The notes under the pieces: generated by a model
Databases searched by the model: none
Seen by the model: only the letters and a program-made list of their open reading frames with translations
Told to the model about the DNA's origin: nothing
In this document: positions 1-64,000 of the stretch, piece by piece
Numbering within the stretch: the first letter of the stretch is position 1
How the letters are laid out: each line of letters begins with the position of its first letter
Source: a virus
DNA length: 64,000 nucleotides
Virus record (IMG/VR): IMGVR_UViG_3300034061_000981
Coordinates: 1 to 64,000 of that record
Reading direction: 5' to 3' (one strand)
Program-made: the position numbers and the translations under genes

Positions 1-114
1 GATGTTGAAATTCAAACTCCGGATCCTCAAGTAGACCCCGAGGTTGATGAATTTGTTGATGTTGAAATTCAAACTCCGGATCCTCAAGTAGACCCCGAGA
101 TCGATGAATTTACT
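1..114 (+). repeat. 57-bp tandem repeat, two visible copies
   Basis: Bases 1-57 and 58-114 are near-identical direct repeats. The first 42 bases of each unit match exactly, and the differences sit in the last 15 (GTTGATGAATTT against ATCGATGAATTT). Each unit encodes 19 acidic, proline-containing residues in frame. The array starts at the window edge, so more copies probably lie upstream. Confidence 0.9.
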
Positions 115-1296
115 GGTATAGATGAACAAATAGAAAGACAAAGACAACTTGAAGATGGTTCACTAGAATTTGCCGGTATAGATGACCAAATTGCCGATAA
201 CGAAAATAGATTACAGGAACCACCTGTATTAAATGATGAAGAAGTAGATGCATATATACGACAAGCCGGACAACAAGATGACACAATAGAATCACCTAAC
301 TCAACAACAGAAAATACTGCGGGTTATCAAGCAGACCCAACAATACAAAGGTTCGATGACGGTTCTAGTATACAAACTTTTGACGACGGGTCAACATTAG
401 TTACTGATGCTGATGGTAATGTAACATCTACAAACCCAGGATCTACCGGTGCGTCACGCGGTCTATCAACTTCGTTAGCTGATACAAGAAGTCAAGCGAC
501 ACAACAAGATGTAGCAAATTTTCAAGCAAAGCCTGATTGGCGTGTAAGATTAAGTTTAGCACCTGGTGCAACATATCTTTATAAAGCCGCAACACCGGGT
601 ATTCTTGCACCATTGGCTGCAACAGATGGGGTAATATTTCCATATACTCCTTCTATATCGGTACAATATGCCGCAAGTTATGATCCAGCAGAATTAACAC
701 ATAGTAATTATAAGTTTTTTACTTATAGAGGAAGTTCAGTAGACGGTGTAACTATCACTTGCGACTTTACTGCACAAGATACATTTGAAGCAAATTACTT
801 ATTAGCAGTAATTCATTTCTTTAGAAGTGTGACTAAGATGTTTTATGGACAAGATCAGAATCCAAAGATTGGAACACCTCCCCCATTGTGTTACTTAAGT
901 GGTTTGGGTGCATTTCAATTTGATGCACACCCGTTAGCAATTACCTCGTTTAACTACGCATTACCAACAGAGGTAGATTATATACGAGCAGGATCTACCC
1001 CTACTCCAGCCGGAGTTTCTAGAGCACCAGCTAATACACCTATAAATAGCTTTAGCGTATCAGGTTCCCGAGCAGCCTCAAATGGTGTTGTGCCAGGCGG
1101 AGGAGTAGCACCCCCTCAGTTCACCCCACCAGCCGGCTCAAGAGATGTAACCTATGTACCAACAAAAATGTCAATATCAATATCAGCAGTACCAATCGTA
1201 ACACGTAATGATATTAGTAATAAGTTTAGTTTAACTGAATATGCTACAGGTAAATTGTTAAGAGGAACACAACGTCAAGGCGGAGGAATTTGGTAA
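1..1296 (+). CDS. Baseplate/tail structural protein, 5' partial (tail-tube-cap-like candidate)
   Basis: The frame is open from base 1, so the gene begins upstream and only the last 431 residues are visible. The first part is acidic and repetitive: a 19-residue unit (DVEIQTPDPQVDPE then VDEFV or IDEFT) occurs twice. Residues about 117-144 of the visible part hold a module starting RFDDGSSIQTF that recurs in the protein encoded at 1608-4355. From about residue 180 to the end the protein looks globular (KPDWRVRLSLAPG, then FPYTPSISVQY, FTAQDTFEANYLLAVIHFFR and LPTEVDYI). Position directly upstream of gp53 and the hub genes suggests a baseplate or tail-tube-end protein such as a gp48/gp54 analogue. 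That assignment is inference; the structural role itself is fairly safe. The stop codon overlaps the start of gp53 by one base. Confidence 0.6.
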   Translation, partial: DVEIQTPDPQVDPEVDEFVDVEIQTPDPQVDPEIDEFTGIDEQIERQRQLEDGSLEFAGIDDQIADNENRLQEPPVLNDEEVDAYIRQAGQQDDTIESPNSTTENTAGYQADPTIQRFDDGSSIQTFDDGSTLVTDADGNVTSTNPGSTGASRGLSTSLADTRSQATQQDVANFQAKPDWRVRLSLAPGATYLYKAATPGILAPLAATDGVIFPYTPSISVQYAASYDPAELTHSNYKFFTYRGSSVDGVTITCDFTAQDTFEANYLLAVIHFFRSVTKMFYGQDQNPKIGTPPPLCYLSGLGAFQFDAHPLAITSFNYALPTEVDYIRAGSTPTPAGVSRAPANTPINSFSVSGSRAASNGVVPGGGVAPPQFTPPAGSRDVTYVPTKMSISISAVPIVTRNDISNKFSLTEYATGKLLRGTQRQGGGIW

Positions 1297-1607
1297 TGGC
1301 AGTTAATAATATATATCCAGCAACAAGTCCGTACAATACTACGGGCATTGTAAATAATAAGTTTTTAGATATAATGGTCAATAGAACTATTTCAATGCAA
1401 CCATCTGACGTATATTGGGAAATAACACAAGTATATGAATATAGACCTGATATGTTAGCATATGACTTATATAGTGATAGTAGATTGTGGTGGGTATTCG
1501 CACAAAGAAATCCTAATAGATTAAAAGATCCTTATTTTGATTTTGTCACGGGTGTAGGAATATATTTACCTAAGTTAGAATTATTAAAACAAACATTGGG
1601 ACTATAA
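1296..1607 (+). CDS. gp53: Baseplate wedge subunit, gp53-like
   Basis: This 103-residue protein matches the core of the T4 gp53 baseplate wedge family. Its landmark is a tyrosine/tryptophan-rich stretch, YDLYSDSRLWWVFAQRNPN, followed by LKDPYFDFVTGVGIYLP. Gp53 is a small subunit of the wedge that joins the hub during baseplate assembly; T4 gp53 is longer (about 196 residues), so this is a minimal version. The ATG at 1296 was chosen because it overlaps the previous stop as TAATG and has GGAGGA at 1282-1287. An in-frame TTG six bases upstream is less likely. The next gene starts directly after the stop codon. Confidence 0.85.
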   Translation: MAVNNIYPATSPYNTTGIVNNKFLDIMVNRTISMQPSDVYWEITQVYEYRPDMLAYDLYSDSRLWWVFAQRNPNRLKDPYFDFVTGVGIYLPKLELLKQTLGL

Positions 1608-4355
1608 ATGGATTGGATTATATACGAACGCCGAGGGATCTGGTATGTTGAAAACACTGCCAATGGTTTTAAATATCTTGGGACTCAACCTGCTGTCGCA
1701 ATCAATGTTGCTATAAAAAATGGTAACATGCCTGCAGACCTTGGGCCTAGACTTCTGGCTGACGCAGATGCGATTATTGCAGAGAATACGTCCGCACCTC
1801 CTGCACCTCCGCCGACACCAACTGAACAAACAAATCAACAAAATAGGTCGTACATCGCATCCGGCGGAATCGATGACGATTCTGGATCAATTCTAAGATT
1901 TGATGACGGTTCAAGTATACAAACGTTTGAAGATGGTTCTACTTTAGTCATAGATTCGGATGGCAATACTTCTAGTACACCTACACCTACACCCCCGCCT
2001 ACCAGTAATGCAGGGACAACTCAAGCTGGAAAGTCGGGCACTCCGGCTGGTAAAACGTCTGAACAAAAACCTGGCAAACGCCCTCAAAACCCTTTAGGCA
2101 ACTTTAGTAGCTATACGTATCAATTATCATTGTATATGATAACACCTGACGCATATGATGCGTTTATACAATCAGGTAGAAAAAATATTAATGCATTTCA
2201 AGATATTAACAATACAGGTAACGGTGTATATTTAATTGCACAATCAGGTGGAATTAACAACACAACATCAAAACGTGCTCCTGCCTTTGACCAAGATTTT
2301 TTTATTGATAATTTAAAGATCACACAAGCTATCAATGGTAAAGAAACTGGATCTTCAACGAATACAACTGAGTTGAGTTTTACCATTACTGAACCATATG
2401 GTTTTTCATTTGTATCTAGATTAAAACGGGCGGCAGATGCATTAGCTAAAGTTAGCAGGTCTAAAAATTTTGCAAAATTATCAAACCCAACAAAGCAATT
2501 CTTTATGTTGGGCATACGTTTTCAAGGGTATGATTTAAATGGTAATTTAATAAATTCAAAAGACATACCGGGCACAGACGGAGATCCTCAAGGTAATGCA
2601 TATGGTATATATGAACGTTTCTATGACATAATGATTACTGAAATGAAATTCAAAATTGAAGGTAAAGCAGTAACATATAATATCAAAGCAGTTTCAGTTG
2701 CTAGTGGAAGTGCATTTGGAGTCAAGCGTGGCATTATCGACCAGGGCGCAAAAGTTATAGCGAATACAGTATATAACGCATTGATGGGTGATGATGAGAT
2801 GTATCAAGGGTTATTGACTAAATTGAATAATGACCAAAAGAAACTAAAAGAGTCAAATCCTAAAATTATTCCAAATGAATGGGATGTTGTATTTCTCGGG
2901 GATGCTAAAACTGAAATACAATTAGCAAGTATAGTTAGTAAAGCTGATATTGATAAGCGAAAATGGGCTATGTCTAAAGTAAATGATACCGCAGAAGTTA
3001 ATGTAAGTAAAGAGATAGAAAGCCCGGACAATACAGTTAGAGAAATTACAGTACCCGGTGGTACACCTATATTGCAAGCAGTAAATCAAATTATTTTACA
3101 AAGTGATTTTTTAACAAAAGCATTGACAAAAGTTTACACTACTGCAGAGGAACCTAACCCTAACGGAAAAGACGATGAAATAATTGATGATTCAAAAAAT
3201 CAAATCAAGTGGTATACAATGACTGCTGAAGTTGAAAATTTAGGTTGGGATGAAGCGCAAAACGATTTTGCATATAAAACAACTTATATTATTCAAACAT
3301 ATGATACCCCAGTGGTATTAAGTTCATATGCTAAGAAAACTCCCAAATATCGTGGCCCGCATAAACGATATGAATATTGGTTTACTGGAAAAAATTCTGA
3401 AATATTGAGATATGAACAAATTATGGATAATACATATTTCAACGTTACGCTTGATGCCAGTGGTAATCCAAATGCATCTGGTGGAGATAACGATATAACT
3501 AGTAAAGTTGGAAAACCACAAGACGCACCCAAACAAGGTTTATTGGGTGATGGTTTACAGGCACAAAATTCATATATGACAAGTCTATATGATCCTGGTG
3601 CATTAGCACAAGCTAAGATTCAAATTTTAGGGGATCCAGATTTCTTAATGCAACCGTCACCTAGTAGTATTAATGCTCTTTATAATAAATTCTACGGAAC
3701 TGACGGTTACACAGTTAATCCAAATGGTGGACAAGTGTTTATTGAAATTAATTTCAAAGAACCAGTTGACTACAAGAATAGTAATGGATTATTAAGTATT
3801 AACGAATCTATACTATTTTGGAAATATCCGCCGGCGGTCACAAAAGAAATTAACAGTCGTGGTGGTGGTATAAGCTATATGGTTCTTACCTGTGCAAGTA
3901 CATTTAGTAAAGGTCAATTCTTGCAAGAATTGACCTGTGTGATTAATACATTCCCTGGTATAGATGATACTAAATCTGATGAGGCTGCTGCCGGTCGACC
4001 GTCTAACATAGAAGAAAGTGTATTTGATCCTACGGGTAACAGTGGTAATCGCTCCGGAGCAGGCACTAGCGCACCAACAGAGAACGGTTCTAGTACCACC
4101 GGCAATGATATAGATAACACCGAAGAAGATTATGGTCAAGATTATGAAGATTATGACGATGATTACGATTTACCGACAGACCAACAAACAATAGATACTA
4201 AATTTGGTCCTGTACAGGATGATGATGCGTCAAGCGATACTATAGAATCTGATTTTGGCGCATATGATGACGGTGGTAGAGAAGTTGAAGTTGATATATT
4301 TGGTGATGAAAACGCCGGCCAACCAATTGGTCGTGGTGGTGGCGGAGGAATTTAA
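1608..4355 (+). CDS. Large baseplate structural protein, candidate central hub (gp27-position)
   Basis: The product is 915 residues long. Residues 1-50 form a short aromatic N-terminal domain (MDWIIYERRGIWYVE). Residues about 60-150 are a proline/threonine/serine linker that contains the RFDDGSSIQTF module shared with the upstream protein. Residues about 160-780 look globular; landmarks are YTYQLSLYMITPDAYDAF, a YERFYDIMITEMKFKIEG strand segment, and KRYEYWFTGKNSEILRYEQ. The last 130 residues are very acidic and tyrosine-rich (DYGQDYEDYDDDYD) and end in a glycine run. It lies directly upstream of the gp5-like gene, where T4-type hubs carry gp27, so a hub role is plausible. No homology to gp27 can be claimed by eye, and it is more than twice the usual gp27 length. 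Confidence 0.55.
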   Translation: MDWIIYERRGIWYVENTANGFKYLGTQPAVAINVAIKNGNMPADLGPRLLADADAIIAENTSAPPAPPPTPTEQTNQQNRSYIASGGIDDDSGSILRFDDGSSIQTFEDGSTLVIDSDGNTSSTPTPTPPPTSNAGTTQAGKSGTPAGKTSEQKPGKRPQNPLGNFSSYTYQLSLYMITPDAYDAFIQSGRKNINAFQDINNTGNGVYLIAQSGGINNTTSKRAPAFDQDFFIDNLKITQAINGKETGSSTNTTELSFTITEPYGFSFVSRLKRAADALAKVSRSKNFAKLSNPTKQFFMLGIRFQGYDLNGNLINSKDIPGTDGDPQGNAYGIYERFYDIMITEMKFKIEGKAVTYNIKAVSVASGSAFGVKRGIIDQGAKVIANTVYNALMGDDEMYQGLLTKLNNDQKKLKESNPKIIPNEWDVVFLGDAKTEIQLASIVSKADIDKRKWAMSKVNDTAEVNVSKEIESPDNTVREITVPGGTPILQAVNQIILQSDFLTKALTKVYTTAEEPNPNGKDDEIIDDSKNQIKWYTMTAEVENLGWDEAQNDFAYKTTYIIQTYDTPVVLSSYAKKTPKYRGPHKRYEYWFTGKNSEILRYEQIMDNTYFNVTLDASGNPNASGGDNDITSKVGKPQDAPKQGLLGDGLQAQNSYMTSLYDPGALAQAKIQILGDPDFLMQPSPSSINALYNKFYGTDGYTVNPNGGQVFIEINFKEPVDYKNSNGLLSINESILFWKYPPAVTKEINSRGGGISYMVLTCASTFSKGQFLQELTCVINTFPGIDDTKSDEAAAGRPSNIEESVFDPTGNSGNRSGAGTSAPTENGSSTTGNDIDNTEEDYGQDYEDYDDDYDLPTDQQTIDTKFGPVQDDDASSDTIESDFGAYDDGGREVEVDIFGDENAGQPIGRGGGGGI
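3911..3936. repeat. Perfect 26-nt palindrome inside a coding region
   Basis: AGGTCAATTCTTG (3911-3923) is followed with no spacer by its exact reverse complement CAAGAATTGACCT (3924-3936). It lies inside the coding sequence for the 915-residue protein (codons for KGQFLQELT). No T-run follows, so it does not look like an intrinsic terminator. Confidence 0.9.
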
Positions 4356-4357
4356 TT

Positions 4358-7300
4358 ATGGCACAAGATTATTTTAAACCTAAAGGTAAAGCTAAAGCAA
4401 GCGAACCAGACGCCGGCGGCGGTGTCATACGCTCAGAACCAGCACTTGGTGTCGTAAAAAATAATATTGACCCTACACGCGGTGGTAGGGTACAAGTTTA
4501 CATTGCTGACTTTGGCGCACCTGACCCGGACGATAGTTCAAGTTGGATTACTGTAGCATACATGAGTCCTTTCTTTGGCGCAACACAAGGCAGCGGTGGC
4601 CAAGATACATTTGGTTCATTTACACAAAATCCAAGTAGCTATGGTATGTGGTTTAGCCCACCTGACATAGGCAGTACAGTAGTTTGCATATTTGTTAATG
4701 GTGATATGAACTATGGTTATTACATAGGTGGTGTACCTACTCCTGAATTATTACAAATGGTTCCTGCAATTGGTTCAAGTGAAAATGTGACTATGAATTC
4801 TGGTGAATCAAATAGTTATGGTGGCGCAACTAAATTACCTGTGACTAATTTAAACGTTGATAACTCATCATTGGCAGATGGTGCAAACTTTTTAAATGCG
4901 GCAAAACCAGTACACAGTTATGTTGCTTCTATATTATCACAACAAGGTCTAATAAGGGATCCAATCAGAGGCCCGATTACTTCTAGTGCATTACGTGAGA
5001 GTCCATCGAGGGTTGGTTGGGGTGTAAGTACACCAGGCCGCCCTATATTTAAAGGTGGATTTACAGATAATAATGTTGCAACTGCGGCTGACAAAAGTTC
5101 AGATAGTACATTAGAAGTTGTTGCACGTAGAGGTGGACATTCTATTGTAATGGATGATGGAGATTTAATTGGTAATGATCAATTGGTTAGAATTCGTTCA
5201 GCATTGGGTCATCAAATTTTAATGAGTGATGATGGACAAACATTGTTCATTATTCATAGTAACGGACAAAGTTATATTGAGTTGGGTAAAGAAGGTACAA
5301 TTGATATGTACGCCACTAACTCAGTTAACATTAGAACACAGGGTGATTTAAATTTACATGCAGATAATAATATCAATATCAATGCTACAAAAGATTTAAA
5401 CATTGCGGCTGACAATATTAACATTCAAGCTGAAACTGATATTAATTTTAGAGCAGGTGCAAACTTTAAAGGATACACCTTAGGAACATATACTATTAAA
5501 GTAGATGGTGCAATGAGTATGGGAGCAGGTGGCTCTGGATCGTATGCATCATCTGGTGATATGTTTATCAATGGTAGTAAAGTTAATTTAAACACCGGCG
5601 AAACATCAACAACACCGGAAGTTGTTGCACCTTTATCAACTATTGCACATACTGATACATTGTTTGATAGTATTAAAGGTTGGGCGGCAGCTCCTGCTAA
5701 GTTACTAAGTATCGTAAGTCGTGCACCGGCTCATGCGCCATGGGCCAATGCAAATCAAGGTGTTGATGTAAAAGTAAACAATAACGCTAGTAATTCATTA
5801 CCTAAAAATCCTTCAGGCGCAGTAGAATCTGCAAATGCATCAGCCGCATCTACTCCGGATAATGTAACAAATCCATCAGTATCATCCACTGTGCCGGCTA
5901 CAAGTCCTGCAAGCTCATCGCTTACCAACTCAGTCACCTCGTCTATGGTAAGCACAGTTGCAACAACAGCGGCTAATATTGCACCTAATGTTGTTGGAAC
6001 AGGCGCCGGCACATTTGAAAACTCAAAGGGAATATTAACCGCAGGTGTAGGGTCAATGGCTCAAACACCAAAACAATTAGAAGCCGCCGGTATATTGAAA
6101 CCTGGTTCAAGTAAATTAGTTGATAGTTTAGTTCAAGGTGGTGCTAATGTTCAAACAGCAATGACTAATAATTTGTTTACTGGTAAAGCTGGAGCAGAAA
6201 ACTTAACAACGATATCTCAAAACACTACTGCACAAGTTAAATCACAAGTAGAGAATTTCCAACAAGCACAAACTGGCTTGATGCAAGCTGGTATTATAAC
6301 TGGTAAAGAAGCACCAACTGCTATAGCAGGTCTAGTTGTAGCTGGAGCAACTGCAGGTCTGCCGGCAACAATAGACTTTGTTAAAAATTCAGCAGGTAAC
6401 ATTGCGAATTCTCTAATAAGTACGTCAACAGGAGCAACAAGCGAAATATCACAATTAGTAGCATCTGGTAATTTTGCGGCAAGTATGGCGACTACTGTAA
6501 CAGGTGGAACAGCGTCTATTGCTAAATCACTAAGTGGTATGAGTACAACTGCGATACAGGGTGTATCTGGATTATTAGATAGTGCTAAGGGAATAGCAGG
6601 CTCAGCTTTTTCAGCAATAACAAGTTCGTTTAAAGCATTTAAACCAAACATTCCGCAAAATCTAAAAGAAATTGCAAACTCAAATGCTACAACTCAAGCC
6701 GCAAACGAAACACAAGCTAACTCTGGTGTAGCAAATCAAATAGCGGCAGGTATATCAGCAACCGTACCAACGTTGGCAAACCCATTAAGCAGTGCTGTAG
6801 GTGCAGCCGCAGGTGCAGCCGCTTTAGTTAATAGAGCAACTACATCAGTGTCATCATTGGCTAGTGGAGTTAATTCACTACCAGGAGGTGCCAGCGCAAT
6901 TGGTGCAATTGTTGGCTCAGCCGGCTCATCTTTGTCAAGTTTACCTAGCATTATTCAAACAAATAATCTAATTAAAAATACATCGGCTGCGGTACAAAAC
7001 GGTATAACTACAAGCGCAGCCGCATTAATCGGTAATGTAGCACTAAGCGCCGGACCATTTAGTAGTATTGCAAACAGGAATGAACTTTTAAATACAAATG
7101 CGTTAACTAAAGGTTTAGCTGAAGGAACACAAAGTTTAGCATCACTAGCGAGTGTCGGTTTACCAGCAGGAGCAGCCGCATCATTGCAAGCAAGTTTAAG
7201 TTCATTAAGCTCATCGAGTCCGTTTCCTATCAAAATGCCAACAGTTGGCGCAAACACAACGGATAGAAGCGAATTAACCGCGCAATTAGGATCTGTCTTG

Positions 7301-7591
7301 GGTGATAAGAGAATTCCTACTCCAAACTTTAGTGGCACAGGTCCATCAAGTTCTGCAAAAGCTGAAGCTGATAAGTTAAATGATTTATTCAAACAACAAC
7401 AAGCACTGATTGTAGAACAAGATAATCAATCAAAAGCAATTAGTAAAGCACGTGATGCTTATATAGAAGCAAGAGATAATTTACCGCAAGGTGATCCGGC
7501 AATTGAAACAGCTAAAGAGGCTTATATAGCAGAAGTTAAGGCATCGGGTCAAATTACAGCTAAGATAAGAGCACTAGCTAATCAAGCATAA
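4358..7591 (+). CDS. gp5: Baseplate hub/spike, gp5-like, without a visible lysozyme domain
   Basis: This 1077-residue protein forms the tail spike that pierces the cell envelope. Residues about 20-140 resemble the gp5/VgrG OB-fold domain (LGVVKNNIDPTRGGRVQVYI, then GSTVVCIFVNGD). Residues about 245-410 carry the typical spike beta-helix: GGHSIVMDD, a stretch of SDDGQTLFIIHSNGQSYIEL, and alternating strands such as INIRTQGDLNLHADNNINI-type repeats. T4 gp5 has a lysozyme domain between these parts; I see no such domain here. Residues about 440-1000 are a long Ala/Ser/Thr/Gly-rich region of low complexity. The end is charged and probably coiled coil (KAEADKLNDLFKQQQALI). The gene starts two bases after the upstream stop, behind GGCGGAGGAA. 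Confidence 0.8.
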   Translation: MAQDYFKPKGKAKASEPDAGGGVIRSEPALGVVKNNIDPTRGGRVQVYIADFGAPDPDDSSSWITVAYMSPFFGATQGSGGQDTFGSFTQNPSSYGMWFSPPDIGSTVVCIFVNGDMNYGYYIGGVPTPELLQMVPAIGSSENVTMNSGESNSYGGATKLPVTNLNVDNSSLADGANFLNAAKPVHSYVASILSQQGLIRDPIRGPITSSALRESPSRVGWGVSTPGRPIFKGGFTDNNVATAADKSSDSTLEVVARRGGHSIVMDDGDLIGNDQLVRIRSALGHQILMSDDGQTLFIIHSNGQSYIELGKEGTIDMYATNSVNIRTQGDLNLHADNNININATKDLNIAADNINIQAETDINFRAGANFKGYTLGTYTIKVDGAMSMGAGGSGSYASSGDMFINGSKVNLNTGETSTTPEVVAPLSTIAHTDTLFDSIKGWAAAPAKLLSIVSRAPAHAPWANANQGVDVKVNNNASNSLPKNPSGAVESANASAASTPDNVTNPSVSSTVPATSPASSSLTNSVTSSMVSTVATTAANIAPNVVGTGAGTFENSKGILTAGVGSMAQTPKQLEAAGILKPGSSKLVDSLVQGGANVQTAMTNNLFTGKAGAENLTTISQNTTAQVKSQVENFQQAQTGLMQAGIITGKEAPTAIAGLVVAGATAGLPATIDFVKNSAGNIANSLISTSTGATSEISQLVASGNFAASMATTVTGGTASIAKSLSGMSTTAIQGVSGLLDSAKGIAGSAFSAITSSFKAFKPNIPQNLKEIANSNATTQAANETQANSGVANQIAAGISATVPTLANPLSSAVGAAAGAAALVNRATTSVSSLASGVNSLPGGASAIGAIVGSAGSSLSSLPSIIQTNNLIKNTSAAVQNGITTSAAALIGNVALSAGPFSSIANRNELLNTNALTKGLAEGTQSLASLASVGLPAGAAASLQASLSSLSSSSPFPIKMPTVGANTTDRSELTAQLGSVLGDKRIPTPNFSGTGPSSSAKAEADKLNDLFKQQQALIVEQDNQSKAISKARDAYIEARDNLPQGDPAIETAKEAYIAEVKASGQITAKIRALANQA

Positions 7592-7599
7592 ATATTATC

Positions 7600-8049
7600 A
7601 TGCCAAATTATATCGGATTCAGTACAATTAATGCTAACAAACCACAGTCTACTAACCTAAATGCTGGAGTAGACGGTGGTACAGGTTCTATACTGCAACC
7701 TGTCAGAGTGGGTAAAAAGTTTAGATTAGTAGACACTCCCCTTGTTGTCCGTGATTTTTTAAATGCATTAAACATTCAGCAAGGACAAAAAGTAGGAAAA
7801 CCCGAATATGGTACTACTCTTTGGAGTTTTGTGTTTGAACCCAATACCCCTGACACTCAATTTCAATTAGAGAATGAGATACGTAGGGTTGCTAATTTAG
7901 ATCCTAGAATGGTACTAAATTATGTAAAAGCATATCCGCAAGAGAACGGGATACTGCTTGAAGTTGAAATGGCCATAGCACCCTTCAATCAAGCATTTTT
8001 GTTAAATGTGTTCTTTGACAACGCAACAAATATTGCGGTTTTACAGTAA
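7600..8049 (+). CDS. gp25: Baseplate wedge subunit, gp25-like
   Basis: The protein has 149 residues and matches the GPW/gp25 family, a sheath-nucleating wedge protein of contractile tails. Diagnostic stretches are DTPLVVRDFLNALNIQQGQ, then the KPEYGTTLWSFVFEPNT turn, and EIRRVANLDPRMVL. Length fits the family. The start is unusual: only eight bases separate it from the upstream stop, there is no purine-rich ribosome site, and the sequence CATAAATA at 7587-7594 overlaps the upstream stop codon. Confidence 0.9.
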   Translation: MPNYIGFSTINANKPQSTNLNAGVDGGTGSILQPVRVGKKFRLVDTPLVVRDFLNALNIQQGQKVGKPEYGTTLWSFVFEPNTPDTQFQLENEIRRVANLDPRMVLNYVKAYPQENGILLEVEMAIAPFNQAFLLNVFFDNATNIAVLQ

Positions 8050-8076
8050 TTCTAAAAATCCATGGTTTTCATTTAA

Positions 8077-8084
8077 GATAAATA
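8077..8084 (+). promoter_or_regulatory. Candidate T4-like late promoter before gp6
   Basis: GATAAATA lies in the 53-base gap between gp25 and gp6, 18 bases before the gp6 ATG. It differs by one base from the T4 late promoter TATAAATA. The same sequence recurs before other structural genes (30732 and 31519). A weak ribosome site (AAGAGAAC) lies between it and the ATG. Confidence 0.6.
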
Positions 8085-8102
8085 CTTAAAAGAGAACAAC
8101 CT

Positions 8103-11100
8103 ATGGCCACAAGTTCAAGACAATCAGCAATATTTGGTGTAAACGATTGGAAACAAATTTACCAAACGTTTAGCCAAGCCGACTTTAAAAGTTATGATTA
8201 TGAAACACTACGCAAGACTTTCATTGATTATTTGCGTGTGTATTATCCTGAAACATATAATGACTATATTGAATCGTCAGAATTCATTGCACTATTAGAC
8301 GTTATGGCTTTTATGGGTCAAGGTCTTGCTTTCCGCAATGATTTGAATACCCGTGAAAACTTTATTGATACAGCAGAACGTAGAGATAGTGTTATCAAAT
8401 TAGCTAACTTAGTAAGCTATACTCCAAAAAGAAACTTAGCTGGTCAGGGCTATTTGAAAGTAACTAGCATACAAACTACTCAAAATATTACTGATTTGAA
8501 TGGTTTTAACTTAAGTAATATACCTGTATTATGGAATGATCCTGCTAACTCAAATTGGTTAGAACAATTTAACACAATTGTAAATGCTACATTAATTAAC
8601 ACACAAAAAATAGGCCGTCCAGGAAACACAGCACAGATTATTGGTGTGAAGACCGATGAATATACTATGCAAATTCCTGCAGGTACATTGCCAGTTGTAC
8701 CATTCTCAAGTCAAGTTGACGGCATCAACATGGGATTTGAATTATGTAGTGTATCTACAGTAGGTGAAGATTATGTATACGAAATTCCACCTGCACCAAC
8801 AAACAGATTTAATATGTTATACCGTAATGACAAGTTGGGTTACGGTAGTCCAAATACAGGGTTCTTCTTTTATTTCAAACAAGGTACATTGCAGAATTTT
8901 GATTTTACCTTGCAACAAAAAATCAGTAACCAAGTAGTTGATATTGATATTCAAGGTGTTAACAACACTGATACATGGTTGTATCAATTAAGTGAAAATA
9001 ATGGTTCATTGGGATTGTGGAAGCAGGTGAATAACATTTATGCTGATGCATATTTGCAAACTGAATCTAGTTTCAAAGATATTTTCTCTGTTAACTCACG
9101 TTTCAATGACCAAGTAAGTTATGTATTTGGTGACGGTGTGTTCAGTAATATACCAGTTGGCAACTATAGAGCATATGTACGTTCCGGCAACGCATTAACT
9201 TATACAGTTGACCCAACAGAAATGCAAGGCATTTCTATTACTTTTAATTATGTAAGTAGAGTTGGTAGACAAGAATCACTAACAGTTGGTTTATCGTTAC
9301 AAGTTCCCGTATCAAATGCACAAACACGTGAATCGCTTGCTAACATTAAGCAACGTGCTCCAACTCGTTATTATACACAAAATCGTATGGTAAATGGAGA
9401 AGATTATACTAACTTCCCATATACATTGTATAGTTCTATTATTAAATCAAAAGCAATTAATCGCAGTAGCGTTGGTGTATCTAAGAACCTAGACTTACTA
9501 GATCCTACTGGAAAGTATTCAAGCACTAATAGTTTTGCCAATGATGGTGCTATATGGGCAATTGATGATGTTGAAAGCGTACCTCTAGTAATTAATAATT
9601 CAGGTGATATTATTACTTTCTTGACAGACACTTTAGCTAGTATACTGTCAGACAATAGATCCACTCAATATTATTTGCAAAACTATACAAGATATAATGT
9701 TAATACTACTACCGGTGATGGTGTTGTATATTGGCAAACAAGCACAGTAAATGCGAACAGCGGCACTGGTTATTTTTATAATATTCAAAATGGAGATGTA
9801 AGTCCTATATCAGTTGGTACATACTCTACTACTAACGCAAAGTATATTACAAAAGGTGCATTATTACAGTTTACTGCCCCGGCTGGTTTTTACTTTGATA
9901 ACAATAATCGATTAGTAAGCGGAATATCTACTCCTACTACTAAAACTTATATTTGGACAACTGTGTTAAATGTGGTAGGTGATGGTAGCAACAATAGTCA
10001 GGGTAGTTTTGCAAATGGCACGGGGCCAATCACATTAAATGGATATGTCCCTACAGAAGCAATATTATCTGTTGTATTGCCTGCATTTGATAATATTTTA
10101 CCTAACTCGGTTATACAAGAATGTAGAGTGCGTATGGATTTACAACAAGACTTTACTCTTGTTTTTAATAACTCATTGACTATTGCACAAAATCGTTGGA
10201 GTGTTGAGAATGTTAATAACCCTGACTTTTTTGTTTTGTTTGATAGTAATGCATATAATAGATATACAGTAGGCTACCGTTCTCTTGCTTATTACTTTGG
10301 TAGTGTAGCGGATACACGTTTTACATATGAAGCCGGCAAACTTGTTTATGATCCATTTAGTGGTCAAATTTTACAAGACTTTGTAAATGTGTTAGCAACT
10401 AACACTCAACCTGGTAGTAATTATCCATTAGTAAATAATATCTCTGCTAGTGTTGTTGGACAGCCAGTGCAACCTGATGGGTATATTGATGACTTTGAAG
10501 TAGAAATTGCTAGCATCAATGTTAATGATAGAACATTAGTCAATGATCCAGATTTCTTTAATCAAATTACAGGTTATGTAAATGGTAATACTAATATAGG
10601 TATCTATGTGTTCTTTAGAACAATACAAGATGCTATTAATTTGGCACGCACACAGATCGTTCCTTCAACTGAGGTATCATATCAATATCCAACTAAAACT
10701 CAAATTGAAGTTGTGAAATATGATTATCCAGTTGGACAATTATTCTATGCCTATAGTGAAAATGACTTCTATAGATCAGTGCAAGATCAAACAGTTACTA
10801 CACCATCTTATATTTTGGTAATTCAACGTGATTATGGTGTTCTGCCCGGACGCCAAGGCTTGCAATTCCAATATCGTCACAATAGCAATAATACAACACG
10901 TATTAATCCTGCGACTACAAATATTATTGATTTGTATGTAGTAACACAGGCTTACTATACTGCTTATCAAAATTATATACAAGATAGTACAAACACTGTT
11001 CCGGAACCATCACGTCCAACTATTACAGAGTTAACCTCTTACTATCCTCAAATTAATGATTATAAGATGTTAAGTGATAGTGCTATATTGAATAGCGTAG

Positions 11101-11474
11101 TGTTCAAACCATTATTTGGACCTAAGGCAGCACCTGCGTTAAGAGGAACAATTAAAGTTATTAAAAATTCTAACACCAGTGCGAGTGATAGTGAGATACG
11201 TAGTGCAGTACTAACACAGATGAATAATTATTTTAATATTAACAATTGGAACTTTGGAGACACGTTTTATTTCACTGAACTAAGTGCGTATATTCACGCT
11301 GAGATAGGTGAGTTAGTAAGTTCTTGCGTGTTAGTACCTAACGATCCTACAATGCATTTTGGAGATTTATATGAAATTAAATGTTTGCCTTATGAGATAT
11401 TCGTAAATGCCGCAACAGCAAATGATGTAATAGTTATTGCCGCACTTACACCCGCCGAATTACAAATAGCATAA
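8103..11474 (+). CDS. gp6: Baseplate wedge subunit, gp6-like
   Basis: This 1123-residue protein is a gp6-type wedge subunit, which forms the ring joining the wedges around the hub. The N-terminal 150 residues are characteristic: FKSYDYETLRKTFIDYLRVYYP, then FIALLDVMAFMGQGLAFRND, then NFIDTAERRDSVIKLANL. The C-terminal part has a second conserved stretch with LRGTIKVIKNSN and a helix SEIRSAVLTQMNNYF. T4 gp6 is about 660 residues; the extra length here is in the middle (residues about 480-900). It follows gp25 as in T4-like phages and has its own candidate late promoter. Confidence 0.88.
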   Translation: MATSSRQSAIFGVNDWKQIYQTFSQADFKSYDYETLRKTFIDYLRVYYPETYNDYIESSEFIALLDVMAFMGQGLAFRNDLNTRENFIDTAERRDSVIKLANLVSYTPKRNLAGQGYLKVTSIQTTQNITDLNGFNLSNIPVLWNDPANSNWLEQFNTIVNATLINTQKIGRPGNTAQIIGVKTDEYTMQIPAGTLPVVPFSSQVDGINMGFELCSVSTVGEDYVYEIPPAPTNRFNMLYRNDKLGYGSPNTGFFFYFKQGTLQNFDFTLQQKISNQVVDIDIQGVNNTDTWLYQLSENNGSLGLWKQVNNIYADAYLQTESSFKDIFSVNSRFNDQVSYVFGDGVFSNIPVGNYRAYVRSGNALTYTVDPTEMQGISITFNYVSRVGRQESLTVGLSLQVPVSNAQTRESLANIKQRAPTRYYTQNRMVNGEDYTNFPYTLYSSIIKSKAINRSSVGVSKNLDLLDPTGKYSSTNSFANDGAIWAIDDVESVPLVINNSGDIITFLTDTLASILSDNRSTQYYLQNYTRYNVNTTTGDGVVYWQTSTVNANSGTGYFYNIQNGDVSPISVGTYSTTNAKYITKGALLQFTAPAGFYFDNNNRLVSGISTPTTKTYIWTTVLNVVGDGSNNSQGSFANGTGPITLNGYVPTEAILSVVLPAFDNILPNSVIQECRVRMDLQQDFTLVFNNSLTIAQNRWSVENVNNPDFFVLFDSNAYNRYTVGYRSLAYYFGSVADTRFTYEAGKLVYDPFSGQILQDFVNVLATNTQPGSNYPLVNNISASVVGQPVQPDGYIDDFEVEIASINVNDRTLVNDPDFFNQITGYVNGNTNIGIYVFFRTIQDAINLARTQIVPSTEVSYQYPTKTQIEVVKYDYPVGQLFYAYSENDFYRSVQDQTVTTPSYILVIQRDYGVLPGRQGLQFQYRHNSNNTTRINPATTNIIDLYVVTQAYYTAYQNYIQDSTNTVPEPSRPTITELTSYYPQINDYKMLSDSAILNSVVFKPLFGPKAAPALRGTIKVIKNSNTSASDSEIRSAVLTQMNNYFNINNWNFGDTFYFTELSAYIHAEIGELVSSCVLVPNDPTMHFGDLYEIKCLPYEIFVNAATANDVIVIAALTPAELQIA

Positions 11475-11502
11475 GTATAATATAACCATAGAGAATTTTA
11501 TA

Positions 11503-14500
11503 ATGGCAACAAGAATTAGAACGCTGAATTTTTTACCTGAGATATTTAAAACTACAACTAATAGCCAGTTTTTACAAGCTACATTAGACCAGTTAGTTGC
11601 TCAACCTAGTACAAAAAGGATTGAGGGATATATAGGTAGTACATTTGGCTATGGTATCAATGCAAAAAACAAATATGTTATAGAACCAACCAAAGTTAGG
11701 ACAGATTATCAATTAGATCCTGGTGTTGTTTTCTTAAAAGAAAACGACACAACTGCTAATGATTTTATTAGTTATCCTGGTATAATTGATGCATTAAAAT
11801 TAGAAGGCGCTATTACCGGTGACAATAGTAAATTATTTACTAGTCAATTTTATTCTTGGGATAGTTTTACAGATTTAGATAAAATAATTAACTTTAATCA
11901 GTACTACTGGTTACCGGAAGGGCCTGATCGTGTAATTATTTCTTCTGATATTATTTACAACTCAGTAAACTTTACAGTAGTAGATCAAGCAAATGATTAT
12001 CTAATTTCATCAGATATTAATCCAGTAGGTACTCCAAATCCAACACTTACATTATTACGCGGTGGTACATATACGTTTGGTGTAAATCAGGCTACACAAT
12101 TTTGGATTCAAGGTGAACCAGGAGTAACTGGTTATAGTTTAACTCAACCAAACGTACAAACACGTGACGTTTATGGTGTAACTAATAATGGAGCAACTAA
12201 TGGATTAGTTACATTTGTTGTACCTGAAAAGAATGCGCTAGATGAATATAATTTCCCATTAGGTCCCACATGTGGAGTAGTATCTGATTTACCTTTTAGT
12301 CAAGTTAATGGTGCGATTGTTTCTGACATTGGTGGTATTGATGGTGTTACTGCACTTGACGGTTTAACTGTAATGTTTTACAATACAGGTGTTGTTGATG
12401 AATATGGATTTGTATCAAAATTTTACGACCAAACATTATATGATGAAGATGGTGGTTCTTCTTATGCATATCCAGGAACTGAAGAAAACCAACTTAACTT
12501 TGATGGTGGTTACTTCACTGAAGTAAGCGCATATCTTTACAACATAACAATATTACCTGGAAATGTAATACAATTAACACCTGCATCTCTAATACCAACA
12601 AATCAAACAATCATTCCTTCATTTGGTGTTAATTATGGTAATAGAGAATTTTATAGAAATGTCGCCGGCTCCATTCAATTAGTACCATACAATAGTGCAA
12701 TATTGGATCAACTATATTACCAAGATGGATCATCACCTACTAAAGTTGGTGTCATTAGATTAGTTGATAACAATATTACAAATGAAATTAATGTATTAAC
12801 TCAAATATTAGGTAAGAAAAACTATACTGCACCCAATGGTGTTGTGTTTACTAATGGTTTGAAAGTACTATTTCAAGGTAACGTATACCCAGAATCATAT
12901 AACAATGTAGAGTATTATGTTGAAGGTGTAGGTACTGCTATCGAACTCATTCAGGTTGACTCACTAATAAGTCCAGGCCTGTTTACTGAAGGCGTGTTTA
13001 TCCCATGGGATACTACCCCATGGGATATTGGTAATTATGATTCAGGATTGTACATTCCAGTAGAACAAGATTATATTACTATTGCAAGAAATGCAATTAA
13101 TCGTAATGCATGGTCACGTAGTAATCGTTGGTTCCATATAGATGTCATCAATGCGACTGCAACATATAATAATGATCCTACCCTAGTAACAGCATGGGCT
13201 ACACCTGATAATAAAGCTAAACGTCCTATTATTGAATTCTATCCTAACTTACGTTTGTTTGATTCGGGTGTATTAGGTAAAGATCCTATCGATTACATTG
13301 ATACCAGAACAACTGATGCATTTACTTTAGTCGCTGGTCAAGAAAGTTATTATCCTGATGTAGCAGGTTGGTCAACTTACGATGCAACTATTGCACCTGC
13401 TAACTATCCGTCACCGATAACTGATAAAACTATACTATCAACAGAAGCATTAACAAATAAAATTGTAATGAATAATACAATAGGATTGTATGTAAACGAT
13501 ACTATTTCAGTAGCTAGCGTAGTTGGTGATGACCCATTGGCTAATCCGCCCATACCCGGTTTGGTGCCAATTGTACCCGGAACGGCTGGTACTATACAAA
13601 AGTATTATATTACAGAAATATCAGGTAACAAAATAACTGTTTCAACAGAGATACAAGGAACACCGGTTGTACTTGCAACAGATACTCCTGTTAGTCCAGT
13701 AACTACAACAATTTATTCTTACAGTTCAACTATTACAATAGCATCATCAGATGTAAGTGGGTTGTTTGAAGCTGGACAATATATTATTGATTCTGCCGGT
13801 ATATTACCTGATATAACTTATATTAGAAATGTTAACATTGTTGGTTCCGATACTATTATTACTATAGGTTGGGATAGAATTAACTATTCAATGATTGGCA
13901 CTACGGTTGACCCTGAAACCGGAACTACCGGTGTTTCAGTAGTAACAGCAGATACACCATTAAGTAACTATGCATTGTTTGATGGAGCAAGAATTGTATT
14001 TGCGGCAGATGAAAATTTAAGTGTTAGAAATAAAATTTATATTTCACGCTTTTCAACAATTACTCCTAACACAACACCTGTGATTACATTAACGGAAGCT
14101 CCACAAGGAGATGTGTTACCGGATGAACAAACTGCCGTATATCGTGGTTATAACAATCAAGGTAAAGATTTTTACTTTGATGGTATTGAATGGTTTGCTG
14201 GACAACAAAAAATAACTGTCAATCAAGCACCATATTTTGATATATTTGATAGTAATGGAATAAGTTTAGGTAATGGAACCGTATATGTTGGTACATCATT
14301 TACTGGCAGTAAATTATTCAGTTATGGATTAGGCGTTGGTGCTGACGACCCTGTATTAGGTTTTCCTCTACGCTATTCATCTATAGATAATGTAGGTGAT
14401 ATTAGTTTTGATGTCACATTAAACTCACAAACATTCAATTATGTTAGTGGTACCGAACCAATAACTGAGAATGTAAATACAGGCTACGTTTATAATTATA

Positions 14501-17500
14501 CCGACAGGGTTAACTATACTCGTCAGTTAGGATGGCAAACTGCGGTATCACCAAGCGTACAGTATCAAATTTTTGAATCTGATTGGTTTGCAACCACATC
14601 ATCAAATACATTTACATGCGATGTTGCTCCAATGAGTTCATCTGAGACTACTTGGCCTATTGTACAAGTTTATATTAATAATAATTATCTTGATCCATCT
14701 AATTATACAGTAACATCAACCGATACATCAACAACGGTTACAATTCCAACTATCAGTGCAATCGATACAGTTGTTCAAATATTAATATTAAGTAATCAAG
14801 TAAGTAGTACTGCATATTACGGTATTCCTATTAACCTAAGTAATAATCCATTCAACGAAGATGTTACAACAGTTAATATAGGTGACATACGTGGTCAGTA
14901 TCAAAGTATTTTCTATAATAATCCAAACACTACTGGTGAAATTTTTGGACCTAACAATTACCGTGACTTGGGTAATATGGTGCCATGGGGTGACAGAATT
15001 ATTCAAAACAGTGCGTCATTGGCATTGCCTGGCACATTCCTACGCAAACAAAATCTTAATTTATTCAATTCATTGTTGTATAACAGCAGACAATATATTA
15101 CATTTAAAACGTTGCTAGTAGATACAATTAACAATGCAAATTATTCAACCAGATTAACACCGGCACAAATGCTTGATGGTGCAATGGATCAAATTACATC
15201 AAATAAGACTGACAGTCAGCCCTTCTTCTGGAGTGATATGTTGCCATCTAAGTCAGCATATATCAGCAATACATACAGTTTTGCTAACTCGCTTGATGTT
15301 AGTATCTATCCATTAACTAAAGTTTATAATTTTACTACTGCAAATTACAATGGTGTATTAGTATATCTAATACGCAACGGAGTAACAACTCAATTGATTA
15401 CGGGTATTGATTATACAGTAAGCACTACGTCCCCTTCATTAACAGTAACAAAAGATTTATTACCAAATGATCAAATTGTAATTAACGAATATAATCAAAC
15501 ATATGGTTCATATGTTCCAAATACTCCTACAAAATTAGGATTGTACCCTGCGACTATTCCTTCTGTAACATTAGATACAGCATACAACGAACCTACTTAT
15601 TTTATTGTTGGGCATGATGGTTCATTTACTAAGTTATATGGCAACTATGATCCAGAAACAAGTACGCTAGATGACTATAGAGACCAAGTATTATTAGAAT
15701 ATGAAACACGTGTATATAACAATTTGAAGTTAAGCAACGTTATTCCTATAGAATTAACAGACATTTTACCTGGCTTCTTTAGAACAACTGATTATACATA
15801 TGATGAATTTTTGCAAATCTATTCTGAATCTTTCTTAAATTGGGTAGGTGAAAATAGAATCAATTACAAGAGACAGTTATATAATACAGCTAACCCCTTC
15901 ACTTACAACTATGACAATAACAGTAGTAAGATAGCTAATACTTTAATTCAACAGGGTTATTTTAGAGGATTGTATTTGTATTATTATGATACTTCTACAC
16001 CAGATACTACCCCATGGCAAATGATAGGTTATGCTAATGAACCTACGTGGTGGACAAGTCGTTATGGCGCGGCACCTTATACAAGTGACAACTTGGTATT
16101 GTGGGGAGACATGGCTGCAGGTATCGATTGGAATAACGGTAATCCTGTAGTAATACCTAAATATGTTCGTGATGGATTGCTTAGTGTAATCCCAGTAGAT
16201 AGCAATGGTGATTTATTGCCACCAACAATTTCTATTTTAGGAAATTATAACGCCAGAACATTTAATCGTGATTGGAAAGTCGGCGACGTTGGTCCTGCAG
16301 AATTCTCATATCGTAGAAGTAGCACATGGGTATTTGACTTGATGCGAATACTTGCATTGACTCGTCCTGCCGCATTCTACAACTTAGCAGTTGACATTGA
16401 CAATTACAAATATAACGCTGAATTTAATCAGTTCCTAGTAAATGATAGAAGTCATTTGAATGTTAAAAACATTCCAATATATGGTACCGGGACGCCTGCG
16501 ACTAGCTATATTAACTGGATTGTTGATTATGAAAAACAAGCAGGTGTAGATGCAACATCTAACATCACTACATTATTAGATAACTTAGATGTGCGTTTAA
16601 TATATCGTATAGCTGGCTATAGCGATAAAGATTTGTTACAATTCTATGTTGAAAAGAGTTCAGCAAATAGTAATAACAGTTCATTGTTGATTCCGGACGC
16701 AAGCTATCAAGTATTGTTATATGATAATCAACCGTTTGATAAGATTGTATATTCAGGTGTTGTTATACAGATAACAGAGAATGGTTATAAAGTATTTGGC
16801 AACTCACAAACCAACGCATACTTTACAACATTAGTACCTAAAAATAATGGAATTACAGAATCAATCACCGTAGAAAATTTAACAGTTAAGTTAGCAACTG
16901 AATTTTATAATAGAACCGTATTGGTTCCGTACGGAACTGAATTCTATTCAGCACAAGAAGTAGCACAGTTCTTAAATTGCTATGGCAAATATTTAGAATC
17001 TCAAGGTGTAGTATTCGAGCAAATTGAAAATGCTATACCAGTTAACTGGCCACAAATGGTTGCAGAATATATGTACTGGTCGCAAATGGGTTGGGAAGTA
17101 GGAAGTATTACTACAATCAACCCTGCGGCTACATTATTATCTATTGATCGTGACAGCTATATTGTACAACCATTAACATTACGCCAACAAAATTTTGTAT
17201 TGAATCAAAACTTATATCCAATACAATCAACTGATTTGTCTATTGTACGTGAAGGTACTGCTTTCACTGTTCAACCATTGAATCAAGGTGATGCAATTAG
17301 TTATGGTCAATTTAATATCAGTAACTTTGAACATGGCATTGTGTTCAGCAATGTAACATTGTTTAACGATATAATTTATAATTTGATTACTGGTTTAAGG
17401 CAGAACCGTATATTTGTACGTGGTGCAAAGACAGCAGAGTGGAATGGTACAGTAGATGCATATGGATTTATTCTTAACCAAGATAATATTCAACAATGGA

Positions 17501-20500
17501 ATAGCGAATTCAAATACACTAAAGGGGCAATTGTTCTTTATAAGAACAGATATTGGAGTGCATTAGGTATTGTCCAAGCTAAACAATTATTTGATGAACG
17601 TGATTGGAAAGAAATTCCTTACGGTGAGATTCAAAAGGGATTATTACCTAATAGTCAAACACGTTCATATGAAAGTTCATTATACTACAGTTCAGATAAT
17701 GCAAACTTAGAAAAAGATGCTGACTTATTAAGTTTTAGTTTGATTGGATATCGCCCAAGAGATTATCTAGCAATTGCTAATTTAACAGATATTACTCAAG
17801 TAAATGTTTATAAAAACCTGATTAAAGAAAAAGGCACATTAAATGCCGCTAGTGCATTTAAGGGTGCTACATTACCACAAGGTGGCATTGATTATGACAT
17901 TTATGAAAACTGGGCTATCAAGTCAAGTGAGTACGGTGGCGTTTTAAATAACAACTTTATTGAAGTTAGGCTACAAGAGCCGGTACTCACTGGCAATCCT
18001 AGTATTGTTGGTTTAACCAATGGTGTTTATACTGAAGGTGTTCAACAGGAAATACCATTGTATTCTATCTTTAATTACGGTAGACCAATCGATTCTCCTG
18101 ATATATTGCCTACAATCAGTTCAACTGAACCATCTAACTTATTACCTACAGCAGGATATGTAAACTATAATGACGTTAAAATGTCAAGTTATTTTTATTC
18201 TGGGTTATCAAACGCACGTGATGCGTCTGGTGTAAGAGTACCTATCAATAAGTTTTATATACGTGATTATGTTTGGTTAGCAAACTATCTAGCTGATTGG
18301 CAAGTTTATACTCCTGTAAGTTTAGGTTCAATTATTAACGCTAAAAATAATTTAAATGGTACAGTTACTATTACTTTTAGTCAAGCACATAATTTAATTA
18401 AGTATCAACTTTTTGCAATATTAAACTTTAATACACAAATTAACAATTATTATGTTGTGGCTGGGGTAGTAGATCCATTTAGAGTTATTATTAATCTATC
18501 ATTGTCACCTAATATAACTAATTTAACTGGTCAAGGTGTTGGCTTCAGAATGCAAAACCAACGTGTTGCTACCGCACCGGAAATTGCAGACTTACCATCA
18601 TTAATTGATAATGAGTTTAACAAATTAAAAGTTTGGGTTGATACTAATAATGATGGTAGTTGGGCTGTATTCCGTAAGTCATTAAACTATCAATATGATA
18701 AAGAAATTTTAAAAGATAATAGTCAATCATTTGGTAGTGCAGTAGCATATACGCCATCGATGGGTTATTTAATTGGTGATGCAGAAGCAGGTGAAGTATA
18801 TCGTTATTCATATGATATTAAAACTGATTCATATATTATTGACCAAACTATATCAGAAGGTCCGTCTTTTGGATCTACTATTACATATGTAGATGATATA
18901 TTTGTAGTATCAGAACCTACAGGCACACCAAAAGTATACATTTATGAACTAGTAACCACAACATTGGTTAATGACATACTTCCATATCAAACTATTAGCT
19001 CACCGGAAAGTTATATAACTAACTGGGGTAGCGCAACTGCGCTATCAGGGGACAAGAATTGGTTATATATTTCTGATACAGTAAACAATAGTGTTCACGT
19101 TTACCAAAAGTCAACGTTAACTGATTTGTACGAGGCTTCACATATTATAGTAACTCCAAATACAGTAAATGTTGGTAATTTGATGGCAGGGTCTGAATAT
19201 GTTATACAGACAGTGGGTACAACGGATTTCACTGCATTAGGCGCGTTATCTAACAGCGTAGGTGTTATATTTACTTGTAATTCTAGTTCACAAACAGGTA
19301 CAGGTGTAGTAACAGTTGCTGGGGATAAATTTGGATATTCAATTGCAACAGATTATTATGGTGACACAGTAGTAATTGGTACACCTTATCAAAACTATGA
19401 TGTTAATACTGAAAATTATGGTTATGTATATGCGTTTGCAAGAACAGTTCAGAACTTTGAAGTTCAAAGCACAAGTCAATCATATGTACCGCAGTCATTC
19501 CCGTTGTCATGGACTCCAACCTCAGCCACCATAAATGCTACAGCTATTAGTAGCAATGTAATTACAGTAAGTGACTTAACTGGATTAGGAATATCAGCCG
19601 GCGCAACGGGTACCGCAATTATCTTTACTGGCACCGTATTTGGTGGTATATCATTAAATCAAGTATACTATGTTAAATCTATTGTAGATTCAACACACAT
19701 TACAATTTCATTAACACGTGATGGTACAACAATATCATTAACCAACAGTTCTGGTTCAATGACAGCGGTACCACAAACATCACCTCTATACGTAAGTGTT
19801 AACGGTACTTTAATTGAAGATAACACTTATGCTGTAATCAGTTCAACGTTGTATGTCTATAGTGGTCAGACACCAACATTAAATGCAGGTGATATTGTCA
19901 ATGTAAGTGGTTCTAACTTTGTATTAAATCAGATATTAACAAATGAAGAAACACCTAGAGTTGGTGTAGAGTTTGGTACAAGTGTTGATACTAATAATTT
20001 TGCAAATGAAATACTAGTAGGTGCCCCGTTTGAATTAAACGATAAAAATCAAGAGGGAGCAGTACATAGATATACCAATGGTGGTGAGAAATATGGTATT
20101 ATTATTGGTACACAAAACTGCAATATCACTACTCCTAGAACAATATTATTAAATGGCTATTCAGTAACATTACCGGTTGGTAATGCAACACTCGCATCTA
20201 ATGCTATTAATCAAGCTATCATCACTAATATTACATCAACTGCAATTGATGGAAAACTTATCATTCAATTAGTAGATATAGCAATTGGAGTACCAAGTAA
20301 CAAATTATCATTGACTGTATTAGATAGTGCAACACTAGCTGAGATGGGAATAACTGTTTATACTCAAACTCAGAAAATTCTTTGTCCTCGTACCACTGGA
20401 CCAACACAATTTGGTACTGTAATTAAATTCAATGAACAAGGATCATTTGTGGCAAGTGCGCCAATTGGTGCACGTTATACAGCAACTACTTTTGATTTTA

Positions 20501-23500
20501 CTGATGATGAATTAGATAACGATACAGTGTTTGATAATAATGCCACTCAGTGGATAGATACATTTACAAATGCAGGTGCAGTATACATGTTTGATTATTT
20601 GTCTGCATATAACGAAAGTTTAAACAATCCTGGTAAGTTTGTATATGCACAAAGTACAAATGCACAAAACTTAGATTATGGTGCTCAACCAATGTATGGT
20701 CAAGCAATTGATTTTAATAACAATCGTGTGATTGTTGGTACTCCTAACTTTAATCCAGTTCTAAATGCAGAAAATACAAATGGTCAAGTAATTAGTTACA
20801 TAAGTGCAAGTAGTGAACCTGATTGGTCAGTATATAGAAGTTCAGCACCTATAGTAGATATTAACAGTATAGGTCCTATACAGTTGTTTAGTGCTTCAAC
20901 AAATAACACATTAGAAAATTTAGATTACTTTGATCCATTGCAAGGTAAATTATTGGGTGCAGTACAAGAAAACATTGATGTTATTTCAAATAGTGACCCG
21001 GCTGCCTATAATAGTCCGGGTAATACTCAACGTGGTTTAGTATGGGGTGCAAGTCAAGTTGGACAACTTTGGTTCAATACATCTAACACACGATTTGTTA
21101 ACTATCATCAAAACGATGTGATATATAATAGTCAATATTGGGGAAGAGTATTTACCGGCAGTGATGTTGCTGTTTACTCTTGGATAGTTAGTGATGTGCC
21201 TCCTACACAATATGCAGGCCCGGGAACACCATTCAATATTAACACATTTGCTGTTCATGCTGTGCTCAATACTGAAGGCACAGTAGTACCAGTTTATTAT
21301 TATTGGGTAAGAAATACTAACATTGTATTTGATCAACGTGGTAAAACTCTAGCAGATTCAACTATACAATCGTATATTGCACAACCACAGAATGCAGGCA
21401 TTAGTTATTTTGCACCATTACAATCTGATATTTTTGGATTATACAATAGTGGTGCGTATATAAATGCAAATGATACTATATTACATATTGGTTATGCAAC
21501 AGGATCAAATGATGATGTTTCCTACAATCAATTTAGTTTGATTCGTGCAGGATATCCTGATGACTTTTTAGATGGCTTACCTGGATCTGGCGCGGCATAT
21601 CAAAGTAATAATGGTTCGGGGATAACTCAACCGATTGGTTTATATAATAGAATGTTAGATAGTTTGTCAGGCGTGGATACGACAGGAGCAGTAGTACCTA
21701 ACCCATTCTTACCAAAAGCAGTGCAGTCAGGTGTGCTTGCTAGACCACGACAAAGTTTCTTCTATAATAGATATGGTGCATTGAAAAATTATTTACAATA
21801 TGCTAATGCAGTATTAGCACAGTTCCCAATAATGGAAACTAGAAATTCACAATTCTTATATACAGTGGGAGATATTAACCCGTCTACAATTAATAATCCT
21901 GATTGGTCTGGTCCTCCTTTACTATTCTTTGATACACCAAAGTATTGGAACTTAATTAACTGGTGGGCTCCTGGGTACAACGATAACACACGTGCAACAT
22001 TACAAGTTGCTATATATGCTGATTTAGCAACACTAAATGCTGATGTGGGTACTATTGTTACTGTAGCCACAAACGGTGCAGGTAATTCAGAAACATACAT
22101 ATATGAAGCTAATGGCACATGGACTAGAATTGGATTAACAAATGGTACTATTGAGTTTAGTAATTACCTTTGGGATTATTCTGCGGCAAGATTAGGTTGG
22201 GGAGATAATTTCTTTGACACTACACCATATGATACATATCCAAGCGAAGAAACACGTTACATCATTCGTGCATTGAATGAAGAAATTTACACAAACGAAT
22301 TATTAGTATATAGAAATAAGAGTTTGATATTGTTATTTGAATACATTCAAAGTGAGACAATTGAAAGTCAAAATTACTTACCATGGTTGAACAAAACGTC
22401 ATTCATTGACGTATCACATACCATTCGTGAGTTACGTCCAATTGAAGTATTCCAATCTGACTATCAAGATTTCTTAAGTGGCTACTTAAATGAAGTAAAA
22501 CCATACCACGTAGTTATTAAAGAATTCTTGTTTAAGTACACCGGTACTGATGTATTTGAGGGAGACATTACTGATTTTGATTTGCCCTCACAATGGAGTT
22601 CATCAACACAAACATTCATAACACCTCAATTAGTATATGAAAATTCAAATAATGTTAATGAATTCTTACCAACTAACCCTATATGGCAAAACCCTTCATA
22701 TAGCCAATGGTATCAAAATTATGGTTTAAGCATTGTTGGTCAAAATGCATATCCAATATCAATTTTAGAATCATATGTATCATTAAATTCTTCATCACTG
22801 TATGTTACTAATGCCAATGGCTTCCCTGTAGCTGGAACAATTTTAATTGGCACTGAATTAATTACATACAATTCAATTGATTTAGCAACAAATAGATTGT
22901 CAGGTTTATTTCGCGGAGCAATGGGAACAGAGATTCAAGTTCATATACCAGGAGAACAAATCATAATAGATTTGCCTGCTGTATTAGTGTTGAATAGTGG
23001 CCGAGCATATATAAATCCTCCATTGATTACAGCAAATATTGATACTACAATATACCCTGCACCAAGAGTACCTGCTCAACTTGAGGCTATAATGAGTCTT
23101 GACAAGGTTATCGGTGTAAATGTAATTAATCCGGGATCAGGATATGCTGTATTACCCACAATTGATATTCAACCTGCTATTGTAGTTAATGTACCTAGTA
23201 CTAGTATAAACTTAATTAATAGTACAATTGAATTAACATCAGCAGTACTACAAACAGGTGACTTGATTGTTTATAATATTGGTTCATCTTCAACTCAAAT
23301 TGGTGGTTTGTCTATTGGTCAACGTTATTATGTAAAATTATTAGAAGCTACACCATCACCAATTATTGCTCTTTACAGTACATACATTGATGCGGTAAAC
23401 GACCATAATCGAATTGTACTAGTTAGTACGGGCACTGGTACGCAGACATTTAGTGTAGGTGCGTATGCATCCTGTGTGACTAGCGCAACGCCAGTAAGAG

Positions 23501-26500
23501 AAAACAACATCACGTTGCGTTTTGATAGAACATCATACACTTCTAAAGTTGTAGATTGGGAACCGGCTGGTTTTTACGGTTCATTCTATGCAGGTGATTA
23601 TTCTAATGATCAAATTTTTTCTTCATCTTCAATTAAATTGTACAGCACTGACCCGCCTATTGGTGGTATTCTTGCTGGTGAAACATACGGAATTACTGCA
23701 TCAGCACAAGGCGGAGTATTCCAAATATTAGATGTTGAAAATGATCAGGTATTAACATGGTCCTCACGTACAAGAAATACAATACAAACGTACGGCCCCT
23801 CATCATTGTATCCAAATACTATTCGTATTAATCCTAGTACAGGTGGTGCTGAAGTAGCCGGAGAGATTGGTTCTACCATTGGTTTCTATGTTGGTATGCC
23901 AGTTAAGTTTGTTGGCGCTGTACCAGTAGGTAGTTCAATCGTATCTTCTAGCCCTACAACAGATGTTATATATTATGTTAAATCATTGGTAAAATTACCA
24001 AATCCTGATAACCCAAGTGAATTACAAGATACTGGCTTTACAATATCAGATTCAGTAAACGAAGATGGTGTGCCAGCTGGTGTTAAAAACTTATTAGTTT
24101 CCGCTAATGTACCAACTGCCGGTTTAACATTATATGTTGGTCAGTTAACTAACACTGCGGTAATGACTATCAACTACAATAGTTTAAGAAACGCTTCAGC
24201 TACATCAGCAACTAATAATACTGTGACTGTTGATTTAACTGTTACCGGTCAAGATGGTACTACTGAATTCTTCACAGGACTTCCTATCTTCTTTGTTGGT
24301 ACTGAGTTTGGTGGGATTATTGAAAATAGAAAATATTACGTAAATGCAGTCATTGATAGTACTTCATTTACTATGACTGAAACTACTGATCCTACAATTA
24401 TTTACTGTACAGCAACGACTGGTACTGCGGGTAATTTAATTCTATGCCCGACAACTATTGATTTAAGTGTAAATGATCCTGTCATATTCAATGGTATGGG
24501 TATTAATGGTAATGCAGTATCAAATTTTGGTGGCATTGAAAGCGGAACTACTTATTATATCAAAGATATTAACAATGGTTCTTTTACATTAAGTGAGTCA
24601 ATTAATGGTTCGATTTTTGTATTAACTGACCCCCCAATTACAGCAAGCAACTTTACAATTGCACCTATGTTATTACAAACTGAAGTTGTTCAGTTAACAA
24701 ATGCTACTGGCTCAATGCAATTAAATATTGATAATGGACTAAGTCCAGGACAAATTACAGGTCAACAATTTACATTGTACGGCCAAGCTGGTCCCTTTAT
24801 AGATGTTTCAGGCACTGCATCTAACTTGATAGACAGAATTCTTACGTCTACTAGAGCATCTACCCTTAACAGAGTAACATTGGCTACAGTAGGTGGCGGC
24901 ACAACTAGTATCTATGCAAACATGCTATTCAACGTTTCTGCAAATATTGGTGGACTAACTACAACAGGTGGACCATATACAGTAACTGGTTTAGGTACTA
25001 CTGCTGTTAATATTTCTGCTACAAATCCTACTGGTAACTGGTTAACAGTAACGCCGGTGACAGAGTATTTAGATACAACAGCCGCATTATATGAAGGCAT
25101 GCCAATATACTTTACTAATCAATCTTTAGGTGGTGTATCGTTGAATACTGTATATTATGTACATACTATAGGTACAGGCGGTGATGCAGGTAAAATTAAA
25201 ATATCTGAAGATGTAAGTTTAACTACAGTGTTTACAATTATTAGCAGTCAAACAGGCGCAATGATAGGTACCGGAGAACAGTATATTACAACTAGTACTG
25301 CATTGACAAACGGAGTATCGGTTGGTGATAGCACAAGTCTAACACAGTCAGTTGGAACACCAGCAGAATTTGACGTTGGTGCCATCTTAGGTGGGTATAC
25401 TGCTTCTATCGTACAAGTTTTGGCTACTAGTATTGAAATTGGCAAAACTTATACCATCGTGACCTTGGGAACAACTAATTGGAATACTATAGCGGGAACA
25501 TCATTGGTTACTTATGAAGTTGGAGATGTGATTACTGCTGTTGCGTTAGGAACAGGTACTGGATCTGCTTCATTGAATGGGAAGGGCTACGCACTCAACA
25601 ATGTTATTACAATCTTAGGTACAAATTTGGGTGGAACGAGCCCAACAAACGATTTATCATTGACAGTAGCTGCCATTAATTCATACGGTGGGGTTACATC
25701 CACGATTACTAGCGGAACACCTGCAGGATTAGAAAACAAATATTACTTGAAAGTAATAAATCAAGATCAGGTAGAAGTATATAGTGATCCTAATTTAACA
25801 GTTCCAGTAAGTGGTCAAAACTTCCCGTATGTTGGGGCAACAACTACAACCGCAACTGAAAGTGATGGTACTACAGAAATAATTACAGTAGACAGTTCAA
25901 CATATTTTGCAGTTAATGATCCGGTTGTATTTACTGGTAATGTATTTGGTGGCGCAAATCTAGTAGCGGGTCAAACTTATTATATTATATCTAAACCTAC
26001 ATCAACGACTGTAACTATTTCAAATTCAATTGGTGGTAGTGCTGTTAATTTAACAACATCTACTGGTATAATGACAATGGCTAAATCAGGTGATTATGCT
26101 GTATTACCTCAACCGTTCTACTTTGATCCAAGTATTGTAAGATACAGAAACAATGTATATCAGTGTATAATTAGCAACAACGACTCAGAATTTATCATAG
26201 GTAAATGGGAATTGCTATCATCTGGTAGCAGGAAGTTAAATGCATTAGACAGAATTGTTGGTTACTATAAACCAAACAAGACCGATACAGAAGCATGGAA
26301 TCAATATATTAATATGCCCGGAGATGATTTAACTCAATTGGTTAGTGGTATAACTTACCCCAATAGTACATATTTGGGTAATGCTTTCCCCCCGGCGGAA
26401 GAATATACACTTGATACTATATTAGTTGATCAACCATTCTATCCAACTGGCATCGATTTAAAAGCAATTACATATGGAGACAAATATATAGCTGGCTCTG

Positions 26501-29500
26501 ACACTCCTAATACTTCTGTGATTAACACTAGTATTGATAGTGTTGACTGGACAGTGAAGCAATTAACAAATACACCAATTGACGTTACTGATATTATCTA
26601 CACTGGTAGCAAATATATAATCACAACAACTAATAATGCAACACCTGTATTAATAAGTGACAACGGAGTTGAATGGGATTCTACAATAACGTATGTCCCT
26701 ATAAGCAATGTAGCACCTCTTCTAATGAATGGAGTTGGGTATACCAATGGTACGTATATTGCAGTTGGAAATAATATAATTTCATCTACTGATTTAAGTA
26801 CATGGAGAGAAGTGTTTAAGTTCCCTAATGATGGATTAACCAACACATTCAATGATGTTGCATATGTTAATACAGGTGGATTTAATGGCTTTGTTGCAGT
26901 TGGTTTAGGTCAACGTTATGTAACAGGGCAAGCTACAAATACAGCAATTATATACTTTAGTGTACCTAATTATACCAATTGGATTGATTCTCAATTCGAT
27001 GGCACATTATATGGTTTAAACGCAATAGCCTCAAATGGACAAACAATAGTTGCTGTTGGTAATAATGGTATAATTTACACTAGTTTTAATGCACGTGTAT
27101 GGAACCAACAAACATCATCTGTTGTTAATAACTTGAATTCTATCATCTGGGATAATTATAATAATTTATTTGTTGTTGTGGGTGACAACGGTACAATAAT
27201 TACAGCCCCTATTGATGGTTCAATATGGACAGCCAGTACTAGCGGGACTACAGAAGACCTTACAAGTGTAGTATATAATAATGTTGATGGTGAATATGTT
27301 GCAGTGGGATTTAATAATACGGTAGTAAGAACCAATGACGCAGAATCTGCATGGACTAACTCTGCTAATTTTGAAACATTACCTACCGTATATACAGTAC
27401 AAGGTGATGCATTTACAGCTGGTTATGGTCCAGAAGAAATGGTCCCGGGCGTAGTAACAGATACATTAACCATGATTACTGCCACACGTCCAGGTACAAA
27501 TTGGGATGAAACTATATATCAACATGTTGGTTACAGTGTAGTCACCCGTGAGATTACCCCTACGTCAGATACGCAAACAGAATATAGTTTTGCTAACACA
27601 GTAGATACGCCGGCTCAGTTATCTGTATTTGTAATTAATCGCAATACAGGATTAAGTACCAGTATCTATGATGGAATTGACTACACTGTTGATTGGGTAA
27701 ATAAACTTGTTACACTGGATACTCCGATAACTTATGTACCAGCTGGAGTTTCAGATAAATTAAGAATTGATGTATATGAAACTGGTAACGGAGATCAATT
27801 AGTTAAAGCTAATACTGAAACAGATCCAATACGTGATAACGTTGTAACTGGATTCCAAGAGATATATGTTAATGCTAACTACACTGCTGGTATATATCAA
27901 GGTTCAGGTGTAATTAGACCTACAACAGAACCACAGGAAGTTACTGCAATTGCAACAAGCGAAATTACAGACGCTATCACATGTGTAAGCGTAGAAGATT
28001 TTGTATTGAATGGTGTTATCACCTTTAGCGGAGCGGTGTTTGGTAATATTATAGAAGACCAAGTTTACTATGTGAAAACCATTAGTTACGTATCCAATAG
28101 AATTACTATATCAGAAGTTTATAATACTAGTACAGGTACTGCGGGAGCCACATTCTCATTAAGTACAGCAACTGGTAGTATGAAAGCTATTATTCAAGTT
28201 GGTACAGGTACTGTTTGGACTCCACCAATCGTATATCATAATGGTGTTAAATTAGTGTTGGGTCATACTGCTACTGTAACAAGAACTAGAAGTAGTACAA
28301 ATACTGTTACTACTAATACTACCGGTGATTTAGTACCAAATCAAAAAATTAAATTTAGTAATACAATATTTGGTGGCATTGTTCCTTTACAAACATATTA
28401 TATAAAACAGATTATTGATGGTAATGAATTTACTATTTCTGAAACAGAAGGCGGACCTGTATTTGCATTGACAACTGCAACCGGTGGAGCCATGTTTGTG
28501 TCTGCTGATTATGCTATTGGAATAGCTGAGAATGGTATAAGTGCATCACTGTTGCTAGCAAACGAGTATGACATTTCAGTTGATTATCTGACATATACAT
28601 TGTTCGGTGAAACAGTACCATTACAGTATGGTTATACTATACCCGAAACACAATTAATTACAGCAGACGGTACAGTAGGACCATTTAGCTTAGCCAATTA
28701 TGTAAGTGGAAACAATCCATTAAATGCTATTGTTGAAGTTAATGGATTGCGTGTAGACCCGTCAACATATACAATTGATCCTATTGCAAATGAGATTGAG
28801 TTTAATTTAGGTGATGAACCTGCAAACAGTGATACTATTGCTGTAACTAGTTACAATCTAACTGACCGTCAATATTTCAACACGCAAGTTGTAGATACTA
28901 CCGGTGTAACAGTATCAGCAATTAGTAATATTAATAATGCTATTACAGAAACAAGTACCGTTATAATTTGTTCTGGAACTAATAGTGCTAATAATTCTAT
29001 TGTTTGTAACACTACTGCTAATTTAGTAGATGGTCAAGAAATTATATTCAAATCAAATGTACCGAACTCTGACTATGAAGGAAGTGGAATAGATACTACC
29101 GGAAAAGTTTATTATATTCTTGATGCTGATGTAAGCGGAACTGAATTTACTATTTCTGAAACTCCTAACGGTACTGTAGTTGCTGTAGCTACAGTTACAG
29201 CTAATATGGTTGGATATGTAGGTGGCAATTTAGCAATACGAGTTACAACTGCTAATTCAAATAACTTGGTTGATAACGATTTTATTCGTATTGATGGAGT
29301 GTTAGGGTCAATTCAATTAAACAACAATACCTATTATGCTAAGGTAATATCTGCTACTGAGTTTTATTTGTACTCGGAACCATATAATCCTGCATTGGGA
29401 ACGGTTAACTATCCTGTAACATTTGCATCAACATATGTGTCTGGTGGTTATGTTTGGTTAGATCAAACCTTTATTATTACCGATACTATAACGATTGCTA

Positions 29501-30729
29501 CTACTGCAAGTAATAACAGAATTGTAGTAGAAGATAATACAGGAATAGTACCCGGAACTCCAATCTATTTTACTGAGCAGGGTGCTGTAACTGGTACAAC
29601 TATATTAAGTAATATTGAAGCTAATACTGAATATTATGTATTAGACGCCAATCCAGAAACAAGCGTTACTGATTTAGTTGTTGGTTATACTTATAGTATT
29701 TTAGGATTAGGGACGACTACTAATACTGATTGGAATACTATTGCAGGTACAACGGGAGTAACATACATTGTGGGCGATACTTTTGTTGCAGCCGCAACCG
29801 GCACAGGCACCGGTACTACATTGTCATTGCAAGAATTTACTATTTCAGAACAAAGATATCCAGATGAATCAGAATTTGTTTTAACCAACGATACCGGTTC
29901 AGTATTAGTTACTCAATTCCAACAAGTTAACGTTGATAGATTGTGGGTAACAGTTAATGGTTACAGAGTTCCGTCAAGCTCATTGAGAATAAATGAGTTC
30001 AATAACTTAAGTATTTTAACAACAATCGCAACCGGTGATGAAGTCATTATTACTAGTATGATGCCAACTGCTACACCAAATGAAGAAGTTTATTTGTTGA
30101 ATGTATCAACTACAAATCAAGCGGCAGTATACAGAGCTAATACTCAAACTAGAACTTGGTTAGTACAACCTCTACGTAAAACAGATACTACGATTTATTT
30201 GAATGATGCATCACATGTCACATCTACTATTATTCAAAATGTAACTGCGCCGGCAGCAGTTGCTGGAAAAACTAGTATTGGATTAACTGCTAATAAGAAT
30301 GTAATATGTCATGTAACAATTTATAACAATACTACATCATCTATAGTAAATCCTTCAAATTATAGTTTATCTACATTTGAAACAGCCCCTGTTGTAGTAA
30401 TTACCGGTGGTGTATCAGATGAAGATTCACTGACAATTACAATTACTGAGGGTAACTTATTGTATATTAACGGCGAACAAATTGGTTTTGATGAATGCAA
30501 CCTAGAAACTAACACTGTAAGCGGATTAACTCGCGGTGCTAATGGAACAGGAGCCCAAGCAGACATTCCATTATATTCTGAAGTATTTGGTATTATTCCT
30601 GAAAATAGAATGACAGACGTTGTATATTCTAGTGTTTGGAATTCAAACATATATAATACAGTTGAGGGTGATCCACTACAAATTAGCCAAACTGTAGGTG
30701 CAAATTTCTTAAGAGTGGATACAAATTGA
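11503..30729 (+). CDS. Giant baseplate/fibre structural protein, 6408 residues, modular
   Basis: One uninterrupted frame covers 30% of the window. The N-terminus (FLPEIFKT, FLQATLDQLVAQPSTKRIEGYIG, then FNQYYWLPEGPD by residue 145) resembles the start of very large structural proteins of aquatic T4-like phages, in the genome position of T4 gp7. Residues about 150-2250 are non-repetitive. Residues about 2405-3105 hold seven FG-GAP-like blades. Residues about 3900-6110 are a mosaic of short repeat modules and include a second seven-bladed propeller at about 4986-5290. A short element (L/I..GE.I.. followed by SGLxRGAxGT) occurs at about 3780 and 6318. No signal peptide or catalytic motif was seen. 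Likely role: wedge arm or fibre reaching outward from the baseplate; exact equivalence to gp7 is unproven. The start follows a 28-base gap. Confidence 0.75.
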   Translation: MATRIRTLNFLPEIFKTTTNSQFLQATLDQLVAQPSTKRIEGYIGSTFGYGINAKNKYVIEPTKVRTDYQLDPGVVFLKENDTTANDFISYPGIIDALKLEGAITGDNSKLFTSQFYSWDSFTDLDKIINFNQYYWLPEGPDRVIISSDIIYNSVNFTVVDQANDYLISSDINPVGTPNPTLTLLRGGTYTFGVNQATQFWIQGEPGVTGYSLTQPNVQTRDVYGVTNNGATNGLVTFVVPEKNALDEYNFPLGPTCGVVSDLPFSQVNGAIVSDIGGIDGVTALDGLTVMFYNTGVVDEYGFVSKFYDQTLYDEDGGSSYAYPGTEENQLNFDGGYFTEVSAYLYNITILPGNVIQLTPASLIPTNQTIIPSFGVNYGNREFYRNVAGSIQLVPYNSAILDQLYYQDGSSPTKVGVIRLVDNNITNEINVLTQILGKKNYTAPNGVVFTNGLKVLFQGNVYPESYNNVEYYVEGVGTAIELIQVDSLISPGLFTEGVFIPWDTTPWDIGNYDSGLYIPVEQDYITIARNAINRNAWSRSNRWFHIDVINATATYNNDPTLVTAWATPDNKAKRPIIEFYPNLRLFDSGVLGKDPIDYIDTRTTDAFTLVAGQESYYPDVAGWSTYDATIAPANYPSPITDKTILSTEALTNKIVMNNTIGLYVNDTISVASVVGDDPLANPPIPGLVPIVPGTAGTIQKYYITEISGNKITVSTEIQGTPVVLATDTPVSPVTTTIYSYSSTITIASSDVSGLFEAGQYIIDSAGILPDITYIRNVNIVGSDTIITIGWDRINYSMIGTTVDPETGTTGVSVVTADTPLSNYALFDGARIVFAADENLSVRNKIYISRFSTITPNTTPVITLTEAPQGDVLPDEQTAVYRGYNNQGKDFYFDGIEWFAGQQKITVNQAPYFDIFDSNGISLGNGTVYVGTSFTGSKLFSYGLGVGADDPVLGFPLRYSSIDNVGDISFDVTLNSQTFNYVSGTEPITENVNTGYVYNYTDRVNYTRQLGWQTAVSPSVQYQIFESDWFATTSSNTFTCDVAPMSSSETTWPIVQVYINNNYLDPSNYTVTSTDTSTTVTIPTISAIDTVVQILILSNQVSSTAYYGIPINLSNNPFNEDVTTVNIGDIRGQYQSIFYNNPNTTGEIFGPNNYRDLGNMVPWGDRIIQNSASLALPGTFLRKQNLNLFNSLLYNSRQYITFKTLLVDTINNANYSTRLTPAQMLDGAMDQITSNKTDSQPFFWSDMLPSKSAYISNTYSFANSLDVSIYPLTKVYNFTTANYNGVLVYLIRNGVTTQLITGIDYTVSTTSPSLTVTKDLLPNDQIVINEYNQTYGSYVPNTPTKLGLYPATIPSVTLDTAYNEPTYFIVGHDGSFTKLYGNYDPETSTLDDYRDQVLLEYETRVYNNLKLSNVIPIELTDILPGFFRTTDYTYDEFLQIYSESFLNWVGENRINYKRQLYNTANPFTYNYDNNSSKIANTLIQQGYFRGLYLYYYDTSTPDTTPWQMIGYANEPTWWTSRYGAAPYTSDNLVLWGDMAAGIDWNNGNPVVIPKYVRDGLLSVIPVDSNGDLLPPTISILGNYNARTFNRDWKVGDVGPAEFSYRRSSTWVFDLMRILALTRPAAFYNLAVDIDNYKYNAEFNQFLVNDRSHLNVKNIPIYGTGTPATSYINWIVDYEKQAGVDATSNITTLLDNLDVRLIYRIAGYSDKDLLQFYVEKSSANSNNSSLLIPDASYQVLLYDNQPFDKIVYSGVVIQITENGYKVFGNSQTNAYFTTLVPKNNGITESITVENLTVKLATEFYNRTVLVPYGTEFYSAQEVAQFLNCYGKYLESQGVVFEQIENAIPVNWPQMVAEYMYWSQMGWEVGSITTINPAATLLSIDRDSYIVQPLTLRQQNFVLNQNLYPIQSTDLSIVREGTAFTVQPLNQGDAISYGQFNISNFEHGIVFSNVTLFNDIIYNLITGLRQNRIFVRGAKTAEWNGTVDAYGFILNQDNIQQWNSEFKYTKGAIVLYKNRYWSALGIVQAKQLFDERDWKEIPYGEIQKGLLPNSQTRSYESSLYYSSDNANLEKDADLLSFSLIGYRPRDYLAIANLTDITQVNVYKNLIKEKGTLNAASAFKGATLPQGGIDYDIYENWAIKSSEYGGVLNNNFIEVRLQEPVLTGNPSIVGLTNGVYTEGVQQEIPLYSIFNYGRPIDSPDILPTISSTEPSNLLPTAGYVNYNDVKMSSYFYSGLSNARDASGVRVPINKFYIRDYVWLANYLADWQVYTPVSLGSIINAKNNLNGTVTITFSQAHNLIKYQLFAILNFNTQINNYYVVAGVVDPFRVIINLSLSPNITNLTGQGVGFRMQNQRVATAPEIADLPSLIDNEFNKLKVWVDTNNDGSWAVFRKSLNYQYDKEILKDNSQSFGSAVAYTPSMGYLIGDAEAGEVYRYSYDIKTDSYIIDQTISEGPSFGSTITYVDDIFVVSEPTGTPKVYIYELVTTTLVNDILPYQTISSPESYITNWGSATALSGDKNWLYISDTVNNSVHVYQKSTLTDLYEASHIIVTPNTVNVGNLMAGSEYVIQTVGTTDFTALGALSNSVGVIFTCNSSSQTGTGVVTVAGDKFGYSIATDYYGDTVVIGTPYQNYDVNTENYGYVYAFARTVQNFEVQSTSQSYVPQSFPLSWTPTSATINATAISSNVITVSDLTGLGISAGATGTAIIFTGTVFGGISLNQVYYVKSIVDSTHITISLTRDGTTISLTNSSGSMTAVPQTSPLYVSVNGTLIEDNTYAVISSTLYVYSGQTPTLNAGDIVNVSGSNFVLNQILTNEETPRVGVEFGTSVDTNNFANEILVGAPFELNDKNQEGAVHRYTNGGEKYGIIIGTQNCNITTPRTILLNGYSVTLPVGNATLASNAINQAIITNITSTAIDGKLIIQLVDIAIGVPSNKLSLTVLDSATLAEMGITVYTQTQKILCPRTTGPTQFGTVIKFNEQGSFVASAPIGARYTATTFDFTDDELDNDTVFDNNATQWIDTFTNAGAVYMFDYLSAYNESLNNPGKFVYAQSTNAQNLDYGAQPMYGQAIDFNNNRVIVGTPNFNPVLNAENTNGQVISYISASSEPDWSVYRSSAPIVDINSIGPIQLFSASTNNTLENLDYFDPLQGKLLGAVQENIDVISNSDPAAYNSPGNTQRGLVWGASQVGQLWFNTSNTRFVNYHQNDVIYNSQYWGRVFTGSDVAVYSWIVSDVPPTQYAGPGTPFNINTFAVHAVLNTEGTVVPVYYYWVRNTNIVFDQRGKTLADSTIQSYIAQPQNAGISYFAPLQSDIFGLYNSGAYINANDTILHIGYATGSNDDVSYNQFSLIRAGYPDDFLDGLPGSGAAYQSNNGSGITQPIGLYNRMLDSLSGVDTTGAVVPNPFLPKAVQSGVLARPRQSFFYNRYGALKNYLQYANAVLAQFPIMETRNSQFLYTVGDINPSTINNPDWSGPPLLFFDTPKYWNLINWWAPGYNDNTRATLQVAIYADLATLNADVGTIVTVATNGAGNSETYIYEANGTWTRIGLTNGTIEFSNYLWDYSAARLGWGDNFFDTTPYDTYPSEETRYIIRALNEEIYTNELLVYRNKSLILLFEYIQSETIESQNYLPWLNKTSFIDVSHTIRELRPIEVFQSDYQDFLSGYLNEVKPYHVVIKEFLFKYTGTDVFEGDITDFDLPSQWSSSTQTFITPQLVYENSNNVNEFLPTNPIWQNPSYSQWYQNYGLSIVGQNAYPISILESYVSLNSSSLYVTNANGFPVAGTILIGTELITYNSIDLATNRLSGLFRGAMGTEIQVHIPGEQIIIDLPAVLVLNSGRAYINPPLITANIDTTIYPAPRVPAQLEAIMSLDKVIGVNVINPGSGYAVLPTIDIQPAIVVNVPSTSINLINSTIELTSAVLQTGDLIVYNIGSSSTQIGGLSIGQRYYVKLLEATPSPIIALYSTYIDAVNDHNRIVLVSTGTGTQTFSVGAYASCVTSATPVRENNITLRFDRTSYTSKVVDWEPAGFYGSFYAGDYSNDQIFSSSSIKLYSTDPPIGGILAGETYGITASAQGGVFQILDVENDQVLTWSSRTRNTIQTYGPSSLYPNTIRINPSTGGAEVAGEIGSTIGFYVGMPVKFVGAVPVGSSIVSSSPTTDVIYYVKSLVKLPNPDNPSELQDTGFTISDSVNEDGVPAGVKNLLVSANVPTAGLTLYVGQLTNTAVMTINYNSLRNASATSATNNTVTVDLTVTGQDGTTEFFTGLPIFFVGTEFGGIIENRKYYVNAVIDSTSFTMTETTDPTIIYCTATTGTAGNLILCPTTIDLSVNDPVIFNGMGINGNAVSNFGGIESGTTYYIKDINNGSFTLSESINGSIFVLTDPPITASNFTIAPMLLQTEVVQLTNATGSMQLNIDNGLSPGQITGQQFTLYGQAGPFIDVSGTASNLIDRILTSTRASTLNRVTLATVGGGTTSIYANMLFNVSANIGGLTTTGGPYTVTGLGTTAVNISATNPTGNWLTVTPVTEYLDTTAALYEGMPIYFTNQSLGGVSLNTVYYVHTIGTGGDAGKIKISEDVSLTTVFTIISSQTGAMIGTGEQYITTSTALTNGVSVGDSTSLTQSVGTPAEFDVGAILGGYTASIVQVLATSIEIGKTYTIVTLGTTNWNTIAGTSLVTYEVGDVITAVALGTGTGSASLNGKGYALNNVITILGTNLGGTSPTNDLSLTVAAINSYGGVTSTITSGTPAGLENKYYLKVINQDQVEVYSDPNLTVPVSGQNFPYVGATTTTATESDGTTEIITVDSSTYFAVNDPVVFTGNVFGGANLVAGQTYYIISKPTSTTVTISNSIGGSAVNLTTSTGIMTMAKSGDYAVLPQPFYFDPSIVRYRNNVYQCIISNNDSEFIIGKWELLSSGSRKLNALDRIVGYYKPNKTDTEAWNQYINMPGDDLTQLVSGITYPNSTYLGNAFPPAEEYTLDTILVDQPFYPTGIDLKAITYGDKYIAGSDTPNTSVINTSIDSVDWTVKQLTNTPIDVTDIIYTGSKYIITTTNNATPVLISDNGVEWDSTITYVPISNVAPLLMNGVGYTNGTYIAVGNNIISSTDLSTWREVFKFPNDGLTNTFNDVAYVNTGGFNGFVAVGLGQRYVTGQATNTAIIYFSVPNYTNWIDSQFDGTLYGLNAIASNGQTIVAVGNNGIIYTSFNARVWNQQTSSVVNNLNSIIWDNYNNLFVVVGDNGTIITAPIDGSIWTASTSGTTEDLTSVVYNNVDGEYVAVGFNNTVVRTNDAESAWTNSANFETLPTVYTVQGDAFTAGYGPEEMVPGVVTDTLTMITATRPGTNWDETIYQHVGYSVVTREITPTSDTQTEYSFANTVDTPAQLSVFVINRNTGLSTSIYDGIDYTVDWVNKLVTLDTPITYVPAGVSDKLRIDVYETGNGDQLVKANTETDPIRDNVVTGFQEIYVNANYTAGIYQGSGVIRPTTEPQEVTAIATSEITDAITCVSVEDFVLNGVITFSGAVFGNIIEDQVYYVKTISYVSNRITISEVYNTSTGTAGATFSLSTATGSMKAIIQVGTGTVWTPPIVYHNGVKLVLGHTATVTRTRSSTNTVTTNTTGDLVPNQKIKFSNTIFGGIVPLQTYYIKQIIDGNEFTISETEGGPVFALTTATGGAMFVSADYAIGIAENGISASLLLANEYDISVDYLTYTLFGETVPLQYGYTIPETQLITADGTVGPFSLANYVSGNNPLNAIVEVNGLRVDPSTYTIDPIANEIEFNLGDEPANSDTIAVTSYNLTDRQYFNTQVVDTTGVTVSAISNINNAITETSTVIICSGTNSANNSIVCNTTANLVDGQEIIFKSNVPNSDYEGSGIDTTGKVYYILDADVSGTEFTISETPNGTVVAVATVTANMVGYVGGNLAIRVTTANSNNLVDNDFIRIDGVLGSIQLNNNTYYAKVISATEFYLYSEPYNPALGTVNYPVTFASTYVSGGYVWLDQTFIITDTITIATTASNNRIVVEDNTGIVPGTPIYFTEQGAVTGTTILSNIEANTEYYVLDANPETSVTDLVVGYTYSILGLGTTTNTDWNTIAGTTGVTYIVGDTFVAAATGTGTGTTLSLQEFTISEQRYPDESEFVLTNDTGSVLVTQFQQVNVDRLWVTVNGYRVPSSSLRINEFNNLSILTTIATGDEVIITSMMPTATPNEEVYLLNVSTTNQAAVYRANTQTRTWLVQPLRKTDTTIYLNDASHVTSTIIQNVTAPAAVAGKTSIGLTANKNVICHVTIYNNTTSSIVNPSNYSLSTFETAPVVVITGGVSDEDSLTITITEGNLLYINGEQIGFDECNLETNTVSGLTRGANGTGAQADIPLYSEVFGIIPENRMTDVVYSSVWNSNIYNTVEGDPLQISQTVGANFLRVDTN
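18718..20805 (+). other. Interrupted seven-bladed FG-GAP-like propeller in the giant protein
   Basis: Seven segments start with an (F/Y/W)G motif and end in V.VG.P-like and YxY strands. They begin near bases 18730 (SFGSAVAYT), 18865 (SFGSTITYV), 19021 (NWGSATAL), 19324 (KFGYSIATDYYGDTVVIG), 19971 (EFGTSVDTN), 20407 (QFGTVIKF) and 20692 (MYGQAIDFNNNRVIVGTP). This matches integrin-alpha-type FG-GAP repeats, which form seven-bladed propellers. Blades 3/4, 4/5 and 5/6 are separated by inserted modules of other types. Confidence 0.6.
19171..19318 (+). repeat. Module B copy 1 (GTT-rich) within the FG-GAP propeller
   Basis: Encodes GSEYVIQTVGTTDFTALGA and a Gly/Thr-rich end (TGTGVV). It is the most divergent of three copies of one module in the giant protein and lies between the third and fourth FG-GAP blades. 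Confidence 0.65.
25432..25572 (+). repeat. Module B copy 2
   Basis: Encodes IEIGKTYTIVTLGTTNWNTI, then AGTSLVTYEVGDVITAVALG and TGTGSA. It closely resembles copy 3 and is set within a different surrounding repeat (ASIVQVLATS before, LNGKGYALNN after). Confidence 0.75.
26458..27378 (+). other. Second probable seven-bladed propeller in the giant protein
   Basis: Residues about 4986-5290 contain seven segments of about 40 residues. Each has a hydrophobic strand, a YIAVG-like strand, an ISSTD-like turn and a W near the end. Examples are LKAITYGDKYIAG, MNGVGYTNGTYIAVGNNI, LNAIASNGQTIVAVGNNGII, LNSIIWDNYNNLFVVVGDNG and LTSVVYNNVDGEYVAVGFNN. The pattern resembles YCF48/BNR-type propellers. No Asp-box catalytic function is implied. 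Confidence 0.6.
29671..29829 (+). repeat. Module B copy 3, nested inside a module A copy
   Basis: Encodes LVVGYTYSILGLGTT, then DWNTIAGTTGVTYIVGDTFV and GTGTGTT. It sits between the YYVLDAN half and the EFTIS half of the last module A copy. In the preceding module A copy these halves are joined directly (YYILDADVSGTEFTIS). Confidence 0.75.
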
Positions 30730-30731
30730 AA

Positions 30732-30739
30732 GATAAATA
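30732..30739 (+). promoter_or_regulatory. Candidate T4-like late promoter
   Basis: GATAAATA lies two bases after the stop of the giant gene and six bases before the ATG at 30746. It is the same 8-mer as at 8077 and 31519. The short distance would leave almost no leader for the 50-residue gene, so it may mainly serve the gene at 30898. Confidence 0.5.
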
Positions 30740-30745
30740 AGTATT

Positions 30746-30898
30746 ATGAACGAACAAGTACAAGAATCTAATAAATCAAATCCTGAACGTCCAGGGCCAA
30801 AACCCAATGAACATGGGGGATTTTACTTTTCTTCCAATGTAAAAATAACAGATCCAAACACTAAAGAAGTGTTGGTCCAAATGCGAGGCGATAACTAA
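30746..30898 (+). CDS. Small conserved-looking phage protein, 50 residues
   Basis: The frame starting ATGAACGAACAAG encodes 50 residues. It has a polar N-terminus (NPERPGPKPNEHGGF) and an ordered-looking end (FYFSSNVKITDPNTKEVLVQ). It fills the gap between the giant gene and the next structural gene exactly, and its stop overlaps the next start as TAATG, which supports real coding. Function unknown; by location it may be a minor virion or assembly protein. Confidence 0.65.
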   Translation: MNEQVQESNKSNPERPGPKPNEHGGFYFSSNVKITDPNTKEVLVQMRGDN

Positions 30899-31518
30899 TG
30901 TCAGTAATTAACTTATCATATAAAATAGAGGGATTTTTGAAAATTTACGATCCTAACAACGGTGAGGTCTTTGTAGATAAGAAAAATGCTATCAATTACG
31001 AGAATATGTCGGAAGCTATTGCTGACACATTAAGTAGTCGTGGTTACGGGGAAATTTATCAAATGGCTTTCGGTAATGGGGGTGCAAGTGTTTCCGAAAC
31101 CGGAGTTATCACATATTTGCCCCCAAATACCGTTGGTCAAAATGCGGCATTATACAATCAAACCTACGCTAAAATTGTTGACGATACTAGCGTTTTTAAC
31201 TTAGATCCTACACGTAATAAAATGACTGTAAGTCACACTACAGGTAAGGTTTATACAGACATTTTAGTACAATGTTTATTGGATTACGGTGAACCAGCTG
31301 GCCAAGCGGCGTTTGATAACAGCACACAAACTGATTCTGCTTTTATTTTTGACGAATTAGGTTTGCTTGCTAACTATGGAACGGACACTACAGGACAAGT
31401 AATTACTAGACTATTAACGCATGTGATTTTTCACCCTGTACAAAAGAGTTTAAACAGACAAATTCAAATAGATTACACTGTCAGAATTCAGAGTTTGACT
31501 AATTTAGTAACAATATAA
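30898..31518 (+). CDS. Virion structural protein, unassigned
   Basis: The product has 206 residues. It opens with IEGFLKIYDPNNGEVFVDKKN and ends with a strand-rich IQIDYTVRIQSLTNLVTI. The middle has LPPNTVGQNAALYNQTYAKIV. No signal peptide, membrane segment or catalytic motif is visible. It overlaps the preceding small gene by one base and is followed by a late-promoter motif and a tail fibre gene. A baseplate-to-fibre connector is plausible from position (T4 gp8-gp10 lie at this point), but no T4 equivalent could be recognised. Confidence 0.6.
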   Translation: MSVINLSYKIEGFLKIYDPNNGEVFVDKKNAINYENMSEAIADTLSSRGYGEIYQMAFGNGGASVSETGVITYLPPNTVGQNAALYNQTYAKIVDDTSVFNLDPTRNKMTVSHTTGKVYTDILVQCLLDYGEPAGQAAFDNSTQTDSAFIFDELGLLANYGTDTTGQVITRLLTHVIFHPVQKSLNRQIQIDYTVRIQSLTNLVTI

Positions 31519-31526
31519 GATAAATA
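31519..31526 (+). promoter_or_regulatory. Candidate T4-like late promoter before the tail fibre gene
   Basis: GATAAATA directly follows the upstream stop codon and is 21 bases before the ATG at 31548. A ribosome site, CGGAG (31533-31537), lies between. Same 8-mer as at 8077 and 30732. Confidence 0.6.
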
Positions 31527-31547
31527 GAATATCGGAGTAATTTCAAA

Positions 31548-32783
31548 ATGGCATATACAATTGTAAAAAGTAATGGTCAAGTCCTGACAACCATTCCTGA
31601 CGGTACTATAAACACCTCTAGTACCTCATTGGCACTCCCTGGTAGAAACTATGCTGGTTATGGTCAATATGTTGACACAAACTTTGTTTGGTTAGCTCAG
31701 AATTTTGCAAATACTAGCCCTCCTCCTAACCCATTACAAGGTCAGTTGTGGTATAACACAAATGCTAACACATTGTATGTTTGCCCGGCTGACGGAACAG
31801 CTAACGCAAATGCATGGTTAGCATTAACAACGACATCTAGTGGTGGAACAACAACGTTTGGAACAGTAACAGTAACTGGAAATATCGCTTCAAATAACAT
31901 GACTGTTACCAATGGTATTACAGCAGACACAATTACAGTACGTTTAGCAACAGTAACAGCTAATGCATCAATTGCAAACGCAAACGTTACTACTGCTAAT
32001 ATAGGAACACTAGAAACTCAAGTTATTACAACCGGAGCCGCAAATGCAGCCGGCACATTAACAGGTACGTGGACTGCAAATGGTGGATTAGCAGGTAATA
32101 CAATGATTGTTACTGGTGGAAACATTTATGCGGCAACTGGTATTAAAGTTAATCCACTTAACTTATATGATTTAACAGGTAATGTAATTACGTTTACTGG
32201 CACTTATACCAATGGTAACGTATTTGATTATCTAACTGGTTCTAATTCTATAACTAGTTTCAATGGAACATTAGGCAGTATAGCAAGACCTATATCAAGT
32301 ATTACAACAGCAAATATTACAACTGGTGGTAATACAACCGGAGGTCAAATAACTGGCAATTGGCAATTAACATCCGGGTCAAGATTACAAGCAACATACG
32401 CTGACTTAGCAGAACGTTTTGAAGCAGATGCATATTACGATGCTGGTACTGTTGTTGAATTGGGTGGTATAAAAGAAATTACATCAGTTCAATATGAATT
32501 ATCAGAAGATGTATTTGGTGTAGTTTCTGATACTGCGGCCTATTTAATGAACTCTGGTGCAGGATCAGATGAAACTCATCCACCAATCGCAGTTTCTGGT
32601 CGTGTTCAAGTTAAAGTTACTGGTATAGTTAAAAAAGGTCAACGTTTAGTAAGTGCAGGCAATGGTATTGCACGTGCGGCATTACCAAGTGAAGCGACTG
32701 CATTTAATACAATCGGTCGTTCATTGGTTGATAAATTAGATGAAAAAGTTGGTACTGTACTAGCGATGGTAACAATAAAATAA
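31548..32783 (+). CDS. Tail fibre protein
   Basis: The protein has 411 residues with typical fibre organisation. Residues 1-90 are an N-terminal attachment-like domain containing NYAGYGQYVDTNFVWLAQNF and NPLQGQLWYNTNANTLYV, which is common at the start of phage fibres. Residues about 100-270 are a Thr/Asn/Ala-rich shaft with short beta repeats (VTVTGNIASNNMTVTNGITA). Residues about 285-411 form a C-terminal domain starting with YADLAERFEADAYYDAGTVV and continuing VFGVVSDTAAYLMNSGAG and HPPIAVSGRVQVKVTG. That end domain is frequent in phage and bacterial fibres and resembles self-cleaving or trimerising tip domains; cleavage cannot be shown here. It probably contributes to host recognition. 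Confidence 0.8.
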   Translation: MAYTIVKSNGQVLTTIPDGTINTSSTSLALPGRNYAGYGQYVDTNFVWLAQNFANTSPPPNPLQGQLWYNTNANTLYVCPADGTANANAWLALTTTSSGGTTTFGTVTVTGNIASNNMTVTNGITADTITVRLATVTANASIANANVTTANIGTLETQVITTGAANAAGTLTGTWTANGGLAGNTMIVTGGNIYAATGIKVNPLNLYDLTGNVITFTGTYTNGNVFDYLTGSNSITSFNGTLGSIARPISSITTANITTGGNTTGGQITGNWQLTSGSRLQATYADLAERFEADAYYDAGTVVELGGIKEITSVQYELSEDVFGVVSDTAAYLMNSGAGSDETHPPIAVSGRVQVKVTGIVKKGQRLVSAGNGIARAALPSEATAFNTIGRSLVDKLDEKVGTVLAMVTIK

Positions 32784-32793
32784 GGAATAAAGA

Positions 32794-33747
32794 ATGTCAT
32801 ACGCACAATTTGATTTAATTCAAGCAACCGACTATAATACATTAGTGGGAACAAACCCCAATACAACGTCAGGTACACTTAATACAGTTTGGTCTACTGG
32901 TGGAACAACTGCCGGTTATGGTCAAACAGCACTTGCTACTGTAGCAGTAGCGCAAATTGTGGGAGCCAACGAATGGGCAAACTTAGTTAATAGAACTTCT
33001 AATTCAGCAACACATCAAGGCACTTCTATCACTAGTGTTACTGCTCCTGTTGCAGGAAATGTTGTAACATTTGTATCTGCTATACCCACAAACTTAACAA
33101 CAATTTATAACAGTCGTCTAAATGCCGCAACACAAGGAGCAACAACTGCAAATACAGCAACATTTGGTAGTACATGGTCAGCCGCATTGACATTTACTCA
33201 TACTGTTACATTTGCTAACGGTGATGCCGCACGATATTTCTTTAATTCAGGCGGACAATTAAAACTAACATGTTCTAATCCTAACAGCACAGCAGGTATT
33301 AACTTATTGTTTAATAACTTATGTTCTAATGTTGGTACAATTGTTCAAAGTGCACCTACTTCTGGTGCAGTAACTATTTCTGGTGTAAGCTATAATGGTA
33401 TTACTAAAATTGGTGGTGGTGGCAATGCTCCTACTATTAGTGCAGGTTCTGGTTATTATGCTATGACTACATCTAACGCTACCGTATTCACACAAACTGC
33501 CTCAACGGGTCCATCTGGTTATTTAGGTACGTTCATTCGTGTAATTGCTAGATCAAACGGTACTCAAGGTTCAAACGGTGATTCTGGTTCTGTTATTACA
33601 CTGCATACGATTTGGGATGAGGTTCCAGATGGTTTAGTAGTTGGTACTGGTTCTGCCGTAACTGTTACAGCCCAAGCTCCAGAAACAACGAATTTGGCTA
33701 ACACTTGGGGAACAATTACTATAGCCGGTTCAGTATCAGGCTCATAA
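32794..33747 (+). CDS. Fibre-like structural protein, tandem paralogue 1
   Basis: The product has 317 residues and is rich in Thr, Asn, Ser and Gly. It starts YAQFDLIQATDYNTLVGTNP and holds the segments SRLNAATQGATTANTATF, FANGDAARYFFNSGGQLKL and FTQTASTGPSGYLGTF. It aligns along its full length with the next gene's product, with a majority of positions identical by eye. The ribosome site is AAGGA, just after the fibre stop. Its position after the tail fibre suggests a fibre tip, adhesin or another exposed virion protein. No catalytic motif was seen. Confidence 0.65.
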   Translation: MSYAQFDLIQATDYNTLVGTNPNTTSGTLNTVWSTGGTTAGYGQTALATVAVAQIVGANEWANLVNRTSNSATHQGTSITSVTAPVAGNVVTFVSAIPTNLTTIYNSRLNAATQGATTANTATFGSTWSAALTFTHTVTFANGDAARYFFNSGGQLKLTCSNPNSTAGINLLFNNLCSNVGTIVQSAPTSGAVTISGVSYNGITKIGGGGNAPTISAGSGYYAMTTSNATVFTQTASTGPSGYLGTFIRVIARSNGTQGSNGDSGSVITLHTIWDEVPDGLVVGTGSAVTVTAQAPETTNLANTWGTITIAGSVSGS

Positions 33748-33768
33748 TTCTAACTAGTACATACTATA

Positions 33769-34728
33769 ATGACTTATGCACTGTACGGCAATATTGCATC
33801 TTTTGATTATAATACTTTAGTTGGAACTAACCCGTCTACTAGTTCAGGTGCATTAAACAGTGTTTGGGCCATTGGTGGAAATAATGCTGGTTATGGTCAA
33901 CCAGCATTAGCGCAAGTCGCATACAGTAGTAGAATTAATTCTTCTAATTGGGCAAATTTAATAAACACTACTGGTACAGTTGCTACACATCAAGGTACCT
34001 CTATTACTAGTATTACTGCGCCCGCTCTCAATGGGCCAATTCCATATATAGCCGCCCTTCCTACTAACTTAACATCTATATATAATAGTAGACTGAATGC
34101 CGCAACTCAAGGTGCTACTACTGCTAATACAGCAACTTACAACAGCACATGGAGCAACGTATTAATATTTACACACACTATTTCTTTTGCAAATGGTGAT
34201 GCCACAAGATACTTCTTTAACGCAGGTGGGCAACTAAAAGTAACATGCTCACATGCTAACAACATTGCAGGTATTAATTTATTAATGCATAATTTAGCAA
34301 GTAATATTGGTACAGTTGTTATGAGTTCCCCAACGTCAGGTTCAATTACTGTATCCGGTGCTAGTTATAATGGTGTTACTAAAGTTGGGGGAGGGTTACC
34401 GGCCCCCACAATTTCACCGGATAAGGGTTATTATGCAATGACTACTGCCAACACTAATATATTCACACAGACAGCCAGCACAGGACCTGCTTACTATTTA
34501 AATACAAATATTTCAATAATTGCTAAATCAAATGGAACACAAGGTTCAAATCAAGATGCCGGTAACGTAATTACACTTTACACCGTTTGGGATGAAATTT
34601 CATTAGGTTCTGTCGCCGTAGTAGGAGCCGGCTCAAGTACTACTGTCACTGTACAAGCACCCGAAACAACAAATTTGGCTAACTCTTGGGGCCCAATAAA
34701 TATTACCGGTACTGTATTCGGTTCATAA
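33769..34728 (+). CDS. Fibre-like structural protein, tandem paralogue 2
   Basis: The product has 319 residues and is a full-length paralogue of the preceding protein. It shares YNTLVGTNP, SRLNAATQGATTANTATY, FANGDATRYFFNAGGQLKV, FTQTASTG and the end QAPETTNLANSWG. Differences are spread through the whole length, so the duplication is not recent. The ATG at 33769 has no clear purine-rich ribosome site. Two related but different exposed proteins side by side would fit variation in receptor binding; that is inference. Confidence 0.65.
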   Translation: MTYALYGNIASFDYNTLVGTNPSTSSGALNSVWAIGGNNAGYGQPALAQVAYSSRINSSNWANLINTTGTVATHQGTSITSITAPALNGPIPYIAALPTNLTSIYNSRLNAATQGATTANTATYNSTWSNVLIFTHTISFANGDATRYFFNAGGQLKVTCSHANNIAGINLLMHNLASNIGTVVMSSPTSGSITVSGASYNGVTKVGGGLPAPTISPDKGYYAMTTANTNIFTQTASTGPAYYLNTNISIIAKSNGTQGSNQDAGNVITLYTVWDEISLGSVAVVGAGSSTTVTVQAPETTNLANSWGPINITGTVFGS

Positions 34729-34754
34729 TTTTTTAACATCACCTTTGTATCTAT

Positions 34755-34761
34755 CTAAATA
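34755..34761 (+). promoter_or_regulatory. Candidate late-promoter-like motif before the accessory locus
   Basis: CTAAATA (in the context TATCTAAATACTC) lies in the 48-base gap before the gene at 34777, with AGGAG at 34767-34771 as a strong ribosome site. It is a weaker match to TATAAATA than the GATAAATA sites but is placed in the same way. It may drive the start of the accessory gene series. Confidence 0.45.
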
Positions 34762-34776
34762 CTCGTAGGAGCCTAT

Positions 34777-35085
34777 ATGGATACAAAAACATTAATAGCA
34801 GAAGCCAAAGCTCGCTTCGCACATAACTCAGCTAAAGCATATCTTAAAGACAAATATGACAGCAAATTAATTGTTGCTGATCAAGGTGGTCTATGGCGAG
34901 CTGACCGACAAACCATTTCTTTTCTAAATTCAATGAGCAATGACAATTACATTGTTGTAATTGATACCTTTGATAACCCAGTTCAAGTTAGTCGTGAAAA
35001 GTTATTGGAAACATTAACAACTACATATAATGCAGTTATGCTTGAATGGCATAAAGAATGGTCTGAACTAGAGAAAAAAAGATGA
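34777..35085 (+). CDS. Small hypothetical phage protein, 102 residues
   Basis: The product is charged, apparently soluble and mostly helical: TLIAEAKARFAHNSAKAYLK at the start and REKLLETLTTTYNAVMLEWH at the end. A central segment (LIVADQGGLWRADRQTISFL) separates the two. It has a strong AGGAG ribosome site and its own upstream promoter-like motif, and its stop overlaps the next start as ATGA. I do not recognise the family. Position between fibres and glycosyltransferases would suit a fibre-assembly or scaffolding factor, but nothing in the sequence shows this. Confidence 0.6.
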   Translation: MDTKTLIAEAKARFAHNSAKAYLKDKYDSKLIVADQGGLWRADRQTISFLNSMSNDNYIVVIDTFDNPVQVSREKLLETLTTTYNAVMLEWHKEWSELEKKR

Positions 35086-35885
35086 GCAAAGGTGCATTAC
35101 TATTTGCGTTTAATTCACCTAAGTACAACTACTATGAAATGGCAGTTGCTACAGCCAAACGAATTAATCATTTTTTAAATTTACCTGTTACTATAGTGAC
35201 TGATGAAAAGTCATTACCCGACGTTAGTGATTACACTTTTGATAAAACTATTCTAACTACAGCAGATGCGTCTAATAAACGTGATTGGGGAGTTTGGATC
35301 AATAAAGGAAGATTTCAAGCGTATGATTTAAGTCCATACGATGAAACGTTATTGTTAGATACTGATTATATGGTAAATTCTGATAAGTTAATAAAAACAT
35401 TTGAATTACCAACTGATTTTTGTTGCCACGACAATACTAGTTTTTTAATGCACCCCTCGGTTCCACAAGAGGTATTAAGTGTATATAGTTTCAAAACGTT
35501 ATGGGCTACAGCCGTTAATTTTAAGAAAACTAAACGTGCTAAATCAATATTTGATTCGTTAAAAATGATTCAAAATAATTTTGATCATTATGCAAACATA
35601 CATGGATTTATATCAGTTACTTTTCGCAATGATTATGCATTGACTTTAGCAACACGTATTGTCAACGGACACACCACAGTACCTGAAGATATAATACCTT
35701 GGAATTTAGTTCACGTTGGTAAAAATACAACAGTGTATAGAAATAGTGACGACCCATTAAACACCGAATATACTGTTATGTTTGATAATTGGGTTAGGGG
35801 TAAAATTCGTAAAGAATATACTATTATTAAAAATATGGATTTTCATGTTATGAATAAAGAAAACTTTATGGAGTTAATTAAATGA
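35082..35885 (+). CDS. GT-A-type glycosyltransferase-like protein with DTD motif
   Basis: The product has 267 residues. It begins with a Rossmann-like strand (GALLFAFNSPKYNYYEMAVA) and a sugar-nucleotide-binding pattern LPVTIVTDE. The metal-binding DxD-type motif is DTD at residues 93-95 within SPYDETLLLDTDYMV. This is the layout of small GT8-like/GT-A transferases, which move a sugar from a nucleotide sugar to an acceptor. Donor and acceptor cannot be told. It is a paralogue of the next protein (both share SPYDET followed by L..D.DY/MY). It overlaps both neighbours by four bases. Confidence 0.65.
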   Translation: MSKGALLFAFNSPKYNYYEMAVATAKRINHFLNLPVTIVTDEKSLPDVSDYTFDKTILTTADASNKRDWGVWINKGRFQAYDLSPYDETLLLDTDYMVNSDKLIKTFELPTDFCCHDNTSFLMHPSVPQEVLSVYSFKTLWATAVNFKKTKRAKSIFDSLKMIQNNFDHYANIHGFISVTFRNDYALTLATRIVNGHTTVPEDIIPWNLVHVGKNTTVYRNSDDPLNTEYTVMFDNWVRGKIRKEYTIIKNMDFHVMNKENFMELIK

Positions 35886-36637
35886 CAAGAGGATTTGTTA
35901 TTATGGCTCAGGGACAAGATTATGTCAAATGTGCCACTGCTCTTACGGCAAGTATAAAACGAGTTATGCCTAATGCTGATATAACCGTTGTTACTACAAA
36001 AATGTTGCCATATGGTGATCAGGCGCCCAATACTAATTGGAAACTTCAAAATGACTGGCAAGTATATGAAGCAAGTCCATATGACGAAACTATTAAATTA
36101 GAAGCAGATATGTACATACCACGCAACATTGACCACTGGTGGGATATATTGTCACCGCAGGATGTTGTAGTATCTAGTCATATAAGAAACTTTAAACAAG
36201 AAATATCGGATGTTAGAATGTATCGTAGATTTATTGATGACAATAATTTACCTGACGCATATAACGCAATTACATATTTTAAAAAGTCAGACACCGCAAA
36301 ACAATTTTTTAATATTGTAAGAGATGTTTTTGAGAATTGGGAAGAGTATAAGGAAATATTAAAATGTAATCCACAAGAAATAGCAACCACTGATTGGGCA
36401 TATGCTATTGCTTGTCATGTTATGGGCATTGAAAAAACAATGCTACCATCATTTACAGAAATGTCAATGGTACATATGAAACAATATATTAATGGAACAT
36501 CTACTGAAAATTGGACTGATACATTTATATATGAGTGTTTACCAAATCAAATTAGAGTACAAACAGTCCCACAACAGTATCCATTTCACTATCATATTAA
36601 GAACTTTTCTGATAAAATACTTGAAAGTATAAAATGA
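35882..36637 (+). CDS. Glycosyltransferase-like protein with EAD in place of DxD
   Basis: The 251-residue product parallels the upstream protein: GFVIMAQGQDYVKCATALTA, then DITVVTTK, then SPYDETIKLEADMYIP. At the metal-binding position it has EAD (74-76) instead of DTD. This may still bind metal, because ExD variants occur, or may mark a changed or lost activity. The C-terminal half contains CHVMGIEKTMLPSFTEMSMV and ends FHYHIKNFSDKI, resembling the nucleotide-sugar/His region of such transferases. Its start overlaps the upstream stop as ATGA. Confidence 0.58.
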   Translation: MTRGFVIMAQGQDYVKCATALTASIKRVMPNADITVVTTKMLPYGDQAPNTNWKLQNDWQVYEASPYDETIKLEADMYIPRNIDHWWDILSPQDVVVSSHIRNFKQEISDVRMYRRFIDDNNLPDAYNAITYFKKSDTAKQFFNIVRDVFENWEEYKEILKCNPQEIATTDWAYAIACHVMGIEKTMLPSFTEMSMVHMKQYINGTSTENWTDTFIYECLPNQIRVQTVPQQYPFHYHIKNFSDKILESIK

Positions 36638-36990
36638 ACACTGAAAACAACCAAGAAGAATATGTTATAATATGGGAACAGCCCAAGCTAGAACCACCTG
36701 AGTTTAGGTTATATTATGATGAACACGGTGCTGTTGTATGTTACACCGGAGATAAATCTACAACCGGTGATTATATAGTTATTGATGCACTTACATTTGC
36801 ACAAGCAAGACCTGACGTAAGAGTTATCAACGGCAAAATATCTACTGTTTATCCCAATGCGGTTGTGCATAAGTTAATGCCAAGTAAGGATGAGGGGATA
36901 GATTGTCATCCGGAAGATATAAGTATACTTGTTGATAAAAAAGATTACAATAAAAAACAAAAATGGAAACTAACTACATATGAACTCTGA
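36634..36990 (+). CDS. Hypothetical protein, 118 residues
   Basis: The product is acidic and looks soluble. It has strand-rich segments EEYVIIWEQPKLEPPEFRLY, GAVVCYTGD and DYIVIDALTFAQARPDVRVI, and a lysine-rich end (VDKKDYNKKQKWK). No known catalytic motif or membrane segment is visible. It is coupled to both neighbours (ATGA at its start, an 11-base overlap at its end), so it belongs to the glycosyltransferase set. Function unknown. Confidence 0.6.
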   Translation: MNTENNQEEYVIIWEQPKLEPPEFRLYYDEHGAVVCYTGDKSTTGDYIVIDALTFAQARPDVRVINGKISTVYPNAVVHKLMPSKDEGIDCHPEDISILVDKKDYNKKQKWKLTTYEL

Positions 36991-37933
36991 AGATATTATT
37001 GACGTAGCAGATTTAGATTGTATCTATCTAAGCTACGATGAGCCACAGAAAGAAGAATTCTGGCTAAAGATTAAGAACATGGTGCCTTGGGCAAAACGTG
37101 TTGACGGTGTTAAAGGTAGTGATGCCGCACATAAAGCCGCAGGTGAAGCAAGTGATACCGAACGATTTATTTTAATTGACGGTGATAATATGCCTGATGA
37201 AGAATTTTTCAATATTCAATTAAACTTTACTGGTAAAGACCCGTCGTTTAAAAAAGCACAGTTTCGTTGGAAAGCAATAAACGCAATCAACGGTTTACGC
37301 TATGGCAATGGCGGTATGAGTAGCTGGACAAAAGAATACGTTGCTAAAATGAAAACTCACGAACATCAAACAGATGGTGATGTATCACGCATTGCTGACT
37401 TCTGTATGGGAGGCAATGATAATTTGTATTGGGCGATGTATAACTGCTATAGCACAACACATCCTAACTATACGCCATTTCAAGCATGGCGCGCAGGATT
37501 CCGTGAAGGGGTAAAGATGAGTTTAGACAGAGGTGCTAGACCAACAGTAGAACAATTTAAACAAACAGTAGCAACACGTAATTTAAACAATCTAACTATT
37601 TGGCACAACATCGGTCGTGATGTAGAGAACGGAGAGTGGGCTATTTATGGTGCTCGTCTTGGAACGTATATGACTATGTTGACTGAATGGGACCACGCAA
37701 ATGTGCAATGGTTTGATAACTATACAGTATTGTGGGAAGAACATATGAATAGAGACCCTGATCGTGAGTCAGCGTTGCTCGGAGCCGCACTGCATGACAA
37801 ATTGGGACTACCGATGAACCACTTTGACAGTGGACAAAGTAAATTCTTTAAGCGTCACTATAAAGCAGACTTTCATAATTTAGATCCTCTAGTAACTGAG
37901 ATGGATGTGATTCGTAGAATCGAAGGATGGTAA
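36980..37933 (+). CDS. Glycosyltransferase-like protein with DGDN motif
   Basis: The 317-residue product begins with a short Rossmann-like half: LDCIYLSYDEPQKEEFWLKI, then PWAKRVDGVKGSDAAHKAAG, then FILIDGDNMPDEEF. The DGDN motif at residues 67-70 sits where GT-A enzymes carry the metal-binding DxD. The rest is tryptophan-rich (FRWKAINAINGLRYGNGGMS, FCMGGNDNLYWAMYNCYST) and ends with an acidic/aromatic stretch containing WDHANVQWFDNYTVLWEEHM. Best guess is a phage-type glycosyltransferase; the substrate is unknown. It differs in sequence from the two transferases upstream. Confidence 0.55.
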   Translation: MNSEDIIDVADLDCIYLSYDEPQKEEFWLKIKNMVPWAKRVDGVKGSDAAHKAAGEASDTERFILIDGDNMPDEEFFNIQLNFTGKDPSFKKAQFRWKAINAINGLRYGNGGMSSWTKEYVAKMKTHEHQTDGDVSRIADFCMGGNDNLYWAMYNCYSTTHPNYTPFQAWRAGFREGVKMSLDRGARPTVEQFKQTVATRNLNNLTIWHNIGRDVENGEWAIYGARLGTYMTMLTEWDHANVQWFDNYTVLWEEHMNRDPDRESALLGAALHDKLGLPMNHFDSGQSKFFKRHYKADFHNLDPLVTEMDVIRRIEGW

Positions 37934-39327
37934 TGAGTAGCGAACAACAAAGAATTAAAGACATTAAGATTAAGATTGAGAACGAAGCAGGTCCTACATT
38001 TTGTCTTGCTAAATGGCATCACGTAACTATGTATTTGCAATCAGGTGAAACACATAGTTGTTATCACCCACAACCTCATAAAATTCCATTAGAAGAATTG
38101 AAAGATAATCCTTCAGCACTACACAATACACAATTCAAAAAAGATGAACGCAAAATGATGCTGGAAGGTGAAAAGCCAACAGGTTGTCAATATTGCTGGA
38201 ACATTGAAGCAATGGGCCCAGATTATATTAGTGATAGACACATTCGTAATGCTAGTATTTTTACAGAAGAACGCTATGAACAAACAACTAAAGGTGCATG
38301 GAATCAAAATATTAATCCAGAATACTTAGAAATCAACTTTGGTAACGAATGTAATTTCAAGTGCGGTTACTGTCATCCAAAATATTCAACTAGCTTTTAC
38401 AATGAGATTAAGAAGCATGGCCCTGTTACTACAGTAAAGAACCATCGTTGTGATGTTGATTGGATGACATTGTATCAGCGTGAAGAAGAAAACCCATACG
38501 TTGATGCATTCTGGGAGTGGTGGCCCGAACTACGCAAGACATTGAATATTATGCGTGTAACCGGTGGCGAACCTACGATGCACACTAGTACATGGAAATT
38601 GTTAAAAGAAATTGAACAAGATCCTATGCCTTGGTTAGAGTTGAATATAAACAGTAACTTAGGTACTAAGACTGCATTGGTTGAGAAACTAGCGCATAGT
38701 GTTAAAAAATTAGTAGACGATAAAAAAATTCGTGCATTCAAACTATTCACTAGCTTAGATACATGGGGTCCTAAGGCTGAATATATTCGTACAGGATTAG
38801 ATTTAGAATTGTGGGAAAAGAATTTCCATACGTATCTACAGAACACCGACAGCCCAATCACGTTTATGATTACTTTCAATATCTTTAGTGTTACTACATT
38901 TAAAGAATTCTTGGGTAAGTTTTTAGAATGGCGCAAACAATATGGTTGGTATGATGACCGAAAAGAACATCGTGTTCGGTTTGATACCCCTTACTTACGT
39001 GACCCTATTCAATACGATATGAACATTTTACCTAAGGACGAATTTATGCCTTACATGCGTGACGCATTATCATTCATGGAAGCTAATGTAGATGACAATC
39101 GTGCCGACGCATTTACTACTATTGAGTTTGAAAAATTCAAGCGTGTAGTTGACTACATGAATGAAACTAAATACTCAGACACAAAGTTAATTGAAGGTCG
39201 TAGAGATTTCTACAATTGGTTCAATGAATTAGATGAACGCAGGGATACAGATATGTTATCAGTTTTTCCTGAGTATATGAATTTTTATAGACTTTGCCAA
39301 GAAGTTAATCAATTGAATCCAAAATGA
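37933..39327 (+). CDS. Radical SAM enzyme with N-terminal cysteine-rich (twitch-like) domain, copy 1
   Basis: The 464-residue product has the radical SAM cluster motif CNFKCGYC (Cys 140, 144, 147), which binds the 4Fe-4S cluster that cleaves S-adenosylmethionine. It also has the GGE motif (VTGGEPTMHT). Upstream of the core are four further cysteines (24, 43, 85, 88; context HSCYHPQ and GCQYCWNIE), suggesting an auxiliary iron-sulfur or twitch-like domain placed N-terminally. The ATG at 37933 was preferred to the one six bases upstream because it forms TAATG with the upstream stop and has AAGGA before it. This is the most divergent of four tandem paralogues. Its substrate is unknown; related enzymes modify peptides, sugars or cofactors. 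Confidence 0.75.
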   Translation: MSSEQQRIKDIKIKIENEAGPTFCLAKWHHVTMYLQSGETHSCYHPQPHKIPLEELKDNPSALHNTQFKKDERKMMLEGEKPTGCQYCWNIEAMGPDYISDRHIRNASIFTEERYEQTTKGAWNQNINPEYLEINFGNECNFKCGYCHPKYSTSFYNEIKKHGPVTTVKNHRCDVDWMTLYQREEENPYVDAFWEWWPELRKTLNIMRVTGGEPTMHTSTWKLLKEIEQDPMPWLELNINSNLGTKTALVEKLAHSVKKLVDDKKIRAFKLFTSLDTWGPKAEYIRTGLDLELWEKNFHTYLQNTDSPITFMITFNIFSVTTFKEFLGKFLEWRKQYGWYDDRKEHRVRFDTPYLRDPIQYDMNILPKDEFMPYMRDALSFMEANVDDNRADAFTTIEFEKFKRVVDYMNETKYSDTKLIEGRRDFYNWFNELDERRDTDMLSVFPEYMNFYRLCQEVNQLNPK

Positions 39328-40598
39328 GCAAGAAAAAAACTAAAATAACAGTTGAAGATTTATCTACTAGTAAGACACTATGTGTTGTGCCATGGATACA
39401 TATCCACACTAATCCTAGTGGCATTGCTACTCCTTGCTGTATCGCAGAATCGTGCACCAAACCCGAAGGTGTAGGAAACGCACGTGAACAATCATTGATG
39501 GAAATTGTTAATTCTGAATCAATGAAACAATTGCGTTTAGATATGTTAGCCGGAGTTAAAAATTCTGAATGTACCAAATGTTATGAACATGAGGATCAGG
39601 GTATAAAAAGTTTTAGAAATATGATTAACGATGAATTTAGTCATCACTATGATGCTATGAATTCAACAAAGAAAGATGGATCACTCAAAGAATTTAAAAT
39701 GAGATACTTTGATATCCGTTTTAATAACATTTGTAATTTTAAATGTAGAACATGTGGTTCAGGATTTAGTACTCAATGGGAACAAGAAGATTTAAAAAAT
39801 AAAGTTTGGAATGCAAAAGTCATTCCAAAGAATGATAATAAAAAATTCTTAGCAGAGGTAGTGGATCAAATTCCAAATATGGAAACAGCATACTTTGCCG
39901 GTGGCGAGCCACTAATTACCGAAGAACATTATATTCTACTAGAAGAAATGATTCGTAGTGGCAAGACTGATATCAAACTAAGATATAATACTAACTTAAG
40001 CAATCTTAAATTTAAAGACAAAGACCTGTTGTCCTTGTGGAAACACTTTGAAAAGGGTGTAGATGTTTATGCAAGTATTGACCATTACGGTGAACGTGCA
40101 GAATATATTCGTCACGGAACTGATTGGGGTGTAGTTGAATCTAACTTCAACTTAGTTAAAAAAACATCCTTCATAAAACTACACATGAATACCGTATTAA
40201 GTGTATTCAACGTTTTAACTATAAATGAATTCTATCAGTATCTATATGATAATAATATGTACTCAAACAAAGATTCAGTATATATGTTATATAATATGTC
40301 AACTCCGGAATTTTTAGCATGTCATATATTGCCACCTGATTTAAAAATCAAAGCTAAAGAAAGTTTAGAACAGACTGTTAAGTTTTTAAAATCTAAAAAA
40401 TTTAAAGTACACCAAATAAAACAGATAACAGATGCTATTCCTTGGGCTATGTCTAAGGATTCTTGGGAACAACAAAAAATGAATTTTAGAAGTGAAGTCA
40501 AAAGATTAGATAAAATTAGAGATGAAAACTTTAAACAGACATTTCCTGAATTAGCTATGTTATTAGAACCCGAATACAAAAGATTGTGGCCAGTATGA
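39324..40598 (+). CDS. N-twitch-like radical SAM enzyme, copy 2
   Basis: The 424-residue product shows the full family layout. The N-terminal domain has LCVVPWIHIHTNPSG, then TPCC (Cys 20, 38, 39), then ECTKCYEHE (Cys 83, 86), probably ligating an auxiliary cluster. The radical SAM core follows with CNFKCRTC (Cys 137, 141, 144) and YFAGGEPLITEEHY. The segment MKQLRLDMLAG is shared with the next paralogue. It overlaps the upstream gene by four bases. Closely similar to the product at 40595 along most of its length; the reaction is unknown. Confidence 0.78.
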   Translation: MSKKKTKITVEDLSTSKTLCVVPWIHIHTNPSGIATPCCIAESCTKPEGVGNAREQSLMEIVNSESMKQLRLDMLAGVKNSECTKCYEHEDQGIKSFRNMINDEFSHHYDAMNSTKKDGSLKEFKMRYFDIRFNNICNFKCRTCGSGFSTQWEQEDLKNKVWNAKVIPKNDNKKFLAEVVDQIPNMETAYFAGGEPLITEEHYILLEEMIRSGKTDIKLRYNTNLSNLKFKDKDLLSLWKHFEKGVDVYASIDHYGERAEYIRHGTDWGVVESNFNLVKKTSFIKLHMNTVLSVFNVLTINEFYQYLYDNNMYSNKDSVYMLYNMSTPEFLACHILPPDLKIKAKESLEQTVKFLKSKKFKVHQIKQITDAIPWAMSKDSWEQQKMNFRSEVKRLDKIRDENFKQTFPELAMLLEPEYKRLWPV

Positions 40599-41845
40599 AC
40601 AAAGATTATCTATCCAAGATGAACAAAAATTATTTATTAAACGAGAGCAAGACTTTTTGCATGTTCCCTTGGGTACATTTAAATGTGACACCAAAAGGTG
40701 ATATCTATCCTTGCTGTAGTAACGACTACACAAAACCATTTGGTAATACAAAAGAAACTTCATTAAAAGAAGCATTCAACAGTCCGCAAATGAAACAGTT
40801 GCGTTTGGACATGTTAGCTGATAAGAAAAATGATATATGTAACTTTTGTTATAAACACGAAGAAGCAGGACCTCATTCATTTAGAAACTATAGCAAAGAA
40901 CAATTTGCTAAACACTATGATGAAACAATTCCTACAACACTAGATGACGGAACTGTTCCCGAATTCAAAATGCATTATTTTGATATTCGTTTCAGTAATA
41001 TTTGTAACTTTAAATGTAGAACATGCGGGTCAGAGTTTAGTAGTCAATGGGGAGCAGAGATGCGAGCCAATCACGATCCAAAACATCCTATTGTTATTCA
41101 TGCCGATGAAAAGGGTAATCTATTACGTGAAGTATTGGAACAAGTAGAACATATTGATTTAGCATACTTTGCTGGTGGTGAACCTACATTGACCGAAGAA
41201 CATTATATAATGCTTGAAGAAATGATTCGTAAAGGTCGTAGTGATATTGTTCTACGATACAACACTAACGCTAGTAACATTAAGTTCAAAGACTATGACT
41301 TACTAGATATGTGGAAGTACTTTAAAAAGATTGAATTGAGTTGTAGTATTGACCATTATGGTGAAAGAGCAGAATGGTTACGTCATGGAACTGATTGGGG
41401 TGTAGTAGAGTCCAATCTATTAAAGTTCCGTGAACTAGATTATGTTAGTTTTCAAATGAATACGGTATTCAGCATCTTTAACTATAGTACAATCGGTGAG
41501 TTCTATCAGTATTTAAAAGATAAGAATATTATCCGCAGAGAAGATTGGTATCATAGTTTGTACTTGGCTGTACACCCTAGCTATTATTCTGGTAAGAGTT
41601 TGCCCAAAGAATTAAAAGTAGAAGCCGCAGAAAAGGCATTGGCTTGGGCAAAGGCTAATGAAGGTGATGGTACATCACTAAGTAGATTAGTGACTGATGC
41701 TGTAAACTTTGCGGCAGATGATGATACTTGGACTGAAAATAAAGAAACATTCTTTTTACATACAGGTTCAGGAGATAGAATTCGAGGTGAAAGTTTCTGG
41801 AAAACGTTTCCTGAATTAAATAAATTACGTGATTTAACGGAGTAA
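40595..41845 (+). CDS. N-twitch-like radical SAM enzyme, copy 3
   Basis: The product has 416 residues from the ATG at 40595, which overlaps the previous stop as ATGA. A GTG nine bases upstream is a weaker candidate, and another ATG lies at 40619. It has TFCMFPWVHLNVTPKGD, YPCC and ICNFCYKHE in the N-terminal domain, then CNFKCRTC and YFAGGEPTLTEEHYIMLEEM in the radical SAM core. It is the closest relative of copy 2, sharing DWGVVESNxxL and IDHYGERAE. Probably a radical tailoring enzyme acting with its neighbours. Confidence 0.78.
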   Translation: MNKDYLSKMNKNYLLNESKTFCMFPWVHLNVTPKGDIYPCCSNDYTKPFGNTKETSLKEAFNSPQMKQLRLDMLADKKNDICNFCYKHEEAGPHSFRNYSKEQFAKHYDETIPTTLDDGTVPEFKMHYFDIRFSNICNFKCRTCGSEFSSQWGAEMRANHDPKHPIVIHADEKGNLLREVLEQVEHIDLAYFAGGEPTLTEEHYIMLEEMIRKGRSDIVLRYNTNASNIKFKDYDLLDMWKYFKKIELSCSIDHYGERAEWLRHGTDWGVVESNLLKFRELDYVSFQMNTVFSIFNYSTIGEFYQYLKDKNIIRREDWYHSLYLAVHPSYYSGKSLPKELKVEAAEKALAWAKANEGDGTSLSRLVTDAVNFAADDDTWTENKETFFLHTGSGDRIRGESFWKTFPELNKLRDLTE

Positions 41846-41847
41846 TA

Positions 41848-43119
41848 ATGCAAGATTCAATTGTTGTAGAAAATTTAGTAAAACATGGTAAACATTTTTG
41901 TGTGTTACCCTGGGTCCACTTTCATTCATGGCCAGATGGTCGAGTGATGCCATGTTGTGTTGCTGACAGCGGAATGCCTGTAGCTGAAATAAAAGAAGAA
42001 GAATCAATCATCCAAATGATGAATAGTGATGACTTCAAAAAGATTCGTTCAGCTATGCTTAACGATGAACCAGTAGAAGCGTGTAAGCGTTGCTATGACT
42101 TAGAGTTAATGGGTACATGGACAATGCGTCAAAGTCACAATAAGCGCAAAGGTCTTGAATACGTCAAAGAAATTAGTGAAATAACAAGTGATGACGGTAC
42201 CATTAGTGACTTTAAAATGAAATACATGGACTTACGTTTTAGTAACATGTGTAATATGAAATGTCGCAGTTGTGGCCCTGGTTGCTCAAGTCTATGGGCA
42301 CAAGAATTTTTAGACGAACGAGGTGAAGAAGTATTTGAACAATACTTCAAAACAAAAAAGATTGTTATTAACAAAGCAGATGAAGTTGGATTCTTAGCTA
42401 AACTAAAACCATACTTGAAAGACGTTACTGAAGTATATTTTGCTGGTGGTGAAATTATTATTACTCCTGAACACTATGAGTGTTTAGACTATTGGATTGA
42501 TAACGGATTGAACGAACAGATTGAGTTAACATACACAACTAACTTTAGCTCATTGAAGTACAAAGACAAAGACTTAATCGGTTATTGGAAGAAGTTTCCC
42601 AAGCTCAAAATTTGGGCTAGCTTAGACGGCATGGGCGAGACAGCAGAATTGATTCGTAAAGGTACTGACTGGGATCGTATTGTTAAAAACATCAAAGCAG
42701 TTAAAGAACAAGTGCCACATGCTGAGTTCCAAATCACTCCTACAATTAGCATCTGGAATGTGTTCCACTTCCCTGACTTTTTTGACTACATGATTGACAA
42801 TGGGTTCATTGATACTAAGAGTAGCCCGCGTTTTAATCTAGCAACTAATCCATGGTACGCAAACATTATGATTCTTCCTGTGTCTGTTAAGCGCAGACTA
42901 GCTGAATTATATCGTGTATATCAGAACAAGTATAAAGACAACCAAGATATCTATAACGGCTTTAAGATGATTATCTACAATTTGACAGTTGGTGATGAAA
43001 ACAAAGGTGGTATCTTAGAATTTAAACAGTTCAACGATGAGTTGGATCAATTTAGAGATGAGAAGTTTGAGGACATTTGTCCAGAAATTAAAGAGGTATA
43101 TGAATGGGCAAAAAGCTAA
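41848..43119 (+). CDS. N-twitch-like radical SAM enzyme, copy 4
   Basis: The 423-residue product has HFCVLPWVHFHSWPDGRVMP then CC, then ACKRCYDLE, then the core motif CNMKCRSC. The SAM-contacting motif is VYFAGGEIIITPEHY, where copies 2 and 3 have GGEP. It has a good ribosome site (CGGAG at 41838-41842) and starts three bases after the upstream stop codon. More divergent from copies 2 and 3 than they are from each other. Substrate unknown. Confidence 0.78.
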   Translation: MQDSIVVENLVKHGKHFCVLPWVHFHSWPDGRVMPCCVADSGMPVAEIKEEESIIQMMNSDDFKKIRSAMLNDEPVEACKRCYDLELMGTWTMRQSHNKRKGLEYVKEISEITSDDGTISDFKMKYMDLRFSNMCNMKCRSCGPGCSSLWAQEFLDERGEEVFEQYFKTKKIVINKADEVGFLAKLKPYLKDVTEVYFAGGEIIITPEHYECLDYWIDNGLNEQIELTYTTNFSSLKYKDKDLIGYWKKFPKLKIWASLDGMGETAELIRKGTDWDRIVKNIKAVKEQVPHAEFQITPTISIWNVFHFPDFFDYMIDNGFIDTKSSPRFNLATNPWYANIMILPVSVKRRLAELYRVYQNKYKDNQDIYNGFKMIIYNLTVGDENKGGILEFKQFNDELDQFRDEKFEDICPEIKEVYEWAKS

Positions 43120-44072
43120 TAGCGATTGAGGCCCCGCAGCCTTATCTCGCAATTACTTGGCAAGTTAATAACTATTGTAACTTCAAATGTAGTTACTGTA
43201 ATCCAGGTAACTGGGGAGGCACAGATATTAATGATGGTAATTTAGATTTATATATCAACAATTTATCTACTATGATTAGTAAGTATAAAGCCGCCGGCTA
43301 TAAGAACTTTAAGTTCTTCTTTAGCGGTGGAGAACCTACTGCATGGAAGAACTTTATTCCAATATGTGAATGGATTTATAAAGAACTTCCACGTGCTACA
43401 TTAGCAGTCAATACAAATTTAAGTCGCCCGTTGGCGTGGTGGGAAAAGCATTATCATTTGTTTGATGATGTTGTTGCAAGTTACCATGTAGAGTTTAGCG
43501 ATAAAAAACGTTATGAAGAAAATAGTATCTTCTTATGTGATAAAGTCAATTACCTTTCTACAAAAATGTTGATGCATGAGGAAAGATTCTGGGAAGTTGT
43601 TGAGTATGGTAATTATTTGAAAACAGTAATGCCAAACTATTTCTTAGAATGGACTCCGTTGTTTGATGAGATGAGTGTTAATGCAGGTCCATGGCAATAT
43701 AAAGATTCTGCGAAAGAAGCATGGTTGCGTGAACACACTACTGAGATTCAACAAACTAAGCGTAAGCCTATGAAAAGAACAACACTTACTGTTAGTTACA
43801 ATAAATACGATGATAACAGTACAGAAGTATGTAATAGTAATGAAGTTATTGTTGCAGGTAACAATTTCTTCAGTGGCTGGAATTGTAACGTAGGTGATGC
43901 TATCTTTATCAATCCAGTAGGAGAAATGAGTTTAGCAAGTTGCGGTATGGGTGGTTATGTAGGTCACATATTGACTGATATTAACCGTGTAGGACCAAAA
44001 CAAATTGTTTGTGAAAAAGAACACTGCCATTGCGGTACTGATATTATTATACCAAAGTTTTTAGAAGAATAA
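43104..44072 (+). CDS. Radical SAM enzyme with C-terminal cysteine cluster
   Basis: The 322-residue product has the radical SAM motif CNFKCSYC very near the N-terminus (Cys 25, 29, 32) and FFFSGGEPTAWKNF. Unlike its four upstream neighbours it has no N-terminal cysteine domain. Its extra cysteines lie at the C-terminus (NCNVGDAIFI, SCGMGG, CEKEHCHCGTD), consistent with a SPASM- or twitch-type auxiliary cluster. It overlaps the upstream gene by 16 bases, with AAGAGG about eight bases before its start. Likely works in the same pathway as the other radical SAM enzymes. Confidence 0.72.
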   Translation: MGKKLIAIEAPQPYLAITWQVNNYCNFKCSYCNPGNWGGTDINDGNLDLYINNLSTMISKYKAAGYKNFKFFFSGGEPTAWKNFIPICEWIYKELPRATLAVNTNLSRPLAWWEKHYHLFDDVVASYHVEFSDKKRYEENSIFLCDKVNYLSTKMLMHEERFWEVVEYGNYLKTVMPNYFLEWTPLFDEMSVNAGPWQYKDSAKEAWLREHTTEIQQTKRKPMKRTTLTVSYNKYDDNSTEVCNSNEVIVAGNNFFSGWNCNVGDAIFINPVGEMSLASCGMGGYVGHILTDINRVGPKQIVCEKEHCHCGTDIIIPKFLEE

Positions 44073-44073
44073 A

Positions 44074-45393
44074 ATGAGTGATAAAAAAATTAATTTAGTA
44101 TATAATTGGCTTGGTCCTAAAGGTCCTATTCCAAACACAGAGGTACCTAATGTATTACATTTAGCTGCCGTAGGAGAATCAACTACTACTAATAGCCCAA
44201 ACTTTTGGTGTGACAGTATATGGCATTTAATGTTTTGCAACAAACCAGGATATGGTATTAGTAGTGCTGTATTCTTAGGTCTAGATGATGTGTTCATTTA
44301 TCCTTTTTCTATTACATGGAGAATAAATTTTACTTCTTATTTTCATAAAGGTGGAGGGATTTTAGAGTACTCACATACCAATGGTCAACTTAAACATTTA
44401 GTTGCAACTGGCAAAGGGTTTATTTTAATTGAAGATGCCGCAGAAGCTCACATTGAACCATCTCAAATACAAGCAATGCATACATATTTTAATGAGAGTC
44501 ATATTCCCATGAATAAGATAATATATGTTACTGGCTGTATGAATGCACAAGCATTGTATGATGAGTGGTGTCTAATAAATGGAATTAATCATCCTAGGGA
44601 TAAAATGAATATATTATCATATCCCACTTCACAAAATAGTTTAGCAACATATTTTAACGTATGGAACCCTCAAGTTCCTGAATATGATACTGAACGTGTT
44701 CCTGAAAAATTATTTTTATCCTGGAATCGTAGATTTAGACCACATAGAACTGCAATGGCATTTGGTTTAGATAAACTAGGATTAGTAGATAGATCATACT
44801 TAAGTATAGGATTAGTAGACCCGGAAAATTCTGCAATGCACATAACACATACGTTGCAGGATCATTTACTTTATCAACTGGACATACAACCCGAAGATAA
44901 AATTCGTTTTGTAAACAAATTACCATTAGTATTAGATGGTGAAAACGATGTTAATCAAATGTGTCAGGATTTCAATGATGCTACTAGACCCTTTTATCAG
45001 AATAGTTTAGTGAGTCTTGTATCCGAAACAAATTTTTTGGAAAACGAAGTATCATTAACTGAAAAATCATTTAAACCTTTTAAAGAAAAACACCCATTTA
45101 TTACTGTAGGGGTCAACGGTACATTACAAGCATTAAGAGATATGGGATTTATAACGTTTGGAGCCTTTTGGGATGAAAGTTATGATAACATAATTAGCCC
45201 AATAGAGAGAATGGCAGCAATTCTAAATGTATGTAAAGACATTGCTACTTGGGATAGTGAAAAAATTAAAGATTTTAGACGCAGAGTTAAACCTATCTTA
45301 GACCACAATTATGAAATATTAAAAATAGAATATTCATATGTACTTGCGGCTAAGATAAAAGATAGAATATTTGAAATAATAAATAACAAATGA
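44074..45393 (+). CDS. SETxF-family protein 1 (possible GT10-like glycosyltransferase)
   Basis: The 439-residue product contains the landmarks of a family found seven times in this locus: FLSWNRRFRPHRTAMAFGL, then SLVSETNF, then LTEKSFKPFKEKHPFI, then ALRDMGFITFGAFWDESYD, and a final PILDHNYEIL. The order (Arg/His-rich helix, then E....TEK..xP, then PF(I/V)) recalls alpha-1,3-fucosyltransferases of family GT10, whose acceptor/donor region has a TEK motif. The likeness is by eye only. The N-terminal half is specific to this copy (LVYNWLGPKGPIPNTEVPN). It starts one base after the upstream stop. Confidence 0.55.
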   Translation: MSDKKINLVYNWLGPKGPIPNTEVPNVLHLAAVGESTTTNSPNFWCDSIWHLMFCNKPGYGISSAVFLGLDDVFIYPFSITWRINFTSYFHKGGGILEYSHTNGQLKHLVATGKGFILIEDAAEAHIEPSQIQAMHTYFNESHIPMNKIIYVTGCMNAQALYDEWCLINGINHPRDKMNILSYPTSQNSLATYFNVWNPQVPEYDTERVPEKLFLSWNRRFRPHRTAMAFGLDKLGLVDRSYLSIGLVDPENSAMHITHTLQDHLLYQLDIQPEDKIRFVNKLPLVLDGENDVNQMCQDFNDATRPFYQNSLVSLVSETNFLENEVSLTEKSFKPFKEKHPFITVGVNGTLQALRDMGFITFGAFWDESYDNIISPIERMAAILNVCKDIATWDSEKIKDFRRRVKPILDHNYEILKIEYSYVLAAKIKDRIFEIINNK

Positions 45394-46367
45394 AAAAAAT
45401 ATTAGTATGCGGTGCAGGAGGATTCATTGGATCACACCTGGTAGAAAAATTGAAAGAACAAGGTCATTATGTAATAGGTTCTGACCTTCATTATCCGTTA
45501 TACAATGAAACTCCAGCAGATGAGTTTTATATTATGGACTTGCGTGAACAAGAGAATGTTCGTAGATTAATCACTAGTGACATTGATGAGATATACCAAC
45601 TAGCGGCTGATATGGGAGGCGCCGGCTATATCTTTACAGGTGAGCATGATGCTGACATTATGCATAACAGTTGTCAAATCAATTTGAACATATTAGATTC
45701 AATGGTTAAATCCAAGGTTAAAAAAGTTTTCTATAGTTCAAGCGCATGTATGTATCCAAGTCATAATCAGGAAGATCCTGATAATCCTTTATTAGCAGAA
45801 GATAGCGCATATCCTGCAAACCCTGACAGCGAGTATGGTTGGGAGAAACTGTTCTCAGAACGTTTATATATGACATATGGGCGTAACTATAACTTGGACG
45901 TTCGTATCGCACGTTTTCACAACATCTTTGGCCCAAGAGGTTCTTGGGATAATGGTAAAGAAAAAGCACCAGCGGCATTGTGCCGCAAAGTAGCACTATG
46001 CAAAGATGGTGGTGTTATTGACGTATGGGGCCCGGGCAATCAAACACGTTCATTCTTGTTTATTGATGAATGTGTTGAAGGTATGCAACGTATTATGACT
46101 AGTGAGTATACTAAGCCAGTCAATCTAGGTAGCACTAGAATGATTAGTATCAATAACTTAGTTTTACTGATTGCAAAATTAAATGGAAAAAATGTTAATA
46201 TTCGTAACATTGATGGGCCACGCGGTGTTATGGGTCGTAATAGTGACAACAGATTAATTAAAGAAACAATTAATTGGGCACCAGATGAAGATTTAGAATC
46301 AGGCTTAATTAAAACATATAACTGGATTGATGAACAAATTAGTAGAGGCATCAAAGACAACAAATGA
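45390..46367 (+). CDS. NAD-dependent epimerase, GDP-mannose 3,5-epimerase-like
   Basis: The 325-residue product is an extended short-chain dehydrogenase. The NAD-binding motif GAGGFIG is at residues 8-14. It follows the GDP-mannose 3,5-epimerase pattern closely: LAADMGGAGYI, SSSACMYPS (Cys 120), YGWEKL (Tyr 149, Lys 153), RIARFHNIFGP, GKEKAPAALCRK (Lys 192) and TRSFLFIDECVEGM. These include the Cys and Lys used as acid/base in the plant enzyme. The reaction would convert GDP-mannose to GDP-L-galactose or GDP-L-gulose; a related epimerase cannot be excluded. It would supply a nucleotide sugar for the transferases around it. Overlaps the previous stop as ATGA. Confidence 0.82.
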   Translation: MKKILVCGAGGFIGSHLVEKLKEQGHYVIGSDLHYPLYNETPADEFYIMDLREQENVRRLITSDIDEIYQLAADMGGAGYIFTGEHDADIMHNSCQINLNILDSMVKSKVKKVFYSSSACMYPSHNQEDPDNPLLAEDSAYPANPDSEYGWEKLFSERLYMTYGRNYNLDVRIARFHNIFGPRGSWDNGKEKAPAALCRKVALCKDGGVIDVWGPGNQTRSFLFIDECVEGMQRIMTSEYTKPVNLGSTRMISINNLVLLIAKLNGKNVNIRNIDGPRGVMGRNSDNRLIKETINWAPDEDLESGLIKTYNWIDEQISRGIKDNK

Positions 46368-47389
46368 TTACATGTTATTTTGTAAATCACGTATCTTTAC
46401 GAGGTAGAGAACATATAGTTGTTAATGAAATAGAAAATATAAATCCTGATATAATTATAGGATTGTGTTTAGAAGAATTTGATTACCACTATATTTTTGA
46501 AAAATTCTTCAAGGTAATTCAACCATATTTAATACGTACAAACAAAATAATGAAACTTATTGCACCGTACGTTGATTCTAAACCTGTACCTAATAATATA
46601 ATAGTTGAAAAGTCATATGGATATTATCATTGGTCATGTGGTTCAATAGAGAATTGCATAGAAAATAAAATAGAGTTCAACTTTACTGATACTACTAAAC
46701 TGTTTACAAATTATAATAACAATAACAAATATCAACGTGCTATGTTGGTAGATGAGTTTGTAAAAAATGATTTATTGAAAGACGGGATTGTAACATTAAA
46801 TAAACCCGAAATGAGACTAGCCGACGGCCGCCCATATATTTATAAATATCACGATGGTTCAAAAATAGTTGATGAGACAGATTTTGTGTTAAATGCAAAG
46901 TATGAATACAATGCTGGAATGTTTCCAAAAAGTTATTTTAATGGATTTATAGATATAGTTTCAGAATCTACATATGATGCTGGTGAGTTTTTTATTACTG
47001 AAAAAACAGCTAAACCAATTGGTGCCCTTAAACCTTTTTTAGTTTTTGGTCCACCACTAGTGCACCAACATTTATATAATAATTATGGCATTGAATATTA
47101 TAATGAATTGTTTGACTATTCATTTGATATAGAAGAAGATATTGAAAAACGTATTGATGGAATAGTTCAAAATTTATTAAGGTTAAGACAACTTTCAAAT
47201 GCTGAACTTATATCTATGTATAAATCTATTAACGATAAATTAATATGTAATAGAAAAAACTATTTACAAATTAAAACAGATCGAGTTTATATACCCGAAT
47301 CTTTAAAATTTTTAGAACAGTATGACAATGGTGTTAAATGCTACGGTGATACTAAAGCGAGTATATTACATATGATAGGAATAAAATGA
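46364..47389 (+). CDS. SETxF-family protein 2
   Basis: The 341-residue product has YQRAMLVDEFVKNDLLKDGI, then IVSESTYDAGEFFITEKTAK, PFLVFGPPLVH and YNELFDYSFDIEEDIEKRID, which correspond to the R..R, SETxF, TEK, PFI and DExYD landmarks of the family. The gene is strongly AT-rich. The N-terminal 110 residues have YFVNHVSLRGREHIVVNEIE and lack the extended domain of protein 1. Probable transferase, with activity unproven. It is joined to the epimerase gene by an ATGA overlap and to the next gene in the same way. Confidence 0.5.
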   Translation: MITCYFVNHVSLRGREHIVVNEIENINPDIIIGLCLEEFDYHYIFEKFFKVIQPYLIRTNKIMKLIAPYVDSKPVPNNIIVEKSYGYYHWSCGSIENCIENKIEFNFTDTTKLFTNYNNNNKYQRAMLVDEFVKNDLLKDGIVTLNKPEMRLADGRPYIYKYHDGSKIVDETDFVLNAKYEYNAGMFPKSYFNGFIDIVSESTYDAGEFFITEKTAKPIGALKPFLVFGPPLVHQHLYNNYGIEYYNELFDYSFDIEEDIEKRIDGIVQNLLRLRQLSNAELISMYKSINDKLICNRKNYLQIKTDRVYIPESLKFLEQYDNGVKCYGDTKASILHMIGIK

Positions 47390-48270
47390 CAAAAAAATAT
47401 ATTATTGGTTTAGGATGTAGCTGGACACAAGGTGAAGGTGGTTATCCTGAAGAAATATGGAAACAATATAACGGCAGCCCTCAACGTGCATTAAGATGTA
47501 AAGATGATTACGCTATACGACACTATGAACATGAAAATAGTTGGGTTAACGTATTATGTCGTGACCACTTCCCTGAATATGAACCTGTTAATCTAGGTGT
47601 CAAAGGTATAGGTAATCGTGCGGCGGTAGGACAATTACATTTTTGTGATAAAGTAGACTTTAACAATAGTACTGGTATTATTGTATTAATGTTAAGTGGT
47701 TTTGAAAGATTAGATTTGTTCCAGCAATATCCACATACTAGTGACGGGCAGAATGATTTTTATTCTAAGAATGAATTTCGTCATTATAAATGGAGAACAG
47801 CATGGCCAATTCCAAATCATAGTACAGGCGATACATCATACTGGGATGTGTATGCTAGAGAATTATGGAGTGAACAGTTTGTCTCCGCACATCAAATGTG
47901 TAATTTATTAGAACTACAAACGTTTGCAAAAGCATATGGGTATAAAGTTGTTGTGGCTAATGGATTTAATCAACGGCAAGAGGGTATTAAACAATACCTA
48001 CGTGATAATGCAGGTTATTTAGTTGATAAATTTGATTGGTCAACGTATATACATGATACTACTCCATATTCCGCTTTTGTACAAAAGCTAGTAGAACTTG
48101 ATGGACTAATTCAACCTGAGCATTGGGGTGGATTCCATCAATATTATAGTCAGCGTGATTGGCCTGCTAAATACTTGACAAACTGTGACGGAGCACATCC
48201 TACAGTAGATGGTTATAAAGCAATAGGAAGTGAACTTGCACGGTTTATCAAATTACGCGGATATGTCTAA
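47386..48270 (+). CDS. SGNH-hydrolase-like protein 1
   Basis: The 294-residue product has the SGNH blocks: GLGCSWTQGEG near the N-terminus (probable nucleophile Ser 12), NLGVKGIGNRAAVGQ in the position of the Gly/Asn blocks, and CDGAHPTVDGYKAIGSELA at the end, with Asp 268 and His 271 in the usual D..H pattern. Such enzymes hydrolyse or transfer acyl groups, for example on polysaccharides or lipids. The classical first block is GDS; here it is GCS, as in the two other SGNH-like proteins of the window. It lies between SETxF and radical SAM genes. Confidence 0.7.
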   Translation: MTKKYIIGLGCSWTQGEGGYPEEIWKQYNGSPQRALRCKDDYAIRHYEHENSWVNVLCRDHFPEYEPVNLGVKGIGNRAAVGQLHFCDKVDFNNSTGIIVLMLSGFERLDLFQQYPHTSDGQNDFYSKNEFRHYKWRTAWPIPNHSTGDTSYWDVYARELWSEQFVSAHQMCNLLELQTFAKAYGYKVVVANGFNQRQEGIKQYLRDNAGYLVDKFDWSTYIHDTTPYSAFVQKLVELDGLIQPEHWGGFHQYYSQRDWPAKYLTNCDGAHPTVDGYKAIGSELARFIKLRGYV

Positions 48271-50200
48271 ACGAAAAATTAGTTTTGTAAACCCAAACTT
48301 TTCACAAGGACCCAGAGAGTTTAACGCATATTACTTGCCTTATACTCCTGCCGTTCTTTGGGCATACAGCCAGCAATTCCCTAAAATATCAAACAATTAT
48401 GAGCTAGGTGATTTCATTTGGCGCAGAGATTTAATTGAAGAAGCAGTTGAATTATTGAAAGATAATGACGTTGTTGGCTTTAGTACATATGTTTGGAACC
48501 GTAGCTATAATGCAGTGCTTGGTCGTGAATTAAAAAAGGCCAACCCAAACATATTCATTATTGCTGGTGGACCTGAATACCCCATAGAGAAACCAGACTT
48601 TTTTGTAAAGTACCCCTTCATTGATATATGTGTGAAACTTGAAGGTGAAATTTCAATGAAAAAAATACTCATTGAAAGATTAAAAGATAAACCAGACTAT
48701 ACAACTATTCCAGGACTGTTAATTAATGACAACGGCAACACAATTGATACGGGTGATAGTAAACGCATTGAAGATTTAGATAGTATTCCTAGTCCATATC
48801 TATTGGGTATATTTGATAAATTGATGAAGAAGCATCCCGAAGTACGTTGGAATGTAACACTAGAAACAAATCGTGGTTGTCCCTATGCTTGTACATTCTG
48901 TGACTGGGGTAGTTTAACATACAACAAAGTTAAGAAATTTGGACTAGAACGTGTTTACCATGAACTAGAATGGATTGGTAAAAATGGTTGCGACTTTGTA
49001 AGTATTACCGATGCAAACTTTGGTATCTTTGCTGAACGTGATAGTTTAATTGCTGACAAACTAATTGAAGTGCAAAAGAAGTGGGGTAACCCACGTGCTT
49101 ATACAATTGCATGGGCAAAGAATCAAAAACAAGAAGTTGTTGATATTGTACATAAGTTGATTTACGAAGGTGGAAGCAAGATGGGTCTTAATTTATCTGT
49201 ACAGTCAATGGATGACGATGTATTAGATATCATTAAGCGCAAGAACCTTGAAATGAATAAGATTGAAGAAGTATTTAAACTGTGTGAGGAATATAATATT
49301 CCACTATACACAGAACTAATTCTAGGATTGCCCGGCGAAACTATGAGAAGTTGGAAAGAAAACTTTTATAAACTATATAAGAGTGGCAACCATACTGGCA
49401 TTACTGTATATCAAGCACAATTACTTGAGAACGCAGAGATGAATTTAACTCAGCGTAAGATGTATAAACTAGAGGGCAAGATTGTTTATGACTATCTAGT
49501 TGGTACATACAATGAACATGAATTAAAAGAGGGTATTGAAGTAATTGTTAGTACCCGTGACTTACCACGTGAACAAATGATTGAAGCACAAGTGTTTAGT
49601 TGGTTTATGAATACTTTTCATATTAATGGCATAACCAATTATATCTCACGTGTGTTGTATAAAAAACACAATATTGAATACAGTGACTTCTATGATAAAC
49701 TATGGAAGTATGTTGCAGAAGATGAATGGTTAGCAAGCGAAGTTAAACGTATTGAAGATCATTACGAGAAGTGGACTACTGACGGGTTAATCAATCATAC
49801 TCCAATTGAGGGTATGGAGATTCATGGCTGGAATCTAATTCACAGTACAGTAATTAATTTGCACAGCGCAAGCAAACATAATCATATCTTTAATGTAATT
49901 GAAAAGTTCCTACGTAGTGAGTATGATATTGAAGAAAGTCTATTACAAGACTTAATGACATTCCAGCGTACATTCTTAATTGACTATAACGAGATTCAGA
50001 ACTATACAAAAACTATTACGTTTAAGCATGACATTCCTGGCTATGTGCAGAATACACATGATTTAAATACTGAATCTACATATGAGTTTGAATTCCCGGA
50101 AGATCATAACATGTCATTACAACGTTTCTGCGAACAGATTTTCTTTGCACGTAGAAGAAACTTTGGTAAAGCGTGGATAACTAAAAATGGCACTAATTAA
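48263..50200 (+). CDS. Radical SAM enzyme of the B12-binding-like type, copy 1
   Basis: The product has 645 residues from the ATG at 48263, which overlaps the upstream stop by eight bases; a GTG 33 bases earlier was rejected. Residues 1-150 resemble a cobalamin-binding-type fold: ISFVNPNFSQGP, DVVGFSTYVWN, IFIIAGGPEYP and DICVKLEGE. The cobalamin DxHxxG motif is not seen. The radical SAM motif is CPYACTFC at Cys 206, 210 and 213. LSVQSMDDDVLDIIKRKN and TELILGLPGET follow, as in methylthiotransferase- and BchE-like enzymes. The C-terminal 250 residues are a helical extension. It could catalyse methylation or ring chemistry; the substrate is unknown. Confidence 0.75.
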   Translation: MSKRKISFVNPNFSQGPREFNAYYLPYTPAVLWAYSQQFPKISNNYELGDFIWRRDLIEEAVELLKDNDVVGFSTYVWNRSYNAVLGRELKKANPNIFIIAGGPEYPIEKPDFFVKYPFIDICVKLEGEISMKKILIERLKDKPDYTTIPGLLINDNGNTIDTGDSKRIEDLDSIPSPYLLGIFDKLMKKHPEVRWNVTLETNRGCPYACTFCDWGSLTYNKVKKFGLERVYHELEWIGKNGCDFVSITDANFGIFAERDSLIADKLIEVQKKWGNPRAYTIAWAKNQKQEVVDIVHKLIYEGGSKMGLNLSVQSMDDDVLDIIKRKNLEMNKIEEVFKLCEEYNIPLYTELILGLPGETMRSWKENFYKLYKSGNHTGITVYQAQLLENAEMNLTQRKMYKLEGKIVYDYLVGTYNEHELKEGIEVIVSTRDLPREQMIEAQVFSWFMNTFHINGITNYISRVLYKKHNIEYSDFYDKLWKYVAEDEWLASEVKRIEDHYEKWTTDGLINHTPIEGMEIHGWNLIHSTVINLHSASKHNHIFNVIEKFLRSEYDIEESLLQDLMTFQRTFLIDYNEIQNYTKTITFKHDIPGYVQNTHDLNTESTYEFEFPEDHNMSLQRFCEQIFFARRRNFGKAWITKNGTN

Positions 50201-51323
50201 TAAAGACAATACATGGTTTCTTGGAGTTAACGAATATCATCATCGTCCTATATCATATACAAGAGATATACATAACTTTGAAGATACTGATTATTGGTAC
50301 GCTGAATTCTTTGGTCCTGAGTCGATTAATTATTTATTAAACCCCGATGTATTGTCAATAGACGCATTAACTAGAATACAAAATAAAACGTGTGTATTAA
50401 TGTTGAATAATGCACATGAAGCGTTTCACACAGTGGTAAAATCAATATATGATATTGCTGTAATACAATTGAGTATTCCCCCGGAACAAATTATATTGAT
50501 AAGTGAATCAGCCATCATTGACAAAGAAGTAGAAAAAATAGCAAACGAATATAATTTAGGAAAAATTAAAACTGAATGGATGCGAATGTTTGAACGTGCT
50601 GTTTCAACGATAAACCATAAACCGTTAGAAACATTAAAATATAAACATTACGATAAGAAGTTCGTTAATTTTAATAGACGTTGGAGATTGCATCGTCCTG
50701 CATTGGTTGCGTTATTAGAAATAAAAAGTTTATTAGATAAGGGTTATGTTAGCCTTGCAAAGACAGAAGAATATAATGACACATGGGATGTATTCTTTGA
50801 ACATATGTCTTGGACGTTAAGACATAATCCTAATTTTGTTGATACTTTTGTTCGTAATAAAGAAAAAATTAGTAATATTCCAGCAATGATATTGGACCAA
50901 ACTGATATGACAATCAACCATGCACACAAACTAACAGACTCAACCGACATATATTATGAAAATACATACTTTAGCGTAGTATCCGAAACTAATTTTTTTA
51001 AAGCAATTGCTGAAGGGATATTTGTTAGTGAAAAGATTTTTAGACCAATACTAAAAAAACATCCATTTATTTTAGTGTCCAGACCACATACGCTAAGTAT
51101 AATGAGAAATATTGGATATAAAACATTTGATTCTATTATCAATGAGGATTACGACAAAGAAGAAGATGATTGTAAACGTATGTTAATGATAGTAGATGAA
51201 ATAGATAGGTTATGTCATTTAAATGATGATCAATTACGTGTGTTTTTACATAAGGCAAAAATGATCACGGAGTATAATTATATGATACTTTTTAGTAAAA
51301 GGGAGTTTTTAACAAAATTATGA
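50187..51323 (+). CDS. SETxF-family protein 3
   Basis: The 378-residue product contains FVNFNRRWRLHRPALVALLE, then VSETNFFKAIAEGIFVSEKI, FRPILKKHPFILVSRPHTL, and INEDYDKEEDDCKRML. All family landmarks are present. The N-terminal part (TWFLGVNEYHHRPISYTRDI) shares only a loose pattern with the other copies. The gene is very AT-rich compared with the radical SAM gene before it. It overlaps both neighbours, so it is probably co-translated. Function inferred as transferase with low certainty. Confidence 0.5.
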   Translation: MALINKDNTWFLGVNEYHHRPISYTRDIHNFEDTDYWYAEFFGPESINYLLNPDVLSIDALTRIQNKTCVLMLNNAHEAFHTVVKSIYDIAVIQLSIPPEQIILISESAIIDKEVEKIANEYNLGKIKTEWMRMFERAVSTINHKPLETLKYKHYDKKFVNFNRRWRLHRPALVALLEIKSLLDKGYVSLAKTEEYNDTWDVFFEHMSWTLRHNPNFVDTFVRNKEKISNIPAMILDQTDMTINHAHKLTDSTDIYYENTYFSVVSETNFFKAIAEGIFVSEKIFRPILKKHPFILVSRPHTLSIMRNIGYKTFDSIINEDYDKEEDDCKRMLMIVDEIDRLCHLNDDQLRVFLHKAKMITEYNYMILFSKREFLTKL

Positions 51324-52141
51324 TTACAGATTTAACAAAATACAAAAGAATATTTGCGTTTGGATGTAGTTTTACGTCCTACATTTACCCTACATGGGCT
51401 GACATTATATATAAATCAATGTCACCTGATGTTGAATTTTATAACTTTGGCAAATCAGGTGGCGGTAATGTCTTTATTGCAAATAGAATTACAGAAGCAA
51501 ATAGAAAGTATAAATTTACAGAAACTGATTTAGTGGTAGTATTATGGTCTACCCATGCTAGAATTGATTTTTTTAAAACAGACAGTGGTTGGAAAACCCC
51601 CGGTAATATATATACTCAAGGAATGTTGAGTGAACATTCAGTTCGTGAGTTAGAAGATTTAAATTGGTTTTTGCTTAGAGATTTATCTATGATTGATTTA
51701 ACTACATCATATTTAAATAATCTACCATGTGGTTCAATCAAATTAATGTCAGTTCCATTTAATTATGAAAGCAGATATAAAAATAAAGTTTTGTTGAATA
51801 AGTATCTTACAACTTCTATAATAGAAACATACAGTGAACTACTTAAAGAATATCCTAACCCATCATTGTATGAATTTATGAATTATAAATGGTCATCATC
51901 TATAAAATATAAACATCATCATCATCCGGAACAAGATGTTTTTATTGATTATCATCCCACTCCGGTTGATTACGCAAACTATTTAATTAAGTGTAATGTA
52001 CCAATAACACAAGAGGCAATTAATTACGCACATGAATCATTGGATAAAATGTTAGTTGAGGGAATAACACATCCTGACATAGTTACTATGTTCCCTGATT
52101 GTGACGAAAGAGTTAGTAATGCATTTAAACAACTATGGTAA
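51320..52141 (+). CDS. SGNH-hydrolase-like protein 2
   Basis: The 273-residue product has FAFGCSFTSYIYPTW (nucleophile candidate Ser 17), FYNFGKSGGGNVFIANRI (Gly and Asn blocks) and VFIDYHPTPVDYANYL at about residue 215 (His block). Unlike protein 1, a long insert and a C-terminal extension follow the His block. As with its relatives, a carbohydrate acyl-esterase or acyltransferase role is likely. It lies between two SETxF genes. Confidence 0.65.
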   Translation: MITDLTKYKRIFAFGCSFTSYIYPTWADIIYKSMSPDVEFYNFGKSGGGNVFIANRITEANRKYKFTETDLVVVLWSTHARIDFFKTDSGWKTPGNIYTQGMLSEHSVRELEDLNWFLLRDLSMIDLTTSYLNNLPCGSIKLMSVPFNYESRYKNKVLLNKYLTTSIIETYSELLKEYPNPSLYEFMNYKWSSSIKYKHHHHPEQDVFIDYHPTPVDYANYLIKCNVPITQEAINYAHESLDKMLVEGITHPDIVTMFPDCDERVSNAFKQLW

Positions 52142-53136
52142 AATTATGTTATAACCCAGTTGATGGCATTGAGACAGATAAAATTATAGCTGATATCAAT
52201 AAGTTTAATCCTTCAAAAATCATTATTTTTAATGAATTAGAATGGGAATTAAAACATATTAATTTCGAATTTGTTCAATTATTAAAAGACAGAAATATTG
52301 AAATAGAAATAATATATGGAAGTTTCTATGACAATTCTTATGATAAGTATTGCAACCGAATGGGATTGGATAATAGTAATCTGACATTCTGGCCTACATA
52401 TTGGATAAATTGGACGGAGATATGTTTAAAAGGCGAAATAGATTATACTAAACACACAGTTAACACTGATTTTAAATATCCATTTATCTGTTTAAACAAC
52501 AAAAATCATAAGCATAGAGCCGCATTGATTGATCATTTAGCAAAGTATAATTTACTTAATAAAGGAGTAGTAACTTGGCACAAATTTGCTAATTGTATGC
52601 ATGGATATGAATTTAAATATTATGATGATAGTATTAGATTAATTGATGATGACTTTGTGACTAAATTAGATTCATTCTTAATACCTAAACAATGGCATGA
52701 ATCGTTTTTGCATGTCGTGGGTGAGGCTACAATCAATACACATTTTATTACAGAGAAAACAATTATTCCCATATTAATGAAAAAGCCATTTGTTTGTATT
52801 TCTAAACAAGGATATAATCAACGATTATTAGATTTGGGTTTTGTTTTGTACGATGAAATAATTGATTATTCATATGATAATTTAGAAGATGTAGGTGATA
52901 GAGCAGATAAACTATGTGAAAGCATTAGTAAAATTCCTACAAACTATTCAAAATTGTATGAGATACTAAAACCAAAAATAGAACATAATTATAATAGATG
53001 CTTAGAGATTATCAGGGATAAAAAATATATTCCTAAATCTGCAATCGACCGTGTCGCTAATATGAAAGATAGTGATTATATACCAATGCATACTGACCTT
53101 AGGTATGAAAGAATGTTGAAAGAATGTAATGATTAA
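52135..53136 (+). CDS. SETxF-family protein 4
   Basis: The 333-residue product has FICLNNKNHKHRAALIDHLA, then VVGEATINTHFITEKTIIPI, KPFVCISKQGYNQ and YDEIIDYSYDNLEDVGDRAD. The glutamate of SET is kept, although the motif reads GEA here. It is most like the next gene's product (both have WPTYWINWT/WSTFWFTRT-type segments near residue 85), so the two probably arose by tandem duplication. AT-rich. Overlaps its neighbours by seven and eight bases. Confidence 0.5.
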   Translation: MVKLCYNPVDGIETDKIIADINKFNPSKIIIFNELEWELKHINFEFVQLLKDRNIEIEIIYGSFYDNSYDKYCNRMGLDNSNLTFWPTYWINWTEICLKGEIDYTKHTVNTDFKYPFICLNNKNHKHRAALIDHLAKYNLLNKGVVTWHKFANCMHGYEFKYYDDSIRLIDDDFVTKLDSFLIPKQWHESFLHVVGEATINTHFITEKTIIPILMKKPFVCISKQGYNQRLLDLGFVLYDEIIDYSYDNLEDVGDRADKLCESISKIPTNYSKLYEILKPKIEHNYNRCLEIIRDKKYIPKSAIDRVANMKDSDYIPMHTDLRYERMLKECND

Positions 53137-54172
53137 GATTACTAACGTTTGGACAAATACATTTAAAGAATTTGTAGATGATGTTAGTGACAAAATTTCA
53201 GGAGTTACTTTGGTAATTCTTGATTGTTTGAATGAAGTTGATTACTATGACAAGGTATTTAAAAAACAGGATATCGATAGGTTATTAGAAATCACACAAC
53301 AATATAATGTCCCGGTTAAAATACTAACACCAAACTTAAACAAAAATAAAAAACTTGATAAATTCACACATATAGAAATTATATGTTGGTCTACCTTTTG
53401 GTTTACTAGAACATATAGAGTTTGGACATATCCAGATACTATTGATTATAATCAAATAAAAGGTATTGATATTAAAAATGAAAATGTTTGTAAAAATTTT
53501 GAATTAACTTATCCATATGTATGTCTTAATAATATTAGAAAAAATCATAGAAGCAACCTAATGGATATGCTAGCAAAACATGATTTAATCAAACATGGGG
53601 CAGTATCATGGCGCGATGTATGCCGAGCCGGCGTATCTGATAATTATTCTTATAAACATTGGAAACCTGAAATAATAATTTTAGATTTTGGTGTAAATGA
53701 CATTTTTAAACAAGAAACTATGCCGTTAGAATTTAATCATTCATTTATGCAAATAGTAACTGAATCAGATGATACGGAAACTTTTTTTAGTGAAAAAACA
53801 GCAACACCCATGTTTTTAAATAAACCATTTTTAGTTGCAACTAATTGTGGGTTTCACACCGACTTAAAAAAGCATGGATTTGAATTATATGATGAGTTAT
53901 TTGATTATTCATTTGATGATGAACCTGATATGGAACTCAGATATGATAAATTGGTGCAGAATTTAAAATCATATATAGGATTAAGTCCGTCAGATTTACA
54001 AAAACAGTATGATAAGGTGGCTGATAAAATTACATATAACAGAAAACTGGCAATGAAATATGCGCTTCATGTACCAAAAGAAGTAATGGATTTGCACTTA
54101 TTGGTAGAAGAAAAAGTTCAGGATTATACGGGCCCACTAAATAATATCAAATATATAGGTGAAGGATACTAA
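53129..54172 (+). CDS. SETxF-family protein 5
   Basis: The 347-residue product has YVCLNNIRKNHRSNLMDMLA, IVTESDDTETFFSEKTATPM, KPFLVATNCGFHTDLKKHGF and YDELFDYSFDDEPDMELRYD. Closest to SETxF protein 4. The TEK motif reads SEK. The N-terminal region begins ITNVWTNTFKEFVDDVSDKI and has a short Rossmann-like strand (VTLVILDCLNE), consistent with a two-domain GT-B-like fold. This remains unproven. The stop overlaps the next start as TAATG. Confidence 0.5.
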   Translation: MIKITNVWTNTFKEFVDDVSDKISGVTLVILDCLNEVDYYDKVFKKQDIDRLLEITQQYNVPVKILTPNLNKNKKLDKFTHIEIICWSTFWFTRTYRVWTYPDTIDYNQIKGIDIKNENVCKNFELTYPYVCLNNIRKNHRSNLMDMLAKHDLIKHGAVSWRDVCRAGVSDNYSYKHWKPEIIILDFGVNDIFKQETMPLEFNHSFMQIVTESDDTETFFSEKTATPMFLNKPFLVATNCGFHTDLKKHGFELYDELFDYSFDDEPDMELRYDKLVQNLKSYIGLSPSDLQKQYDKVADKITYNRKLAMKYALHVPKEVMDLHLLVEEKVQDYTGPLNNIKYIGEGY

Positions 54173-55365
54173 TGAAAAAAGTAGCAATGATTGGTGTTGG
54201 CAAATTAGGTCAAGATTGTGCCGAAGTTATGGCAGATGCAGGAAATGATGTAGTTGGATATGATATTGAAATTAGAAATCCAGCTTTCCCGATGTTACCT
54301 ACAATAGCTGACGCAGTTAGAGATAGAGATATTATTTTTATTGCGGCACCTACGCCGCACGATCCTATATATGGTGGCGAAACTCCAACAAGTCATTTAC
54401 CAAACAAAGACTTTGATTATACAATCGTTACCAATATTCTACAAGAAGTTAATAAACACGTTAATAAAAGTCAATTAGTTGTGCTCATCAGTACCGTATT
54501 ACCCGGAACAGTTCGCTCTTTACTTGAACCATGTATCACTAACGCACGGTTCATTTACAATCCATACTTAATTGCAATGGGGACTATCAAATGGGATATG
54601 GTTAATCCTGAGATGGTTATCATTGGTACAGAAGATGGTAGTATTACTGGTGATGCTAGTGAACTAATTGACTTTTATAATGTGTTTATGCAAAACAATC
54701 CACGATATGAAGTCGGTACGTGGGATGAAGCAGAATCAATTAAGATTTTCTATAACACATTTATCAGTACAAAACTTGCATTAGTTAATATGATTCAAGA
54801 CGTTGCTGAAACAAATGGTAATATCAACGTAGATGTTGTTACTAACGCATTGGCTAAATCAACATATAGAATTATGGGTCCAATGTACATGAAGGCTGCA
54901 TTGGGAGATGCGGGTGCTTGTCATCCAAGAGATAATATTGCACTACGTTATCTAGCAGAACGACTAGACTTGGGTTATGATTTGTTTGATAGCATTATGA
55001 CCGCTAGAGAAAAACAAGCTGAACGTATGGCACAAAAATGCCTACAGTATGGTAAAAATGTTACTATCATCGGTAAAGCGTACAAGCCAGGTGTACCGTA
55101 TTTAAATGGTAGTGCAAGTATGTTAGTTGGTCACTATGTTGAAAAGCATGGTGGCACAGTTCATTATTATGATTTGAATACAGGTGATACTGATTTGCGT
55201 GAAGATTGGACTGAAGTTTATCTAGTTGGTTACTGGGAAAATTGGGTGGATAGAATCTCATTGCATAATGCAGGATGTGTATTAATTGATCCCTGGAGAA
55301 AAGCAGAATCAAGACACCACACTGGTGAGATTGTGTATTACGGTAATACTAGAAAGAAAACGTAA
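54172..55365 (+). CDS. Nucleotide-sugar 6-dehydrogenase (UDP-glucose/GDP-mannose dehydrogenase family)
   Basis: The 397-residue product follows the family well. An NAD-binding GVGKLG is at residues 8-13, with acidic VVGYDIE after the second strand. STVLPGTVR and YNPYLIAMG match the substrate-binding region, Lys 191 and Asn 195 lie in ESIKIFYNTF, and the catalytic Cys 250 is in GDAGACHPRD. The C-terminal domain has IIGKAYKPGVPYLNGSASM. The enzyme oxidises the C6 hydroxyl of a nucleotide sugar to a uronic acid in two steps. Donor identity is open; with the epimerase-like gene at 45390 both could act on hexoses of one pathway. Single-base overlaps on both sides. Confidence 0.8.
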   Translation: MKKVAMIGVGKLGQDCAEVMADAGNDVVGYDIEIRNPAFPMLPTIADAVRDRDIIFIAAPTPHDPIYGGETPTSHLPNKDFDYTIVTNILQEVNKHVNKSQLVVLISTVLPGTVRSLLEPCITNARFIYNPYLIAMGTIKWDMVNPEMVIIGTEDGSITGDASELIDFYNVFMQNNPRYEVGTWDEAESIKIFYNTFISTKLALVNMIQDVAETNGNINVDVVTNALAKSTYRIMGPMYMKAALGDAGACHPRDNIALRYLAERLDLGYDLFDSIMTAREKQAERMAQKCLQYGKNVTIIGKAYKPGVPYLNGSASMLVGHYVEKHGGTVHYYDLNTGDTDLREDWTEVYLVGYWENWVDRISLHNAGCVLIDPWRKAESRHHTGEIVYYGNTRKKT

Positions 55366-57254
55366 TGAGAATCTCCCGGGAGTTAATGGCAGAGCATACG
55401 TTTGTTGCTTTCCCTGAAATAAAACAATATGAAAATAATATACACTTTATTGATGCAACCATTGGTAGAAGAGAAATATTTTTAACTAGAGACACTGTTG
55501 AAATAGTAAATGAAATAAAACAAGCATATAGTCAAGGAAAAACTAAATTTTTCTTTTATATGTTTACCGAAGCGGTGATGTCCCATATTGTTTTTAAAGT
55601 ACACAGGATAGCTAAGTTACTTCAAGATATTATACCTTCTGAAAATTTCTTTTATTTGTCTGGGGCAATTAACGGTGAAGAAGCGTATGAAAAGGTTGCA
55701 CAACGACACAATTTTACTTTTAGAATAAGCATATTGTCTGCGTCAATGTTCCATCATTACTTAAAAAAAACAACATTAAGTTACGAAATTGATTACAACA
55801 TATTTGAAGTTAAAGTAAAACCTAAAAAGTTTCTTTGTTTCAATAAACTTGAACGAGAACAACGTTTAAGATTAATTGAACGAATGTTGAAAAATAATTA
55901 TGTTGATTTGGGATATTATTCATTTGAATCATCTAATAGTGATAATTTTAATATAATTGCAAACCGATTAGACCCAACACGATTTCCTTATATAAAAGCA
56001 AATAAACATAAGTTCCCGTTAAGATTAAATATAAAAGAAGATCGTACTAACCCAGTTAATATTATACCGGAAGACTTAGACTATTTTAAGAACAGTTATT
56101 TTAGTATTGTAAATGAAACAATATTTTACGGTACTAGTAGCTCTAGGACAAATAATTTATCACATCAGCCCAATGCAGAGTATTCAAGTATATTTGTATC
56201 AGAGAAAACATTTAAGTGTTTGGCTCTAAAACATCCTTTTGTTGTTTTTGGCAGACCGGGTTTTATTAAAGGATTACATAAATTGGGATTCAAAACATTT
56301 AGTCCCTACATTGACGAATCATACGATGATATCGTGGATGACGATGAACGATTTAATAAAATCTTTAATGAAATAGATAGACTAATTAATTTAAGTGATG
56401 ACGAGTGGTTAGCTTTATTACAACACTTAGAACCTATAGTTGAATATAATCACGGTTTATTTTTAGATAAAGAGTTTCACGGTATAACTGAAAATCCAAC
56501 AAGGTTCTTTGCAGACATTAAACCAAAAAAACAATTAAAAACATTGAATGAAGTTCTATTAAAAAGTGATTATATAGAATTAATGCCAATTATTGAAATA
56601 AAAGATTGGTCAATGCAAACTAGAACATTGAACAGTGGAATAGTAGTAGAATATCCAACATATTTAGATGGTGGCGGATTAGAGATGGTTAATGAGTTAG
56701 TTAATGTAATTAAAACTACGGGTAAATCATCCTATGATAGGGGTTGTGAATGGTGTGCAGGTTTTGGTGTATTGGGCTTTGATGTTTTAGGACTAGGATT
56801 AGCAAAGCATATGGTCTTTACTGATTACTTTGCAGCCGCAATAGAAAACTGTTTGGCTACTGCTAGTAAAAACAACATAAGTGATAAAGTAACCGGGTAT
56901 ATCTCAGGTACCATCAGGGGCATACCAAATGAAAAATGGGATTTAGTTATCAGTAATCCACCTCATGTATTTGATAAAGAATATTTTATAGAGACATTAC
57001 CGGGCGGTAAAGAAAATAATCATAACATAGATAATTCTTGTAGATTAATTGTTGACCAAAACTTTGCAATACATAAAGAATTCTTCAAAAACATTAAAGA
57101 AAAATTAACTAAAGATGCTGATGTATATCTCATTGAAGCATTAAAAGATGGTTTTATCAATGAATGGGCAGAACAGGGTGGATTATATGTACATGCAACC
57201 TATCCTATAACTGCACTACCGCATGGACAAATATTCCATTTCAAGTTGAAATAA
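55365..57254 (+). CDS. Fusion of SETxF-family domain and class I methyltransferase
   Basis: The 629-residue product has two parts. Residues 1 to about 375 are a SETxF domain: CFNKLEREQRLRLIERML, IVNETIFYGTSSSRT, FVSEKTFKCLALKHPFVVFG and YIDESYDDIVDDDERF. The SET motif reads NET. Residues about 420-629 are an S-adenosylmethionine-dependent methyltransferase: a glycine-rich motif CEWCAGFGVLGFDVLGLG, an acidic strand end VFTDYFAAA, and the catalytic-type SNPPH (531-534 for NPPH), similar to the NPPY of N-methyltransferases such as HemK/PrmC. A single protein might join a sugar transfer to a methylation. The domain order is clear from the sequence; the activity is inferred. Confidence 0.65.
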   Translation: MRISRELMAEHTFVAFPEIKQYENNIHFIDATIGRREIFLTRDTVEIVNEIKQAYSQGKTKFFFYMFTEAVMSHIVFKVHRIAKLLQDIIPSENFFYLSGAINGEEAYEKVAQRHNFTFRISILSASMFHHYLKKTTLSYEIDYNIFEVKVKPKKFLCFNKLEREQRLRLIERMLKNNYVDLGYYSFESSNSDNFNIIANRLDPTRFPYIKANKHKFPLRLNIKEDRTNPVNIIPEDLDYFKNSYFSIVNETIFYGTSSSRTNNLSHQPNAEYSSIFVSEKTFKCLALKHPFVVFGRPGFIKGLHKLGFKTFSPYIDESYDDIVDDDERFNKIFNEIDRLINLSDDEWLALLQHLEPIVEYNHGLFLDKEFHGITENPTRFFADIKPKKQLKTLNEVLLKSDYIELMPIIEIKDWSMQTRTLNSGIVVEYPTYLDGGGLEMVNELVNVIKTTGKSSYDRGCEWCAGFGVLGFDVLGLGLAKHMVFTDYFAAAIENCLATASKNNISDKVTGYISGTIRGIPNEKWDLVISNPPHVFDKEYFIETLPGGKENNHNIDNSCRLIVDQNFAIHKEFFKNIKEKLTKDADVYLIEALKDGFINEWAEQGGLYVHATYPITALPHGQIFHFKLK

Positions 57255-57283
57255 ATTAAGTTTTATAGTATAATTTTAATAGA

Positions 57284-57291
57284 TTAAATAC
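57284..57291 (+). promoter_or_regulatory. Candidate late-promoter-like motif, TTAAATAC
   Basis: In the 60-base gap before the gene at 57315, TTAAATAC (in the context AGATTAAATACTAC) sits 23 bases before the start. It is a weaker relative of GATAAATAC at 8077. TATAAT, also in this gap at 57267-57272, is an alternative -10-like match. This is the only sizeable gap in the accessory locus, so a promoter here is plausible. Confidence 0.4.
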
Positions 57292-57314
57292 TACTTGAAG
57301 TAAGGAGATATTGT

Positions 57315-59597
57315 TTGGATTCAAACACCGATTCGAAGGTAGTTCTAAAAGAAAGACCCACAGCAGATGTTGCAGATGAACGTCATCAAGCGATGATGGA
57401 TGCCATTGCGCCCTATGCTAAAAAATCTATACAGAAAAATTTAACTCCAGTATATGTAGATTATAAAACACGCAACACAAAAATGGTATTGGTATTGTGC
57501 CCTGAATGGTCACCTTACATGCCTCCGTTTTCGTTAGCAAAACTATCCGGAATTGCTAAAGCTGCCGGATATGAAACAAATATTATAGATTTGAATGTTA
57601 GAGCATACAATGCTCATAAAAACGATTGGAGACCAAATAACAAATTACCCTTTAGGTTGTGGGATCCAGCCGCAAGTTGGCACTGGTTGGGTGACACGTA
57701 TTCCAAAGATATTCACCCTGTACTAGAACCATTACTCTCACAAGCTATTGATGAAATTGTTGCAATGAAGCCTGACGTTGTTGGCTTTAGTGTTTATTAC
57801 ATTAGTGAAGAACCCACTAAGTGGATGTGCCAAGAGTTAAAGCGTAGACTACCTAATGTAAAGATTGCAGTAGGCGGCCCTAATGTACATAAACATTGGT
57901 TTGCAATTCACGATTACTATGACTATGTTATTGTAGGTGAGGGTGAAAACAATCTATTAGTCATGCTTGATGAAATTGAAGAAAAGATTGAAGTTCAATA
58001 TCCACGAGTATTAACACAACCTGAAGACCAGCGTATCAATATTAACAATTTGCCGATGCCAGACTATGAAAGTATTGACTTCTCACAGTATGAGATGCCA
58101 AATGGTATCAACAGTGAAATTAGTCGAGGTTGTACAGCTAAATGTACATTCTGTGAAGAAACACACTTCTGGAAATATCGTCAACGTCAAGCAGTTGATT
58201 TGATTACAGAGATTGAGTGGTTATATTACAATAAAGGTACTGATGTTATTTGGTTTATTGATAGTCTTATTAATGGTAATATCAATGAACTTAGAGCATT
58301 TGCATTAGCACTCAAAAATAAAAATTTAGAGGTTAAATTTGCAGGTTATGCACGACATGATGGTCGTATGGATAAAGCATACTTGAAAGATTTAGCAGAT
58401 GGTGGTTGTTTGCGATTTAACTTTGGTAGTGAATCCGGAAGTCAAAAAGTATTAGACGATATGGCTAAGGGTGTGACTATTAAAGAGATGGAACAAAACT
58501 TTATTGATTGTAAAGAATTGGGTATAGGAAGCGATACTAACTGGATTGTAGGATTCTCCACTGAGGATTATCAAGACTACTCAGATACAATGACATTACA
58601 ATGGCGTATGCGTGAAAATATTAGTAACATGGGTTTAGGGGTAGGCTTTGCAGTAGGTCCAGAAACTATTGTAGGACAGAATCCACATAGATTTAATGTT
58701 AGCTATCATAAGTATCAGAATCATTGGATTACTAATGATTTATCTAAAGGTGGTACACACATTATGATGCGTGTGAAAAATATTCACATATGGGCTGACT
58801 TAATATCACATTGCAAAGAAGGTCCGGCAACCACATATCCAGTTCGTTTCGCACTAGCACAAAAGCATTATAAGATTAAATTTAATGATCCGCTATGCCG
58901 TAAAGAGATGAATTATGAAAAATTTGATTATGATATCATTCCACCGGTAGATCCTAACAATAAATTTGCAAATCAGCTTGTGAATGAAATATGGCCATTA
59001 TTAAGAAATATTTGGAGAGCAAGAGGCGGATATGAAGCAGAGATACTTTTTAATCCTGAACTTGATTTAGTAGAATTTGGATCGCAATTTGGTCCGGGTA
59101 TGTTTAATGCCGTATATAAGTTTAAGATTAGTGATGATGGAAAGTGGGAAGCAGACTTTGATATGCACTTTAATCAACATATTGATAACCCAGAAGATAA
59201 TAGATTACCTCCTCCAGAAGGTCGTAGGGGTCCTTTCTATGCACAAGATTATTCAAGGGCACAATCTAATACAGTTAAACGTGCTAGAAGATTAGCAAAA
59301 CCAAAATGGTCAGATGAAAAAGGTCGTAGTGGTCAAGACTTTACTGATTTATTAAATGAAGAAGAATATTTAAATAAAAATATAGATTTTACCTTTGACC
59401 TACATTATGTAGGCACTGGTGATTGGGGTAACTATGCTGATTATGAAGTAAAAGTATCTGATAAGAAACGTGATGCTATTCCTGAAAAAGAAGTAATGTA
59501 TATACCTAAAGTACCTGTGTCCCCAGTAGTTCCTGAAATTGCTACAATTGATATTTCTCAGATTAAAAAAAGTAGAAGACCATTGTTTCCAGTATGA
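57315..59597 (+). CDS. Radical SAM enzyme of the B12-binding-like type, copy 2
   Basis: The 760-residue product starts at TTG, supported by a strong ribosome site (AAGGAG at 57302-57307, seven bases before). Residues about 55-235 form a B12-binding-type domain (MVLVLCPEWSPYMPPF, PDVVGFSVYY, IAVGGPNVH, YDYVIVGEGE), although the DxHxxG motif is not seen. The radical SAM core has CTAKCTFC at Cys 273, 277 and 280, with VIWFIDSLINGN and LRFNFGSESGSQKVLDDMAK. Residues about 480-760 are a long extension with charged and aromatic segments. The enzyme may methylate or otherwise remodel an unactivated carbon. It opens a new transcription or translation unit after a 60-base gap. Confidence 0.75.
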   Translation: MDSNTDSKVVLKERPTADVADERHQAMMDAIAPYAKKSIQKNLTPVYVDYKTRNTKMVLVLCPEWSPYMPPFSLAKLSGIAKAAGYETNIIDLNVRAYNAHKNDWRPNNKLPFRLWDPAASWHWLGDTYSKDIHPVLEPLLSQAIDEIVAMKPDVVGFSVYYISEEPTKWMCQELKRRLPNVKIAVGGPNVHKHWFAIHDYYDYVIVGEGENNLLVMLDEIEEKIEVQYPRVLTQPEDQRININNLPMPDYESIDFSQYEMPNGINSEISRGCTAKCTFCEETHFWKYRQRQAVDLITEIEWLYYNKGTDVIWFIDSLINGNINELRAFALALKNKNLEVKFAGYARHDGRMDKAYLKDLADGGCLRFNFGSESGSQKVLDDMAKGVTIKEMEQNFIDCKELGIGSDTNWIVGFSTEDYQDYSDTMTLQWRMRENISNMGLGVGFAVGPETIVGQNPHRFNVSYHKYQNHWITNDLSKGGTHIMMRVKNIHIWADLISHCKEGPATTYPVRFALAQKHYKIKFNDPLCRKEMNYEKFDYDIIPPVDPNNKFANQLVNEIWPLLRNIWRARGGYEAEILFNPELDLVEFGSQFGPGMFNAVYKFKISDDGKWEADFDMHFNQHIDNPEDNRLPPPEGRRGPFYAQDYSRAQSNTVKRARRLAKPKWSDEKGRSGQDFTDLLNEEEYLNKNIDFTFDLHYVGTGDWGNYADYEVKVSDKKRDAIPEKEVMYIPKVPVSPVVPEIATIDISQIKKSRRPLFPV

Positions 59598-60184
59598 ACT
59601 CGGTAGAACATTTTGAGAAAATAGTTGCAGAATATTACAATGCACCATATGCGATAGCAACTGATTGTTGCACACATGCAATTGAATTGTGTTTGCGACT
59701 TACTGAGCCTGTGTATGTTAAATGCCCTAATCATACATATCTCAGTATTCCAATGACGTTCAGTAAGTTAAAACTTCAGTGGAATTTCACTGACGAAAAA
59801 TGGCAAGACTACTACACTATTACCAATACTAATATTATAGATGCCGCCGTTTATTGGAAAAAGAATAGCTATATCAGAAACACATTGATGTGCTTGAGTT
59901 TTCAATATAAGAAACATTTGAACATTGGTCGTGGTGGTATGATTCTACTTGACAATACAGAACAGTATGAACAATTACTAAAGATGCGATATGACGGTAG
60001 GTTAGACAACATACCCTGGGCAGAGCAAGACATTGATATAATAGGATATCATTATTACATGACTCCTGAAAATGCTGATATCGGTATTGAGAAATTTAAG
60101 ACAGCAAGTATAACAGAACCTAAACAATGGTCATATAAAGATTATCCTGATTTAAAGAAAATGAAAGTGTTCAATGCTAAGTAA
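59594..60184 (+). CDS. Miniature DegT/DnrJ/EryC1/StrS-like aminotransferase
   Basis: The 196-residue product retains the signatures of the sugar aminotransferase family: FEKIVAEYYNAPYAIATDCC (cofactor-phosphate region), IIDAAVYWKK (Asp 83, pyridine-nitrogen partner), LSFQYKKHLNIGRGG (Lys 107 at the expected pyridoxal-phosphate lysine position) and GYHYYMTPENADIGIEKF. Normal family members have about 370-400 residues; here the spacing is compressed and the C-terminal small domain is absent. The next gene overlaps its end, so the shortness is not a cloned edge. It could be a working short form, a partner subunit or a remnant. Substrate would be a keto sugar. Confidence 0.65.
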   Translation: MNSVEHFEKIVAEYYNAPYAIATDCCTHAIELCLRLTEPVYVKCPNHTYLSIPMTFSKLKLQWNFTDEKWQDYYTITNTNIIDAAVYWKKNSYIRNTLMCLSFQYKKHLNIGRGGMILLDNTEQYEQLLKMRYDGRLDNIPWAEQDIDIIGYHYYMTPENADIGIEKFKTASITEPKQWSYKDYPDLKKMKVFNAK

Positions 60185-61145
60185 AAACGAATGGGATCCA
60201 CTACAATCAGTTATTGTAGGTATTGCTGATGATGCTAAGATTCCTAAACTTGATACTAGTTTACGTTGTGTAAACTATGCAGACTTACAGTCTACAATAC
60301 AAGTTGGTAACTATCCGCAACAAGTTATTGACGAAGCAAACGAAGATTTAAATAATTTAGTATCATTCTTAGAGGGTGAAAGTGTCACAATATACAGACC
60401 TAACACAAAGTTTGTGCCTGAGTATTATAACTACTGCCCACGTGATACTGTGTTAGTGCATGATGACTTAATATTAACTACACCTAATCCTTTACGAGCA
60501 AGACAAACAGAACATCTTGCTATGTTAGATACACTAAAAGAACACGGTAGTGTTATTACTAAATTGCATTCTGGTCATGAAAGTCTGTACAATACAAATT
60601 GTGTAGGTAATCCAAATATACTTGCATTGAATGAGACTGAGCCTGCGTTTGATGCGGCAAACATATTGCGTTCAAATGATGATTTGTTTTATCTAGTAAG
60701 TAATAGTGGTAATAAAGCTGGCGCTAAATATCTGCAAGAATTATATCCTGATAAGAAGGTTCATACGATTGAAGGTGTGTATAGTTATATGCACTTAGAT
60801 AGTACAATTGCATTATTGCGTGAGGGATTGATGTTACTGAATCCTGCACGTATTAAGAGTATTGAACAACTACCCAAACCATTGCAATCATGGGATGTTA
60901 TTTGGGCGCCCGAGCCAGTTGATATTGGTCATTACCCGGGATACTGCAATGCTAGTACATGGGTAAGTATCAATTTGTTTAGTGTTAATCCTAACTTAGT
61001 TATAGTTGAAGAACACCAAAACAACTTGCGTAGTGAATTAGAAAAATATAATATAGAATGTGCTATGTTACCAATGCGTCACGCACGAACACTGGGAGGA
61101 TGCTTTCATTGTGTAACACTAGATTTAATTAGGAATCATGTATGA
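60174..61145 (+). CDS. Amidinotransferase (glycine/inosamine amidinotransferase family)
   Basis: The 323-residue product matches arginine:glycine- or inosamine-phosphate amidinotransferases. It shows EPAFDAANILRSNDDLFYLV (Asp 160), SYMHLDSTIALLREG (His 207) and HARTLGGCFHCVTLDL (Cys 313). These correspond to the Asp-His-Cys catalytic set of the family. It would transfer an amidino group from arginine to an amine. The preceding gene is a StrS-like aminotransferase, so the acceptor could be an amino sugar or an aminocyclitol, as in streptomycin-type chemistry. The acceptor cannot be read from the sequence. Confidence 0.85.
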   Translation: MLSKNEWDPLQSVIVGIADDAKIPKLDTSLRCVNYADLQSTIQVGNYPQQVIDEANEDLNNLVSFLEGESVTIYRPNTKFVPEYYNYCPRDTVLVHDDLILTTPNPLRARQTEHLAMLDTLKEHGSVITKLHSGHESLYNTNCVGNPNILALNETEPAFDAANILRSNDDLFYLVSNSGNKAGAKYLQELYPDKKVHTIEGVYSYMHLDSTIALLREGLMLLNPARIKSIEQLPKPLQSWDVIWAPEPVDIGHYPGYCNASTWVSINLFSVNPNLVIVEEHQNNLRSELEKYNIECAMLPMRHARTLGGCFHCVTLDLIRNHV

Positions 61146-62914
61146 AAGAAAAATGGAAAAGAGGTCATTTTGGAAGATTCTGGGACCTTAATGAGTTTAA
61201 AAAATTTGATTATGTTCGTCAACCCATTACTGCTGAAGAAGTAGCTGAGTGGGAATCACAGGGCTATGACCATGTTAAAAGTTTTACTGGTCAAATGTAT
61301 GACAATAGAAACCCTATGCCTGATTGGATACAAACCTTTAAGGGTCTTTTTCTTACGTATAAAAATATGACATTTACTTTCTATAAGATGAGTACATTAG
61401 AAATAATGCCAGAGCACTCAGATCATTATAGAACGTATATAAAAATGTTTGATGCTAAAAGTGAAAATGTTCATCGTATTTTAGTAATGCTTGAAGATTG
61501 GAAACCGGGTCATTATTTAGAAATTGATGGGGTTGGGATTACCAATTGGATTGCAGGAGATTACTTTATGTGGCGCGCCGATTGTAAACATGCCGCCGCA
61601 AATATAGGCATAGAAGATAGGTATACATTACAAATAACATGTGAAGAAGTTGAAATTACTGACACATGGAATACGTTACATTGGTATAATATTCCCGATA
61701 TGATCTCTAGGGATAGTTCTTATCTATATTATATGGATCGCATTTTAAGTTTTATACCAAAGGATATTAGTACTAATCCAATGTTCATTTATATGTTTAA
61801 CGAAAACATAAATGAATTAGAAAATATAACACATGATGACTTTGCTATAAATGAATTAAACAATAAAGGTTTAACAATTTATTTAACGGAACCTTTATGT
61901 AGCTATCTAGTAGGAGCCCCACAATGGCATCCACCTAAAGGAACTAAACATAATATGATGTTTTACTCTGAGTTTGAAGGTTTTGAACGCCCCCAACAAT
62001 TTAGAGCAGATGAATTGGATAGCATTGAAAGATATGTAATTAGAAATCAATTAACAAATGTAAAAGTTTATACATGTGACTATGATGCAAAAAAATGGTA
62101 TCCGTACTATTCAGATTTTATGCAAATTGGTTATGATGATTTGTTTGTAAAATCTGTATTACCTAAAAAGATTTACAATCCAGAAGTAGAACCTAATTTT
62201 ACTAAAAAATTTATTTGTTTAAATTGGAGATATACTCCACATAGACAAATGCTAGCGGCATATGTCGCTCCCCTATCAAGTCATGTCAGTTGGTATTTTA
62301 GAGGCGAGTTGGGAATTGTGGGACGGCAATATTGGTGTGATATATTTAACATTCAAATGCGTGACCCGGAAGTGTTTGGTAAATTAATAGCCGGTGTCGA
62401 ATATTTAAATATACATTCTCCTATGAATGTTGATTTAAATCTTACAGAACCAGTTACTATATTACATTCATATTTTAGACATTGCATGCCTAATGGCACA
62501 CTATTTGACCATACTAAAGGTGAATTAGATGAAAATAAGATGGAAGAATCATATAGAGATGTGTTTTGCGATATTGTTACTGAATCAAGATTTGCACAAC
62601 CAACCGGCAATTATAGCGAAAAAACGTTTCACCCTATGTGGTTTAAGAAGCCCTTTGTGTTGGCTGCACCTCCTAACACATTAAAGTTATTAAAAGAGCA
62701 TGGCTTTAAAACATTTAGTGATTTTTGGGATGAGTCATATGATTCAATTACTATACACGAAGAACGTTTATTAAAGATTTTTGAAGTAATTGATTTTATT
62801 AATAATAAATCAATAGAAGAACTACAAGAAATGTATGTTCAAATGAAACCAATATTAGAACACAATTACAATTTAATAAAAGAAAAATTACCACCAATTG
62901 GGATACAAAAATGA
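61142..62914 (+). CDS. Fusion of 2OG/Fe(II) oxygenase-like domain and SETxF domain
   Basis: The 590-residue product carries an oxygenase-like jelly-roll in residues about 60-170. The metal set is HSD (His 92, Asp 94) and His 150, with Arg 160 as probable 2-oxoglutarate contact (EHSDHYRTYIKMF; ADCKHAAANIGIEDRYTLQ). This resembles phage prolyl/aspartyl-hydroxylase-like proteins. Residues about 360-590 are a SETxF domain: CLNWRYTPHRQMLAAYV, IVTESRFAQPTGNYSEKTFH, KPFVLAAPPNTLKLLKEHGF, DFWDESYD and PILEHNYNLI. It overlaps the amidinotransferase gene as ATGA. Hydroxylation of the transferred group or of the acceptor is possible. Confidence 0.65.
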   Translation: MKEKWKRGHFGRFWDLNEFKKFDYVRQPITAEEVAEWESQGYDHVKSFTGQMYDNRNPMPDWIQTFKGLFLTYKNMTFTFYKMSTLEIMPEHSDHYRTYIKMFDAKSENVHRILVMLEDWKPGHYLEIDGVGITNWIAGDYFMWRADCKHAAANIGIEDRYTLQITCEEVEITDTWNTLHWYNIPDMISRDSSYLYYMDRILSFIPKDISTNPMFIYMFNENINELENITHDDFAINELNNKGLTIYLTEPLCSYLVGAPQWHPPKGTKHNMMFYSEFEGFERPQQFRADELDSIERYVIRNQLTNVKVYTCDYDAKKWYPYYSDFMQIGYDDLFVKSVLPKKIYNPEVEPNFTKKFICLNWRYTPHRQMLAAYVAPLSSHVSWYFRGELGIVGRQYWCDIFNIQMRDPEVFGKLIAGVEYLNIHSPMNVDLNLTEPVTILHSYFRHCMPNGTLFDHTKGELDENKMEESYRDVFCDIVTESRFAQPTGNYSEKTFHPMWFKKPFVLAAPPNTLKLLKEHGFKTFSDFWDESYDSITIHEERLLKIFEVIDFINNKSIEELQEMYVQMKPILEHNYNLIKEKLPPIGIQK

Positions 62915-63669
62915 AAGAAAAAATATTATTAATTGCAGGCTGTAGTCATGCCGCCGGAAGTGAGATTGACGGGAGTGAGGATAGTGAATACAATAGACAC
63001 CACTGTTTTGGTAGTGAGTTAGCATCAAAATTAGGTCGTAAACCTATCAATATGTCAATTGCAGGCAATACTAATAGTGGTATAGCAAGAAGTATACTTA
63101 AGTGGTTTTCTGCAAATTATAACCCTAAAAAGATAGATGTTATAGTATTAGTAGCTTGGACTGACAGTACACGAATGGAAGCCCCTGTAACAGAATTATG
63201 TAATCCTCCCCAGCCTTGTTACGCTAATTGGCTCGATATAACCTGTTCTAACTTTTTTAGGTCAACTATGGGTTATGAAGGTGATAAAAACAAACCCGGC
63301 GAAGTTGAAAGAATAAAAAGCATACAAAGATTTATAGCAGAAAATGAACAAATGGTTGAAATTATGTCTATAAACTATGTATTACAAATACAATATTTTT
63401 TACAATCAATAAAAGTAAATTATTTGATGTGTAATACAATGCCTATATTTATGGACCATACCAAGCATTTGGGATATTATTTAAATCTTATTGATGCGAC
63501 TAAATATTATGGTATATACAACAGTGAAGAAGCATTTTTTCCTAAATATAGAAAAGAAGGCTATGTCAATCCAAAAGCAAAATATTGGCATCACGATGAA
63601 ATCCCACATCAACTGTTTGCAGAAGAATTATACAACTTTATACAGGAGAACAAAAATGTTCATAGTTAG
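62911..63669 (+). CDS. SGNH-hydrolase-like protein 3
   Basis: The 252-residue product has LLIAGCSHAAGSEIDG (Ser 12 as candidate nucleophile), PINMSIAGNTNSGIARSILK (Gly/Asn blocks) and, near the end, YWHHDEIPHQLFAEELYNF in place of the D..H block. The histidine assignment is uncertain because the final block is not canonical. It shares the GCS first block with the two other SGNH-like proteins here but is otherwise divergent. Likely esterase or acyltransferase. It overlaps both neighbours. Confidence 0.62.
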   Translation: MKEKILLIAGCSHAAGSEIDGSEDSEYNRHHCFGSELASKLGRKPINMSIAGNTNSGIARSILKWFSANYNPKKIDVIVLVAWTDSTRMEAPVTELCNPPQPCYANWLDITCSNFFRSTMGYEGDKNKPGEVERIKSIQRFIAENEQMVEIMSINYVLQIQYFLQSIKVNYLMCNTMPIFMDHTKHLGYYLNLIDATKYYGIYNSEEAFFPKYRKEGYVNPKAKYWHHDEIPHQLFAEELYNFIQENKNVHS

Positions 63670-63754
63670 ATGGTTTAAAAATTTAGTTAGAGAATACAAG
63701 TACCGCAAGCGCATTAAAGAATTACGCAAACGAGATCCATTTATTTACAAATGA
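63656..63754 (+). CDS. Very small basic protein, 32 residues
   Basis: The frame MFIVRWFKNLVREYKYRKRI continues to RKRDPFIYK, and is strongly basic with an amphipathic helix. It has a good ribosome site (AGGAG at 63644-63648), overlaps the upstream gene by 14 bases and the next start as ATGA. I recall similar short basic proteins in related phages, but the function is unknown. A longer in-frame reading from 63491 lies inside the SGNH gene and was not used. Confidence 0.55.
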   Translation: MFIVRWFKNLVREYKYRKRIKELRKRDPFIYK

Positions 63755-64000
63755 ACTATATCGGTATAAGTGCAGGCTTCCATGATGCGGCCCTAAGCGT
63801 CATAGATAGTAACGGCAATATTGTCTTTGCTGGTCATAGTGAACGCTACAGCAAACAAAAACATGACAAACATTTGTCAATGGGTATTGTTGAGGATGCG
63901 TTAACTTATTGTAACGATGAAGTTGAGATTCACTATTACGAACGTCCAGGGATGAAGTTTTTGCGACAATTACGTTCAGGTGAAAAGCCTAAACTATCTA
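63751..64000 (+). CDS. Carbamoyltransferase (NodU/CmcH family), 3' partial
   Basis: The first 83 residues are visible. MNYIGISAGFHDAALSVID, then NIVFAGHSERYSKQKHDK, is the N-terminal signature of NodU/CmcH/TobZ-type O-carbamoyltransferases (in full-length proteins, GIS..HD.A and EERFxRxKHD-like). These move a carbamoyl group from carbamoyl phosphate to a sugar hydroxyl through carbamoyl-adenylate. The gene continues past the window end. It starts inside the previous stop (ATGA). Confidence 0.82.
   Translation, partial: MNYIGISAGFHDAALSVIDSNGNIVFAGHSERYSKQKHDKHLSMGIVEDALTYCNDEVEIHYYERPGMKFLRQLRSGEKPKLS

Follow-up and report, generated by a model that had tools for sequence, protein, structure and literature searches.

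A 48-residue module of phage virion proteins that probably acts as a protein-level insertion cassette

In the window, the whole 64,000-nucleotide stretch of viral DNA analysed here, a giant gene of the baseplate region encodes a 6408-aa protein whose N-terminal part matches phrog_10938, a virion structural protein (1.8e-41), and phrog_677. The gene hosts the small modules A, B and C, laid out as follows.

11503..30729, + strand: gene for the giant 6408-aa virion protein of the baseplate region, carrying modules A, B and C
19165..19311, + strand: B copy 1, in a loop that separates FG-GAP/beta-propeller repeats (weak Pfam match to FG-GAP_2)
25340..25660, + strand: module C, split by B copy 2 (GGYTASIVQ, then B, then SLNGKGYALNNVITILGTNLGG)
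25417..25569, + strand: B copy 2, which splits module C and is specific to this lineage
28963..29220, + strand: preceding copy of module A, uninterrupted (borders approximate)
29422..30084, + strand: outer domain carrying module A (from alignments of relatives)
29482..29658, + strand: last copy of module A, first part, ending EYYVLDANPE (from aligned A-only homologues; borders approximate)
29659..29820, + strand: B copy 3, sitting in a beta-hairpin of module A (HMM borders; missing from A-only relatives)
29821-29832, + strand: linker LSLQ between B copy 3 and the resumed module A
29833..29910, + strand: last copy of module A, second part, EFTISEQRYPDESEFVLTNDTGSVLV

An earlier note on this DNA held that the last copy of module A is split by a whole module B, and that the two halves are contiguous in the copy before it. 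Translation of frame 29401 within the ORF 11503-30729 bears out both statements: it reads ...NIEANTEYYVLDANPE, then TSVTDLVVGYTYSILGLGTTTNTDWNTIAGTTGVTYIVGDTFVAAATGTGTGTT, LSLQ and EFTISEQRYPDESEF..., and the preceding copy at 28963..29220 runs uninterrupted as KVYYILDADVSGTEFTISETPNG. The nested copy 3 is a 54-aa variant with a TTTNTDWNTIAGTTGVTY loop. B was also correctly placed in two other contexts, the positions noted, 19171 and 25432, falling a few bases inside copies 1 (19165-19311) and 2 (25417-25569). The three copies in the window score E-values of 1e-16, 5e-16 and 7e-11 against the B profile and are therefore not chance matches. As a refinement, copy 2 itself sits within another small module, C, which continues 3′ of the copy as SLNGKGYALNN....

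Module B is a mini-domain of 48 residues with sharp borders, present in at least 583 stretches of IMG/VR and in 85 non-redundant contexts with unrelated flanks, across which the information content is high within B and falls to about 0 bits beyond its ends. Position 1 is V, I or T and position 48 is A or V. All 449 of 449 matches lie in frame within ORFs of at least 168 aa, and 0/449 lie outside; the host proteins include tail sheath, T4-like gp13 neck protein, tail fibres, baseplate proteins and a major head protein. The predicted model of B alone has a pLDDT of 96.9 and extended or bridge residues at positions 2 and 47, and from these DSSP states we read that its termini probably meet; in the predicted model of the nested A and B, both blocks score 90–96. 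Pfam and NCBIfam hold no family for B, a Foldseek search of the PDB returned no matching solved structure (best E 8.3), and PDB sequence matches, to WD40 designs over 20 residues, were rejected as chance. Against cultured phages the consensus query gave zero matches even at E=10, probably because low-complexity filtering masked it, and querying with a less repetitive copy gave three records. A cultured carrier of B is cyanophage S-TIM54, in its virion structural protein UYE97271.1 (host Synechococcus WH 8102). A literature search with B peptide strings yielded no paper.

B occurs inside modules A, C and D and also inside B, and copies set in B itself and in another module reach nests up to four deep. 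These nests are balanced Russian dolls, recording which insertion came first. Computational excision of the inner copy restored an intact outer module in 19/398 cuts, compared with 0/1990 random control cuts. Control cuts adjoining B gave 10/771 'restorations', most of them one case repeated across near-identical contigs, and those printed resembled stretched alignments of retained B; for these reasons we relied on the random-window control.

To follow the insertion at 29.65 kb, relatives were compared at the same point, using a tree of 72 rows for the outer domain. Five states occur there: module A is missing, or it is present and uninterrupted, or it carries B at the hairpin, or B in another of its loops, or a B that itself contains B. 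Most relatives lack B. One clade has it at the hairpin, and another has it elsewhere in that A copy, in a second loop; B at the same places in all distant relatives, the outcome that the earlier note took as evidence against insertion, was not what we found. The tree is best read as a single gain of B at the hairpin in the ancestor of a clade of 24 rows (support 100/100), so that the insertion is old and clade-inherited, not fresh. Within this history, L177 shows a clean loss of a B that its sister L009 retains, and L010 carries an extra B nested in B. Four rows (L013, L014, L017 and L019) are best read as an independent insertion at a second site in A, their neighbour L025 being A-only. The outer domain lacks any module A in 7/72 rows (L027, L029, L042, L206, L211, L216 and L231). 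Some of the absences at this site, those of L177, L027 and L029, are losses, and part of the patchiness of B could reflect loss instead of gain.

The presence of B also varies at other sites and in other proteins. Copy 2, at 25417, is missing in the closest relative, L003, and in all other relatives in which module C was found, and copy 1 is present in L017 and L019 and missing in L008, L009, L013, L014 and L015; at other loops, relatives differ by in-frame stretches of about 150 bp. In the T4-like gp13 of marine relatives of T4, a loop of 74 residues stands against one of 24 residues between flanks matching at 232/240 and 420/450 nt, and B-bearing loops appear in two flank lineages. Even in the best gp13 pair about 45 bp adjoining the insertion differ, so no event with undiverged borders was caught. 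B can also become fixed in a whole family, as among the phrog_3287 relatives, where it occupies the site in every relative in which the site is readable; this family is therefore no test of gain or loss. Its dN/dS is 0.26 in B versus 0.12–0.17 in the flanks, that is, B is less constrained. The L118 family offered only identical contigs.

Several histories were considered. Fixed length, sharp ends, many target proteins and self-nesting at a preferred internal site are what would be expected of a transposing mobile DNA element, akin to Rickettsia palindromic elements or a MITE, whose readability in frame is fortuitous. We consider this highly improbable: target duplications, proposed in the earlier note as something to seek at the DNA borders, were not found in the 85 contexts, where exact end matches equalled those in shuffled controls, and terminal inverted repeats were likewise not detected, the mean longest match being 4.3 versus 4.1 nt with shared composition still included in that difference. 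(A small excess of words common to flanks and module ends was set aside, as genome composition was uncontrolled.) Confinement to ORFs of at least 168 aa and the free variation of codons for conserved residues also speak against a DNA element, as does the absence of near-identical copies within genomes: a search for recent within-genome duplicates found none except a neighbouring pair at 87% in L050. The copies are old, their within-genome codon agreement (0.456) only slightly exceeding the codon-usage expectation (0.395).

That B is instead an ancestral part of its host proteins, lost many times, receives some support from the losses at 29.65 kb and from the propeller-loop copy that the window shares with L017 and L019 and that relatives between them lack. 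Such an origin could hold at individual sites. As a general account it is refuted by self-nesting, in which B interrupts B, and by the finding that two clades carry B in separate loops of one A copy; the 85 contexts with unrelated flanks and the restriction of the 25417 copy to one lineage add to this, and we give the account very little credence. It is somewhat less improbable, though still unlikely, that B is only an allele of hypervariable loops, exchanged by homologous recombination and almost never reaching new sites. Exchange of this kind is indicated by gp13 alleles with and without B that cross flank lineages, together with about 45 bp of loop beside B, and by L206 and L231, whose flank identity is about 76% on one side of B versus 91.5% on the other; exchange alone leaves the 85 unrelated contexts, the nesting and the lineage-specific 25417 copy unexplained. 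Similarly doubtful is the idea that A, B, C and D are selfish protein cassettes that spread through virion genes by a dedicated DNA mechanism targeting particular turns, including a fixed site in themselves.

We therefore favour, with fair though incomplete confidence, the reading that B is a self-contained 48-residue protein-level insertion cassette that entered module A at 29.65 kb in the ancestor of the 24-row clade. The earlier suggestion that B moves between loops as such a cassette thus stands, on an evolutionary scale only; active transposition is unsupported. What is observed is an in-frame unit with sharp borders in many unrelated virion proteins, varying in presence between relatives and lying also within the small modules A, C, D and itself. 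The predicted autonomous fold and adjacent termini suggest that loops would tolerate B: as its ends probably meet, an in-frame landing in a turn or loop would let host protein and B both fold. Since neither target duplications nor terminal repeats nor fresh copies were found, B probably reaches a new site by rare events of illegitimate recombination, presumably between genes of co-infecting phages, combined with exchange of loop alleles. Selection would retain in-frame loop insertions only; the occupied or empty loop would then spread as an allele among related phages via homologous recombination, as the gp13 comparison supports, and be inherited or cleanly lost. By analogy with proposals for Ig-like domains, B may be retained for a function on the outside of the particle, the likeliest candidates being weak adhesion and decoration.

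These observations indicate that a very small folded cassette can spread among proteins in much the way that mobile elements spread in genomes. Domain insertion is normally inferred from few ancient cases, and B offers one short unit with many insertions of readable order. Because close relatives preserve empty versions, direct tests become possible of where proteins tolerate inserts, how inserts arise and whether a module persists by spreading. B also accounts for part of the size and variability of some jumbo-phage structural genes, and represents a family missing from Pfam, NCBIfam and the PDB.

Among known systems, Rickettsia palindromic elements add short in-frame stretches to many unrelated genes; they consist of palindromic DNA and occur in intergenic regions as well. 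B shares the in-frame presence in many genes but is neither palindromic nor, in its 449 copies, intergenic. Inteins are in-frame inserts in host proteins that begin with Cys or Ser and end with His-Asn, whereas B lacks a Cys/Ser first residue and a C-terminal Asn and is far too short. Other parallels come from phages. Ig-like domains (Fraser et al. 2006, cited in PMC9022992 and PMC10684548) are small and promiscuous, are displayed on tail, baseplate, capsid and fibre proteins and occur patchily; most are read in frame or added through a frameshift, and in one case, the YSD1 tail tube, the domain is inserted between strands. B likewise occupies virion structural proteins patchily among relatives, but shows no Ig/FN3 membership by Pfam or Foldseek, is 48 aa long, lies mostly within domains or loops and nests in itself. 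Phage protein-fragment shuffling places common fragments in dissimilar proteins, mainly structural and host-interaction ones (Smug et al. 2023, PMC10684548), and B is similarly common to otherwise dissimilar, mainly structural proteins; it differs in being a single short unit that has exact borders and inserts into itself, and the word 'nested' is absent from that text. Finally, according to PMC13114784, A1-B-A2 domain-insertion families carry compact, independently folding inserts with close ends, typically 50–200 aa, and insertions in RNA polymerase nest up to six levels; phages are absent from this text, and the passages considered name no family inserting into itself. B is slightly shorter than the typical range given there and, like these inserts, splits a host domain which relatives carry unbroken.

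The earlier note, made from the sequence alone, held that the last copy of module A is split by module B and that B also occurs in two other contexts, and suggested that B moves between loops as an insertion cassette. Re-reading the sequence bore out the split, and profile comparison established the three copies of B, a 48-residue mini-domain, as true homologues. All lie in one giant gene of the 107,619-base virus record that is the source of the window:

8103–11474, baseplate wedge protein (phrog_10646 match)
11503–30729 (+), giant gene of 6408 aa, next after the wedge gene; the start of its product matches families of virion structural and baseplate-wedge/fibre-connector proteins
19165–19311, B in a loop between FG-GAP/propeller repeats
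25417–25569, B inside module C
29659–29820, B at a β-hairpin of module A

The wedge protein is ~33% identical to counterparts in jumbo myoviruses (for example, Erwinia, Cronobacter GAP32 and Agrobacterium Atu_ph07 phages). Radical SAM domain matches, unusual beside a baseplate cluster, occur in three adjoining phage genes at 37927–41845, with SPASM too in two; the gene at 39324–40598 lies within a stretch absent from contigs L188 and L224 between otherwise similar flanks.

Relatives from viral contigs (L-numbers) were aligned at one position within a conserved outer domain (GGYVWxDxxF ... NVDRLWVTVNGYRVPSS), and a tree was built from 72 such domains. B interrupts A at the hairpin YYVL/FTIS in 20 rows, including the window, L003, L007–L009, L016, L158, L161, L165, L167, L168 and L170–L172; A without B occupies the site in 39 rows of the tree set, and L027, L029, L042, L206, L211, L216 and L231 have no A whatever there. 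L010 carries a second B in the middle of the first, L013, L014, L017 and L019 carry B in another loop of A, ahead of the YYV strand, and in L205 the first loop of A holds a different module, D. Hairpin B was confined to one 24-row clade (support 100/100), and the second-loop rows formed a separate group adjoining the A-only row L025. Hairpin B is best read as a single gain, followed by loss of B in L177 and of A and B in L027 and L029; compared with L009, L177 DNA lacks B between ...ATTATC and ATTTACTATTTC, with both A halves intact.

At 25417 the window reads GGYTASIVQ/B/SLNGKGYALNN, and the counterpart in the closest relative, L003, and in every other relative found is GGYSISPTINGTGYAVNN or similar and without B, indicating that this copy was gained in the lineage of the window itself. 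The copy at 19165 is common to the window, L017 and L019 and missing in L008, L009, L013, L014 and L015. Elsewhere in the giant protein, several loops differ between relatives by in-frame blocks of ~150 bp. Between L206 and L231 (about 10575–10775), the two flanks of B differ in identity, at about 76% for one and 91.5% for the other, a pattern resembling a recombination breakpoint.

B borders were analysed in 85 contexts with flanks no more than 40% identical. Information was high from position 1 (V/I, 2.5 bits) through position 48 (A, 3.3 bits) and ~0 outside; because the contexts were picked for end-to-end profile match, the exact length is partly a selection effect, but the outside drop to zero is not. 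A slight excess of Thr beside the ends was the only preference outside B. Alone, B was predicted with a pLDDT of 96.9, and isolated extended residues close to each terminus (positions 2 and 47) are consistent with ends that meet. In the predicted A+B segment both blocks scored 90–96 and the strands of A resumed past B. Comparison with solved structures gave no match for B, and the unit was also found in predicted proteins of uncultured phages (TM 0.95).

B also inserts into itself. Several phage and bacterial contigs have a B head followed directly by another B; breaks cluster near residues 26–30, with others near 20–22 and 43–45. Reading these sequences gave balanced nests: in L193/L014, head 1 (ITAGQF...LIGSTQ) and head 2 (INAGSF...LIGATQ) precede a whole B, then tail 2 (LNNIFVATGIGSGTGTS) and tail 1 (LESLFTASGAGTGTGTA), and in L169 the order is B(D(B(D))). 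Module D (GTTLTVTAVTSGTLAIGT...GTGTYTVSxSQTVASTTIT), which had no Pfam family match, alternates with B in the L169 nests at aa 2043–2285 and 2495–2667. Computational peeling recovered 27 different outer modules and reached level 4; single excisions restored a full module across the junction in 19 of 398 cases versus 0 of 1990 random windows. The order of events is readable from the nesting order.

B was detected by scanning in at least 583 viral stretches and in 27 bacterial contigs, and all 449 hits at the loci examined were in frame within ORFs of ≥168 aa. Of the host proteins that match a named PHROG, almost all belong to the particle (phrog_3287 virion protein, tail fibre J, tail sheath, head-tail adaptor, major head protein, baseplate wedge and tail spike); the sole exception by name, 'amidase' phrog_5107, has overlapping head-closure matches. 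L051, L054 and L056, binned as Planctomycetes or uncultured bacteria, carry B within FG-GAP-like proteins, so B is not restricted to recognised phage contigs. In the phrog_3287 family (L318–L397), B sits at one site in every relative with a readable site and evolves with its host under purifying selection. Another host is a neck protein homologous to T4 gp13, relatives of which have solved structures; its loop spans 74 residues with B versus 22–30 without, and the flanks of the closest pair match at 232/240 and 420/450 nt. B-containing neck loops fall in two flank lineages, and in each the nearest members are without B (L235 with L241, 0.93; L238 with L242, 0.90), indicating that the loop acts as an exchangeable allele.

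The data speak against a transposing DNA element: neither target duplication nor inverted ends were found, synonymous variation is free in B, and no recent copies were found within genomes apart from a neighbouring pair at L050:2848–3150, 87% identical in DNA and the sole recent-looking duplication. The data fit a combination in which rare illegitimate recombination would place B in frame in loops, selection on folding would act on the insertions, and the occupied loop could then be swapped by homologous recombination. The dN/dS of B (0.26, one family) indicates that B is kept as protein, and it may serve in surface adhesion, by analogy with Ig-like domains (PMC9022992).

Searches of Pfam, NCBIfam and PHROG returned no family for B itself, and no paper carrying its motif was found in the literature searched. 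Promiscuous and inserted domains are already known in phages (PMC10684548, PMC9022992) and in general (PMC13114784); what is distinctive of B is self-insertion at a favoured internal site, several levels deep.

Follow-up and report, generated by a model that had tools for sequence, protein, structure and literature searches.

Separately conserved N-twitch radical SAM paralogues in a swappable sugar-modifying gene block beside the tail-fibre genes of a T4-like phage

A tandem array of four related radical SAM genes in a phage genome raises the question of whether the copies are recent duplicates or long-standing, separately maintained enzymes, and on what kind of substrate they might act. The array lies within the window, which comprises 64,000 nucleotides of a 107.6-kb record (IMG/VR IMGVR_UViG_3300034061_000981) from a large T4-like phage that infects aquatic bacteria.

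RESULTS

Four N-twitch radical SAM genes in tandem

The four genes of the array (37927-43119) are all located on the + strand, and according to the open reading frame list their ends overlap or are 2 bases apart.

37927 (or 37933)..39327, +, copy 1 (group A), N-twitch radical SAM protein, 466 aa; NF033640 E 2.4e-95, 320 bits
39324..40598, +, copy 2 (group B2), N-twitch radical SAM protein, 424 aa; NF033640 E 7.8e-115, 384 bits
40586..41845, +, copy 3 (group B3), N-twitch radical SAM protein, 419 aa; NF033640 E 1e-110, 371 bits
41848..43119, +, copy 4 (group B4), N-twitch radical SAM protein, 423 aa; NF033640 E 1.7e-110, 370 bits

All four products match nearly the full NCBIfam model NF033640 (N_Twi_rSAM) with scores (320-384 bits) above its curated cut-off of 170 bits, and the CxxxCxxC, GGE and N-terminal cysteine motifs are intact in every copy, which confirms the four paralogous radical SAM genes recognized in the preliminary description. 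The CxxxCxxC and GGE motifs are, moreover, invariant in all four groups. The core cysteines are C142/C146/C149 in copy 1 (GGE at 213-215) and C140/C144/C147 in copy 3, and the auxiliary cysteines are C26, C45, C87 and C90 in copy 1 and C25, C43, C44, C85 and C88 in copy 3. The Pfam SPASM domain (PF13186) corresponds to N-terminal residues ~18-88 of copies 2-4; copy 1 itself falls below a PF13186 match, and its C26, C45, C87 and C90 are conserved across group A. An N-terminal PWxHxH...CC domain had been described as common to all products; this holds for copies 2-4, which carry PWxH and CC, but not for copy 1, which has AKWHH and a single cysteine (SCYHP). In agreement with the earlier view that copies 2 and 3 are close and copies 1 and 4 divergent, pairwise identities were 48% between copies 2 and 3, 31% between copies 3 and 4, and 21-23% between copy 1 and the others. 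No T4-type late promoter (TATAAATA) was found ahead of the array; across the window this motif occurs less often than expected by chance (3 occurrences versus 15.6 expected).

The AF2 models of copies 1 and 3 had pLDDT values of 94.3 and 95.0, respectively, and a PDB fold search with them revealed no close structural relative (TM normalised by query ≤0.35 for copy 1 and ≤0.39 for copy 3). The remote matches were of two kinds, nucleotide-modifying viperins and peptide maturases. The former, together with weak profile matches of the radical SAM core to viperin, could suggest that the copies make or alter a small metabolite resembling a nucleotide, used in counter-defence or in taking over the host, and relatives in phage KVP40 are indeed near NAD-salvage and QueC-like genes. 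Nevertheless, the viperin model NF038283 gave 20-28 bits, far under its cut-off of 180, on which a viperin-type antiviral role was rejected; viperins lack the N-terminal domain, and the genomic setting is glycan-like, unlike a phage nucleotide-metabolism region. Such a nucleotide-directed role thus appears highly improbable.

The copies are old and separately conserved

In the phylogenetic tree the proteins were distributed in four clades, A, B2, B3 and B4 (support 99, 99, 99 and 100), one for each copy, and the order A, B2, B3, B4 was conserved across many uncultivated phages. Every copy is under purifying selection (dN/dS 0.02-0.11), copy 2 being the fastest-evolving (0.10-0.11). Because there are four orthologous clades in conserved order, with purifying selection on all copies, neither a loss of catalytic cysteines nor recent, identical duplicates can be invoked, a recent duplication being ruled out by the tree and the dN/dS values. 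The proposal that the tandem genes have been maintained while diverging was therefore borne out.

Active-site divergence between the groups was assessed through fixed alignment columns. Some of the columns that set group A apart from the B groups, or B4 apart from B2 and B3, are near the SAM/substrate barrel strands. Candidate pocket residues that differ are T230, T297 and T299 in copy 4 versus N226, N292 and V294 in copy 3. The group alignment contained no fixed column distinguishing B2 from B3, and copies 2 and 3 may therefore share their chemistry.

Partners of the array

Several genes adjoin or recur with the array.

36980..37933, +, putative GT-A-type glycosyltransferase, DxD at 67-69; conserved frame gene; weak GT2 matches in several homologues
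43104..44072, +, fifth radical SAM gene, 322 aa, with a C-terminal Cys-rich (twitch-like) tail and without the N-terminal domain
44074..45393, +, SETxF-family protein (family HMM A8 match)
46364, 50187, 52135, 53129, 55365 and 61142 (gene positions), further SETxF-family genes (family HMM A8 matches)

In 85 of 104 loci, copy 1 was immediately preceded by the putative glycosyltransferase gene 36980. The assignment of 36980 as a glycosyltransferase is weak, and a PDB profile search with it and with the upstream gene 35082 gave nothing credible. At the other end of the array, a 43104-type gene directly followed B4 in all complete arrays ending in B4 (27/27). The PF04055 match of 43104 is below the cut-off (24.3 vs 29.5 bits), and CxxxCxxC and GGE are invariant in its family. 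The suggested co-occurrence with SETxF genes was observed in 77 of 79 copy-1-bearing viral loci, but it is not obligatory, since SETxF-free N-twitch arrays are present in related phages and in bacteria. No credible relative of the SETxF family was found by Pfam or PDB profile searches.

The array is swappable cargo in a conserved frame

The array and its partners are flanked by the following genes.

31548..34728, +, tail-fibre-like genes adjoining the island, with PHROG virion structural/tail fibre matches for 31548; conserved in related phages
34777..36990, +, left frame, genes 34777 (102 aa), 35082, 35882 and 36634 (118 aa); 47-83% identical where the cargo is replaced
63751..64000, continuing beyond the window to 65244, +, start of the right frame, carbamoyltransferase (PF02543/PF16861); 81-82% identical in related phages

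Beyond the window, the carbamoyltransferase gene is followed by one that encodes a 1896-aa repeat protein (65255-70945). Judged by eye, 35082 and 35882 are glycosyltransferase-like, and the DxD of 35082 (D93, D95) is invariant. The frame genes (34777-36980; 63751-65255) are 47-86% identical in related phages, whereas the cargo there is absent or 23-38% identical. The array is thus swappable cargo within a biosynthetic island of a T4-like phage, and in one related phage the same slot harbors ~13 N-twitch copies, the copy number ranging from 1 to ~13. Such variation, and the frequent cargo swaps, might indicate that the array is a drifting recombination by-product of a hypervariable island, devoid of selected function. 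The strong purifying selection on each copy, with dN/dS well below 1, contradicts this explanation, as do the invariant catalytic residues and the fixed gene order, and its probability seems close to negligible.

The remaining cargo includes the following genes.

45390..46367, +, NAD-dependent sugar epimerase/dehydratase (PF01370, E 8.8e-43)
48230..50200, +, B12-binding radical SAM enzyme, closest to KedN5-type C-methyltransferases but scoring under their cut-off
54172..55365, +, UDP-glucose/GDP-mannose dehydrogenase family (PF03721 and PF00984)
57315..59597, +, second B12-binding radical SAM protein (PF04055 and PF02310)
59594..60184, +, mini DegT/DnrJ/EryC1/StrS aminotransferase, 196 aa, 54% identical to a protein of Synechococcus phage S-SCSM2R
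60174..61145, +, StrB1-type inosamine-phosphate amidinotransferase; best PDB match 1bwd (E 6.9e-63), GGxFHC cysteine motif kept

The aminotransferase/amidinotransferase sub-cassette was present in 17 of 101 copy-1 loci, many of the loci being incomplete, so that it may act independently of the array; 16 of the 17 loci with the amidinotransferase also contain a 59594 homologue. In cyanophage S-SCSM2R the two genes are beside a radical SAM gene and glycosyltransferases. Taken together, these results indicate that the radical SAM array consists of old, separately conserved copies inside a swappable sugar-modifying gene block, beside tail-fibre genes.

DISCUSSION

We consider, with a probability of about 0.5, that the array and its cargo encode enzymes that tailor a decoration resembling a sugar or aminocyclitol, to be placed on virion fibres or the host surface, the substrate class and the destination of the product being suggested by the gene context. 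This reading is based on the neighboring epimerase, UDP-sugar dehydrogenase, StrS-type aminotransferase, StrB1-type amidinotransferase and carbamoyltransferase, on the alignment of the N-terminal domain to the auxiliary-cluster domain of BtrN (E 4e-7), and on the overlapping or abutting array genes, which leave no space between them for a precursor peptide. The remote fold matches, the low frequency of the sub-cassette, the mixed bacterial neighbors and the weak assignment of 36980 count against it.

The last of these supporting points also bears on the proposal that the copies are protein- or peptide-modifying maturases of the radical SAM/SPASM type, acting on the upstream tail fibres or on a small neighbor such as 36634. 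Tail-fibre genes do adjoin the array, the 118-aa gene 36634 is two genes upstream of copy 1, and maturases are prominent among the fold matches (SkfB first for copy 1; CteB, SuiB and anSME among the best for copy 3). Nevertheless, no precursor-like peptide was found within the array, 36634 is replaced by a longer ORF in many other phages, sugar-type tailoring genes surround the array, and the conserved neighbor of copy 1 is a putative glycosyltransferase. We therefore regard protein or peptide maturation as unlikely, with 36634 still a candidate substrate.

Starting from the directly observed family, motifs, orthology, gene order, purifying selection, cargo swap in a fixed frame and neighboring enzymes, the sugar-tailoring reading can be stated as a mechanism. 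The four copies would be functional N-twitch radical SAM enzymes and the core of one interchangeable cargo set between a tail-fibre/glycosyltransferase frame and a carbamoyltransferase/giant-protein frame. In each enzyme, the [4Fe-4S] cluster bound by CxxxCxxC would generate a 5'-deoxyadenosyl radical, and the N-terminal SPASM/twitch-type domain may hold an auxiliary [4Fe-4S] cluster that accepts an electron, as in BtrN-type dehydrogenases. Judging from the conserved pairs, copy 1 may belong to a pathway branch tied to 36980, and copy 4 may act with 43104. Copies 2 and 3, which have the same fixed active-site residues, probably catalyze much the same kind of reaction, each on its own substrate or position. 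The likeliest substrates would be sugars or aminocyclitols that become oxidised, epimerised, aminated, guanidinylated, methylated and carbamoylated, and the tailored product would decorate virion fibres or the host surface. A bolder version, which we hold as tentative and rather doubtful, is an exchangeable locus resembling an O-antigen locus, in which up to ~13 ordered radical SAM enzymes would jointly build an amino- or guanidino-cyclitol-like decoration of the virion or host surface, each copy accounting for one step or position.

Comparison with known systems

The four copies match NF033640 in full length and with the same domain order; in these phages the family falls into four orthologue groups of conserved order, to which a fifth radical SAM gene is linked. 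The family name carries no function, and the phage arrays provide testable rules, namely the copy order, the B4-43104 and copy 1-36980 pairs, and the fast copy 2. In bacteria, the neighbors of the family are mixed, with no clear theme except more radical SAM genes. In classical SPASM/twitch enzymes the auxiliary-cluster domain is C-terminal to the core, whereas in the array copies it is N-terminal. This difference also applies to BtrN, the 2-deoxy-scyllo-inosamine dehydrogenase of butirosin synthesis (PDB 4m7s, 4m7t), which combines a radical SAM core with the same twitch-type domain family but has the domain at the C terminus in structures of ~270 aa (419-466 aa in the copies). No full-length similarity to BtrN was found; the twitch domain alone aligns significantly.

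Swappable radical SAM modules are already known in T4-like phages. The Campylobacter phages CP220 and CPt10 contain an interchangeable block of five radical SAM genes and an amidinotransferase that is swapped between close phages (PMC2853527). As in the present locus, a radical-SAM-rich block with an amidinotransferase is exchanged as a unit in a conserved frame, the amidinotransferases are homologous, and CP220 has sugar-transferase-fold genes too. In contrast, the radical SAM proteins of CP220/CPt10 have shorter sequences, a few of which are recognized by the 43104 profile; they were discarded as N-twitch members, giving no match to the N-twitch B profile. In pelagimyophages, the available part of the published account describes a host recognition cluster, a hypervariable region of tail-fibre and glycosyltransferase genes into which radical SAM cassettes are acquired (PMC7029224); that part neither assigns these proteins to a family nor gives an array order or an analysis of the single enzymes. 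The present results reveal, in many uncultivated phages, a locus next to the tail-fibre genes in which the frame is constant and the cargo is exchanged. If its product is a surface or virion decoration, radical SAM chemistry would be linked to phage host range and superinfection.

In an INPHARED tblastn search, the copy 3 query suggested a near absence from cultured phages, and the copy 4 query then retrieved KVP40-type relatives. Vibrio phage KVP40, a cultured T4-like phage with relatives that infect Vibrio natriegens, encodes three proteins of the N-twitch type (0260, 0261 and 0272), which score 47-80 bits against the B profile; they are distant, lie outside this type of array and have other neighbors. 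Such cultured relatives, KVP40 infecting Vibrio and the CP220-type modules, could be used to test the decoration role.

Divergence of the four N-twitch radical SAM genes

The four tandem radical SAM genes (copies 1-4) overlap or abut one another on the + strand, and all four (4/4) were matched over their full length by the NCBIfam family NF033640 (N_Twi_rSAM).

Tandem radical SAM genes
37927-39327, +, copy 1, full-length NF033640 member
39324-40598, +, copy 2, full-length NF033640 member
40586-41845, +, copy 3, full-length NF033640 member
41848-43119, +, copy 4, full-length NF033640 member

Pfam SPASM matched a stretch of ~70 residues at the N-terminus of copies 2-4, and with a profile of these B-type copies the C-terminal twitch domain of BtrN aligned with their N-terminal domain (E 4e-7), which suggests that the auxiliary-cluster domain, C-terminal in BtrN, has moved to the N-terminus. 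Five N-terminal cysteines are kept in group B and four in group A (copy 1), which has Ser at the position of the first Cys of the group B CC. What appears to be a second case of changed domain order among these radical SAM proteins is found in a Bacteriovoracaceae genome (L116, 12090-13103), where a relative of the fifth radical SAM gene of the window (43104-44072, hereafter 43104) has its Cys-rich tail domain apparently N-terminal instead of C-terminal.

Viral and bacterial loci were both collected, and in the 87-row tree the four copies formed four clades, A, B2, B3 and B4 (SH-aLRT 99, 99, 99 and 100), with B2 sister to B3 and, adjoining them, a clade made up of the single B copies of minimal A+B arrays. 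Because Bdellovibrionota genomes hold both A-type and B-type proteins, the A/B split predates the phage array. Copies 1-4 are old and distinct. The dN/dS ratios between the window and its relatives, approximate because dS is high, were highest in copy 2, at 0.10-0.11, and lay at 0.02-0.07 in copies 1, 3 and 4, the least saturated comparison giving 0.031, 0.102, 0.034 and 0.018 for copies 1, 2, 3 and 4. Across the four groups 34 positions are conserved and identical, and 15 more fixed columns differ between groups, setting A apart from B, and B4 apart from B2/B3; none of these 15 separates B2 from B3.

Order of the array

Among the matches listed, the 74 non-redundant copy-1 loci whose downstream sequence extended for 7 kb or more carried from copy 1 alone up to five genes, e.g. 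A-B2-B3-B3-B4. Among these matches, 43104 came next after B4 in 27/27 arrays ending in B4, and was present in 30/30 loci with B4 versus 22/44 without it (Fisher p 8e-7, only indicative because the loci are related). A homologue of the putative glycosyltransferase gene 36980 lay immediately upstream of copy 1 in 85 of the 104 loci among the matches listed. The viral loci are contig fragments related to each other, and such counts describe the matches listed rather than prevalence. In Bdellovibrionota too, distant 43104 relatives come after N-twitch genes (L096, L102, L116).

A fixed frame with swapped cargo

The window covers bases 1-64000 of a 107,619-bp record whose source is, judging from its genes, a T4-like myovirus, because it encodes a large terminase, which recruits many related phage records, and, beyond the window, UvsX-, UvsW- and gp32-like proteins and thymidylate synthase (read from sequence). 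The N-twitch family occurred in 9/16 phage records picked by terminase, not by radical SAM. When five related records (G003, G004, G006, G007 and G009) were compared with the window, the left frame (34777-36980) was 47-86% identical in all five; on the right, where the fetched stretch reaches, identity was 81-82% for the carbamoyltransferase 63751 (G004, G006) and 50-52% for the giant gene 65255 (G003, G004, G006). The cargo genes between were missing or just ~23-38% identical in the five records. The cargo is swappable within a fixed frame: that of G006 is a ~20-kb run of about 13 N-twitch genes, those of G003 and G004 mix N-twitch with short radical SAM genes, and those of G007 and G009 have a single A-type gene and then other genes.

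In G006 about 12 of the N-twitch genes are near-unbroken at 42094-58476, with one at 38135, within the same frame (38135-58476). The close relative G001 has a fifth N-twitch gene outside the island, near the terminase region (18931-20187), adjoining DegT and epimerase genes; at the comparable place in the record of the window lies a short radical SAM gene (84646-85626, -). The 65255 protein (65255-70945, 1896 aa), which closes the island on the right and is 1234-1896 aa long across phages, is made up of a ~75-aa unit (FDFSWHPDP...PPYIYxFGTQW...GATExKY) repeated many times; by eye, its C-terminal end looks like glycosyltransferase 36980, and it had no match in Pfam, PHROG or PDB.

A single 6408-aa ORF occupies 11503-30729, with genes of baseplate/tail type on one side and tail-fibre-like genes on the other. 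The T4 late promoter core TATAAATA seems depleted in the window, where it occurs 3 times versus 15.6 expected; all 100 shuffles held at least 3. At 72631-74721 of the record a gene for an outer-membrane porin-like protein precedes antioxidant genes of AhpC- and AhpD-like type (read from sequence), which suggests a Gram-negative, possibly betaproteobacterial, host.

Possible product of the cargo

Among the products of the window cargo are a sugar epimerase and a UDP-sugar dehydrogenase, along with two B12-binding radical SAM proteins, a StrS/DegT-type aminotransferase of 196 aa (59594-60184) and an amidinotransferase (60174). The aminotransferase is unusually short (196 aa vs ~360), its PLP-lysine region apparently kept. 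The amidinotransferase keeps the catalytic-cysteine motif, and its best solved relative is StrB1 (E 6.9e-63; next best 9e-36), the inosamine-phosphate amidinotransferase of the streptomycin pathway. The two enzymes occur together in 16/17 loci among the matches listed. Their homologues in cyanophage S-SCSM2R (amidinotransferase 57%, aminotransferase 54% identical) adjoin a radical SAM gene and several glycosyltransferases.

The AlphaFold2 models of copy 1 (pLDDT 94.3) and copy 3 (pLDDT 95.0) are confident and matched in the PDB, all remotely, SkfB, BlsE, AprD4 and viperin, and viperin, CteB, anSME and SuiB, respectively. Such matches to predicted models fix no substrate class, and sugar and peptide readings would both fit. 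We infer substrate, reaction and destination of the cargo product as follows: by analogy with butirosin and streptomycin synthesis, a radical SAM dehydrogenase such as BtrN would make, together with an aminotransferase of StrS type and an amidinotransferase, a chemically sensible series on aminocyclitols, and the tail-fibre neighbourhood and the frame glycosyltransferases suggest that the product may decorate the virion or host surface.

Comparison with known phage radical SAM modules

In the parts of the literature searched, no description was found of an array of N-twitch orthologues in set order, of the coupling between this array and 43104, or of the contrast between fixed frame and swapped cargo. 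The general phenomenon, radical SAM modules in phages, is already known from several precedents. KVP40 and its relatives encode distant N-twitch proteins, and radical SAM cassettes are gained by the hypervariable host recognition cluster of pelagimyophages (PMC7029224). In Campylobacter phages CP220 and CPt10 an interchangeable block unites five radical SAM genes with an amidinotransferase (PMC2853527), a combination that recalls the window cargo. Their radical SAM proteins had no match to the N-twitch B profile; several of them match the 43104 profile.
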